A stretch of 36,771 nt of DNA from Candidatus Rokuibacteriota bacterium (lineage in GTDB: Bacteria; Methylomirabilota; Methylomirabilia; Rokubacteriales; CSP1-6): positions 1 through 36,771 of the forward strand of contig QHSA01000148.1 in the NCBI GenBank assembly GCA_003220315.1, read 5' to 3'. The notes below the pieces were generated by a model. It worked only from the letters and a program-made list of their open reading frames with translations. It had not been told where the DNA came from and did not search any database. Each line of letters starts with the position of its first letter. Position 1 is the first letter of the stretch. Positions 1 through 36,771 of the stretch are shown here, one piece after another. Both the position numbers and the translations under genes were made by a program.

Positions 1-402
1 GTGCCGGAGCTCGGGACCGTGACGGCCAGGCACATCCCGCTCGTCGTGCTGACGTCCAACAACGCGCGCGAGCTCTCCGACGGCCTCAAGCGCCGGTGCC
101 TGCACCTGTTCATCGACTTCCCGTCGCCCGCCGACGAGCTGGTGATCATCCGACTCAAAGTTCCGGAGATCCCCGAGCGGCTCGCCCGCGCGGTCGTCGC
201 CGCCGTCCAGAAGATCCGGGCGATGGACCTCCGGAAGCTCCCGTCGGTCTCCGAGTCGCTCGACTGGGCACGCTCGCTCGTGATCCTGAACGCGCAGGAG
301 CTCGCGCCGGAGCTCGTCGAGTCCACGCTGACCATGCTGGTGAAGCACGAGAAGGACCTCGAGCGCGTGAAGGGCGCGCTGGACAAGGTTCTCGCCGACT
401 AA
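1..402 (+). CDS. MoxR/CoxD-type AAA+ ATPase, C-terminal part (cut by window edge)
   Basis: This is the last 133 codons of an AAA+ ATPase; the true start lies before the window and the GTG at base 1 is probably internal. The segment begins with PELGT, then VLTSNNARELSDGLKRRC (the sensor-1/arginine-finger region) and SVSESLDWAR in the lid domain. The same blocks occur in the full-length paralogue at 25437-26309 (VVLTSNNTRELSEALKRRC, PPSVSETLDWAR), which makes the family call secure. MoxR ATPases typically work as chaperones with a von Willebrand A (VWA) partner, for example in metal-cofactor insertion (CoxD/CoxE). The stop TAA (400-402) is two bases before the GTG of the VWA gene, so the two form one transcription unit. 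The client enzyme is not visible here. Confidence 0.85.
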   Translation: MPELGTVTARHIPLVVLTSNNARELSDGLKRRCLHLFIDFPSPADELVIIRLKVPEIPERLARAVVAAVQKIRAMDLRKLPSVSESLDWARSLVILNAQELAPELVESTLTMLVKHEKDLERVKGALDKVLAD

Positions 403-404
403 TC

Positions 405-1814
405 GTGGACGAGCGGATCCTCGAGTTCATCGGCGACCTCCGCCGCGCCGAGATCCGCGTCTCGCCCTCGGAGGCCCTCGACGCGCTGGCCGCCAGCGCC
501 GAGGTCGGGCTGGCCGACCGTGAGGCGTTCAAGTCCACGCTGGCGGCGACGCTGATCAAGGAGTTCCGGGACCAGCCGACGTTCGACCGGCTCTTCGACC
601 TCTACTTCCTCGACCTCGAGGCCCTGGGCGAGGGGCTCAAGAAGGCGCTCGGCCCGGAGGACCCGCGCGTCCAGGACCTCCTCGACCGGATGCTGGCCGA
701 GGAGGGCATGGAGCTCGACGACCTGACGGAGCTCCTCATGCGCGGCGGCGGCAGCGAGATGGAGATGGCCATCCGCGCCTCGGGCCAGAACGCGGGGCTC
801 GAGCGCCTCATGTACTTCCTCCAGGTGGGCTTCTTCTCGCGGCGGATCTCCGACCGCTTCGACTGGTCGGTGATCGAGGCCGACCTCGAGAAGCTCATGA
901 AGCTGTTGGAGGCGCGCGGCCTCGACCCGGGCCAGCTCGCGCGCATCCGGAACTATCTCGAGCTGCGCCTCGAGGCGTTCAAGCGCATGATCCGCCAGCA
1001 CGTCGAGCGCGAGCTCGAGCGGCGCGCGTACCGCCAGGGCGAGAAGCTGACGCGGGAGGTGCTGTCCGACAAGCCGCTCTTCGCGCTGACGCCGGACGAG
1101 ATCGCCCAGATGAAGAACGTCGTCGCGCGCCTCGCGCGGAGGATCAAGGACGCGCTCGCGCTGCGCCAGCGCCAGGAGCAGCGCGGGCGGATCGACACGC
1201 GCCGGACGACGCGCAAGAGCCTCCAGTACGGCGGGGTGCCGATGGAGCTCTACCTCAAGCGGCGGCACCGCGAGAAGCCCAAGCTCGTCACGATCTGCGA
1301 CGTCTCGGACTCGGTCCGGAACGCCTCGCGCTTCATGCTCCAGCTCGTGTGGAGCCTCCAGGAGTGCTTCAGCCGCGTGCGCTCGTACGTGTTCGTGTCG
1401 GAGATCGCCGAGGTCACGCAGGCGTTCGGCACGTACCCGGTCGAGCGCGCGATCGAGTGGGCGCTCAAGGGCGCGCCGGTGGACTACCACTGCCGCTCGG
1501 ACTTCGGCTACGCCTTCAACCGGTTCGCCAAGACCGAGCTCGAGTCGCTCGACCGCAAGACGACGATCCTGATCCTCGGCGACGCGCGCAACAACTACAA
1601 CGACCCCCAGGCGTGGGCGCTGCGGCTCATCCGCGAGCGCGTGAAGGGGATCATCTGGCTCAACCCCGAGGGGCAGTGGGGCTGGGGCATCGGCGACTCG
1701 GTCATGCCGCTCTATACGCCGGCGTGCGACTTCGTCCGCGAGTGCCGGACGATCGGCCAGCTCGGCGAGGTCGTGGACAACCTCGTCCACCACTGGTGGC
1801 GCCGGGGGCGATGA
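405..1814 (+). CDS. VWA domain-containing CoxE-like protein
   Basis: A 469-residue protein with an alpha-helical, charged N-terminal half and a C-terminal von Willebrand A domain. The metal-ion-dependent adhesion site motif DVSDS begins near residue 299 and is followed by a conserved ILGDARNNY block. The block RTTRKSLQYGGVPMEL just before the VWA domain is typical of CoxE-like proteins. Such proteins pair with MoxR ATPases to mature or remodel a client, best known for CO-dehydrogenase-type enzymes. I chose GTG 405 because it follows the ATPase stop by two bases and keeps the conserved N-terminus (VDERILEFIGDLRRAEIRV); a longer in-frame reading would run through the ATPase gene in the wrong frame. 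The stop TGA overlaps the next ATG. A second VWA protein of this family is at 16732-18120. Confidence 0.88.
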   Translation: MDERILEFIGDLRRAEIRVSPSEALDALAASAEVGLADREAFKSTLAATLIKEFRDQPTFDRLFDLYFLDLEALGEGLKKALGPEDPRVQDLLDRMLAEEGMELDDLTELLMRGGGSEMEMAIRASGQNAGLERLMYFLQVGFFSRRISDRFDWSVIEADLEKLMKLLEARGLDPGQLARIRNYLELRLEAFKRMIRQHVERELERRAYRQGEKLTREVLSDKPLFALTPDEIAQMKNVVARLARRIKDALALRQRQEQRGRIDTRRTTRKSLQYGGVPMELYLKRRHREKPKLVTICDVSDSVRNASRFMLQLVWSLQECFSRVRSYVFVSEIAEVTQAFGTYPVERAIEWALKGAPVDYHCRSDFGYAFNRFAKTELESLDRKTTILILGDARNNYNDPQAWALRLIRERVKGIIWLNPEGQWGWGIGDSVMPLYTPACDFVRECRTIGQLGEVVDNLVHHWWRRGR

Positions 1815-2503
1815 GGACGCGCGCGGCCCTTCTCGCCCTGCTGCTGCTGGCCCTGGGCGTGGTCCCCCTGGCCGCGCAGGCGCCGACGCAGACCACGCCG
1901 GCGACGGCGGACCAGTGCATCACGCTCGAGGACTTCGCACGAGCCAAGGTCGGCGAGTTCCCGACGGACTGGAAGCCACGGAAGGACGCCGGCAAGAGCG
2001 TCTACAGGGTCGTCGAGGAGAAGGGGCTCCGCTTCCTGCGCGCGGCCTCGACCGGGCTCGGCATCCAGGCGGCGAAGCAGCTCGAGTGGGACCTCGGCGC
2101 GTACCCGATGCTCGCCTGGTCGTGGCGGCCCCGCGAGTTCCCGCGGGGCGCCGACGAGCGCGACTCGGGGACGAACGACAGCGCGCTCGCCGTCTACCTG
2201 CTCGTCCCGTACTCGCGCCTCACGGGGCCGAAGGCGGTCAAGTACATCTGGAGCGCCAGGGTGCCCGTGGGCACCCACCTGAACTCCAACTACGGCCTCA
2301 CCCAGGTGCTCGTCCTCCGGACCGGGGACCCGGGTAAGGACGAGTGGGTCGAGGAGCGCGTGAACGCGCTCGCCGACTACAAGAAGTCCTTCGGTGAGTC
2401 GGAGACGCCCAAGCCGGCGGGCATCGCCGTGCTCACCGATTCCGACGACACCAAGTCGAGCGCCCAGGGAGACTACGCGAACTTCCGCGCCTGCCGCGGG
2501 TAG
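1811..2503 (+). CDS. DUF3047 domain-containing exported protein
   Basis: A 230-residue protein with a clear N-terminal signal peptide (MRTRAALLALLLLALGVVPLAAQA, shown by the Arg pair, the Leu-rich core and the A-x-A-type end). The mature part matches the DUF3047 pattern as I know it: FPTDWKPR near the start, a central AWSWRPREFPRGADE block and a C-terminal TDSDDTKSSAQGDYANF block. The function of DUF3047 is not known; the signal peptide places it in the periplasm. The ATG overlaps the stop of the VWA gene by four bases (ATGA), so it is translationally coupled to it. The next gene starts three bases after its stop, so the regulator downstream may be cotranscribed. Confidence 0.8.
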   Translation: MRTRAALLALLLLALGVVPLAAQAPTQTTPATADQCITLEDFARAKVGEFPTDWKPRKDAGKSVYRVVEEKGLRFLRAASTGLGIQAAKQLEWDLGAYPMLAWSWRPREFPRGADERDSGTNDSALAVYLLVPYSRLTGPKAVKYIWSARVPVGTHLNSNYGLTQVLVLRTGDPGKDEWVEERVNALADYKKSFGESETPKPAGIAVLTDSDDTKSSAQGDYANFRACRG

Positions 2504-2506
2504 CGC

Positions 2507-3193
2507 GTGCCCAAGGACATCCTCGTCGTCGAGGACGAGCCCGACATCCGGCGGCTCGTCGTGCTCCACCTGGAGCGCGAGGGCTTCCGGTGCCGGACCG
2601 CATCGAACGGCGCCGACGCCCTGCGCGAGGCGAAGCGCGCGGTCCCCGACCTCGTCGTGCTCGACCTGATGCTGCCGGCGATCGACGGGCTCGAGGTGTG
2701 CCGGCGTCTCCGGGGTGACGCTGGAACGGCCGGCGTGCCGATCATCATGCTGACGGCGAAGTCGGGGGAGGTCGATCGCGTGGTCGGGCTCGAGGTCGGC
2801 GCCGACGACTACGTCGTCAAGCCGTTCTCCCCGACGGAGCTGGTCGCGCGGGTACGCGCCGTCCTGCGCCGCGCCCGGCCCGCTCCCGAGGCGCGCGTGC
2901 TGTCGGCGGGACCGCTCGCACTGGACCCGGCGCGCCACATCGTGACGCTCCACGGCCGGCCGCTCGACCTCACGCCGAAGGAGTTCGACCTCCTCGCGGC
3001 GCTGCTCGAGGCCGCCGGCCGCGTCCTCTCCCGCGAGCACCTCCTCAACAGCGTGTGGGGCTACGCGCGCGCGGACGAGATCGAATCGCGCACGGTCGAC
3101 GTGCACATTCGGAGGCTCCGCGCCAAACTCGGCGACGTCGGGAGCCGGATCACCACGGTCAAATCGGTCGGTTACCGCTTCGAGCCAGAGTGA
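2507..3193 (+). CDS. OmpR/PhoB-family response regulator (first copy)
   Basis: A 228-residue response regulator. The N-terminal receiver domain (about 1-120) carries the acidic pair in LVVEDEPD, the phospho-acceptor Asp53 in VVLDLMLP, a Thr in MLTAKSGE and Lys in DDYVVKPFSP. The C-terminal winged-helix DNA-binding domain (about 130-228) has LTPKEFDLLAALLEAAGRVLSREHLL and ESRTVDVHIRRLRAKLG, typical of PhoB/OmpR. The GTG start directly precedes PKDILVVEDE, the usual beginning of the receiver. It is followed after 124 bases by a PhoR-type kinase, so it is the likely partner of that kinase. It resembles, but is not identical to, the second regulator at 5277-6029; which of the two is the true PhoB cannot be decided from sequence alone. 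Confidence 0.9.
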   Translation: MPKDILVVEDEPDIRRLVVLHLEREGFRCRTASNGADALREAKRAVPDLVVLDLMLPAIDGLEVCRRLRGDAGTAGVPIIMLTAKSGEVDRVVGLEVGADDYVVKPFSPTELVARVRAVLRRARPAPEARVLSAGPLALDPARHIVTLHGRPLDLTPKEFDLLAALLEAAGRVLSREHLLNSVWGYARADEIESRTVDVHIRRLRAKLGDVGSRITTVKSVGYRFEPE

Positions 3194-3317
3194 GTAGAGA
3201 CATGGGGAGCGGAGCCGGGTCGCGGAGTGGAATGAGAGGCGAGTGGGGGGACCGAGCCGGGTTGCGCCGTGTCTCAGGCCACCCACCAATCCCACCGGCC
3301 GCGCGGCCTCCGCTACA

Positions 3318-5144
3318 GTGAGCGTGCTCCGGGCCGGCCTCCACGTCCTCCGGCGCCGCATCGCGCTGAAGCTGACGCTGACCCTCGTGGGCTTCGTCGC
3401 CGTCACGCTCCTGGCGGCCGGCGTCTACCTGAACCGCGCGCTCGAGGCCTTCGCCGTGGACACGCTCGAGGCCCGCCTGGCGTCCACCGGCCGGCTGCTC
3501 CACGACGACGCGCGTGCGCTCGTCGCGCGGGGCGCACCGGCGCCGGCGGTCAGGGCGTGGGCCGTGCGCGTCGCGCAGCCGTCCGGCGCGCGCGTCACCG
3601 TGATCGCCCTCGACGGCCGCGTGCTCGGGGACTCGGAGATCGCCGTCGCGGACCTTCCGCGCGTCGAGAACCACGCCGGGCGGCCCGAGGTGCGCGCGGC
3701 CCTGGCGGGACGGAGGGGGCGCGACCTCAGGACGAGCGCGACGATCGACGTGCCGCTGCTCTACGTCGCGCTCCCCATCGACGACGGCAGGAGGGTGATC
3801 GGCGTCCTCCGCCTGGCCCTGCCGCTCGCGGTGGTGACCGCCTCCTATGCGACGATCCACCGGGTCATGCTGGCGGGCGGGCTGCTGGCCCTCGCTGTGG
3901 CGTGCGGCATCGGCCTCTTCGTCGCCCGGCGGGTGACGAAGCCGGTCGTGGAGATGCAGGCGATCGCCCGCCGGATGAGCGAGGGCGACTTCGCCCTGCG
4001 CGCCCCCGTGCGCTCCCCGGACGAGATCGGCTCGCTCGGTCGCGCCCTCAACGCGATGGCGGCGCGCCTCCGGGAGAAGCTCCAGGACCTCGAGCAGGAG
4101 CAGGCGAAGGCGACGGCGATTCTCGACGGCATGGTCGAGGGCGTCATCGCCGTCGACCACCGCGACACGATCCTCTTCATGAACGAGCGGGCGCGCGCGA
4201 TCTTCGGGCTCGGCGCGGTCCGGGGCGAGCGGAAGCCGTTCCTCGAGGTCATCCGGAACGCGGACCTCCACGCGATCTTCCGCGAGAGCCGCGCGGCGGG
4301 CGAGGGAGCCGTGTCGCGCCACGAGCTGCGCCTGGCGAGCCCGCTCGAGCGCCGGCTGCAGGTGAACGCCCTTCCGCTCCGTCTCGCGGCGGACGAGGTC
4401 GGGGTCGTCATGGTGCTCCACGACATCACCGAGCTGCGCCGGCTCGAGCAGGTCCGCACGGAGTTCGTCGCCAACGTCTCGCACGAGCTCCGGACGCCGC
4501 TGACCGCGATCCACGGCTACCTCGAGACGCTCCTCGCCGGCGCCCTGGAGGAGGGCGCGAACGCCCGGCGGTTCCTCCAGATCGTGTTCCGGCACACCGA
4601 GCGCCTCGGCCGCTTGCTGGACGATCTGACCGACCTTTCGAACATCGAGCTCGGCCGGGTGTCGCTGACACTCGCGCCGACACGGCTCGACGAGGTCGTC
4701 GAGTCGGTGCTGGCGATCATCGGCCCGAAGGCGGAGAGCGGCCGCGTGCGGCTCGGTCGCGAGCTGCCGTCGGGGCTGCCGCCGGTGCTCGCCGATCGCG
4801 ATCGCCTGGCCCAGATCCTGATCAACCTCGTGGACAACGCCGTGAAGTACACCGCCGAGGGCGGGCGCGTGATGGTCGGCGCGCGCGCCGTGGAGGGCGG
4901 GCGAGTCGAGGTGAGCGTCGCCGACACCGGCGTCGGGATCCCGCCCGCGGACCTGCCGCGGATTACCGAGCGGTTCTACCGGGCGGACAAGGCGCGCTCG
5001 CGAGAGCTCGGCGGGACGGGGCTCGGGCTCGCGATCGTCAAGCACCTGGTGCTCGCCCACGGCGGCGAGCTCGCGATCGAGAGCGAGCCGGAGCAGGGCA
5101 CGACGGTCCGCTTCACGCTCCCGGCCGGCGGGACGATCGCCTAG
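3318..5144 (+). CDS. phoR: PhoR-type sensor histidine kinase
   Basis: A membrane-bound histidine kinase of 608 residues from the GTG at 3318. Order of parts: TM helix (about 17-36), extracytoplasmic sensor (about 37-170), second TM (about 178-200), HAMP linker, PAS domain (AILDGMVEGVIAVD to about 365), HisKA with phospho-acceptor His389 in VSHELRTPLTAIHGYLE, then HATPase with N box (NLVDNAVKYT), G1 (DTGVGIP) and G2 (GGTGLGLAIVKHL). The PAS-HisKA arrangement and the pst genes downstream point to PhoR, the phosphate-limitation sensor. An upstream in-frame ATG at 3243 would add a low-complexity stretch, so GTG 3318 is preferred. The 124-base gap before it holds two similar 18-base GC-rich blocks (3212-3229 and 3254-3271) and no gene. 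Confidence 0.85.
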   Translation: MSVLRAGLHVLRRRIALKLTLTLVGFVAVTLLAAGVYLNRALEAFAVDTLEARLASTGRLLHDDARALVARGAPAPAVRAWAVRVAQPSGARVTVIALDGRVLGDSEIAVADLPRVENHAGRPEVRAALAGRRGRDLRTSATIDVPLLYVALPIDDGRRVIGVLRLALPLAVVTASYATIHRVMLAGGLLALAVACGIGLFVARRVTKPVVEMQAIARRMSEGDFALRAPVRSPDEIGSLGRALNAMAARLREKLQDLEQEQAKATAILDGMVEGVIAVDHRDTILFMNERARAIFGLGAVRGERKPFLEVIRNADLHAIFRESRAAGEGAVSRHELRLASPLERRLQVNALPLRLAADEVGVVMVLHDITELRRLEQVRTEFVANVSHELRTPLTAIHGYLETLLAGALEEGANARRFLQIVFRHTERLGRLLDDLTDLSNIELGRVSLTLAPTRLDEVVESVLAIIGPKAESGRVRLGRELPSGLPPVLADRDRLAQILINLVDNAVKYTAEGGRVMVGARAVEGGRVEVSVADTGVGIPPADLPRITERFYRADKARSRELGGTGLGLAIVKHLVLAHGGELAIESEPEQGTTVRFTLPAGGTIA

Positions 5145-5187
5145 CAGGTTCGAGGGTCGGCATGGGCGCATCGAGCCTCCGCCTGCG

Positions 5188-5227
5188 TTTACCCAGGATT
5201 TACCCCGCCGTCACCGTCCCGTAACCC
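5188..5227 (+). promoter_or_regulatory. Four direct repeats at 11-bp spacing, probable PhoB-type box
   Basis: The gap between the kinase and the second regulator holds four 7-base blocks at exactly 11-base steps: TTTACCC (5188), TTTACCC (5199), GTCACCG (5210) and GTAACCC (5221). Known PhoB boxes are 7-base direct repeats with 4-base spacers, so the phasing is right, though the base content differs from the E. coli consensus. The last block ends 50 bases before the regulator start at 5277. I infer phosphate-starvation autoregulation of that gene. Confidence 0.6.
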
Positions 5228-5276
5228 CTGCGCCCGACACTGTCGCTCGATGAGTGTCGCGCGGGAGGTCACGCCG

Positions 5277-6029
5277 ATGATGACGAATGGCCGCCGGGGC
5301 GCCGAGGCCGCGGTGACTCCGCCGCGTCTCGGACGGGTGCTGCTGCTGGAGGACGAGAAGGACGTGGCGGAGCTGATCCGCTACAACCTCGCCAAGGAGG
5401 GCTACGGTGTCCTCTTGACGAGGAACGGCCCCGACGCGCTCAGGCTGGCGCGCGAGGCCCACCCCGACGTGGTCCTCCTCGACATCCTGGTGCCGCAGCT
5501 CAACGGCTGGGAGGTCTGCCGCCGCCTCAAGGAGGACCCGGACCTGGCAGGGATTCCGGTGATGATGGTGACGGGCCGGGTGGAGGAGGGGGACAAGGTC
5601 CTGGGCTTCGAGCTCGGCGCCGACGACTACGTCACCAAGCCGTTCTCGCCGCGCGAGCTGATCGCACGCATCCGGGCTGTCACGCGTCGCGGCGCGCAGG
5701 CGGACACGACGGCGAAGAAGGCCCATCTGAAGGCCGGCGACCTCGAGATCGACCGCTCCCGCTTCGAGGTCCGCATACAGGGCACGCTCGTCAGGCTCAC
5801 CCCCAGGGAATTCGAGCTCCTCGCCGCGCTCGTCGGCACGCCCGGGCGAGTGTTCGGGCGCGACGAGTTGCTCGACATCGTCTGGGGCCGCGACGGGTTC
5901 GTCGAGCCCAGGACCGTGGACGTCCACATGGCGCGGCTCCGCCGCAAGTTCCGCGCGGCGAAGCTCCAGGAGCCGGGCATCGAGACCGTCCGCGGCGTCG
6001 GCTACCGGTGCCAGGACGCGAAATCGTAA
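5277..6029 (+). CDS. phoB: OmpR/PhoB-family response regulator (second copy, next to pst genes)
   Basis: A 250-residue response regulator. The receiver domain follows a 20-residue tail and has LLLEDEKD, phospho-acceptor Asp69 in VVLLDILVP, a Thr in MVTGRVEEGD and Lys in DDYVTKPFSP. The winged-helix domain has LTPREFELLAALVGTPGRVFGRDELL and EPRTVDVHMARLRRKF. I chose ATG 5277 because GGAGGT (5264-5269) sits seven bases upstream; an in-frame ATG at 5250 lacks such a site. Its stop codon lies inside the first repeat of the pstS-proximal box. Position directly before pstS and behind a PhoB-type box supports the PhoB role, but the paralogue at 2507-3193 is an equal candidate by domain content. Confidence 0.88.
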   Translation: MMTNGRRGAEAAVTPPRLGRVLLLEDEKDVAELIRYNLAKEGYGVLLTRNGPDALRLAREAHPDVVLLDILVPQLNGWEVCRRLKEDPDLAGIPVMMVTGRVEEGDKVLGFELGADDYVTKPFSPRELIARIRAVTRRGAQADTTAKKAHLKAGDLEIDRSRFEVRIQGTLVRLTPREFELLAALVGTPGRVFGRDELLDIVWGRDGFVEPRTVDVHMARLRRKFRAAKLQEPGIETVRGVGYRCQDAKS

Positions 6030-6063
6030 CGGATTCGTAACACGACGCTCACCCGGTCGAAAC
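6024..6063 (+). promoter_or_regulatory. Second 11-bp-phased repeat array before pstS, probable PhoB-type box
   Basis: Four 7-base blocks at 11-base steps: TCGTAAC (6024), TCGTAAC (6035), CGCTCAC (6046) and TCGAAAC (6057). The first overlaps the TAA stop of the regulator gene. The array ends 43 bases before the pstS ATG, which suits an activator binding at the -35 region. The same spacing in the gap before the regulator argues that both are sites for the same OmpR-family protein. Confidence 0.65.
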
Positions 6064-6106
6064 ACACCCGGGAGACGATGACACGGACACCACAAGGAGA
6101 AATCTC

Positions 6107-7159
6107 ATGAACCGATGGCTCGCGGGCCTGCTCTGCTCCTTCCTCGCCGTGCTTGGCTCGGGCGTCCCGCTGGCCGCCTCGCAGATGCTGATGAACGGCG
6201 CCGGGGCTACGTTCCCGTATCCGATCTACTCGAAGTGGTTCGACGAGTACGCCAAGGTGGACCCGAGCGTCCGCTTCAACTATCAGTCCATCGGCAGCGG
6301 CGGCGGGATCCGACAGATCACCGCGCGCACCGTGGACTTCGGCGCCTCCGACGGCCCGATGAACGACGATCAGCTCAGGAAGGCGCCCGGCGACCTCCTC
6401 CACATCCCGACGGTCCTCGGCGCCGTCGTGGCGACGTACAACCTGCCGGGTCACTCGAAGCTCCGCTTCACCCCCGACGTTCTGGCCGACATCTTCCTCG
6501 GCAAGATCACCAAGTGGAACGACGCGAGGATCGCCGCCGCGAACCCTGGGGCGTCCCTGCCCGACCAGGCGATCCTGGTCGTCCACCGCTCCGACGGCAG
6601 CGGCACCACCTACATCTGGGTCGATTACCTCGCGAAGGTCAGCAAGGAGTGGGAGCAGAAGGTCGGCCGCGGGACCTCCGTCAACTGGCCCGTGGGGCTC
6701 GGCGGCAAGGGGAACGAGGGTGTGGCCGGCCAGATCAAGAGCACGCCCGGGGCGCTCGGCTACGTCGAGCTGGCCTACGCCATCAAGAACGCGCTCCCCG
6801 CGGCGGCGGTTCGCAACGCCGCGGGAAAGTTCGTCGAGCCGAGCATCGAGACGACGACGGCCGCGGCGGCCGGCCTGGCGACGACCATGCCCGCCGACTT
6901 CCGCGTCTCGCTCACGAACGCGCCCGGCGACAACGCGTACCCGATCGCCAGCTTCACCTGGCTCCTGGTCTACCGGGACCAGCCCGACGAGACGAAGGGG
7001 AAGGCGCTGGTGAAGTTCCTCTGGTGGATGATCCACGACGGCCAGAAGTACACGACGGACCTCCTCTACGCGCCGCTCCCGCCCCAGGTCGTCAAGCAGA
7101 TCGAGGCGAGGCTCGGAGAGATCACCTACCAGGGCAAGCCGCTGCTGGCGGCACGCTAG
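6107..7159 (+). CDS. pstS: Phosphate ABC transporter substrate-binding protein PstS
   Basis: A 350-residue periplasmic phosphate-binding protein with a signal peptide (about residues 1-25, hydrophobic core LAGLLCSFLAVLGSG, A-x-A-type end). The mature part starts with GAGATFPYPIYSKWFDEY, then IGSGGGIRQITARTVDFGASDGPM and the phosphate-contact loop HRSDGSGTTYIW, all standard PstS blocks. Length matches the family. An AAGGAG ribosome site lies a few bases before the ATG. It binds phosphate outside the membrane and hands it to the PstCAB importer. It follows the PhoB-type box directly and opens the pst operon; pstC begins four bases after its stop but is broken. Confidence 0.95.
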   Translation: MNRWLAGLLCSFLAVLGSGVPLAASQMLMNGAGATFPYPIYSKWFDEYAKVDPSVRFNYQSIGSGGGIRQITARTVDFGASDGPMNDDQLRKAPGDLLHIPTVLGAVVATYNLPGHSKLRFTPDVLADIFLGKITKWNDARIAAANPGASLPDQAILVVHRSDGSGTTYIWVDYLAKVSKEWEQKVGRGTSVNWPVGLGGKGNEGVAGQIKSTPGALGYVELAYAIKNALPAAAVRNAAGKFVEPSIETTTAAAAGLATTMPADFRVSLTNAPGDNAYPIASFTWLLVYRDQPDETKGKALVKFLWWMIHDGQKYTTDLLYAPLPPQVVKQIEARLGEITYQGKPLLAAR

Positions 7160-7163
7160 CGGG

Positions 7164-7872
7164 ATGATCGCGGGGGCGGCGCGGGGCGACCGGCTGTTCC
7201 GAGGATTGGCCCGCGGCGCCGCCCTCGCGCTGATCCTCCTCGTCGCCGCGATGGTCGTCGAGATGGGCCGCGCCGCGACGCCGTCGTTCAGGGCGTTCGG
7301 CTGGCGCTTCCTCGTGACCTCGACGTGGGATCCGGTCGCGGAGAATTTCGGGGCGCTACCGTTCGTCTACGGCACGCTCGTCTCGTCCCTCATCGCGCTG
7401 GTGATCGCCGTGCCCCTGGGCCTCGGCGCGGCGATCTTCCTGGCCGAGCTGGCGCCCGTCCCGATCCGCCATCAGCCGGGAAGTGATCCTGGCCGTGCCG
7501 AACGCCCAGCGGGAGGCGGCGCTCGGGCTCGGCGCCACGCGCTGGGAGACGACCCGGATCGCCGTCCTCCGCTACGGCCGGTCCGGGCTGATCGGCGCCG
7601 TGCTCCTCGGCCTCGGGCGCGCGCTCGGCGAGACGATGGCGGTGACGATGGTGATCGGCAACCGCGCCGAGATCGCCGTGTCGTTGTTCGCCCCGGGCTA
7701 CACGATGGCGAGCGTCATCGCCAACGAGTTCACCGAGGCGACGTCCGACCTGTACCTGGGCGCCCTCATCGAGGTCGGGCTGCTCCTGTTCGCCGTCACC
7801 GTGGCCGTGAACGCCCTCGCGCGTGTCCTCGTCTGGAGCGTCGGTGGCGCGGTCCGGGAGGTGCGCGAGTGA
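7164..7872 (+). pseudogene. pstC: Phosphate ABC permease PstC, broken by internal deletion and frameshift
   Basis: The N-terminal part (ATG 7164 to about 7469) reads as normal PstC, with a TM helix and FLAELAPVPIR. From about 7471 the PstC reading resumes in another frame with ISREVILAVPNAQREAALGLGATRWET and continues to the TGA at 7870-7872. Between these blocks an intact PstC has roughly 60-80 more residues, including pore-forming membrane helices. Both a frame change and an out-of-frame deletion of about 200 bases are therefore present, with the junction near 7465-7472. Without PstC the importer should not work. It may be a real lesion, or a local collapse in the assembly of mixed strains; neighbouring pstS, pstA, pstB and phoU are intact, which makes a fresh event or an assembly fault likely. 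Confidence 0.8.
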
Positions 7873-8711
7873 CGGCGCGCCGCCGCAGGTGGGTCAACGT
7901 CGTGATGGCCGCGCTGACCGCGCTGGCCGCGCTCGGCACGATCCTGCCGCTGCTGTTCATCTTCGGCTTCCTCGTCTACCAGGGAGCCTCGGCGATCAAC
8001 CTCGACTTCTTCACCCGCCTGCCGAAACCCGTAGGCGAGCCAGGCGGCGGGATGGCGAACGCGATCGCCGGGAGCCTGATCCTGATCGCGCTCGCCTCGG
8101 CGCTCGGCCTGCCCCTCGGGATCCTGGGCGGCGTGTACCTCGCCGAGTCGCGGGAGCGGCGGTTGCCGTGGCTGATCCGCTTCGTCGCGGACGTACTGAA
8201 CGGCGTCCCCTCGATCGTCATCGGGATCTTCGCGTACACGGTCGTCGTCCTTTCCATGCGGCGCTTCTCGGCGCTGGCGGGCGGCGTCGCGCTGGCGGTG
8301 ATCATGCTCCCGATCGTGCTCCGCACGACGGAGGAGATGATGCGGCTCGTCCCCGCCTCGCTCCGCGAGGCGGCGCTAGCGCTCGGCCTGCCGGAATGGA
8401 AGGTCATCGTGCGCGTGGTGCTCCCGACGGCGCGCGCGGGGATCATCACGGGCGTGATGGTGGCGATCGCCCGCGTGGCGGGGGAGACGGCGCCGCTGCT
8501 CTTCACGGCCTTCGGCAACCGCTTCTGGCACCAGCGCCTCGATCAGCCGATCGCCGCGCTGCCGCTCCAGATCTTCGCCTACGCGATCTCGCCCTTCGAC
8601 GACTGGCACCGCCAGGCCTGGGCGGGGGCCTTGGTGCTGATCACGCTGGTCTTCCTGGTCAGCCTCGCGGCGCGGATCGCGACGCGCGGCCGTTACAGCG
8701 CGGTGAGGTGA
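7869..8711 (+). CDS. pstA: Phosphate ABC transporter permease PstA
   Basis: A 280-residue inner-membrane permease with about six TM helices. Recognisable blocks are [19 protein letters not shown], the [18 protein letters not shown] segment, [23 protein letters not shown] (the EAA coupling loop that contacts PstB) and the [10 protein letters not shown] motif typical of PstA. Length is normal. It starts with GTG 7869, overlapping the pstC stop by four bases (GTGA), so its translation is normally coupled to pstC; the pstC frameshift could reduce it. A longer in-frame reading from 7164 exists only because the broken pstC happens to be open in this frame. Confidence 0.93.
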
Positions 8712-8715
8712 GGGC

Positions 8716-9474
8716 GTGGCGGACGGGATCCGCGTCAAGGACCTCAACGCCTGGTTTGGCGACGTCCACGTGCTGCACGGCATCGGGCTCGCGATCGCGC
8801 CCAAGGCGGTCACGGCGATCATCGGGCCGTCGGGCTGCGGGAAGTCCACGTTCATCCGGTGCCTCAACCGTATGCACGAGGTCGTGCCGGGTGCTCGGGT
8901 GAGCGGCACCGTGCTCGTGGAGGGCGAGGACCTCTACGCGCCGGGGGTCGATCCGGTCGAGGTGCGCCGCAAGATCGGGATGGTCTTCCAGAAGGCGAAC
9001 CCGTTCCCGACCATGTCCGTCTTCGACAACGTCGCCGCGGGGCTCCGGCTGGCGGGGGTGCGCAACCGGGCCATGCTGAACGACGCCGTCGAGCGCGCGC
9101 TCACGCACGCGGCGCTCTGGGACGAGGTGAAGGACCGGCTCGACCGGCCGGGGTCGAGCCTCTCCGGCGGCCAGCAGCAGCGCCTCTGCATCGCCCGGGC
9201 GCTGGCCGTGGGGCCCGAGGTGCTCCTGATGGACGAACCGTGCTCGGCGCTCGATCCCATCGCGACGGCGAAGATCGAGGAGCTGATCCTCGAGCTCCGC
9301 AAGGACCTGACGATCGTGATCGTCACGCACAACATGCAGCAGGCCGCCCGGGTCTCGGAGGCGACCGGCTTCTTCCTTCTCGGGGAGTTGGTGGAGTTCG
9401 GGGTGACCCGCGCGCTCTTCACCAACCCGCGCGACACGCGGACCGAAGATTACATCACCGGGCGGTTCGGGTAG
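8716..9474 (+). CDS. pstB: Phosphate ABC transporter ATP-binding protein PstB
   Basis: A 252-residue ABC ATPase with GTG start four bases after pstA. Walker A is GPSGCGKST (about residues 37-45), the PstB-specific [19 protein letters not shown] follows, then the Q loop ([10 protein letters not shown]), the signature LSGGQQQRL, Walker B ([15 protein letters not shown]) and the switch His ([11 protein letters not shown]). All catalytic residues are in place. PstB powers phosphate import through PstC-PstA from the cytoplasmic side. With pstC broken it would have no complete membrane partner, though PstB and PhoU could still take part in signalling to PhoR. Confidence 0.96.
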
Positions 9475-9487
9475 GATCGGAGGCGTC

Positions 9488-10144
9488 ATGCCGCGACACT
9501 TCCACGAAGAGCTGGACGCGCTCAAGCAGACGCTGCTGGCGATGGGCGGGCTGGTCGAGGACCAGATCCGCCGGGTCATGCGTGCCCTGATCGATCGGGA
9601 CGGCGACCTCGCCCAGGAGGTCATCGAGCGCGACCGGCAGGTGAACGCCTACGACGTCGAGATCGACGAGAAGTGCGTGGAGCTGCTGGCGCTCCACCAG
9701 CCGACCGCGGGCGACCTCCGCTTCCTCACGACGACGCTGAAGATCGTCACGGACCTCGAGCGGATCGGCGACCAGGCGGTGAACATCGCCCAGCGCGCCC
9801 TCGAGCTGAACCGCGAGCCCCAGCTCAAGCCGTACGTGGACCTGCCGCGGATGGCCGAGCGAGCCCAGCGGATGGTCAAAGAGAGCCTCGACGCCTTCGT
9901 GAGCCGGGACACCGAGCTGGCGCGCCGGGTCTGCGGCGAGGACGCGGACGTGGACGCGCTGAAGGAGCAGGTCTTCCGGGAGCTCCTGACGTTCATGATG
10001 GAGGACCCCCGCACCATCCCGCGCGCGATCCGGCTCATCCTGATCTCGCGCTTCCTCGAGCGCGTGGCCGACCACGCGACGAACATCGCCGAGATGGTCA
10101 TCTACATGGTCGAGTCCAAGATGGTGAGGCACACGCTCGCCTGA
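9488..10144 (+). CDS. phoU: Phosphate signalling complex protein PhoU
   Basis: A 218-residue all-helical protein made of two repeated three-helix bundles. The metal-binding motifs are visible in both halves: ERIGDQAVNIAQRA and ERVADHATNIAEMVIYMVE (the E-x3-D-x2-N pattern). The N-terminus HFHEELDALKQTLLAMGGLVEDQIR is typical. PhoU sits between PstB and PhoR and holds the kinase off when phosphate is plentiful. It starts 13 bases after pstB, with GGAGG just before the ATG, and closes the pst operon as in most bacteria. A 93-base gap follows without a recognisable terminator. Confidence 0.95.
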   Translation: MPRHFHEELDALKQTLLAMGGLVEDQIRRVMRALIDRDGDLAQEVIERDRQVNAYDVEIDEKCVELLALHQPTAGDLRFLTTTLKIVTDLERIGDQAVNIAQRALELNREPQLKPYVDLPRMAERAQRMVKESLDAFVSRDTELARRVCGEDADVDALKEQVFRELLTFMMEDPRTIPRAIRLILISRFLERVADHATNIAEMVIYMVESKMVRHTLA

Positions 10145-10237
10145 GCGCGTCCCGAGGCACCGCGCTGCGGCTCGACGGCGACCGTGCGACGAGTCGCGTC
10201 CTCGGCGCGTCTAAAGAAGGAGGAGACCCGTCTGCCT

Positions 10238-11041
10238 ATGAGCGCAGCAGTGACCCGGCACTATCTCGTCGCCTGTGATTTCGACCAGACCTTGAGCTTC
10301 AACGACTCCGGCAGGGTGCTGAGCGAGCTGCTCGGCGTGTCAGCCTTTGAGCACAAGGTCGCGGGGCTCGCCGAGATCCACCTCGTGCAGCAGGGCGCCG
10401 AGCTCGCCTACCTGCTCCGCCACGACCCTGAGTTCCGCCGTGTGCGTCAGGAGCATCTGGTCCAAGCGGGCCAACGGGTGCGCCTGAAGAAGGACATCAA
10501 GCACTTTGTCGAGTTCCTGGAGCGCGGCGCCGAGGGGGTCCGCTTTTCGTTCTTCGTGGTCTCCGCGGCGCCGAAAGCCGTCGTTCAGGCCGCGCTCGAG
10601 GGTGTTGTTCCCCCGGACCACATTTACGGGACGGAGTTCGACTACGACCCGTCCTCGGGCGAGATCTGCGCGATCGCGAAGGCTCCGGCCGGCTATGGCA
10701 AGGTGGCAATCGTCGAGGAGCTCGAGGCCACACTCCAGACCAGTCCGCATCGCACGATCTACGTCGGCGACGGCAACTCGGACGTCCACGTCATGCTGCG
10801 CGTCAACAACCGCGGAGGCTTCACCATCGCGGTCTCGGAGGCGAAGTACATCGCGCGGATCGCCAAACGGACGGTCGTGAGCGACAACGCGCTGAGCGTC
10901 CTGGTGCCCATCCTCGAGGACGTCATGGGCTGGGACGCCGTCCGCATCCGGGAGCTGTTCGAGTCGTACGGGCTGGTCGTCCAGGAGTGGGACAAGGCGC
11001 GCACGGACTGGGTGACCATCCGCGAGGACTCCACGGGCTGA
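10238..11041 (+). CDS. HAD-superfamily (SerB-like, subfamily IB) phosphatase
   Basis: A 267-residue haloacid-dehalogenase-fold protein. Motif I is DFDQTLS (nucleophile and general acid Asp, with the usual Thr), motif II lies in the [12 protein letters not shown] strand, a Lys follows in the middle ([11 protein letters not shown]), and motifs III/IV are [12 protein letters not shown]. This layout is that of phosphoserine-phosphatase-like enzymes of small metabolites; the substrate cannot be told. ATG 10238 begins right before the domain; a purine-rich AAGGAGGA lies 13 bases upstream, a little far but usable. An upstream in-frame ATG at 10184 adds an unlikely Arg-rich tail. Base use is slightly less GC-rich than in neighbours, so it may have a separate history. 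It may be cotranscribed behind phoU. Confidence 0.75.
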
Positions 11042-11096
11042 GGCGAGGGGCGGATGGGCGACCCACGGCTCGCGCGAGCTGTGTTAGCCTTGCTCC

Positions 11097-12152
11097 ATGT
11101 CGCTGGCCGACCCCGGGCTTGACGCGGATGCGATCGAGGAGCTCTACGCGCGCGGGGTCACCGACGGCCTGCCCGTGGTGCCGCCGACCCGTGGGCGCGT
11201 CGAGCGCACGATCGCCGCGTCGGGCCGCGGGCCCGACGAGCTGATCGGGCTCGTCCCGCCGAACTACGGCCGCGCCACCGTCGAGAAGATCGCGGTCAAC
11301 GCCGTCATGGCCGGCTGCCGGCCCGAGTATCTGCCCGTCGTGCTCGCCGCCGTGGAGGCGGTGTGCGACGACGCGTTCGATCTCCACGGCGTCTCGGCGA
11401 CGACGAACGCCCCCGCCCCGCTCGTGATCGTCAACGGCCCCCTCCGCGGCGAGCTCGACATCAACTGCGGCGCTGGCGTCTTCGGCTCCGGCTGGCGCGC
11501 CAACGCGACCATCGGACGCGCGCTCCGGCTCGTCTGCGTGAACGTCGGCGGCGCCCGGCCGGGCGAGGTCAGCATGTCCACGCTCGCTCACCCGGGCCGC
11601 TACACTTACTGCATCGGCGAGCGCGAGGAGGCGAGTCCCTGGGAGTCGCTCGCCGTCGAACACGGGTTCGCCCCGGGGGACTCGACGGTCGCCGTCCTCG
11701 CCGCCGACGCGCCCCTCGGCGTCTACGATCAGCGGTCCCGGACGCCGGAGGACCTGCTGGCGACGCTCGCGGCGAGCCTGGCCGTCGTCGCCCACCACAA
11801 GATGACGCACTGGGGGGACACGCTGCTCGTCCTCTCGCCCGAGCACGTGAGGATCCCGGGTGACGCGGGCTGGACGAAGGCCGAGGTTCGCCGCTGGCTC
11901 TGGGAGCGGCTCCAGCGCCCGGTCCGCGAGTTGCTCCCGGGCCGGGACGGGGGCGAGGGGCTCCCCGAGCACGTGCTCCGGAAATTCCCCGACCCCGCGC
12001 GCGACGACTCGCCGATCGCGAAATTCCGGTCGCCCGACAACATCAAGATCCTCGTGGCCGGTGGGACGGCGGGCCGGTTCTCGGCCATCGTCCCCGGCTG
12101 GACCTTCTCGAAGGGCTCGGCGCTCGTGTTTCGGCCCATTCGCACGCCGTAA
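11097..12152 (+). CDS. Conserved protein of unknown function, probable partner of the UGSC selenoprotein
   Basis: A 351-residue soluble protein with no signal peptide or membrane helix and no catalytic signature I can name. Distinct blocks are VTDGLPVVPPTRGRVERT near the start, GGCRPEYLP-like AGCRPEYLPVVLAAVEAV, NGPLRGELDINCGAGVFG, HPGRYTYCIGEREEASPWESL, SPEHVRIPGDAGWTKAEVR and a C-terminal VAGGTAGRFSAIVPGW. From memory, proteins with these blocks occur beside or joined to UGSC-family proteins. Here the selenoprotein gene starts 15 bases after its stop, so the two should be made together. ATG 11097 has no strong ribosome site and lies six bases after a TAGCCT that could be a -10 element, so it may be nearly leaderless. 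Function is open. Confidence 0.7.
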   Translation: MSLADPGLDADAIEELYARGVTDGLPVVPPTRGRVERTIAASGRGPDELIGLVPPNYGRATVEKIAVNAVMAGCRPEYLPVVLAAVEAVCDDAFDLHGVSATTNAPAPLVIVNGPLRGELDINCGAGVFGSGWRANATIGRALRLVCVNVGGARPGEVSMSTLAHPGRYTYCIGEREEASPWESLAVEHGFAPGDSTVAVLAADAPLGVYDQRSRTPEDLLATLAASLAVVAHHKMTHWGDTLLVLSPEHVRIPGDAGWTKAEVRRWLWERLQRPVRELLPGRDGGEGLPEHVLRKFPDPARDDSPIAKFRSPDNIKILVAGGTAGRFSAIVPGWTFSKGSALVFRPIRTP

Positions 12153-12167
12153 TCGGGAGGAAGACCC

Positions 12168-12686
12168 ATGAGCGAGTATCTGGACCCGACCGCGCCGGTC
12201 GCCGTGCCACGGAAGACCGCGCGCCGCCCGTCGAGCCTCGACGGCCTGGTCGTCACGCTGCTCGACATCTCGAAGGCGAAGGGCGACCACCTCCTCGACC
12301 GGATCGAGGAGCTCCTGCGCGAGCGCGCGCGCCCGAAGGCGATCGTGAGGAAGAAGAAGCCGACCTTTGCGCGCCCGGCGCCCGAGCCCCTGCGCGCGGA
12401 GATCGTCGGCGGGACCGGCGTCCTGATCGAGGCGCTCGCCGACTGAGGGTCGTGCACCACGTGCAGTGTGCACGACGGCGTGTTCTTCGAGGACCACGGT
12501 ATCCCGACCGCGACGGTGGTCTCGACCGAGTTCGTCCGCGCGGCCCGCGCCCAGGCCGAGGCGCTCGGAGCGCACGACTATCGGACGGTCGTCGTCCCGC
12601 ACCCGATCCAGCCGCTGACGCGTGACGAAGTGAGGGCGCTGGCCGACAAGGCGTTCGACGAGATCGTGAGGAGGCTCACGGCGTGA
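12168..12686 (+). CDS. UGSC-family selenoprotein with in-frame TGA (Sec93)
   Basis: One gene of 172 residues if TGA 12444-12446 is read as selenocysteine. The first part (VVTLLDISKAKGDHLLDRIEELL) and the Pro/Ala linker run straight into ALAD-U-GSCTTCSVHDGVFFED, then GIPTATVVSTEF and a C-terminal HPIQPLTRDEVRALADKAFDE block. The same frame stays open on both sides of the TGA to the TGA at 12684-12686. In family members that use cysteine, as I recall them, the position before GSC is Cys; the U-G-x-C-T-x-C pattern also resembles the active site of glycine-reductase-type GrdB. Redox chemistry at U93/C96/C99 is therefore likely, substrate unknown. GGGAGG lies before the ATG. A hairpin follows the TGA directly. 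Standard gene calling gives two short genes (12168-12446 and 12468-12686). The alternative is a nonsense mutation; the intact second half and the hairpin speak against it. Confidence 0.87.
12447..12476 (+). promoter_or_regulatory. Candidate bacterial SECIS hairpin
   Basis: Directly behind the in-frame TGA is a perfect 9-bp inverted repeat, GTCGTGCAC (12449-12457) with GTGCACGAC (12468-12476), enclosing 10 bases. A competing fold pairs CGTGCA (12460-12465) with TGCACG (12469-12474) around a GTG triloop whose first G is 20 bases after the TGA. Bacterial SECIS elements are hairpins at about this distance with a G at the start of a small loop, so the second fold fits the rule better while the first is longer. 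Either would be the SelB docking site within the coding sequence. Confidence 0.65.
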
Positions 12687-13582
12687 CGACCACGGACAAA
12701 CGCTGGTACCTGTTCGACGTCAATCCCTCCACGCCGCCGGCCTTCGAGGTGGCGTCGGGCGAGGCGTTCACCCTCGAGGTGCGCGGGGCATTTTCAGACA
12801 TCGCAGACATCAGCACGGTCCCGACGCCGTTCACGCCGGCGTGCGACGGCCACCCGCTCGCGCCCATCGCCGGACCCGTGCGCATTCGCGGCGCCCGGCC
12901 CGGCGACGCCGTCGTCGTCGACCTGCTCGAGATCACGCCGCACGGCGAGGGCAAGACGGCGATCCTCCGAGACTTCGGCGTGCTCCGGCGGGAGTTCGGG
13001 GAGCCGTGGGCGCTCGCGTGTCCCGTGAAGGACGGCCGCGCCTGGTTCGGCGGCCGCATCCCGATCGCGCTCAACCCGAATCTGGGAACGGTCTCCACGA
13101 TGCCGACGGAGGGCTACAAGCCCGCGTACGCCGGGCCCTACGGCGGGGACTTCGACCAGAAGGACGTGCGCGCCGGGAGCCGCGTCCACCTGCCGGTGAT
13201 GGTGGACGGCGCGCTGCTGTTCTTCGCCGACCCGCACGCCGCGATCAGCGACGGGATCATCACGGGCACGGGCGTCGAGTGCGACGCCACGGTCCGCGCC
13301 CGCGTGGAGCTCGAGAAGGGACGGAAGCTCGACCGCCCGATCCTCGAGGTGGACGACACCGTGCAGGTCCTCGGCTTCGGCCCGACGGTCGAGCTCGCCA
13401 CCGAGGACGCCGCGCGTGGCGCCGTCGAATGGTTCGTCGGGCGCACGGGCATGGACCGCCGCGAGGCGTACATGCTGCTCTCGATCGTCGGCGAGCTGCG
13501 GATCGGCACCTCGCCGCGCCCCGTCATGGCGGCGCGGCTCATCATCCCGCGGTACGTGATCGACGCCGCGGCCCGGGCGTGA
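12683..13582 (+). CDS. Acetamidase/formamidase family protein
   Basis: A 299-residue cytoplasmic enzyme of the FmdA/AmdA family. Visible blocks are the early VASGEAFTLEVRGAFSD, NPVTGPV-like PIAGPVRIRGARPGDAVVVDLLEI, NPNLGTVSTMP, GGDFDQKDVRAGSRVHLPVMVDGALLFFADPHAAISDGIITGTGVE (the family core with HAAxGDGE-like residues) and a C-terminal LLSIVGELRIG. Known members hydrolyse formamide, acetamide or related small amides to the acid and ammonia. GTG 12683 overlaps the selenoprotein stop by four bases (GTGA), which ties the two in translation. In this operon it may remove an amide made from an N-containing substrate, but that is inference. Confidence 0.85.
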   Translation: MTTTDKRWYLFDVNPSTPPAFEVASGEAFTLEVRGAFSDIADISTVPTPFTPACDGHPLAPIAGPVRIRGARPGDAVVVDLLEITPHGEGKTAILRDFGVLRREFGEPWALACPVKDGRAWFGGRIPIALNPNLGTVSTMPTEGYKPAYAGPYGGDFDQKDVRAGSRVHLPVMVDGALLFFADPHAAISDGIITGTGVECDATVRARVELEKGRKLDRPILEVDDTVQVLGFGPTVELATEDAARGAVEWFVGRTGMDRREAYMLLSIVGELRIGTSPRPVMAARLIIPRYVIDAAARA

Positions 13583-13587
13583 GCCCC

Positions 13588-14382
13588 ATGCTGGTCGGCG
13601 CCTTCGCGTGCGCGCACACGCCCCAGCTCCTGGCCCGACCCGAGACCGAGGACCGCGAGCTCGTGCTGCGCGTGCACGCCGCGTTCGCGCGGGTCAAGCG
13701 GCGGCTCGAGGCGCTCCGGCCGGACGCGATCGCCATGATCGCGGGGGACCACATCGAGGCGTTCTTCCTGAGCGCGGTGCCCGCGCTCGCCGTCTACGTG
13801 GGGACGGAGTGCGCGGGGACGTTCGGGCGCTACCGGTACCGGTTCCCGATCCACGAGCCGCTCGCCCGCGCCCTCGTCGAGGCGGGGATCGAGCGGGGGT
13901 TCGATCTCGTCTACACGCAGGACGCGCCGCTCGACTACGCCTTCTACGTGCCGCTCCACTTCACGATGCCGGAGCCGTCCGTCCCCCTCGTCCCACTCCA
14001 CGTCAACGTCTACCTGCCGCCCCAGCCGACGCCCAAGCGCTGCTACGAGTGGGGACGGGCCCTCGGCGAGATTCTGGGATCGCGCTCGGAGCGGGTGGTC
14101 CTCATGGCCTCGGGCGGCATGTCCCACTTCCCGGGGACGGACCGCTACGCGTCGCCGGAGTTCGACTACGACCGGCGGCTGCTGGACCTCTTGAGCGCGG
14201 GGCGGAGCCGAGAGCTGGCCGCGGTCACGGCCGAGGAGCTGGACCGTGCCGGCAACATCGAGCTGCGGACGTGGATCACGTTGCTCGGCGCGGTCGGCGA
14301 CGCGAAGGCCGACGTCTACTGCTACGAGCCGTCGTGGCATCACGGCAACGCGGTCGTGGAGTGGCCGCTAGCAGTAACCTAG
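13588..14382 (+). CDS. LigB-type class III extradiol ring-cleavage dioxygenase, catalytic subunit
   Basis: A 264-residue LigB-superfamily catalytic subunit. The likely non-haem Fe(II) ligands are His10 (FACAHTP), His55 (AGDHIEAFF) and Glu225 (GNIELRTW), and His180 (SGGMSHFPG) is the likely acid/base, matching the arrangement known for LigB. It should insert O2 next to a phenolic hydroxyl and open an aromatic ring; whether the substrate is a protocatechuate, gallate or aminophenol type cannot be read from the sequence. ATG 13588 gives the usual start (MLVGAFACAHTPQLL); GTG 13579, overlapping the previous stop, is the alternative. The LigA-type subunit begins directly after its stop, which makes a two-subunit enzyme very likely. 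Confidence 0.85.
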   Translation: MLVGAFACAHTPQLLARPETEDRELVLRVHAAFARVKRRLEALRPDAIAMIAGDHIEAFFLSAVPALAVYVGTECAGTFGRYRYRFPIHEPLARALVEAGIERGFDLVYTQDAPLDYAFYVPLHFTMPEPSVPLVPLHVNVYLPPQPTPKRCYEWGRALGEILGSRSERVVLMASGGMSHFPGTDRYASPEFDYDRRLLDLLSAGRSRELAAVTAEELDRAGNIELRTWITLLGAVGDAKADVYCYEPSWHHGNAVVEWPLAVT

Positions 14383-14652
14383 ATGGTCCACTACCGGTTC
14401 CCGCCCGCCTCGGCCTATCGCCTGAACCGCTGCCTCTTCGCGCTGAAGTCGGACGACGCGTTTCGCTCGCGGTTCCGGGCGGACGCGCGCGCGGCGATGC
14501 GCGAGATGGGGCTCGACGACGCGGATGCGGCGGCGCTCCTCCGCGGCGAGCGCGACGCGCTCGTCGCGCGGGGCGCGCATCCCTACCTCGTCTTCATGGC
14601 GGACCTCAGGCTCCGGATGGAGCGGGAGGCGGTGACGTTCGAGTACTTCTAG
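14383..14652 (+). CDS. LigA-type small subunit of extradiol dioxygenase
   Basis: An 89-residue helical protein like the LigA (alpha) subunit of protocatechuate 4,5-dioxygenase. Typical features are SAYRLNRCLFALKSDDAFRSRF near the start, a Met-Gly-Leu turn (MREMGLDDADAAALLRGE) and a closing GAHPYLVFMADLRLRME. In LigAB enzymes this subunit caps the active site of the catalytic subunit. The ATG follows the LigB-type stop with no gap, so the two proteins are probably made in equal amounts. No catalytic residues are expected in it. Confidence 0.82.
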   Translation: MVHYRFPPASAYRLNRCLFALKSDDAFRSRFRADARAAMREMGLDDADAAALLRGERDALVARGAHPYLVFMADLRLRMEREAVTFEYF

Positions 14653-14689
14653 CCCGGACCCGGCTTGGGGTCCCGCGAGGAGGACACCC

Positions 14690-15637
14690 GTGGCGACGAC
14701 CCTGACCGAGAGCGACGTGGTCAAGATGATCTCGAGCCTCAGCAACTGGGGCCGCTGGGGGCAGGACGACGAGCTGGGGACGATCAACCTCATCACGCCG
14801 GAGAAGCGGAAGCGCGCGGCGGCGCTCGTGAAGGACGGCGTCCCGGTGAGCTGCGCGCGGCCGATCGCGACCAACGCGATCGGCGCCGACACGACGTTCC
14901 AACCCCTGCGCTTCATGGTCGACTCGGGCGAGGGGCGCGATCACGACTCGCCCGCGCGACTCCTGGAGCGGCGCGGCGCCTCCGAGTTCATCGGCATGGT
15001 CTTCCACGGCTACACGATCACCCACGTCGACACGCCGGCGCACTATTTCTGGCAGGGGAAGATCTACAACGGGCGCTCGGCCAACCTGATCACCTCGCGC
15101 GAGGGCGCGCGCGTCGAGTCGGTGGACCTGCTGCGCGACGGCGTCGTGAGCCGTGGCGTGCTCCTCGACGTCGCGGCGCTCCGGGGACGCTGGCTCGGGT
15201 CGGGCGAGGGCGTGATGCCGGAGGACCTCGAGGCCGCGGAGCGGGCGCAGAACCTTCGCGTCGAGGCGGGCGACATTCTGCTGATCCGGACCGGGTACTA
15301 CGCGCGGCGGCTCGCCGAGGGACCGCGCCATCCCCTGAAGGACGGCTCGCCTGCGACGCACGTCGCGTGCATGCCGTGGCTCCGCGAGCGTGACGTCGCC
15401 ATGCTCGGCAGCGACACCCACAACGACGTGAGTCCCGCCACCCATCCCGGTCTCGGCAACGTCGTGCACATCGTCGGGCTCGTCGGTCTGGGGCTCTGGC
15501 TCATCGACAACGCCAACCTCGAGGAGCTGGCGAAGGCGTGCGCGGCGCGGCGACGGTGGGAGTTCATGCTGACGATCGCGCCGCTCAGGCTCGAGGGCGT
15601 GACCGGCTCGCCCGTGAACCCGATCGCGCTCTTCTGA
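14690..15637 (+). CDS. Cyclase-family protein (kynurenine formamidase-like hydrolase)
   Basis: A 315-residue member of the cyclase/kynurenine-formamidase fold. It has NWGRWGQDDELGTINLITPEKR near the start (very typical of the long subgroup), the metal-binding HGYTITHVDTPAHYFW block (variant of H-x-GTH-x-D-x-P-x-H), GDILLIRTGYY and a SDTHNDVSP block. Members hydrolyse amides or lactones by a metal-bound water; the exact substrate is unknown. GTG 14690 is preceded by AGGAGGA at a good distance. It is 37 bases behind the LigA-type gene and is the last gene of the plus-strand run, so it may act on the ring-cleavage product. Confidence 0.85.
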   Translation: MATTLTESDVVKMISSLSNWGRWGQDDELGTINLITPEKRKRAAALVKDGVPVSCARPIATNAIGADTTFQPLRFMVDSGEGRDHDSPARLLERRGASEFIGMVFHGYTITHVDTPAHYFWQGKIYNGRSANLITSREGARVESVDLLRDGVVSRGVLLDVAALRGRWLGSGEGVMPEDLEAAERAQNLRVEAGDILLIRTGYYARRLAEGPRHPLKDGSPATHVACMPWLRERDVAMLGSDTHNDVSPATHPGLGNVVHIVGLVGLGLWLIDNANLEELAKACAARRRWEFMLTIAPLRLEGVTGSPVNPIALF

Positions 15638-15662
15638 CTGGCCGCGGTACAGTTCACGCGAT

Positions 15663-15686
15663 GCCACCGACGAACCGGTCGGCGGC
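15663..15686. terminator. Hairpin between converging genes, possible bidirectional terminator
   Basis: GCCACCGAC (15663-15671) pairs with GTCGGCGGC (15678-15686), eight of nine positions, around a six-base loop. It lies in the 62-base gap between the cyclase gene and the converging LLM gene. No T-run follows on either strand, so termination by this hairpin is only plausible. Confidence 0.35.
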
Positions 15687-15699
15687 CTGAGCGTCCAGC

Positions 15700-16704
15700 C
15701 TAGGAGAACTTCGGCAGCACCTTCGTGCCGAGGAGACGGATCGAGCGCAGCACTTGTTCCTGGCCCATGCCGGGCCACTGCAGGCGGAAGATCAGCGTCG
15801 TCACGCCCAGCCGATCGCGGTAGCGGGCGATCTCGTCCGCGACCCGGGCCGGGTCGCCGATCAGGAAGCGGTCGCGCGCCAGCTCCGCGAAGCTCGCGTC
15901 GAAGCTCTCGCCGGCCGGGAGCGCCTTGTCCTGCTCCCAGCGGCGGTACGCGCGGTACTTGGCGTCGAGGAACGCCGCGGCTTCCGCGAGCGCCGTGGAC
16001 GACTCCGGCGCGACATAGCACTCCTTGATGAGCGGCGTCTCGGTCGCCGCGGGGCGACGGAGCTCGGCTCGCGTCCGCCTGAAGAGGGCGAGCTGACGCT
16101 CGAGCGTCGGGAGCGTGGCGTGGGGGTTCATCAGCCAGGTGTCCCCGAGGCGCGCCGCGCGCCGGACGCCGGCGTCGGCGTTCGCCGCGAGCCAGACGGG
16201 TGGGCGCGGCTGCTGCAGCGGGCGCATCGAAATCCGCACCTCCCGCAGGCGGAAGTGCGTGCCGTGGTAGGTGACGGGCTCGCCGTTCCACAGCCGCTCG
16301 ATCACCTCGAGGCCCTCCACCAGGCGGCCGACACGCTCCTTCGGATTCAGGCCCATCGCCTCGTTCTCGACGTCGCGATAGCCGAGGCCGACGCCGAAGA
16401 CGAAGCGCCCCGCCGTGATCACGTCGAGCGTCGCGAGCTGCTCGGCGATCTCGACGGGATGGTGGAGCGGCAGGAGCAGGCACCCCGTCCCGAGCGTCAT
16501 GCCGGGGGCCTCGGCGGCGACGCGGGCGAGCGTCGGGATCGGCTGGAAGTAGGTGAACGGGTCGGAGAGATAGTGCTGGCTCGCCCAGACCGAGGTGAAC
16601 CCCACGGCACGCGCGAGCCGGACCTGCTCGACGTGCTCCTGGAAGCGGGCCGCTTGCGAGTCCTCCGGCAGGTGCTGGACCGAGAGCCCGATGCCGAACT
16701 TCAT
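15700..16704 (-). CDS. LLM class flavin-dependent oxidoreductase
   Basis: A 334-residue TIM-barrel flavoenzyme of the bacterial luciferase-like family. The start MKFGIGLSVQHLPEDS, the VGFTSVWASQHYLSDPFTYFQPIPTLARVAAE block, GTGCLLLPLHHPVEIAEQLATLDVITAGRF and FGVGLGYRDVENEAMGL are the classical barrel strands and cofactor contacts of this family. Such enzymes use reduced FMN or F420 to oxidise diverse substrates, often in catabolism. It lies 27 bases downstream of the VWA gene on the same strand, so it shares that transcript. The substrate cannot be inferred; nearness to the LigAB operon (converging, separate transcript) hints at a role in the same catabolism but does not show it. Confidence 0.88.
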   Translation of the reverse strand: MKFGIGLSVQHLPEDSQAARFQEHVEQVRLARAVGFTSVWASQHYLSDPFTYFQPIPTLARVAAEAPGMTLGTGCLLLPLHHPVEIAEQLATLDVITAGRFVFGVGLGYRDVENEAMGLNPKERVGRLVEGLEVIERLWNGEPVTYHGTHFRLREVRISMRPLQQPRPPVWLAANADAGVRRAARLGDTWLMNPHATLPTLERQLALFRRTRAELRRPAATETPLIKECYVAPESSTALAEAAAFLDAKYRAYRRWEQDKALPAGESFDASFAELARDRFLIGDPARVADEIARYRDRLGVTTLIFRLQWPGMGQEQVLRSIRLLGTKVLPKFS

Positions 16705-16731
16705 GCCCGCGGCTCCCGCGCCCCCACGGGG

Positions 16732-18120
16732 TCAGGCGAGCCCACGAACGAAGTCGCCGAGCTGGCGAAGGTTGCGGACCTCGAAGACACCGTCGCAGTA
16801 GGGCGCGTACGCGGCGACGATCGAGTCCGTCGTGTTCCACTCCCGCCGTCGCTCCGGATTCAACCAGTACACCCGGCGCGCGCGTTCCTTGATCGCGCGA
16901 AGGGCGTCGAGCCCCGGGCGGCGGTAGTTGTTGCGCGCATCGCCGGTCACGAGGACCGTGGTCCGCGGTCCCAGGGCGCCGCGTCCGTAGACGTCCCAGA
17001 ACGTGCCGAACACGCTCCCGTAGTCGCTGTGGCCGTCCGCCCGCACGACGCTGGCGCGCGCCAGGAGGTGGCGGACGTCCAGGCGGTGCGCGCTCTCCTC
17101 GAGCAGCGCGGTCACCTCGTCGATCCCGTCGACGAACGCGAAGGACCGGATTCGCGGGAACTCGTCGCTCATCGCGTAGAGGAGCGACAGGGTGAACTGG
17201 GCGAATTCCGCGACCGAGCCGGAGACATCGCACAGCAGATAGAGATCCGGCTTGGACACTCGCGGATACCTGAAGGCGGGCTCGAGCGGCACGCCGCCAG
17301 CGGACAGCGAGCGGCGGATGGTCCGGCGCGCGTCGAGCCGGCCGTGCCGGCGGAGGCGGCGCCGGTGCGCGACCCGGGCGGCGAGCTTCCGTGCGAGCGG
17401 TCGGATCGCATTCCGCATCTCCCGGAGCTCGGTCGGGCTGGCGCCGAGGAAGTCGACGTCCTCGATCGGCGGCTCGGCGGCGGCGAATCCCTTGAGCTCG
17501 AGCAGGCGGTGGCGGATCTCGTCGGCGATCAACCGGCGGAACGCCTCGATGCGGTGGCGGTGCTCGTCCTGAAGCAGGCGGTCGCCGAGGCGCCGCGCGT
17601 CGGCGCCTGTCCCGCCCCCGTCGCGCATGGCCCGTTGCATGAGGTTGGACAGGTCGAGCTGCCGGAGGACCCGGTAGAGGTAGTACTGCACGGATCCGTC
17701 TCGCTGGACGTCGAGCCCCCCGAACCGCTGGACGGCCAGCGCGGCGATCGCCCGCAAGGCGCCCGCGTCGTTTCGTCGCAGCGCTTCGAGGAGAGCCGCG
17801 AGCAGATCCTCCGAGCCGCCTTCGCCGACGGCGGCCTCGGTGAGGTCGGCGGGGAGCGGGGGGGACAGCGTCGCAGGCGCGCCGGCCGGCCGGGACACCT
17901 CGGCTCGGCGCGGGACGAAGGAGATGTCGAACAGGGCCGCGAAGGGCGCGCGATGCTCCGCCCGCTTCACGAGCACGGCCGCCAGAGCCGCCTTGAGCTC
18001 GGCGCGGCTCCCCAGGTCGATGTGTCGAAGCGCGTGCGCAGCGTCGAGCGCCTCGACCATCGAGATCGGAATCGCCGCGTTTCGCAGACGATGGATGAAC
18101 TCGATCAAGGCGGTCAGCAT
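16732..18120 (-). CDS. VWA domain-containing CoxE-like protein (second copy)
   Basis: A 462-residue protein with the same plan as the one at 405-1814: a helical N-terminus (MLTALIEFIHRLRNAAIPISMVEALDAAHAL), a variable Ala/Pro-rich middle, the RRTIRRSLSAGGVPLEPAF block and a VWA domain with the MIDAS DVSGS starting at residue 298 and VLVTGDARNNYRRPGLDAL later. The usual MoxR ATPase partner is not next to it; the nearest full-length one is at 25437-26309 on the other strand. ATG 18118-18120 is the first start of the conserved N-terminus. A promoter-like pair (TTGGCC, 17 bases, TAGACT) lies just upstream. Confidence 0.87.
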   Translation of the reverse strand: MLTALIEFIHRLRNAAIPISMVEALDAAHALRHIDLGSRAELKAALAAVLVKRAEHRAPFAALFDISFVPRRAEVSRPAGAPATLSPPLPADLTEAAVGEGGSEDLLAALLEALRRNDAGALRAIAALAVQRFGGLDVQRDGSVQYYLYRVLRQLDLSNLMQRAMRDGGGTGADARRLGDRLLQDEHRHRIEAFRRLIADEIRHRLLELKGFAAAEPPIEDVDFLGASPTELREMRNAIRPLARKLAARVAHRRRLRRHGRLDARRTIRRSLSAGGVPLEPAFRYPRVSKPDLYLLCDVSGSVAEFAQFTLSLLYAMSDEFPRIRSFAFVDGIDEVTALLEESAHRLDVRHLLARASVVRADGHSDYGSVFGTFWDVYGRGALGPRTTVLVTGDARNNYRRPGLDALRAIKERARRVYWLNPERRREWNTTDSIVAAYAPYCDGVFEVRNLRQLGDFVRGLA

Positions 18121-18151
18121 CGCGCCGCGCAGGTCCTCCAGGTTGGGGTAG

Positions 18152-18180
18152 AGTCTAACGCGTGAGCCGATTCAGGCCAA
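18152..18180 (-). promoter_or_regulatory. Possible sigma70-type promoter for the VWA gene
   Basis: On the minus strand TTGGCC (18180-18175) and TAGACT (18157-18152) are 17 bases apart. Each matches four of six consensus bases. The expected start point lies about 25 bases before the VWA ATG. The elements overlap the start of the divergent LLM gene, so the two genes may be controlled together. Confidence 0.4.
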
Positions 18181-19040
18181 CCGTCGCGCCCCCGGGCCGG
18201 CTCGCCCGTCTCAGCCTGGTTCTCGACACGCGAGACGCGCCGAGCCGGCTGCGCGAGGTGGCGAGGATGTGCGACCGCGCGGGGGTCGACGCCCTCTGGG
18301 TCGCCGACCGCGCTCCCCGGCTCGACGCGTGGACGGCCCTCGTCCTCGCGGCGCTCGACACGTCTCGGGCCAGGTTGGGGGCGATGCTGGAGCCGACGTT
18401 CAGGCCCCCGACGGTGCTGGCGGCGATGGCGCGGACCCTCGATGCCGCGGCGGGAGGGCGCCTCGAGCTCGGCCTCGCGAGCGATCGCGTGGAAGGCACG
18501 GAGGAGTACGCCCGAGCCCTCCGCGACCTTCTCGCCGGAGGGCCGCCGCTGTCGATCGCGATCGCGGGACCGCGGGAGATCGGCGTGGCCGTGCGCTTGG
18601 CCGACGACGTCGTGATTCCGGCGTCCGCGCTCGGGGACGTCCGCGGACTGATCGGGGCGATTCGCGCGGGCTGCGAGGCGGCGGGCCGGGATCCCGCCAG
18701 CCTCGGGATCGCCGTGGACGTCCCGGTGTCGATCGGGCGCACCTCCGCCGAGGCCCACGCCCGGGCGAGTCACGACCCGCGCTTCCCCGACATCGGCCAT
18801 CCCGCCACACGCGGGATCTTCGGGACGCTCGAGCAGTGCCAGGACCGCGCCATCGAGCTCGCGCACCTGGGCGTCACCGACCTCCGGTGCCTCCTGCCGA
18901 ACACTCCCGACGTGCACGATGCGATCGCGCAGCTCACGGCCGTGGTGGTGGGCACGGTCGACGTGCTGACCCCGAACTCGCCCCGCTCGAAGGCGCCCGA
19001 TCCGCCCGAGGGGTGGGGGGGCCGACCGGTCCGGCGCTGA
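18162..19040 (+). CDS. LLM class flavin-dependent oxidoreductase (second, divergent type)
   Basis: A 292-residue luciferase-like protein, shorter than usual for the family. Blocks seen are LSLVLDTRDAPSRLREVARMCDRAGVDALWVADR, MLEPTFRPPTVLAAMARTLDAAAGGRLELGLAS and GIFGTLEQCQDRAIELAHLGVTDLRCLLP near the end. It resembles F420/FMN-dependent LLM enzymes but the middle is shortened, so activity is less certain than for the protein at 15700-16704. GTG 18162 begins shortly after TAGAGT (18149-18154), so its mRNA could be nearly leaderless. It is transcribed away from the VWA gene and ends about 20 bases before the promoter of the dioxygenase operon. Confidence 0.75.
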   Translation: MSRFRPTVAPPGRLARLSLVLDTRDAPSRLREVARMCDRAGVDALWVADRAPRLDAWTALVLAALDTSRARLGAMLEPTFRPPTVLAAMARTLDAAAGGRLELGLASDRVEGTEEYARALRDLLAGGPPLSIAIAGPREIGVAVRLADDVVIPASALGDVRGLIGAIRAGCEAAGRDPASLGIAVDVPVSIGRTSAEAHARASHDPRFPDIGHPATRGIFGTLEQCQDRAIELAHLGVTDLRCLLPNTPDVHDAIAQLTAVVVGTVDVLTPNSPRSKAPDPPEGWGGRPVRR

Positions 19041-19062
19041 GCCAACGACGGGATTTTTGTTA

Positions 19063-19092
19063 TTGACATGAGCTCGCGGCAGTCCGTATATC
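19063..19092 (+). promoter_or_regulatory. Sigma70-type promoter of the hydroquinone-dioxygenase/ABC operon
   Basis: TTGACA (19063-19068), a perfect -35, and TATATC (19087-19092) are 18 bases apart; reading the -10 one base earlier gives 17. They lie in a locally AT-richer stretch in an otherwise very GC-rich sequence. The predicted start point is about 19099, leaving a leader of some 34 bases that contains the GGAGGT site before ATG 19133. Confidence 0.7.
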
Positions 19093-19132
19093 GAGCATGC
19101 CCGACACCTGGCCGCGACGGGGAGGTTCTGCG

Positions 19133-19633
19133 ATGACCAAGTACGTCACCCGCTTCGGATCGCTCGAGCACTACGCAAAGGGCGGCGTGGAGATCATCGA
19201 CGACGATCCCAAGCGTTACACCTTCTCCAACATGTTCGAGGTGGCCGCGCGGTCGAAGCCCTACGAAAAGGTGGCGGTCGGGAAGAACATGCAGTACGTG
19301 CTCGAAGTCCTCAGGGCCGAGGGGACCTCCGAATGGCGCGCGGCCGCGCACGACGAGTTCGCCCTCGTCATGGACGGCGAGGTCGAGGTCCGGCTGCTCA
19401 AGCTCGCCGATCCCTCGGTGGTTCCGCCGGGCAAGGAAGGGTCCATTCGCCTCCGCGCCGAGCCGACGGGGCGGAAGATGGGACTCGTCCGGGCCCGCCG
19501 TGGGCATCTGACGCTGCTCCCCGCGGGGGCCGCCTACCAGTTCCATGCCGATCGGCCCGGCGTGATTCTGCTGCAGACGATCGCCGGGGACGACACGCAG
19601 TATCGCTGGGCCGAGATCTGCCAGACGATGTGA
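19133..19633 (+). CDS. Hydroquinone 1,2-dioxygenase-like small subunit (cupin)
   Basis: A 166-residue cupin-fold protein. It starts TKYVTRFGSLEHYAKGGVEIIDDDPKRYTFSNMFEVA and holds a cupin core (AAHDEFALVMDGEVEVRLLKL, then GHLTLLPAGAAYQFHADRPGVILLQTI). Size and pairing with the next gene match the small (about 18 kDa) subunit of the two-component Fe(II) hydroquinone dioxygenases PnpC/HapC, which open hydroquinone to 4-hydroxymuconic semialdehyde. ATG 19133 is chosen because GGAGGT (19121-19126) is six bases upstream; ATG 19097 would precede that site. The assignment rests on recalled family features and on the gene pair, so a related dihydroxy-aromatic substrate is possible. Confidence 0.68.
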   Translation: MTKYVTRFGSLEHYAKGGVEIIDDDPKRYTFSNMFEVAARSKPYEKVAVGKNMQYVLEVLRAEGTSEWRAAAHDEFALVMDGEVEVRLLKLADPSVVPPGKEGSIRLRAEPTGRKMGLVRARRGHLTLLPAGAAYQFHADRPGVILLQTIAGDDTQYRWAEICQTM

Positions 19634-19685
19634 GGGGCGTCGGGGCGCACGGCCGTCACGCCGCACGCACAAGGAGAGACGCGCG

Positions 19686-20669
19686 ATGAGCGTCCAGACT
19701 CTTGACGTCAAGTCGAGTGGGCCGAACGAGCACGGGTATCGGAGCTTTTCCCTCGGGGAGGTCACCTTCAGCCGCGACGAGTACTTCGTCTACGTCAAGT
19801 GGCCGACGGGCCGGCACGTCATGTCCGCCGACGCGTTCCTCCGGAGCCTCCAGCGCGATGTGGCGTGGGAGTTCTTCTACGGCATCGTGAACTTCGACGG
19901 CGTCATCGGGACGGTCAACCACTACGGCACGGTCGACCTCTTCGCCGGCCGGTACAACGACGCCTACCGGAAGGCCGAGCTGGACCACGTCGAGAACTTT
20001 CCCACGCCGCGCATCAAGGGGACGTTCGCCGCCATGCTCGACGACTGGACGAGCGCGACCTTCGACCCCTTCGCCAGCCCTCACGAGACCGGGACGGCGT
20101 TCGGCCCGAAGGCCGGCAGCAACACCGCGGCCGTCACGCGGCGGCGGGTCACCGCGAAGCGGATGGTGGGTGTGCCGGGGGACGAGCCGCTCCGATCCGA
20201 CGCCACCGGGCATCCGATCAACCGCCACTTCCTCGACGTGCCGCAGGACGAGCCCACGATCCTCGCCGAGCCGGGGTTCGAGGGACAGGTGTGCGCCTTC
20301 AGCCTGTTCGCGTATCTGTCCCGCTCGAACGTGACGTGGAACCCCTCGGTCGTCTCCGTGTGCAAGAACAGCCTCTACTGTCCGACCACCGAGGAGTACA
20401 TCCTTCCCATCATCCACGGAAACGACCGGGTGGAGTGGTTCGTGCAACTCAGCGACGAGATCTACTGGGACGTCGAGGACCGCGACACGGGCGCCGTTCG
20501 CGCGAAGGTGGTGATGAAGCCCGGGGATGTCGCGGCGATGCCGGCGGACATCCGCCACCAGGGCTACTCACCCAAGCGCGCGATGCTGCTCGTGTGGGAG
20601 AACGGGTCGCCCGATATTCCGGCGCTCATCGCGTCGGGGAAGGCGCCGACGAACCCGGTGAGCTTCTGA
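19686..20669 (+). CDS. Hydroquinone 1,2-dioxygenase-like large subunit (cupin)
   Basis: A 327-residue protein, close to the length of PnpD/HapD large subunits. It begins with a SFSLGEVTFSRDEYFVYVKWPTGRHVMSADAFLRSLQRD block, has a long middle part with GKA-type loops, and ends with a cupin-like barrel (VEWFVQLSDEIYWDVEDRDTGAVRAKVVMKPGDVAAMPADIRHQGYSPKRAMLLVWENG) in which the GDVAAMPADIRHQG strand carries a metal-ligand-like His. An AAGGAG site lies before the ATG, 52 bases after the small-subunit stop. With the small subunit it should form a heterotetrameric ring-cleaving dioxygenase acting in the cytoplasm. Downstream are all parts of an ABC importer, so the substrate or a precursor is probably taken up by it. 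Confidence 0.68.
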   Translation: MSVQTLDVKSSGPNEHGYRSFSLGEVTFSRDEYFVYVKWPTGRHVMSADAFLRSLQRDVAWEFFYGIVNFDGVIGTVNHYGTVDLFAGRYNDAYRKAELDHVENFPTPRIKGTFAAMLDDWTSATFDPFASPHETGTAFGPKAGSNTAAVTRRRVTAKRMVGVPGDEPLRSDATGHPINRHFLDVPQDEPTILAEPGFEGQVCAFSLFAYLSRSNVTWNPSVVSVCKNSLYCPTTEEYILPIIHGNDRVEWFVQLSDEIYWDVEDRDTGAVRAKVVMKPGDVAAMPADIRHQGYSPKRAMLLVWENGSPDIPALIASGKAPTNPVSF

Positions 20670-20709
20670 GCTGATCGGGATGCCCCGCCAGACCCAGGGA
20701 AAGGACGCC

Positions 20710-22020
20710 ATGCCGGACGCGACGGCGAGCGACGCGGAGCGGTTGGTGCCGCGCACAGGAACACGACGGCGGTTCATCAAGGGTGGCGCGGCCGCGGTCG
20801 CCGGTCTGGGCGCGCTGCGTGCCGGGCCCGCGCGCGGCGCAGAGCGCGAGATCAAGATCGGCTACGTCAGCCCGCGGACGGGCCCGCTCGCCGGCTTCGG
20901 CGAGGCCGACGAGTTCATCCTCGCTGGCCTCGAGCAGGCGTTCAAGGACGGAGTCGCGATCGGCGGCAAGCGACATCCGATCAAACTCCTGGTCAAGGAC
21001 AGCCAGTCGAACCCGAACCGCGCCGCCGAGGTGGCGTCCGACCTCATCCTGAACGGGAAGATCGACCTGATGCTCGTGGCGTCGACGCCCGAGACGACGA
21101 ATCCGGTGGCGGACCAGTGCGAGCTGAACGAGATGCCGTGCGTCTCGTCGATCGCGCCGTGGCAGCCGTGGTTCTTCGGGCGCGGCGGCGACCCCGCGAA
21201 GGGGTTCAAGTGGACCTACCACTTCTTCTGGGGCCTCGAGGACATCATCGGCGTCTTCACCGATCTGTGGCAAACGGTGCCGACCAACAAGAAGGTCGGG
21301 GCGCTGTGGCCCAACGATGGCGACGGGCGCGCCTGGGGCGACCCCGAGCGCGGCTTCGCCCCGGCGCTCAAGAAGCTCGGCTTCGAGATGGTGGATCCGG
21401 GCTTCTTCAAGCCGCTCCTCGACGATTTCTCCGCGCAGATCACGGCGTTCAAGAACGCCAAGGTCGAGATCGTGACGGGCGTGCTGATTCCGCCCGACTT
21501 CACGACCTTTTGGACCCAGGCGCGCCAGCAGGGCTTCCGGCCGAAGGCGGTGACCGTCGGCAAGGCGCTGCTCTTTCCACGCTCGGTCGAGGCCCTCGGC
21601 GCCATCGGCGAGGGGCTCACCACCGAGGTGTGGTGGTCGCCGAACCATCCCTTCAAGTCATCGCTGACCGGGGCCTCCGCGCGCGACCTCGCCGCCGCGT
21701 ACACGAACGCGACGAAGAAGCAGTGGACGCAGCCCATGGGCTTCATCCATGCGCTGTTCGAGGTCGCCTTCGACGCCCTCTCGCGCTCGGGCAAGGCGGG
21801 CGACCGCGAGGCGCTCCGTGAAGCCATCAAGGCGACCACCAAGAAGACGATCGTGGGCGACATCAGCTGGGCGAAGGGACCGGTCGGGAACGTGGCCAAG
21901 ACGCCGCTGGTCGGCGGGCAGTGGGGGAAAGGCAAACAGTTCGCCTACGACCTGACCATCGTCAACAACAAGCGGGCGCCCTTCATCCCGACGAGCGGCA
22001 CGCTGCGGGGGATGGTGTAG
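20710..22020 (+). CDS. Branched-chain-amino-acid-type ABC transporter substrate-binding protein
   Basis: A 436-residue periplasmic binding protein of the Leu/Ile/Val type I fold. The N-terminus has a Tat signal (TRRRFIKGGAAAVAGLGAL, with twin Arg, Phe, Ile, Lys), then IKIGYVSPRTGPLAGFGEAD, the usual first strand and ligand loop. A DLMLVASTPETTNPVADQCE block and a VGALWPNDGDGRAWGD block follow. Many members of this family bind aromatic acids or amides rather than amino acids, and the dioxygenase next door favours that here. ATG 20710 is preceded by AAGGA; ATG 20680 is an alternative that lengthens the region before the twin-Arg motif. Genes for the ATPases and permeases follow directly. Confidence 0.88.
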   Translation: MPDATASDAERLVPRTGTRRRFIKGGAAAVAGLGALRAGPARGAEREIKIGYVSPRTGPLAGFGEADEFILAGLEQAFKDGVAIGGKRHPIKLLVKDSQSNPNRAAEVASDLILNGKIDLMLVASTPETTNPVADQCELNEMPCVSSIAPWQPWFFGRGGDPAKGFKWTYHFFWGLEDIIGVFTDLWQTVPTNKKVGALWPNDGDGRAWGDPERGFAPALKKLGFEMVDPGFFKPLLDDFSAQITAFKNAKVEIVTGVLIPPDFTTFWTQARQQGFRPKAVTVGKALLFPRSVEALGAIGEGLTTEVWWSPNHPFKSSLTGASARDLAAAYTNATKKQWTQPMGFIHALFEVAFDALSRSGKAGDREALREAIKATTKKTIVGDISWAKGPVGNVAKTPLVGGQWGKGKQFAYDLTIVNNKRAPFIPTSGTLRGMV

Positions 22021-22023
22021 CCG

Positions 22024-22776
22024 GTGACGGGCGGCGCCGCGGCGGCGAAGCCGCTGCTCCGGCTCGAGGGCGTCTCCAAGGCGTACGGCGCGCTGCTGGT
22101 GACCGACGACCTCACGTTCGAGGTCGGCGACGGTGAGAGGCTCGGCGTCGGCGTGATCGGACCGAACGGCGCCGGCAAGACGACCCTGTTCAACCTCATC
22201 ACGGGGGACGTGACACCGGACCGGGGCCGGATCTACTTCGGCGGGGCCGACATCACGGCGCGGCGGCCCTACGATCGCTGCGCCGCCGGGATCGCGCGCA
22301 CCTATCAGATCCCGCTGCCGTTCGTCGGGATGACCGTGTTCGAGAACGTCCTGGTCGGGGCCACCTTCGGTCGAGGTCAGTCGGAGCGCGATTCGCACGA
22401 TGTGAGCATCGCGGTCATGCGGCGCACCGGGCTCGCCCGGAAGGCCAACACCTTCGCGGCATCCCTGACGCTGCTCGAGCGCAAGCGCCTGGAGCTGGCG
22501 CGGGCGCTCGCGACGGGCCCCCGCCTCCTCCTTCTCGACGAGATCGCGGGCGGGCTGACGGAGCACGAAGTGGCGGAGCTGGTCGCCACCATCCGGGAGA
22601 TCCGCGCCGAGGGCGTGACGATCGTCTGGATCGAGCACATCGTCCACGCGCTGATGACGGCGGTCGATCGGCTGCTCGTCATCCACCTCGGGCGCCGTCT
22701 GGCCGACGGGAACCCGAGGGAAGTCATGACGAGCTCCGAGGTGCGCAAAGTCTACATGGGGATCGACGTCACATGA
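22024..22776 (+). CDS. LivG-type ABC transporter ATP-binding protein
   Basis: A 250-residue ATPase of the LivG group. Walker A is GPNGAGKTT, the Q-loop segment is TYQIPLPFVGMTVFENV, the signature region is SLTLLERKRLELARAL (LivG proteins often depart from LSGGQ here), Walker B is LLLLDEIAGGLTEHEV and the switch is IVWIEHIVHAL. In the strand before Walker A the sequence reads ERLGVGVIGPNG, with an extra Gly-Val against the usual pattern; in DNA this is a direct GGCGTC/GGCGTG doubling. GTG 22024 is three bases after the binding-protein stop. It drives the LivH/LivM permease together with LivF. Confidence 0.9.
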   Translation: MTGGAAAAKPLLRLEGVSKAYGALLVTDDLTFEVGDGERLGVGVIGPNGAGKTTLFNLITGDVTPDRGRIYFGGADITARRPYDRCAAGIARTYQIPLPFVGMTVFENVLVGATFGRGQSERDSHDVSIAVMRRTGLARKANTFAASLTLLERKRLELARALATGPRLLLLDEIAGGLTEHEVAELVATIREIRAEGVTIVWIEHIVHALMTAVDRLLVIHLGRRLADGNPREVMTSSEVRKVYMGIDVT

Positions 22777-22795
22777 GCCCGTGGAGGCGGGCGCG

Positions 22796-23494
22796 GTGAG
22801 CCTGCTGTCGGTCCATGAGCTCACCGCCTTCTACGGCGACTTCCAGGCGCTCTTCGGCGTCACGCTCGACGTGGAGCCGGGCGAGGTCGTGGCCATCATC
22901 GGCGCGAACGGCGCCGGCAAATCGACCTTCCTACGGAGCGTGGTCGGGCTCTGCGCCAGCGCGGCGAAGGCGGCGCTTTTCGACGGCCGGCCCATCGGCG
23001 GCCGGCCGACCCACGAGATCGTCACGCTGGGCATCGCGCTCGTGCCAGAGGGTCGGCGCATCTTCCCCAGCCTGACGGTGGAGGAGAATCTCTTGATCGG
23101 GGGACATCGCGCGCGCCCGGGCCCATGGTCGCTGGCGCGCGTGTACGACCTGTTCCCGATGTTGTACGAGCGCCGGGCGATGAGCGGCCCGGCGCTCTCC
23201 GGTGGCCAGCAGCAGATGCTGGCGATCGGCCGAGCGCTGATGGCCAACCCGCGGCTGCTGCTGCTCGACGAGGTGTCGCTCGGTCTCGCGCCGATCGTCG
23301 TCAACGACGTCTACACGAGGCTGTCCACGATCGTCGGCGAGGGAACGACCACACTGTTCGTGGAGCAGGATGTCGGCCGGGCCCTCAGCGTGTGCCACCG
23401 CGTGTACTGCTTTCAGGAGGGCCGGATCGCGCTCGCAGGCTCGCCGCGCGATCTCACGCGTGCGCAGATTGCCGCCGCCTATTTTGGAGTCTGA
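22796..23494 (+). CDS. LivF-type ABC transporter ATP-binding protein
   Basis: A 232-residue ATPase of the LivF group. It has the short start SLLSVHELTAFYGDFQALFGV, Walker A GANGAGKST, the LivF-typical VPEGRRIFPSLTVEENL Q-loop region, signature LSGGQQQMLAIGRALM, Walker B LLLLDEVSLGLAP and a final IAAAYFGV. GTG 22796 is preferred because GGAGG (22783-22787) is eight bases upstream; an in-frame GTG at 22781 would add five residues and overlap that site. All catalytic motifs are intact. It follows LivG by 19 bases in the same operon. Confidence 0.92.
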   Translation: MSLLSVHELTAFYGDFQALFGVTLDVEPGEVVAIIGANGAGKSTFLRSVVGLCASAAKAALFDGRPIGGRPTHEIVTLGIALVPEGRRIFPSLTVEENLLIGGHRARPGPWSLARVYDLFPMLYERRAMSGPALSGGQQQMLAIGRALMANPRLLLLDEVSLGLAPIVVNDVYTRLSTIVGEGTTTLFVEQDVGRALSVCHRVYCFQEGRIALAGSPRDLTRAQIAAAYFGV

Positions 23495-23497
23495 GCC

Positions 23498-24370
23498 ATG
23501 GACTGGATGAACGCCGTGATCCAGGGGGTGCTGCTCGGCGGACTGTACGCCCTCTTCGCGGCCGGGCTCTCTCTGGTCTTCGGCATCATGCGGGTCGTCA
23601 ACCTGGCGCATGGGGACTTCATCATCCTGGCGGCGTTCCTCAGCGTCGTCGTGGTCGGCGTGACGGGTCTCGGCCCCTTCCTGAGCCTCGTGATCGTGGT
23701 GCCGCTGATGGGCGGGCTCGGCTATGCTGTGCAACGCGGGCTGCTGGCCCGGACGCTGGATCGGGGCGTCCTGCCACCCCTGCTCGTCACGTTCGGTCTC
23801 TCGGTCATCATCCAGAACCTCCTGCTGCAGATCTTCTCGGCGGACGACCGGCGCCTGGACGCGGGTGGCATCTCCACCGCCAGCATCGGCATCGCCGGGC
23901 AGCTCGCCATCGGGTGGTTTCCTGTGGTCGTCTTCCTCGCCGGTGTGCTGGCGATCGCGGGGCTACAAATTCTCTTCACGCGGACGGCGCTCGGCCGCGC
24001 GTTCCGGGCGACGGCCGACGACCAGGAGACCGTGCGTCTCATGGGTATCGACAACCGTCACACCTACGGGCTGGCGGTCGCGATCGCGTTCGGGATCGTC
24101 GCCCTCGCCGGAGTGTGCCTCGGGATCCGGACGACGTTCTCTCCGGACATCGGTCCGGGCCGCCTCCTCGTCGCGTTCGAGACGGTCGTCATCGGTGGTC
24201 TCGGATCGCTGTGGGGAACGCTGATGGGCGGCGTCATTCTCGGGATTGCGCACACGATCGGTGCCAAGCTCGATCCCGCCTACCGCGAGCTGACCGGGCA
24301 TCTCGTGTTCCTGCTGGTGCTGCTCGCGCGGCCGCAGGGGCTGTTCGCGAAGCCAGTGAGAGAGACGTGA
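23498..24370 (+). CDS. LivH-type ABC transporter permease
   Basis: A 290-residue inner-membrane permease with about eight TM helices. It starts with the family hallmark DWMNAVIQGVLLGGLYALFAAGLSLVFGIMRVVNLAHGDFIILAAF. The coupling loop is FRATADDQETVRLMGIDNRHTYGLA, and it closes with GGLGSLWGTLMGGVILGI and FLLVLLARPQGLF. All are standard in LivH. The ATG follows the LivF stop by three bases; the TGA overlaps the LivM GTG by four bases. Together with LivM it forms the channel for the ligand delivered by the Tat-exported binding protein. Confidence 0.94.
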   Translation: MDWMNAVIQGVLLGGLYALFAAGLSLVFGIMRVVNLAHGDFIILAAFLSVVVVGVTGLGPFLSLVIVVPLMGGLGYAVQRGLLARTLDRGVLPPLLVTFGLSVIIQNLLLQIFSADDRRLDAGGISTASIGIAGQLAIGWFPVVVFLAGVLAIAGLQILFTRTALGRAFRATADDQETVRLMGIDNRHTYGLAVAIAFGIVALAGVCLGIRTTFSPDIGPGRLLVAFETVVIGGLGSLWGTLMGGVILGIAHTIGAKLDPAYRELTGHLVFLLVLLARPQGLFAKPVRET

Positions 24371-25431
24371 CGGCCGCCGGCTACACGATCGAGCGCGGGA
24401 CGACGGCGAGTCGTCTGGGGGCGCGAGCGGGTGCGGTGCTGGTCGCGGCCCTCGTCGCGCTGCCGTTCTGGGGCAGTTCCGGCGACATGCGCCTCATGGT
24501 CGAGTTCCTGTCGATGCTCACGCTGGCGCAGATGTGGAATCTCCTCGCGGGCTACGGCGGCCTCGTGTCGGTCGGTCAGCAGGCTTACGTCGGGCTCGGC
24601 GGCTACGCGTTGATCGTCCTCGCGGACTTCCTCGACGTCAATCCGTTCGTCTCGGTCTTTCTCGCAGGGTTCGTGACGGCGGCATTCGCCCTGCCCACGG
24701 CGGCCGTGGTCTTCCGCTTCCAGGGTGGCTACTTCGCCGTCGGGACGTGGGTCGTGGCAGAGGTCTACTACCTGCTGGTCGCCAACAGCTCGGCGCTCGG
24801 CGGCGGCCTCGGCCGCTCGCTGCAGGCGATCCGAGGCATCGCCCGCGCCGAGCGGGAGCGGTTGACCTACTGGGTCGCGCTGGTGGTGGGGGTCGGAGCT
24901 GTCGCGCTCGTCTACGTCCTCCTCCGCTCTCGGCGTGGACTCGCGCTGACGGCGATCCGCGACAGCGCGCGAGCGTCCGAGAGCCTCGGCATCAACGTGT
25001 TTCGCAGCAAGCTGTTCGTCTACGTCGTGGCGGCGTTCGGCTGCGGCGTCGCCGGCGCCTTGATCTACCTCAACCTGCTCCGGATCCTGCCGACCGCGGC
25101 GTTCTCGGTGAACTGGACTGCCTCGATGATCTTCGTCGTCGTCATCGGCGGGATCGGGACGCTCGAGGGGCCCCTCGTCGGCACGACCGTGTACTTTGTC
25201 TTGCGCGAGTTCCTGGCCGACTACGGCGCCTGGTACCTCATCGTTCTCGGCGCCGTGGCGATCCTCGTCATGCTGTGGGCGCCCCAGGGGCTGTGGGGGC
25301 TCGTGACGGCGCGCTACGGCCTGCGCTTCTTCCCGGTGCAGCGGCGTGTGCGGTTCACCAACGAGGCGACCCGGAGCGACGCACGCAGGTCGGGCGGGGG
25401 CGACCGCGCACCGCTGGGAAGCCAAGCGTGA
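24367..25431 (+). CDS. LivM-type ABC transporter permease
   Basis: A 354-residue membrane permease with eight to ten TM helices. Hallmarks are LSMLTLAQMWNLLAGYGGLVSVGQQAYVGLGGYAL, FRFQGGYFAVGTWVVAE, the coupling loop LTAIRDSARASESLGINVFRSKL and the closing VIGGIGTLEGPLVGTTVYFVLREFLADYGAWYLI. The last 35 residues are charged and cytoplasmic. GTG 24367 overlaps the LivH stop (GTGA). Its own stop overlaps a GTG (25428) that could start the MoxR gene, so the ABC genes and the ATPase gene are in one transcript. Confidence 0.93.
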   Translation: MTAAGYTIERGTTASRLGARAGAVLVAALVALPFWGSSGDMRLMVEFLSMLTLAQMWNLLAGYGGLVSVGQQAYVGLGGYALIVLADFLDVNPFVSVFLAGFVTAAFALPTAAVVFRFQGGYFAVGTWVVAEVYYLLVANSSALGGGLGRSLQAIRGIARAERERLTYWVALVVGVGAVALVYVLLRSRRGLALTAIRDSARASESLGINVFRSKLFVYVVAAFGCGVAGALIYLNLLRILPTAAFSVNWTASMIFVVVIGGIGTLEGPLVGTTVYFVLREFLADYGAWYLIVLGAVAILVMLWAPQGLWGLVTARYGLRFFPVQRRVRFTNEATRSDARRSGGGDRAPLGSQA

Positions 25432-25436
25432 GCCCC

Positions 25437-26309
25437 ATGGACGCGCAGCGGGGGATGTCCCGGTTCCAGTCCCCGGCGGACGTCAAGCAGCGGCTCGCCG
25501 CCGTGGACTATCTGGCGGACGAGGACGTGGCCGTGACGGTGTACCTCGCCGATCGGCTGGCGAAGCCCATTCTGTGCGAAGGGGCGGCGGGCGTGGGGAA
25601 GACGGCGCTGGGGAAGGCGCTCGCGGAGACGACCGGGCACACGCTGATACGCCTGCAGTGCTACGAGGGGCTCGACGAAGCCAAGGCTCTCTACGAGTGG
25701 AACTACAAGAAGCAGCTCCTTCGCATTCAGGCGGACTCGGGTCAGCGAGACTGGCACAAGGTCGAGCAGGACATCTTCACGGAGGACTTTCTGCTCCCCC
25801 GGCCACTGCTCGCGGCGATCCGCTCGCCCGAGCCCGTGGTCCTGCTGATCGACGAGGTGGACCGGGTCGAGGTGGAGACGGAGGCCTTGCTCCTCGAGGT
25901 ATTGTCCGAGTGGCAGGTGTCGATCCCGGAGCTCGGCACGATCGCCGCCACCCGGCCGCCGCTCGTGGTGTTGACGTCGAACAACACGCGCGAGCTGTCC
26001 GAGGCGCTGAAGCGGCGGTGCCTGTTCCTCCACATGGGCTATCCGGACATCGAGCGGGAGACGCGGATCATCAGGGCGCGGATCCCCGAGATCGACGCGG
26101 CGCTGGCCGAGCAGGTGGCACGCGTGGTCCGCTCGATCCGGTCGCTCGAGCTCAAAAAGCCTCCGTCGGTGTCGGAGACGCTGGACTGGGCGCGCACCCT
26201 GCTCCTGCTCGGCGTGGATCGCGTCGATGCCGACGTGACGCGGAAGACGCTCTCGCTGCTGCTCAAGTATCAGCAGGACATCGACAAGGTCAGCCACTCA
26301 CCGCTCTGA
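25437..26309 (+). CDS. MoxR/CoxD-type AAA+ ATPase
   Basis: A complete 290-residue MoxR-family ATPase. Walker A is EGAAGVGKTALGKAL (from about residue 48), then LIRLQCYEGLDEAKALYEWNYKKQLL, a family block, Walker B VVLLIDEVDRVE (Asp139, Glu140), sensor 1 LTSNNTRELSEALKRRC with the Arg finger, and PSVSETLDWAR in the lid. MoxR proteins act as chaperones for metalloenzymes with a VWA partner. No VWA gene is adjacent; the two in the window are 8 kb or more away. ATG 25437 is taken; GTG 25428 in frame overlaps the LivM stop. The junction GCGTGAGCCCCATG is identical to that before the LigB-type gene. The N-terminal extension is short, as in CoxD. Confidence 0.9.
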   Translation: MDAQRGMSRFQSPADVKQRLAAVDYLADEDVAVTVYLADRLAKPILCEGAAGVGKTALGKALAETTGHTLIRLQCYEGLDEAKALYEWNYKKQLLRIQADSGQRDWHKVEQDIFTEDFLLPRPLLAAIRSPEPVVLLIDEVDRVEVETEALLLEVLSEWQVSIPELGTIAATRPPLVVLTSNNTRELSEALKRRCLFLHMGYPDIERETRIIRARIPEIDAALAEQVARVVRSIRSLELKKPPSVSETLDWARTLLLLGVDRVDADVTRKTLSLLLKYQQDIDKVSHSPL

Positions 26310-26328
26310 GCGAACAAGGAGGCCCCGC

Positions 26329-26766
26329 ATGGAATGGCTCTTCGCGACGACTCCGTCCTGGGCGATCACCGTGGTTCGGGTGGTGCTGGGCGTGATCTTC
26401 TTCGCCCACGGTGCGCAGAAGGTCCTCGGGTGGTTCGGCGGCTACGGCCTCAAGGGCACGACGCGATTCCTGACCTCGATCGGTCTTCCACTGCCGGTCG
26501 CCTACGCGGTCTGCTTCTTCGAGTTCCTCGGCGGTATCGGCCTCATTCTCGGGCTCCTCACGCGGCTGGCCGCCCTCGCGGTGATCATCGTGATGATCGG
26601 GGCGATCGCCAAGGTGCATGCGAAGAACGGCTTCTTCCTCAACTGGGAGCTCGGCCCCGGCAAGGGCCACGGCTACGAGGTGAACCTCGCCCTCATCGCG
26701 ATGGCGCTCGCGTGCCTGCTCGCTGGGGGAGGGTCCGTCGCGCTCGACGCCGTGCTCGGGCGCTAG
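26329..26766 (+). CDS. DoxX family membrane protein
   Basis: A 145-residue inner-membrane protein with four TM helices (about 10-30, 48-70, 75-95, 115-140). It has the family's VVRVVLGVIFFAHGAQKVLGWFGGYGLKGTTRFL start and VCFFEFLGGIGLILGLLTRLAALA middle. DoxX proteins are poorly understood; some take part in thiosulfate:quinone oxidoreductase or in redox-stress complexes. AAGGAGG lies before the ATG, 19 bases after the MoxR gene, so it is the last gene of the long plus-strand operon. It converges with the DUF35 gene after a three-base gap, without room for a terminator. Confidence 0.88.
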   Translation: MEWLFATTPSWAITVVRVVLGVIFFAHGAQKVLGWFGGYGLKGTTRFLTSIGLPLPVAYAVCFFEFLGGIGLILGLLTRLAALAVIIVMIGAIAKVHAKNGFFLNWELGPGKGHGYEVNLALIAMALACLLAGGGSVALDAVLGR

Positions 26767-26769
26767 GCG

Positions 26770-27276
26770 CTACCCCGGGAGCCGCCACACGCGCCCCTGC
26801 GGGGGCTCGTCGGTCAGCGTGAACTGCGGCAGGGCCAGGTGGTCGGCCAGATCCTGGAAGACCACGCGTACGCGCCTGCCGATCGCTACCTCGGCGTCGG
26901 CCTCGGGCGTGAGGTCGGGCCGGAGGAGGTTCCCGATGATCCGCAGCGACTCGTCGGGCGTCGGCTGGCCACGCTGCTCGTCGAGCTCGACGAGCACGAC
27001 CGCGTAGGGCGTGAGCTCGCGGAAGCCCGGCTGGATCGCGTGGTGGACGATCTCGTAGGAGTAGATCGTTCCGCGCCCGGAGACCTCCCGCCAGCTCCAC
27101 CCGAGCGCCATGCACCAGGGACAGGCGTGCGTCGGCGGGTAGCGCAGGAGGCCGCACGCGGCGCACTTCCGAACGACGAGCCGGTGGGCCCGCGCGTGCG
27201 CGTAGAACTCCTTCCACTCCGTGTCGTTGTCGGGGATGATCAGGGACATCCCGCGGTACTGGACCGGCTGGGGCAC
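26770..27276 (-). CDS. Zn-ribbon/OB-fold DUF35 protein (Ltp partner)
   Basis: A 168-residue protein with the DUF35 layout: an N-terminal helix (TEWKEFYAHARAHRLVVRKC), a rubredoxin-like zinc ribbon with Cys pairs in KCAACG and CPWC, then an OB-fold (GTIYSYEIVHHAIQPGFRELTPYAVVLVEL to VRVVFQDLADHLALPQF). Such proteins bind acyl-CoA and work with thiolase-like partners, for example ChsH2-type domains with Ltp2 aldolase in steroid side-chain degradation. The GTG start (27276) follows AGGAGGT, which itself overlaps the stop codon of the Ltp-like gene upstream, so the two are coupled. Confidence 0.86.
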   Translation of the reverse strand: MPQPVQYRGMSLIIPDNDTEWKEFYAHARAHRLVVRKCAACGLLRYPPTHACPWCMALGWSWREVSGRGTIYSYEIVHHAIQPGFRELTPYAVVLVELDEQRGQPTPDESLRIIGNLLRPDLTPEADAEVAIGRRVRVVFQDLADHLALPQFTLTDEPPQGRVWRLPG

Positions 27277-27280
27277 GGGG

Positions 27281-28495
27281 CTACCTCCTCAGGATCAGGG
27301 CGCTGCCGAGGGGCGGCATCGCCCAGCCGAGGTTCATCGCGATCTCGGCGTCCTTCACCTGACGGCAGCCGCCCGGGGCGTAGTCGTAGGTGTGGACGCC
27401 CTCGGCCGCCTTCGGGCAGTAGTCGTCCACGGTTCCCCGGAGCTGGCGGACATTCTCAATCACCATCGACATTCCGTGCGTGTAGCCCTCGCAGAGGTGG
27501 CCGCCCGAGGTGTTGTTGGGGCGCCGGCCGCCTAATTCAATGACGCCGCTCCCGACGTACTGGCCCCCCTCTCCCTTCTTACAGAATCCGTATTCTTCCA
27601 GCTGCAGCATGGTCGTGAAGGTGAATGCATCGTAGGAGCCGGTCAGGTCCACGTCGTCGGGCCCGATGCCCGCCTGGCCGAAGACGATGTCCTTGGCGTA
27701 GTAGCCCGCGACGCGGGTGATCGGGCCGTGCGCCCAGTGGAAGTCCAGGCGCGGCTTCGACACGCGCCCGGCGACGCCCATGATGTGGACGGGCCGGGGG
27801 CGGCAGGCGCGCGCGCGCTCGGCCGAGGTCACGATGACGCAGGTCGCGTTGTCGGTCTCGAGGCAGCAGTCGAGGAGGTGGAGCGGCGTCACGATCCAGC
27901 GCGAGCCGACGACGTCCGCAACCGTCACGCGCTCCTTGAGGAGCGCCTTGGGATTTTGCGACGCGTGCTTGCTGTGCGCGGCCTTCACGTGCGCGACCTG
28001 CTCCGAGGTCGTCCCGTACTCGTACATGTGGCGGAGGAAGGTGGGCGCGAAGTTCTGGCCCGCGCTCCGCATCCCGAAGGGCACCTGGGCGAGGTCGAGC
28101 CCACGGACGGGCTGGGCCGCGCGCGCGCCGGTGCCGCCGATGCGGAACTCGCTGTAGCCATTCATCGAGCGGTAGATCGCGACCGTCTGGCACATGCCGG
28201 CCTCGATCGCGCCCATCGCGAGGCCGATGAGCGCCTCGGTCGACGAGCCGCCGCCCATCACGTCCATGTAGAAGTTCAGGCGGATCCCGAGGTCCGGCGC
28301 GACGTGGTTCGCGAGGGTCGAGTCGCCCCCCTGGTAGTCCAGCATCCCGTCGATGTCGCGGGCCGTGAGGCCCGCGTCGAGGATGGCGTGACGGACCGCC
28401 TCGACGGCCATCGCGCGCGTCGTGCGGTTGGAGGCGCGCGAGTACTCCGTCTCGCCGACGCCGACGATGCAGTACTTGTCCCGGAGGGTCTTCAT
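27281..28495 (-). CDS. Thiolase-like lipid-transfer (Ltp2-like) protein, probable acyl-CoA aldolase or thiolase
   Basis: A 404-residue thiolase-fold protein of the SCP-x/Ltp group. It starts DKYCIVGVGETEYSR, has MGGGSSTEALIGLAMGAIEAG where true thiolases carry the nucleophilic Cys (Ser84/Ser85 here), then DLTGSYDAFTFTTMLQLEEYGFC (Tyr288) and SGGHLCEGYTHGMSMVIENV (Tyr338). In Ltp2-type retro-aldolases, as I recall, two tyrosines in these two segments are catalytic, so a retro-aldol role is more likely than thiolysis. DUF35 partner gene follows directly. Its ATG overlaps the stop of the alpha/beta hydrolase gene by four bases (ATGA). The acyl-CoA substrate is unknown. Confidence 0.85.
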   Translation of the reverse strand: MKTLRDKYCIVGVGETEYSRASNRTTRAMAVEAVRHAILDAGLTARDIDGMLDYQGGDSTLANHVAPDLGIRLNFYMDVMGGGSSTEALIGLAMGAIEAGMCQTVAIYRSMNGYSEFRIGGTGARAAQPVRGLDLAQVPFGMRSAGQNFAPTFLRHMYEYGTTSEQVAHVKAAHSKHASQNPKALLKERVTVADVVGSRWIVTPLHLLDCCLETDNATCVIVTSAERARACRPRPVHIMGVAGRVSKPRLDFHWAHGPITRVAGYYAKDIVFGQAGIGPDDVDLTGSYDAFTFTTMLQLEEYGFCKKGEGGQYVGSGVIELGGRRPNNTSGGHLCEGYTHGMSMVIENVRQLRGTVDDYCPKAAEGVHTYDYAPGGCRQVKDAEIAMNLGWAMPPLGSALILRR

Positions 28496-29283
28496 CGCAC
28501 CTCCTTGTCGAGCCAGCTCGCGACCTCACCGGCGATCAGCTCCCAGCCCGGCTCGAGCAGCACCATGTGGGCGTGCCCGTCGTAGACGCGGAGCTCCGCC
28601 CGGTATTTCTGCGCGATCTTCCGGACCATCCTGGCGGGCGTGATGCGGTCCTCTCGGCCCGCGACGACGAGCATCGGGCACCGCACCCGCGCGGCGTCCA
28701 CCGGGACGCCGGCGACGGCGACGTCGAACGCCATGCGCCCGGACTCGGGGACGAGCCGCTCGAAGGCGGTCCGGCGCTCGGCGACCGGGATCCGCCCGAA
28801 CAGCAGCGCGTCGGCCTCGGCCGGCGTCGGGTGGATCGGGCGGCCGAGCAGGAACTCGTGGAGATGCACGAGCGAGACGCGGAGCAGCTCGAGGGTGCAG
28901 AGGGGGAAGATCCCGCGCGGGGCCGCCGGCGTGAGCGCCACGACGGCCGGCGGGTCGCCGAGCTCGGCGAGCTTCTGCGCGAGCAGGCCGCCCATCGAGT
29001 GGCCGACGATGATCGGGTCGCCGATCGACGCGGCGACCGCGCGGGCGTCGGCGAGGTAGTCGGCGAACGGCACGCGACCGATGTCGTCCACGGGCTTCGA
29101 GCCGTGATGGCCGCGCAGGTTGAGGGCGTAGCCGGTGTAGCCGCGCCCGGCGAAGAAGCTGAGGTAGTGGTCCCACATCCAGCTCCCGCCCCACATGCCG
29201 TGGAGGAACAGGATCGGCCGCGCGCGCGCGGGGGCCCCCGACGTCACGCGCTCCACCTCGAGGCCGGCGATCTCCATCGGCAT
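28492..29283 (-). CDS. Alpha/beta hydrolase
   Basis: A 263-residue alpha/beta-hydrolase. Oxyanion region LFLHGMWGGSWMWDHYLSFFAGRGYTGYALNLRGHHGS, nucleophile elbow VGHSMGGLLAQ, an Asp in VAGREDRITP and the catalytic His in YDGHAHMVLLEPGW complete the triad, so it should be active as an esterase or C-C hydrolase. Substrate unknown; the Ltp-like and DUF35 genes behind it suggest fatty-acyl or side-chain catabolism. ATG 29281-29283 is only about two bases from the expected start point of a promoter on this strand, so the mRNA may be leaderless; a second in-frame ATG is six bases further in. Confidence 0.88.
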   Translation of the reverse strand: MPMEIAGLEVERVTSGAPARARPILFLHGMWGGSWMWDHYLSFFAGRGYTGYALNLRGHHGSKPVDDIGRVPFADYLADARAVAASIGDPIIVGHSMGGLLAQKLAELGDPPAVVALTPAAPRGIFPLCTLELLRVSLVHLHEFLLGRPIHPTPAEADALLFGRIPVAERRTAFERLVPESGRMAFDVAVAGVPVDAARVRCPMLVVAGREDRITPARMVRKIAQKYRAELRVYDGHAHMVLLEPGWELIAGEVASWLDKEVR

Positions 29284-29291
29284 CCCGCGCG

Positions 29292-29320
29292 ATTCTAGCA
29301 GGCCCGCTGGTCGCGGTCAG
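29292..29320 (-). promoter_or_regulatory. Sigma70-type promoter for the hydrolase-Ltp-DUF35 operon
   Basis: On the minus strand CTGACC (29320-29315), 17 bases, then TAGAAT (29297-29292) with TGC just before it (extended -10). The -10 matches five of six consensus bases, the -35 four. The predicted start point is about 29285, next to the ATG. The gap of 58 bases to the MFS gene holds nothing else. Confidence 0.5.
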
Positions 29321-29341
29321 GCGGCCAGGATTGCGTCACGA

Positions 29342-30559
29342 TCACGCCCGGGCGCTGCGCGGTGGCTCGGACCGGACGAGGAGGATGACCGCGAGGACGT
29401 TCAGGAGCGCCGAGAACGTCCACGTGAGGTCGTAGCTCCCGGTCGCGTCATAGATCGCGCCCGCGATGAACGGACCCCAGCCGGCCATCGCGCCGGCCAG
29501 CGCGAAGAGGAATCCGACGATCGCGCCCGCCTGGCCGCGGCCGAAGAAGTCGCCGACGATCGCGGGGAAGAGCGTGGAGATCGCGCCGTACGAGTACCCG
29601 AAGACGAGCGCGTCGCCGAAGAGCAGGGGGAGGCCGCGGCCGGCGAGGAGGAAGCCGAGGAAGCCGACGGCCTGGAGCGCCATCGCGACCCCGACGGCCG
29701 GCTTGCGCCCGATCCGGTCCGAGACCGCGCCCATGACGAGACGGCCCGCGACGGCGCCGATGCCGACGGTCGAGACGACCCAGGCGCCGGTCAGCGCCGA
29801 GTGCCCGAGGTCGCGCGTGAACGGGATGAGGTGGACGAGCGGGATGAAGACCGGGATCCACGTCGCCGTGAACGTGGCGCCCAGCATCCAGAACGCGGGT
29901 GTCCGGATCGCGCGCGTCAAGGGCCCGACGCCGTCGTCGGCGCCGGCCGCGGGGACGGGGGGACGGCGCGCCCCGTCGGGGGAGAGGCCGAGGCTCTCGG
30001 GGTCGCGCCGCATCACCTGAGCCACGAGGTTCACGAGGACGAAGATCCCGACGCCGAAGACGACGTATGCCGTCCGCCAGCCGACCGCGGTCACCAGGAG
30101 CTGGGCCAGCGGCGGCAGCGCGAAGGTGCCGACGCTCGCGCCGCTCGAGGCGAGGCCGACGGCGAGACCGCGCCGGGCGACGAACCACTTCACGACCGTC
30201 GTGTTGCACGGCACGTACGCCGTGCCCATGCCGAGCGCAGCCACGAGGCCGTAGAGAACGTATGGCTGCCACAACTCGGCGACGAGCGACATGCCGGCGA
30301 GCGCCACGCCCAGGAAAAGCCCGCCGGCGGCGATCACGACCCGCGGGCCCCAGAGGTCGGTGAGCCGCCCGGCGGGGAAGCCGACGACGCAGTAGGCGAC
30401 GGCGTAGACGGAAAACGCGCCAGAGAGGCTCGCGCGGCTCCAGCCGAACTCCCGGAGGAGCGCGTCGAAGAAGACCCCGAACGAGTACTGGGCGCCGTAG
30501 GCGACGAAGAGGACGAGGAACGCGCCAGCGACGACGATCCAGCCGTAGAAGACGCGCAC
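29342..30559 (-). CDS. MFS transporter (OFA/monocarboxylate-like)
   Basis: A 405-residue major-facilitator protein with 12 TM helices. It begins FYGWIVVAGAFLVLFVAYGAQYSFGVFFDALLREFGWSRASLSGAFS, typical of the oxalate:formate antiporter and monocarboxylate group. The motif A loop GFPAGRLTDLWGPR follows helix 2 and its half-repeat MGAVSDRIGRKP follows helix 8. The central loop (about residues 185-215) is cytoplasmic. It probably moves an organic acid with protons. GTG 30557-30559 is two bases behind the uvrA stop, so it may be transcribed with uvrA. Confidence 0.87.
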   Translation of the reverse strand: MRVFYGWIVVAGAFLVLFVAYGAQYSFGVFFDALLREFGWSRASLSGAFSVYAVAYCVVGFPAGRLTDLWGPRVVIAAGGLFLGVALAGMSLVAELWQPYVLYGLVAALGMGTAYVPCNTTVVKWFVARRGLAVGLASSGASVGTFALPPLAQLLVTAVGWRTAYVVFGVGIFVLVNLVAQVMRRDPESLGLSPDGARRPPVPAAGADDGVGPLTRAIRTPAFWMLGATFTATWIPVFIPLVHLIPFTRDLGHSALTGAWVVSTVGIGAVAGRLVMGAVSDRIGRKPAVGVAMALQAVGFLGFLLAGRGLPLLFGDALVFGYSYGAISTLFPAIVGDFFGRGQAGAIVGFLFALAGAMAGWGPFIAGAIYDATGSYDLTWTFSALLNVLAVILLVRSEPPRSARA

Positions 30560-30561
30560 GG

Positions 30562-33348
30562 TCAGGCGCGGCCGTTCTTGCCGTTGAGCTTCGGGAGCAC
30601 CTCCGCGAGGAACTTGCCCGTGTACGAGCCGGGCGTCTGAGCCACCGCCTCCGGCGTCCCCTCGGCGACGATCTCACCGCCCTCGTCGCCCCCCTCCGGG
30701 CCGAGGTCGACGACGTAGTCCGCGGACTTGATGACGTCGAGATGGTGCTCGACGACGAGGATCGTGTTGCCGGCGTCCACGAGGCGATTGAGCACGCCCA
30801 GAAGCTTCTTGATGTCGTCGAGGTGGAGCCCGGTCGTCGGCTCGTCCATGATGTACAACATCTCACTCGCCGCGCGCGCACCGAGCTCGGCGGCGATCTT
30901 GAGACGCTGCGCCTCGCCCCCCGAGAGGGTCGTGGCGGGCTGGCCCAGGCGCAGGTAGCCGAGGCCGACGTCCTGGAGCACGCGGAGCCGCCGGGCGAGC
31001 CCCGCCTGGGCCGCGAAGAACTCGACGGCGTCGTCCACGGTCATGTGGAGCACGTCGCTGATGGTGCGCCCGCGGTGCTTCACGGCGATGACGTCGGGCC
31101 GGTATCGCCGCCCCTCGCACTCCTGGCAGGTCACGTACACGTCCTCGAAGAAGTACATCTCGAGCTTCTGGAAGCCGTCGCCCTGGCACGACTCGCACCG
31201 CCCGCCCGGCACATTGAACGAGAACGCGCCGGCGTCGAGGCCGAGCGCCCGGGCCCGGGGGAGGGCGGCGTAGAGCTTCCGGATCTCGTCGAACGCCTTG
31301 ACGTAGGTCACGGGGTTCGAGCGCGGCGTCCGGCCGATCGGCTCCTGGTCGATCAGGCGGACCCCCTTCACGTACTCGAGGCCGGTGAGGGCGTCGTAGA
31401 CGCCGGGCGGCGTGAACTCGGTCTTGAACGCGCGCGCGACGGCGCGGTAGAGCGTGTCGTGGACGAGCGTGGACTTGCCGGAGCCCGACACGCCGCTGAC
31501 GACCGTGAGCGTGTGGAGCGGAATCCTGACCGTCACGTCCTTGAGGTTGTGCTCGCGCGCGCCCACGAGGACGAGGTGGCGCCGGCCGGCGCGGCGCACG
31601 GGCGGGATCGGGATCGACTCGCGTCCGGTGACGTAACGCGCGGTGAGCGAGCGCGTCGCCCGCTGGAACTCCGCCTGCGGGCCGGCGAAGACGATCTCGC
31701 CGCCCCGCTCGCCCGAGCCCGGCCCGAGCTCGACGACGTGATCCGCGGCGGCGATGAACTCGCGGTCGTGCTCGACCACGACGACGGTGTTTCCCGCCCG
31801 GGCGAGCTCGCGACAGAGCTCCACGAGGCGCATCGTGTCGCGCGGGTGCAGGCCGATCGACGGTTCGTCGAGCACGTAGAGCGTGCCGACGAGCTGTGAG
31901 CCGAGCTGATTGGCCAGATTGATCCGCTGGGCTTCTCCCCCCGACAAGGTGCGCGTCTGACGCGCGAGGGTGAGGTAGCCGAGCCCGACCCGCAGCAGGA
32001 ATCCGAGCTTGGCGTTGAGCTGGCGCAGGATCTCACGGGCGACGACCGCCTCCCAGGCCGTGAGTGCGAGGTCCCCGAGCAGACGCGCCGCCGCGTCGAC
32101 GGTGAGCGCGGTGAACTCGGCGATCGTGAGGCCGCCGACCCGCACGGCGAGCGCGGCGGGCTTGAGCCGCGCGCCGCGGCAGGTCGGGCACGGGGACTGG
32201 CTCCGGTAGCGCGACAGAAAGACGCGCACGTGGAGCTTGTAACGGTACGACTCGACCTCCTCGAAGAACCCCTGGATGCCGGGGAAGCTCCCGTCGCCCT
32301 CGTAGACGAGCGCGCGCGCCTTGGCGGGAAGCGTCTCCCAGGGCGCGTCGGTGTCGAGCTGGTGCCGGCGCGCGGCCTTCAGCAGCTGGCGCTGATACCA
32401 CTTGCCCGAGGGATGCGTCCAGGGCTCGACGGCGCCGTCGGCCAGGCTCTTGCTCCGATCGGGGACGACGCGCGCCTCGTCGTACCGCAAAATGTTGCCG
32501 AAGCCCTTGCACTCGGGGCAGGCGCCGAGCGGGTGGTTGAACGAGAAGAGGAGCGGCTGCGGCCGCTCGAGCGCCGACCCGCAGCCGCCGCAGCGGAAGT
32601 CCTCGGCGAAGGCGCGCGTGGGCCCGTCGAGCACCTCGACCTCGACCTGCCCGCCACCCTCCCGCAGCGCCGCCTCGACCGACTCGGCGATCCGTGTGCG
32701 GTGAGCGGACTCGAGCACGACGCGGTCCAGGACCACCGAGATCGTCCGGGGCTCGGAGAGGTCCACGGGCGGCGGCGATGCCAGGTCGTGGATCGTGCCG
32801 TTCACGCGCACGCGCGCGAACCCGCGCCGGTTCAGGCTCGTCCACAGCTCCGCGGGCGGGAGCCCTCCGGGCACGGCGAGCCCGAACATGATCAGCGCCC
32901 GCGCGCCGGGGTGCTCGCTGAGGAGCGAGCTGACGATCGTCTCGGGCGAGTGCGAGGCCGCGGCCGCGCCACACGCGGGGCAGTGGACGCGCCCGATCTT
33001 CGCGTAGAGCAGTCGTAGATAGTCGTAGACCTCGGTGGCGGTCCCGACCGTCGAGCGCGCCGTCCGCACCGGATTCTTCTGCTCGAGGGCGACGGCGGGC
33101 CGGATCTGCTCGATCCCGTCGACGTCGGGGCGGTCCACCCGGTCGAGGAACATGCGCGCGTAGGTGGACAGCGACTCGATGTACCGCCACTGCCCCTCGG
33201 CGAAGAGCGTGTCGAACGCCAGCGACGACTTCCCTGAGCCGGACACACCGGTCACGACCGTGAGCCGGTCGTGTGGAATCTCGAGCGAGATGTTCTTGAG
33301 GTTGTTCTGCCGGGCTCCGCGGATCCGGAGCCCAGAGGGCTGGGCCAT
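30562..33348 (-). CDS. uvrA: Excinuclease ABC subunit UvrA
   Basis: A 928-residue UvrA with two ABC modules. First Walker [15 protein letters not shown] near residue 35, the [22 protein letters not shown] block, zinc-ribbon cysteines (CPACG; CGGCGS and [14 protein letters not shown]), first signature [16 protein letters not shown] with [15 protein letters not shown], second Walker [17 protein letters not shown], the [32 protein letters not shown] zinc finger, second signature [16 protein letters not shown] and [12 protein letters not shown]. All ATPase motifs are intact. It recognises bulky DNA lesions and loads UvrB. AGGAGGA lies before the ATG. Length and order are normal for UvrA. Confidence 0.96.
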
Positions 33349-33372
33349 TCGAGCGGTCCTCCTGAGGTGGGT

Positions 33373-33401
33373 AGTCTAGCGGAACCCGACACCACGCGCC
33401 A
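33373..33401 (-). promoter_or_regulatory. Possible uvrA promoter
   Basis: On the minus strand TAGACT (33378-33373) could be the -10, the same hexamer as before the VWA gene, with a weak TGGCGC (33401-33396) 17 bases upstream. No SOS (LexA) box is evident to me here. The uvrA ATG is 25 bases beyond the -10. Confidence 0.3.
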
Positions 33402-33417
33402 GCGCGCCGGGTCATGG

Positions 33418-33446
33418 TTGACAGCCGCGCGCGCACCGGGTACACT
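33418..33446 (+). promoter_or_regulatory. Sigma70-type promoter of the Fur-family gene and rubrerythrin
   Basis: TTGACA (33418-33423), a perfect -35, is 17 bases before TACACT (33441-33446), which matches four of six -10 bases. The predicted start point, near 33453, is just upstream of the Fur-type operator and about 11 bases from ATG 33464. It is one of the two best promoters in the window. Confidence 0.7.
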
Positions 33447-33457
33447 GCGTCCGATTG

Positions 33458-33474
33458 TTGATAATGATTACTAA
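33458..33474 (+). promoter_or_regulatory. Fur/PerR-type operator over the start of the Fur-family gene
   Basis: TTGATAATgATTACTAA is an 8-1-8 imperfect inverted repeat (six of eight positions pair) in an isolated AT-rich patch. It is close to the Fur/PerR-type consensus TGATAATnATTATCA and lies at the transcription start and start codon of the regulator gene, where binding would block expression. I infer autoregulation and control of rubrerythrin. Confidence 0.65.
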
Positions 33475-33931
33475 AAATGTCGCTGCGCTCGCGCTCGACG
33501 CCACGCTCCACGCCCGGGGCCTCCGGCTGACGCGACAGCGCCGGATCATCCTCGAGGTCGTCCGCGCCACCGACGCGCACCCGACCGCGGCGCTCGTCTA
33601 CCGGCGCGTGCGACGGCGGTTGCCGCGCGTGAGCCTGGCGACGGTCTATCGAAATCTCCGAACGCTCGCCGCCGAGGGGGTCCTGACGGAGCGCGCCGAT
33701 CCCTCCGGTGTGCGCTTCGACGGCAACACGGCGTCGCACGACCACTTCACGTGTGTCGCCTGCGGCCGCATCTACGACGTGCCGGCCCGCGCGGACCGGG
33801 CGGTGCGGGCCCGCGTCGCCTCACGCACCGGCTTCGAGGTGTTGAATCACCGCACCGAGTTCTACGGCCGGTGCGGCGCGTGCCGCCGGCCAGGCGGTCG
33901 ATCTCCCGTCACGGGACAAAGGAGGAAATGA
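33464..33931 (+). CDS. Fur-family transcriptional regulator (PerR-like)
   Basis: A 155-residue Fur-family protein. The N-terminal winged helix (GLRLTRQRRIILEVVRATDAHPTAALVYRRVRRRLPRVSLATVYRNLRTLAAEG) carries the recognition helix SLATVYRNL. The dimer part has the metal-site block SHDHFTCVACGRIYDV and two CxxC pairs (CVAC, CGAC) for structural zinc. Neighbour rubrerythrin suggests a peroxide-sensing PerR role, but the sequence alone does not separate PerR from Fur. ATG 33464 is preferred over TTG 33455/33458; no ribosome site is visible and the leader is short. It is 3 bases ahead of rubrerythrin, so the two form one operon. Confidence 0.88.
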   Translation: MITKNVAALALDATLHARGLRLTRQRRIILEVVRATDAHPTAALVYRRVRRRLPRVSLATVYRNLRTLAAEGVLTERADPSGVRFDGNTASHDHFTCVACGRIYDVPARADRAVRARVASRTGFEVLNHRTEFYGRCGACRRPGGRSPVTGQRRK

Positions 33932-33934
33932 ATC

Positions 33935-34384
33935 ATGGCAGGCAAGAGCCTCAAGGGCACCAAGAGTCACACGAACCTGAAGGAGGCGTTCGCCGGCGAG
34001 TCGCAGGCGAACCGGCGCTACCTCTACTTCGCGCGCGTCGCCGACATCGAAGGGTTCCCCGACATGGCGGGCCTCTTCAAGGACACGGCGGACGCCGAGA
34101 CCGGCCACGCCTTCGGGCACCTCGACTTCCTGAAAGAGGTCGGCGATCCGGTCACGGACGAGCCGATCGGCAAGACCGAGAAGAACCTCAGGTCCGCGGT
34201 CGCCGGCGAGACGTACGAGTACACCCAGATGTACCCGGGCATGGCCAAGACCGCGCGGGAGGAAGGCTTCGCCGAGCTCGCGGAGTGGTTCGAGACGCTC
34301 GCCAAGGCGGAAAAGTCGCACGCGGGCCGGTTCAACAAAGGCCTCAAGCAGATCGCTGGCAAGGAGCCGGCGGAGGCGATCTAG
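33935..34384 (+). CDS. Rubrerythrin, short form without rubredoxin domain
   Basis: A 149-residue ferritin-like protein. The di-iron ligands are seen as Glu22 ([11 protein letters not shown]), Glu55/His58 (DAETGH), Glu92/Glu95 (AGETYEY) and Glu126/His129 (KAEKSH), a full rubrerythrin set. The C-terminal rubredoxin domain of classical rubrerythrin (about 40 residues with two CxxC) is absent, so an outside electron donor is needed. It should reduce hydrogen peroxide in the cytoplasm. AAAGGAGG lies before the ATG and it follows the Fur-family gene by three bases. The Fe-S protein downstream is a candidate electron donor. Confidence 0.92.
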
Positions 34385-34397
34385 CGCTCGCGCTCGA

Positions 34398-34548
34398 CTG
34401 GCGGCGCGCGGGCGCGCCAGGGATCGCGGGACCACGCGGCACGCGCCCGCTGCCCCGATGCGGCTGGGCTCCATCTGGGGACGCGGGGTCCGTGGCCAGT
34501 TGGCGGGAACGGGTCCCTTCGATCCCTGGCGTGCCCCCACGCCGCCAG
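34398..34548. repeat. Large imperfect palindrome between rubrerythrin and the Fe-S protein gene
   Basis: The 189-base gap has no credible gene. Two 29-base arms (34398-34426 and 34520-34548) are inverted copies matching at 26 of 29 positions, two of the three differences being wobble-compatible. The 93 bases between them can pair further, with a tip near 34455-34480 (CCCCGATG against CATCTGGGG). The arm end (GGGCGCGCCAGGGATCGCG) is close to part of the tandem repeat at 35153-35287 (GGGCGCCAGGGGATCGCG). It may be a mobile palindromic repeat or a structured RNA in the operon. Confidence 0.6.
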
Positions 34549-34573
34549 CCGGCACAGCGCCACATCGACGCTG

Positions 34574-36007
34574 ATGGCATCTCTCGATCTCAATTCGCCG
34601 GAGTTCTGGGACCGGTCGGCCGTCGACACGGAGCTCCGGCGCGTCTACGATATCTGCGGCGGCTGCCGCCGCTGCCTGCCGCTCTGCCCGTCGTTCAAGG
34701 TCCTCTTCGACCGGCTGGACGTGGACGCCGTCGACGGCGATGTCGAGAAGCTGCCGGCGCGCGACGTCAAGGAAGTCGTGGACCTCTGCTACCAGTGCAA
34801 GCTCTGCTTCAACCACTGCCCGTACACGCCGCCGCACCGGTGGGAGGTCGACTTCCCGCGGCTGATGCTGCGGGCGCGCGCGGCGGACGCACGCGCCAAC
34901 GGCGTGAGTCTTCAAGACAGGATGCTCGGCAACACGGAGCTCGTCGGCAAGCTCGGACGCCTCGCCGCGCCGCTCTCGAACTGGCTGAACGAGCTGGCGG
35001 TCCATCGGGCGTTCATGCACGCCGTCGCCGGCATCCACAAGGGCCGCACCCTGCCGAAGTTTCACCGCCAGACCTTCAGTCAGTGGTTCAAGTCGCGCGA
35101 CCAGCGCGGGGGAGCCGGGGGGGGCTCCTCCGCGCGGAACGCGATGACCGCGGATCGGGCGAGCGCGGCGGGCGTGGCGCCAGCCCGGGCGCCAGGGGAT
35201 CGCGCAAGCGCCGCGGGCGTGGCGCCAGCCCGGGTGACAGGCGATCGCGCAAGCGCGGCGGGCGTGGCGCCAGCCCGGGTGCCCGCGGCTCTCAAAGTCG
35301 CCCTGTTTCATACGTGCACGGTGGAATACAACGAGCCGGCGACGGGGCGCGCGGCCGTGCGCGTGCTCGAGCGGAACCGCGTGGACGTGAGCGTGCCGGC
35401 GCAGCGCTGCTGCGGGATGCCCTACCTCGACGGTGGCGCGGTCGACCAGGCCCGGGCCCTCATCCGGGACAACGTCAGGAGCCTCGCGGCCGCGGTGCGC
35501 GAGGGGCGGACGATCGTGGTGCCCGGCCCTACGTGCAGCTACATGCTCAAGCAGGAGTACCCGTGGCTCGACGGCGGTGACGACGCCAAGCTCGTCGCCC
35601 GCAACACGCGTGACCTCTTCGAGTACCTGGCCGCGCTCCACGCCGAGGGGAAGCTCGACACGCGTTTCACGCAGCCGGTCGGCGCGGTGACCTACCACGT
35701 GCCGTGCCATCTCCGCGCGCAGAACATCGGGCACAAATCCGCGGACGTCCTGCGTCTGATCCCGGGCGCCACGGTCGACGTGGTGGAGAAATGCTCGGCG
35801 GTGGACGGGACCTGGGGCTTCAAGACGCAGTACCACGAGCTCTCCCTGAAGCTGGCCAAGCCCCTGTTCGACGCGATCACGCGCGCCGACGCCCCCGTGA
35901 CCGCGACCGATTGCCCGCTCGCGGCGCTTCAGATCGAGCAGGGGACCGGCCGGCAGGCGAAGCACCCGATCCGGGTCCTCGCCGCGGCGTACGGTCTCGA
36001 GGAGTGA
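34574..36007 (+). CDS. GlpC/HdrD-like Fe-S protein with CCG domains
   Basis: A 477-residue protein with two [4Fe-4S] ferredoxin motifs near the N-terminus (Cys28/31/34/38 in CGGCRRCLPLC and Cys72/75/78/82 in CYQCKLCFNHC). A linker with three 15-residue repeats follows (about residues 194-238). The C-terminal part holds the CCG-type region: HTCTVEYNEPATGRAAVRVLERN, QRCCGMPYLDGG, PGPTCSYMLKQEYPWL, HVPCHLRAQNIG and EKCSAVDGTWGFKTQYH. It resembles heterodisulfide reductase subunit D and GlpC and should be an electron carrier. It is membrane-free. With rubrerythrin before it and DUF3501 after it, it probably feeds electrons to peroxide reduction; that is inference from context. Confidence 0.87.
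   Translation: MASLDLNSPEFWDRSAVDTELRRVYDICGGCRRCLPLCPSFKVLFDRLDVDAVDGDVEKLPARDVKEVVDLCYQCKLCFNHCPYTPPHRWEVDFPRLMLRARAADARANGVSLQDRMLGNTELVGKLGRLAAPLSNWLNELAVHRAFMHAVAGIHKGRTLPKFHRQTFSQWFKSRDQRGGAGGGSSARNAMTADRASAAGVAPARAPGDRASAAGVAPARVTGDRASAAGVAPARVPAALKVALFHTCTVEYNEPATGRAAVRVLERNRVDVSVPAQRCCGMPYLDGGAVDQARALIRDNVRSLAAAVREGRTIVVPGPTCSYMLKQEYPWLDGGDDAKLVARNTRDLFEYLAALHAEGKLDTRFTQPVGAVTYHVPCHLRAQNIGHKSADVLRLIPGATVDVVEKCSAVDGTWGFKTQYHELSLKLAKPLFDAITRADAPVTATDCPLAALQIEQGTGRQAKHPIRVLAAAYGLEE
35153..35287 (+). repeat. Three 45-bp in-frame tandem repeats in the Fe-S protein linker
   Basis: Units are 35153-35197, 35198-35242 and 35243-35287, each coding DRASAAGVAPAR plus three variable residues. 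Every unit contains the near-palindrome GGGCGTGGCGCCAGCCC, which can fold as a hairpin. The repeated part lies between the ferredoxin motifs and the CCG region, a flexible linker, so copy number could vary without harm. The sequence is related to the palindrome arms at 34398-34548. Confidence 0.85.
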
Positions 36008-36010
36008 TCC

Positions 36011-36592
36011 GTGAGGCAGCTCGAGACGTCCGAGATCCTGAACCTCGTCGAGTACGAGAAGGTGCGCGACGCGCGGCGGCGCGAGCTCATCGAGCTCAAG
36101 AAGCGCCGCCGTGTCTCCGTGGGCCGCTATCTCACGTTCGTCTTCGAGAACCGGGAGACCGTCTGGTTCCAGATCCAGGAGATGGTCCGCGCCGAGCGCA
36201 TCGTGGACGAGGCGAAGATCGCGGAGGAGGTCGGGGTCTACAACACGCTCCTGCCCGGGCCGGGTGAGCTCGCGGCGACGATGCTCATCGAGATCAGCGA
36301 GGCGTTGCAGATCAAGCCCGTCCTGGACAAGCTCCTCGGCATCGACACGCGCGACTACGTGAGGCTGACGGTCGGGCCGCACGTCGTCGTGGGCGACTTC
36401 GAGACCGGCCACTCCGACGAGGAGCGCGGGAAGCTCGCCGCCGTCCACTTCGCGCGCTTCAAGCTCCCGCCCGAGGCGCGACGGACCTTTCGCGACGCCG
36501 AGGTGACCCTGGTCGTCGAGCACCCCAACGAGCGTGCGCGGACGGTACTCTCGGACGCGACGAAGCGCGCCTTGCTGCACGACCTGCTCTAG
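36011..36592 (+). CDS. DUF3501 family protein
   Basis: A 193-residue protein matching the DUF3501 pattern: LNLVEYEKVRDARRRELIELKKRRRVSVGRYLTFVFENRETVWFQIQEMVRAERI, then NTLLPGPGELAATMLIEI and a closing HPNERARTVLSDATKRALLHDL. No signal peptide, membrane helix or known catalytic motif is visible. GTG 36011 is three bases after the Fe-S protein stop, so the two are coupled. The order rubrerythrin, HdrD-like protein, DUF3501 recurs in other bacteria as I recall, but the role of DUF3501 is unknown. Confidence 0.85.
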   Translation: MRQLETSEILNLVEYEKVRDARRRELIELKKRRRVSVGRYLTFVFENRETVWFQIQEMVRAERIVDEAKIAEEVGVYNTLLPGPGELAATMLIEISEALQIKPVLDKLLGIDTRDYVRLTVGPHVVVGDFETGHSDEERGKLAAVHFARFKLPPEARRTFRDAEVTLVVEHPNERARTVLSDATKRALLHDLL

Positions 36593-36659
36593 CGATGTCG
36601 CCGGAGCGTGGTCGTTGGAGCGGGGGCGTTGTCGCGGGGCCGCGAGGACAGAACACTCC

Positions 36660-36771
36660 GTGGGTGGCCTGAGAAAGGCGCCGTATAGCTCCGCTCTGCT
36701 GGCGGTCGCGCTTGCCGTTGCTGGGTGCGGGCCGGAACGCCTGTCGCCGAGCGCCGAGCGTGGGCGCCAGG
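36660..36771 (+). CDS. Probable lipoprotein, N-terminal part (cut by window edge)
   Basis: From GTG 36660 the frame stays open to the end of the window (37 codons). It reads RKAPYSSALLAVALAVAGC, a charged start, a hydrophobic core and a lipobox (LAVAGC), then GPERLSPSAERGRQ, as in an exported lipoprotein anchored at the Cys. No strong ribosome site is seen; GAGG lies 12 bases upstream. The sequence is too short to name a family. The 67 bases between DUF3501 and this start show only GC-rich, G-heavy sequence. Confidence 0.5.
   Translation, partial: MGGLRKAPYSSALLAVALAVAGCGPERLSPSAERGRQ

Follow-up and report, generated by a model that had tools for sequence, protein, structure and literature searches.

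Gene organisation of the locus

The window analysed here is the whole 36,771-nt stretch of contig QHSA01000148.1 from a Candidatus Rokuibacteriota bacterium, and positions are counted from its first letter. The ORF listing and profile searches identified an operon of six genes, all on the + strand, inside 11097-15637. From the coordinates, the spacing between them in gene order is 15 nt, a 4-nt overlap, 5 nt, 0 nt and 37 nt. An earlier reading of the sequence alone had described six tightly packed genes here; all are present with the identities it gave them, and no gap exceeds 37 nt. The features are as follows:

11097..12152, + strand: partner subunit, 351 aa, of no named family; lies beside UGSC in most loci
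12168..12686, + strand: UGSC-family selenoprotein, 172 aa, with an ADUGSCTTC motif; PF24696 171 bits, NF041046 159 bits
12444..12446, + strand: in-frame UGA, Sec93; UGA kept in nearly all chromosomal relatives
12458..12476, + strand: SECIS-like hairpin; apical stem 12460-12465 with 12469-12474, loop 12466-12468
12683..13582, + strand: FmdA/AmdA-family hydrolase, 299 aa; PF03069 (FmdA_AmdA) 75.5 bits
13588..14382, + strand: LigB-type extradiol dioxygenase catalytic subunit; PF02900 129 bits
14383..14652, + strand: LigA-like small subunit, 89 aa; PF07746 34.7 bits
14690..15637, + strand: PF04199 cyclase/kynurenine-formamidase-type hydrolase; 66 bits

The LigB and LigA products both exceed the cut-offs of their models and so belong by profile to the type II extradiol dioxygenases (LigAB, gallate dioxygenase, MhpB). 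The closest solved structures to LigB are 8k04 (2,3-dihydroxyphenylpropionate dioxygenase) and gallate dioxygenase, and its histidines in CAHTP, GDHIEAF and GGMSHF align with those of the latter; the metal and catalytic residues of LigAB are presumably His/Glu. For the FmdA-like protein the closest solved chain is the acetamidase 2ii1 (128 bits), and for the cyclase it is 5ibz, which is uncharacterized. Rfam gave no match anywhere in the window at the gathering threshold.

The UGSC gene encodes a selenoprotein

By profile and by its U/C-G-S-C motif, the second gene product is a member of the UGSC family (PF24696/NF041046), well above the curated cut-offs of 25 and 125 bits, respectively. Its ORF contains a single in-frame TGA, at codon 93, and without read-through the gene would be split into two short ORFs (12168-12446 and 12468-12686). 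UGA was present in all 38 of the UGSC matches found at 40 loci from relatives, and in 73 of the 75 found at 80 loci from named genomes. The stem 3' of the UGA had 26 double-changed cells across 80 sequences, compared with 4.0 in shuffles, and a covariation of 0.188, compared with 0.081. SelA, SelB and tRNA-Sec are encoded on a different contig of the same genome. Since the UGA is conserved, the stem covaries and the decoding machinery is present, the UGA does not mark a pseudogene. Thus, the gene has the conserved in-frame UGA, the hairpin just downstream and the Sec machinery by which bacterial selenoproteins are recognised, and its earlier designation as a selenoprotein is borne out.

An account of the Global Ocean Sampling data presents UGSC as an abundant Sec family that also occurs fused to 'Unknown_1', and as one of the commonest selenoprotein families of aquatic metagenomes (PMC2398784). 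A 2026 review places it among families with largely uncharacterized functions (PMC13188914). Passages on UGSC in these two accounts assign it no function and name neither a partner, a likeness to GrdB nor thioredoxin-reductase neighbours.

UGSC and its partner form a conserved unit

The protein encoded upstream of UGSC matched no Pfam or NCBIfam family; its best hit, DUF7525 (14.4 bits), fell below that family's cut-off. Its near-invariant features are Cys74, D23-G24-x-P26, an NGP motif and a GR motif. Among 60 relatives, the partner and UGSC occur together in the same 45, and neither was found alone in any. The two genes adjoin on the same strand, less than 600 nt apart, at 33 of the 40 relatives' loci, 67 of the 80 loci from named genomes and 18 of the 21 plasmid loci read. 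This shared occurrence and adjacency lead us to reject a chance association, and they confirm the tie between the selenoprotein and its 351-residue neighbour that had been suspected from the sequence. Some partner genes have no UGSC gene close by.

Single-chain fusions of the two with an intact motif occur in Variovorax boronicumulans and, on a less clear reading, in Neorhizobium. Fused relatives in Vibrio and Sporomusa, which adjoin aconitase X, carry MGTS in place of Sec/Cys, and a redox role is therefore not universal. Such proteins retain the partner part, including its AGC motif, as might be expected if the partner catalysed a non-redox reaction (as a lyase, hydrolase or isomerase) and UGSC served to tune or protect it. 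The predicted structure of the partner also weakly recalls the folds of Toblerone amide hydrolases, fumarase and chorismate mutase. However, none of these resemblances is significant (best Foldseek E 2.8e-3 with TM <0.3; Z up to 6.8). Foldseek and VIA-align found no clear fold match for the model, and comparison of the partner with the sequences of solved structures gave chance matches only and no relative. Moreover, Sec or Cys is retained in nearly all unfused UGSC copies, whereas one would expect drift in a lone regulator. We consider this explanation quite improbable.

The pair is spread over many bacteria, with a Cys form in haloarchaea, and Cys-type UGSC is often found on plasmids. Paralogs are abundant: a single genome has as many as 12 matches to UGSC and 15 to the partner. 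The sequence-only reading had named, as the outcome that would refute it, a neighbourhood comparison in which the selenoprotein pair alone is conserved and the catabolic genes are chance neighbours. Indeed, the pair occurs across phyla among other genes, without LigAB, FmdA or cyclase, so that this outcome is in part what we found; chance does not account for FmdA at the pair (see below). What is conserved is the partner plus UGSC, to which the catabolic genes were attached later.

The Sec half of UGSC resembles GrdB remotely

When UGSC was compared with 12 GrdB sequences (hhalign), Sec aligned on Sec with P 2.7e-6; the best of 45 control families gave 0.0076. The stretch after the motif alone gave P 1.6e-4 in an unchanged register. 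Masking the motif in both UGSC and GrdB left a P of only 0.006, within the range of the best controls, and the N-terminal half before the motif had no similarity to GrdB (P 0.14). At E<=1 UGSC matched PF24696 alone and not PF07355, the GrdB family of glycine/sarcosine/betaine reductase, which also had no match in this genome. These alignments indicate that the Sec half of UGSC is a remote homologue of the Sec-bearing C-terminal part of GrdB. The Sec step, which the sequence-only reading could not place in any meta-cleavage route known to it, would resemble that of glycine reductase.

The fold predicted for UGSC (AlphaFold2 model, pLDDT 93.8) alternates beta and alpha elements by DSSP (E-H-E-H-E-H-E-H-E-H), with Sec93 at the end of strand 85-91, ahead of helix 94-109. 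The U-G-[ST] motif would thus lie at a strand-helix junction, as in GrdB. Foldseek and VIA-align matched the model to common Rossmann-type folds, the best being a designed protein (Z 11.1), and chain H of 8s7v gave Z 10.8 (2.8 A over 127 residues); the sequences of solved structures gave chance matches only and no relative. The thioredoxin fold has the order beta-alpha-beta-alpha-beta-beta-alpha. No such fold appeared among the structure matches listed, an observation that carries no weight as proof.

UGSC and GrdB are also alike in the stretch after the motif, in having a SECIS and a second obligate subunit and, as judged for the pair by the neighbourhood of Cys-type pairs only, in drawing electrons from thioredoxin, the electron source of glycine reductase (PMC10298544). 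In contrast, UGSC has 172 aa compared with about 434 in GrdB and lacks the large N-terminal part before the Sec; its hosts are very wide-ranging, and it is often a Cys form on plasmids. The partner is unlike GrdE: it had no similarity to 13 GrdE sequences (P 0.2), and we rejected it as a GrdE-type proprotein subunit. The GrdB/GrdE protein B has a pyruvoyl group formed from a Cys; in the partner, Cys74 is near-invariant. GrdB and GrdE homologs are themselves thought to cleave C-F bonds by Sec attack (PMC10838667). D-proline reductase PrdA/PrdB and the PrdB-like short Sec proteins likewise combine a small Sec protein bearing U-x-x-C with a larger partner; the similarity of UGSC to PrdB-like proteins was only about level with the best controls (P 0.0054), and this candidate was also rejected.

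Thioredoxin reductase genes lie near Cys-type pairs

A TrxB-like gene was found within 2.5 kb of the pair at 9 of the 21 plasmid loci, and near Cys-type pairs only; in an Arthrobacter example the order is trxB-trxA-partner-UGSC. The TrxB model was built with sequences from 5 of these 9 loci. No TrxB-like gene lay near the pair at the 120 other loci, which are mostly Sec-type, or at the four Sec-type plasmid loci, and on plasmids the comparison of Cys with Sec pairs gave 7/12 against 0/4 (Fisher P 0.09).

These neighbours, together with the UxxC motif, would also suit a general thiol/peroxide oxidoreductase with an antioxidant role, for which the partner would be a protein target or scaffold. 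UGSC has indeed been listed in print among Trx-like selenoproteins, with the label 'likely Trx-like fold' (PMC2398784, PMC13188914). Yet the alternating beta-alpha order predicted for UGSC would differ from that of thioredoxin, and an obligate single partner, many paralogs and catabolic neighbourhoods are better suited to a substrate enzyme. An antioxidant role seems to us quite improbable.

A model for the pair as a two-subunit reductase

We infer that the pair is a reductase, and the bond broken and every catalytic step proposed here are part of that inference. Our preferred reading, to which we give a probability of roughly one half, is that the partner and UGSC constitute a thioredoxin-fed, GrdB-like reductase in which Sec attacks a substrate held by the partner. 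The two would act as subunits of one enzyme, sometimes as one chain. The partner would bind and activate a small carboxylate- or amide-type substrate. The selenolate of Sec93 would then attack the substrate, reductively breaking a C-N or other C-X bond, and Cys96 would resolve the seleno-intermediate to give an Se-S bridge. This bridge would be reduced by thioredoxin, fed in turn by thioredoxin reductase.

We put forward more tentatively the idea that the pair represents a new and very widespread class of Sec/Cys two-subunit reductases of free-living bacteria and haloarchaea, in which the GrdB half-reaction has been rebuilt on an unrelated second subunit. Such enzymes may have been duplicated into many specificities per genome and drawn into catabolic operons, here one for an amide-bearing aromatic. 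In such an enzyme the partner's near-invariant Cys74 could be the activating residue. The fixed partner, the remote link to glycine reductase and the connection to thioredoxin reductase make UGSC a testable enzyme. If the model is correct, Sec-driven reductive bond cleavage would not be confined to anaerobic Stickland-type metabolism but would occur in a broad range of microbes of soils, seas and salt lakes.

Catabolic genes at the pair in this lineage

Orthologs of the catabolic genes were sought among the 60 relatives at thresholds of at least 80% identity for FmdA and at least 70% for LigB. Each of the 10 genomes with a whole FmdA ortholog has it next to the pair, and we reject FmdA as a chance neighbour. 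LigB adjoins the pair in 12 of 24 genomes, or 13 counting G003, where the locus is split by a contig end, and these span about eight genera. In 11 genomes LigB-LigA is located away from the pair, without the pair's ortholog, and LigA follows LigB there too. The cyclase adjoins the pair in 5 of 16 genomes, plus the split G003, and is apart from it in 10 of the 16; orthologous pairs without LigAB are common. In this lineage the pair is thus linked to amide hydrolysis, and to ring cleavage loosely: LigAB goes with it in just some members of one family of genomes. The adjacency of LigAB and the cyclase to the pair may have arisen by chance.

The operon is followed, at 15700-25431, by genes for LLM oxidoreductases, hydroquinone-dioxygenase-like proteins and a branched-chain-type ABC transporter, in an order similar to that retained in relative G002. 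The hydroquinone-dioxygenase-like genes (19097-20669) strengthen the aromatic context. This context, the tight packing of the six genes in this genus and the recurrence of FmdA and LigB at the pair would all fit a single pathway acting on an aromatic that contains N or an amide, with FmdA and the cyclase splitting amides, LigAB opening the ring and the Sec pair providing one reductive step. Against this stand the genomes in which LigB-LigA or the cyclase lies elsewhere, the frequency of pairs without LigAB and the other genes that adjoin pairs across phyla, and we consider a single pathway unlikely. The breakdown of such an aromatic, as first proposed, is supported in part, as the context of one lineage and not as the pair's general role; the expectation that catabolic genes accompany the pair beyond chance holds for FmdA, and for LigAB in several genera, and is not a general rule across phyla.

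With the pair as a reductase, an FmdA-type amide hydrolase would have joined it in this lineage, and LigAB and the PF04199 hydrolase would then have been added in some genera to give the catabolic operon. Relatives repeat CoxE-DUF3047 upstream, grouped with a gene that we take to be MoxR, and a ChsH2-like gene and a thiolase downstream; as candidate functional partners both groups were rejected, since they look like synteny.

A selenoprotein and its partner are kept as a unit

Six genes, all on the plus strand, occupy 11097-15637, and in this respect the sequence-only reading, a six-gene operon that includes a selenoprotein, stands:

11097-12152, plus: partner, 351 aa, without a named family (first gene)
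12168-12686, plus: UGSC-family selenoprotein (second gene; UGA at 12444-12446, Sec93)
third gene, plus: FmdA/AmdA-type hydrolase
fourth gene, plus: LigB
fifth gene, plus: LigA-like small subunit
sixth gene, plus: PF04199 cyclase

The selenoprotein belongs to an already known family, UGSC; what is new here is a testable proposal of what that family does. Among the matches listed, the named sequence closest to the partner (80% identity) comes from a Candidatus Rokuibacteriota MAG, which suggests that the genome itself belongs to Rokubacteria.

Partner and UGSC were both present in the same 45 of 60 relatives and both missing from the same 15, which belong to three families of the class and hence are not 15 independent events; in one of these families, f8, three genomes carry both genes and two carry neither. 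Defining neighbours by profile search as genes on the same strand within 600 nt, we found the two adjacent in 33/40 relatives' loci, in 67/80 loci from named organisms (partner first in 63) and in 18/21 plasmid loci, fused chains included (partner first in 6). The named loci are the best 80 of at least 557 stretches encoding a relative (592 candidate stretches), and their titles span Rokubacteria, Binatia, Chloroflexi, Acidobacteria, Poribacteria, Proteobacteria and Actinobacteria. Some of the non-neighbour loci (7 relatives', 13 named, 3 plasmid) reach a contig edge; in others UGSC is more distant or on the opposite strand, and some stretches are without it. UGSC was of the Sec type in all 38 matches from relatives, and in the named loci 73 were Sec, 1 Cys and 1 partial. 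Plasmids carried 12 Cys and 4 Sec types, plus two from Neorhizobium that were not classified automatically and read HCSTC.

In Variovorax boronicumulans, a Cys-type UGSC and the partner form a single 545-aa chain. Such fused chains indicate that partner and UGSC act together as two subunits. Two further fusions, from Vibrio europaeus (L210:7377-9062; N-terminal part matching UGSC weakly, 15.5 bits) and Sporomusa termitida (L211:7347-9071; N-terminal UGSC likeness by eye), have MGTS as the motif, with Sec and Cys lost, and adjoin aconitase X and DUF126. Redox chemistry was apparently abandoned in this derived branch.

Several variants were also seen. Two partner paralogs surround one or two UGSC genes in L064 (G000:C231), L208, L217, L214 and L221, such arrays occurring on plasmids of haloarchaea as well as in the genome from which the window comes. 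In four of four Poribacteria stretches (L098, L106, L108, L139) the partner match stops after about 780 nt and UGSC was not found nearby, reflecting either a divergent C-terminus or another arrangement. An Arthrobacter UGSC (L212:8009-8824) bears an extra C-terminal domain with CxxC, NifU-like by eye.

Selenocysteine decoding

A short stem lies 3' of the UGA at 12444-12446, its loop 20-22 bases past it. In 80 sequences, drawn from 112 stretches with near-identical ones removed by hand, 90.5% of cells in the eight-pair stem were paired and 26 cells were double-changed, where shuffles gave 4.0; covariation scored 0.188, compared with 0.081 after shuffling. Slid pairing partners scored lower, the closest being 0.125 at +2. 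Five inner pairs were standard in 80/80 sequences; the outermost two were broken in 27 and 22 of the 80, and the innermost in 12. SelA, SelB and tRNA-Sec all lie on one contig of the window's genome, which has four UGSC genes with one in-frame TGA apiece. SelA and SelB genes are close to the pair in 8/80 named loci (L101, L113, L123, L129, L131, L137, L141, L153), as if the selenocysteine machinery travels along with it. SelB is also present on a Paracoccus plasmid (L216).

Fold and probable remote kinship with GrdB

Modelled from 38 sequences (pLDDT 93.8), UGSC alternates beta strands and alpha helices, and Sec93 follows strand 85-91 and precedes helix 94-109. For the partner, modelled from 41 sequences (pLDDT 91.2), solved structures offered no convincing relative, and by profile it showed no likeness to GrdB, GrdE or PrdB-like proteins. 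Compared with 12 relatives' GrdB sequences, translated across their UGA, the UGSC profile gave P 2.7e-6 by default and 7.4e-7 under another setting, Sec aligned on Sec; the best control among 45 families from the same loci gave 0.0076, and reversed GrdB 0.042. Masking the motif in both profiles left the register unchanged but P at 0.006; the stretch after the motif alone gave 1.6e-4 and the part before it 0.14, indicating that much of the signal sits in the motif. The GrdB-like selenoproteins of relatives (L156, L158-L161) have the sequence UGTSTRC, in which Ser takes the place of the Cys of UxxC.

Thioredoxin and a proposed mechanism

A TrxB-profile match lies within 2.5 kb of the pair in 9/21 plasmid loci, all Cys-type (7/12 automatically called plus the two Neorhizobium); the profile was built from five of these nine loci, and the nine include close relatives. 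The order is trxB-trxA-partner-UGSC on the Arthrobacter ERGS1:01 plasmid and partner-UGSC-trxB on that of Roseovarius THAF8; on the Variovorax SRS16 plasmid trxB is upstream, with two genes between. No match was found within 2.5 kb in 4 Sec-type plasmid loci or in 120 further loci. Sec-type pairs would have to rely on the cell's own thioredoxin.

Published work on glycine reductase (PMC10298544, PMC3091704) describes its use of thioredoxin and, in these reductases, a Sec thought to attack a substrate carbon, giving a selenoether that is cleaved by a thiol; GrdB/GrdE homologs are proposed (PMC10838667) to break fluoroacetate at its C-F bond through Sec attack. By analogy, Sec93 of UGSC may attack a substrate held by the partner, Cys96 would then resolve the seleno-intermediate, and thioredoxin would reset the protein. 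Our guess is that the bond broken in this operon is likeliest C-N, because FmdA adjoins the pair.

Catabolic neighbours

The six genes had been read as a route for breaking down an N-containing or amide-bearing aromatic compound, a proposal that is supported only in part. In its favour, FmdA-like orthologs (at least 80% identity) occur in 10/60 genomes and lie beside the pair in 10/10; a FmdA-like end fragment in G003, a relative's genome, also fits that position, and four weaker matches (48-50%, in three genomes) are on other contigs. However, LigB orthologs (at least 70%; 24/60 genomes) are beside the pair in 12, split in G003 and elsewhere in 11, with LigA accompanying LigB in all 11, and the cyclase (at least 72%, or a 91% fragment; 16/60) is beside the pair in 5, split in G003 and elsewhere in 10; placement in G003 is broken by contig ends. 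In G009, a relative among these 11 genomes with LigB elsewhere, LigB is about 3 kb from a different partner-UGSC pair, 43% identical. By these counts the pair has, in this lineage, a real companion in FmdA, a frequent guest in LigAB and an occasional one in the cyclase.

Downstream of the operon lie:

15700-16704, minus: LLM oxidoreductase
after it: CoxE-like vWA gene
in 18162-20669: second LLM-type gene
in 18162-20669: 178-aa ORF without a Pfam family
19686-20669: hydroquinone 1,2-dioxygenase large-subunit-like gene (PF18191, 179 bits)
after it: branched-chain-type ABC transporter

The cluster at 18162-20669 is a second ring-cleavage cluster in the window, and a similar order is kept in a relative's genome, G002 (L036).

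Follow-up and report, generated by a model that had tools for sequence, protein, structure and literature searches.

A UGSC-family selenoprotein of Rokubacteria with a conserved partner and a probable kinship to the selenocysteine domain of GrdB and PrdB

A readthrough frame with full-length matches to the UGSC family

We asked whether two short open reading frames parted by an in-frame TGA in a Candidatus Rokuibacteriota contig are a single selenoprotein gene, as a first-pass annotation had proposed, and what such a protein might do. The locus lies in a 36,771-nucleotide stretch of DNA (contig QHSA01000148.1, assembly GCA_003220315.1), called the window here. On the forward strand, a frame (12168–12686) opens with ATG at 12168, meets a single internal TGA at 12444–12446 and closes at a TGA stop at 12684–12686. 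Readthrough gives 172 residues, with residue 93 falling at the internal TGA within ...IEALAD-U-GSCTTCSVHDGVFFEDHG..., where the site residues ...ALAD-U-GSCTTCSVHDG... carry the motif U-x-x-C-x-x-C (UGSCTTC). The joined protein, searched against databases as that annotation had advised, matched Pfam PF24696 (UGSC; E 2.7e-50, 171.3 bits against a cut-off of 25, residues 4–171) and NCBIfam NF041046 (‘UGSC family (seleno)protein’; 159.3 bits against a cut-off of 125); both curated cut-offs are exceeded and the match covers the whole length, bearing out the reading of the frames before and after TGA 12444 as the same frame and one protein. C/U93, G94, S95 and C96 of the U/C-G-S-C motif are invariant in 35 aligned sequences, and the third cysteine of UxxCxxC is absent from many UGSC paralogues.

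An intact readthrough frame, far beyond chance, is confirmed, and because both profiles are matched over their full length we place 12168–12686, judged by its sequence, as one selenoprotein of a described family: an ordinary UGSC member and not a new kind. The first-pass picture of a selenoprotein hidden as two short genes holds for plain open-reading-frame calling but not for the family, which had already been catalogued in metagenome selenoproteomes (PMC2398784), in a review (PMC13188914) and as NF041046. The protein shares with the family (PF24696/NF041046) the full-length profile match, the UGSC motif and the exchange of Sec and Cys at that motif; nothing within it differs, and what sets it apart is its setting, with multiple copies per Rokubacteria genome and an aromatic-catabolism neighbourhood. 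The four-base overlap described earlier is also there, between the UGSC stop and the GTG start of the next gene at 12683.

Decoding of the internal UGA

We aligned homologues at the TGA column, a check that the first-pass annotation had called for, and the alignment crosses the TGA with Sec or Cys in the column. Among 40 loci retrieved by homology, nearly all from Rokubacteria, TGA occupies the homologous codon in 38 of the 38 that contain the stretch. A single in-frame TGA also interrupts each of the other three UGSC genes of this genome, again at this codon, and 72 of 95 phylum genomes have the family, with TGA in all matches listed. Among homologues from annotated plasmids, the Cys-type genes of four haloarchaea, Roseovarius, Arthrobacter, Variovorax and Embleya use TGC or TGT at this column, and Acidovorax sp. 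T1 uses TGA; across 35 sequences the residue is Sec or Cys, never Trp. A second proposed check, for selenocysteine genes in the same genome, recovered the full machinery expected of a bacterial selenoprotein: selA (581 bits), selB (365 bits) and a tRNA-Sec with anticodon UCA (69.8 bits; ARAGORN calls the same tRNA) are grouped on contig C281; selD (337.5 bits) is on contig C231. This selD (G000:C231:16606-17541, L122) itself has one in-frame TGA and probably encodes a selenoprotein. Under strict filters, tRNA-Sec occurs in 61 of 72 UGSC-positive and 18 of 23 UGSC-negative genomes of the phylum, and its presence does not discriminate for UGSC at that level. Constraint is no weaker after the TGA (dN/dS 0.12–0.20) than before it (0.19–0.28) in nine orthologue pairs, and GC3 stays high (0.97 before, 0.92 after), in line with the normal codon use that had been noted for the downstream half.

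Covariation and local folding reveal a bacterial SECIS-like hairpin on the forward strand at 12460–12474, 19 nt after the TGA, with a 6-bp stem (12460–12465 with 12469–12474) and the loop GUG (12466–12468). The position of the stem-loop is constant in 68 distinct downstream sequences, and the loop, covered by 67 of them, is GUG in 59, GUU in 7 and GGG in 1; the sequences are related, hence these counts are not independent events. Over 22 distinct 33-mers, 90.3% of cells are paired and four pairs show changes in both partners. The covariation score of 0.221 compares with a mean of 0.053 after shuffling and is reached by 0 of 500 shuffles; the signal is lost when the register is slid by 1–3 nt, and no slid register comes close. 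Some of the covariation can be traced to residues that differ between groups of paralogues, but not that at the codon following the loop (Val, Leu, Phe or Ala): its third base is G in 62 of 62 sequences with partner C, and C in 5 of 5 with partner G. Of 68 sequences, 67 use AGT for the loop serine, a codon that accounts for 2.9% of the serine codons counted over 16 genes of the window (GC3 0.92).

Published bSECIS criteria ask for a loop of 3–9 nt with G in the first two positions, a stem of 4–16 bp, a distance of 16–37 nt from the UGA and an MFE of at most −7.5 kcal/mol (PMC13188914); the window hairpin lies within the limits for loop, stem and spacing, and its 17-nt core folds at −7.4 kcal/mol, slightly above the energy limit. 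A 30-nt segment folds at −16.1 kcal/mol in an alternative pairing, a longer stem that is more stable in the window than the conserved short one. We rejected this longer stem as the functional hairpin, as it is broken in several orthologues, and retained the conserved short one; because the longer stem competes, folding 50 nt of the window as a single sequence gives unconvincing z-scores. Near the TGA, Rfam yielded no SECIS match and a single weak one, to a microRNA family, that is attributable to chance; the hairpin was therefore assessed by how well it is conserved.

Together, the conserved TGA, the Cys homologues, the selenocysteine machinery and the RNA hairpin argue that UGA 12444 is almost certainly read as Sec, upholding the earlier interpretation. 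That TGA 12444 is instead a true stop, leaving two truncated proteins or a pseudogene, would agree with the standard code and with a GTG at 12468 that could restart translation in frame, but is negligibly probable given the 38 of 38 loci with TGA against TGC or TGT in Cys-type homologues, the purifying selection after the TGA, the complete machinery and the SECIS-like covariation. Recoding to another residue, by tryptophan reassignment or a natural suppressor, draws on nothing beyond readthrough itself and is just as improbable, since TGA stops terminate neighbours such as 12683–13582, the column is never Trp and the genome has a tRNA-Sec whose anticodon is UCA.

Predicted fold and probable kinship with GrdB and PrdB

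We modelled the UGSC protein with AlphaFold2 from 33 aligned sequences (pLDDT 93.7). Strands and helices strictly alternate in the model, five of each, with Sec93 between strand 3 and helix 3; the predicted fold is Rossmann-like, not thioredoxin-like, and the model lacks the order of a thioredoxin fold. A thioredoxin-like fold and a redox function had been proposed for UGSC by Zhang and Gladyshev in 2008 (PMC2398784), and the Rossmann-like model argues against that guess at the fold. With the thioredoxin-like selenoproteins (Trx-like, Prx-like, AhpD-like) UGSC shares the UxxC motif and a likely redox use, but it differs from them in its modelled five alternating strands and helices. A sequence search of solved structures with UGSC gave no match, and Foldseek with the model gave generic alpha/beta matches only (TM mostly 0.3–0.55).

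The first-pass annotation had also remarked on a resemblance to the GrdB active site, which profile–profile comparison extends to probable homology. PF07355 matches end just before the Sec codon of GrdB, which left an initial UGSC–GrdB comparison empty, and we restored the Sec region in a comparison set of GrdF, GrdH and PrdB from annotated plasmids and Rokubacteria GrdB carrying its own TGA at Sec. Aligned with these GrdB/PrdB Sec domains in hhalign, the UGSC alignment scores 96% (P 2.3e-9) with the Sec columns in register; the value is 94.9% with the Sec column alone masked and 85.5% with the whole motif masked in both, and the best of 60 column shuffles reaches 1.4%. On this profile evidence, UGSC is very probably homologous to the Sec-bearing C-terminal domain of GrdB/PrdB. 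This copy also shares the UxxCxxC spacing of GrdB, whereas UGSC has no GrdB N-terminal domain and another partner; a Pfam scan of the UGSC protein reports PF24696 as the sole family, with no PF07355 match. Searches of its own genome for GrdB (PF07355), GrdA (PF04723) and GrdE (PF09338) gave no match; the same GrdA search finds GrdA in six relatives, and the PF09338 search ran without a positive control. As the genome yields no GrdA, GrdB or GrdE match, UGSC is not a standard glycine reductase part. Several Rokubacteria relatives (L105–L116) have a full GrdB with an in-frame TGA at Sec and adjoining GrdE-like genes, and also have GrdA selenoproteins; their GrdB genes resemble normal reading-frame ends, as PF07355 stops just before Sec. 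Among the accessible papers, which cover little of the subscription literature, none that names both UGSC and GrdB was seen to link the two; relative to these papers, the proposed link of UGSC to the GrdB/PrdB Sec domain and the Rossmann-like model are new.

A conserved partner and multiple copies

Directly upstream on the forward strand lies a conserved gene (11097–12152) for a 351-residue protein that matches no Pfam family and is modelled by AlphaFold2 with pLDDT 84.6. A homologue of about 350 residues adjoins UGSC in 77 of 83 loci, spanning Rokubacteria, Hydrogenedentota, Proteobacteria, Actinomycetota and haloarchaea. Three of the six loci that lack it are on short contigs (L091 holds a partial partner at the edge), and the other three (L030, L055, L078) have no partner despite flanking sequence being present. 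Two of the four UGSC copies in this genome share one frame with the partner, and such fusions also occur in two relatives and in Acidovorax. On this linkage and fusion, the two proteins probably form a complex. Profile comparison found no similarity of the partner to GrdE or to the GrdB N-terminal domain, a sequence search of solved structures gave no match, and a comparison with viral structures was likewise empty. A 2008 paper (PMC2398784) had already described UGSC fused to an unnamed domain, which may be the same as this partner; relative to the accessible papers, the unnamed protein of about 350 residues beside UGSC, fused to it in two of four copies, is new.

All four UGSC copies of this genome carry the TGA; the other three lie at L092 7801–8313 and 9928–11499 and at L093 6731–8386 (contigs G000:C231 and C248). 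Rokubacteria have up to 12 UGSC copies per genome, which is likewise new relative to the accessible papers. On C231, fused and unfused UGSC–partner modules stand side by side, an arrangement whose match positions suggest recurrence in many relatives. The Acidovorax sp. T1 plasmid p2-T1, a conjugative IncP plasmid, carries a Sec-type UGSC–partner fusion (L099 5977–8472) that is annotated merely as a 96-aa hypothetical protein and whose C-terminal end appears to enter an IS91-type transposase fragment. Plasmids of Halorientalis and Halalkalicoccus (L101, L103) each have a single Cys-type UGSC gene flanked on either side by a different partner gene. Arthrobacter sp. ERGS1:01 (L098 5974–6786) has a Cys-type UGSC longer than others, with trxA and trxB directly upstream; a NifU-like match (4.3e-6) in one alignment member probably belongs to its C-terminal extension.

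Genomic setting

Downstream of UGSC on the forward strand follow genes for an acetamidase/formamidase-like protein (12683–13582; PF03069, E 5.1e-21), which stands beside UGSC in several orthologous loci, the LigB-type (13588–14382; PF02900, E 2e-37) and LigA-type (14383–14652; PF07746, E 2e-8) subunits of a ring-opening dioxygenase, and a putative cyclase family protein (14690–15637; PF04199, E 5.1e-18). The order amidase-like, LigB, LigA, cyclase is kept in several orthologous loci, and LigB in many. Upstream of the partner, a HAD-type phosphatase gene (10184–11041, forward strand; PF12710, E 7.7e-14) is kept in one orthologous locus only (L022). Two reverse-strand genes separate the UGSC cluster from genes further downstream, for PnpD of hydroquinone dioxygenase and for a branched-chain-type ABC importer, which therefore probably belong to another unit. 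The window also holds two CoxE-like VWA-domain proteins (96–1814, forward; 16732–18120, reverse), the second adjoining a luciferase-like monooxygenase (15700–16704, reverse). Cys-type copies have CoA-transferases, TRAP transporters and PEP-mutase-like enzymes as neighbours; trxB lies near three of them, joined by trxA in Arthrobacter, and no thioredoxin gene was seen in Rokubacteria UGSC loci.

A proposed reductase and its alternatives

The best overall explanation, which we hold with somewhat better than even confidence, is that the UGSC selenoprotein and its partner make up a GrdB/PrdB-like reductase in a catabolic cluster. SelB and Sec-tRNA would decode UGA 12444 as Sec, guided by the hairpin 19 nt downstream, to give a protein of one Rossmann-like domain in which helix 3 begins at Sec. 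Together with the product of the adjacent upstream gene, to which it is fused in some paralogues, this domain would form the reductase. By analogy with GrdB/PrdB, the selenolate would attack a substrate held by the partner; an Se–S bond closed by nearby cysteines would then be reduced by thioredoxin and thioredoxin reductase. The pair may serve the cluster for catabolism of aromatic or cyclic compounds (LigAB, cyclase, amidase-like). From the catabolic neighbours, and from trxB and trxA near Cys-type copies, we infer a thioredoxin-recharged reductase acting on a partner-bound substrate. Family membership, the conserved TGA, the Sec machinery, the hairpin, the GrdB homology and the linkage and fusion of the partner are computational results; reductase activity, partner role, electron donor and substrate class are inferences. 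The chemistry is the weakest step: by analogy, GrdB-like reductive chemistry is about an even call, and it is doubtful that the substrate is an intermediate of this particular cluster.

Less likely, a UGSC selenoprotein could act as a generic thiol-disulphide or peroxide oxidoreductase in redox maintenance and not as a GrdB/PrdB-like substrate reductase. The 2008 proposal favours such a role, and the trx genes near some Cys-type copies are compatible with either reading; however, the model has a Rossmann-like order, the homology points to GrdB/PrdB, and UGSC is tied to a conserved partner in catabolic clusters. It is improbable that UGSC supplies the selenolate subunit of a lyase, hydratase or other non-redox enzyme with the partner as catalytic core. 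The partner has many invariant polar residues, and its model weakly matches class I fumarate hydratases in Foldseek (E 5.8e-5), but a TM of about 0.3 and an rmsd of about 16 Å make that match unreliable, and no solved structure matches the partner in sequence; we rejected a fumarate hydratase identity as too weak.

In this ordinary member of a known family, three points stand out: the link to GrdB/PrdB, the partner, and the number of copies in Rokubacteria. Plain open-reading-frame calling at stop codons splits several such genes per Rokubacteria genome. Grouping the UGSC Sec domain with that of GrdB/PrdB, and identifying a partner that at times belongs to the same chain, yields a specific, testable idea: that the pair carries out reductive cleavage of a catabolic intermediate. 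Tentatively, and at slightly less than even confidence, UGSC and its partner may add a third class, itself widespread, to the GrdB/PrdB-type selenoenzymes: a reductase of two subunits, or of one fused chain, serving catabolic clusters in bacteria and, in a Cys form, in haloarchaea, which would be independent of GrdA and of a pyruvoyl subunit and would have expanded to up to 12 copies in Rokubacteria for different substrates.
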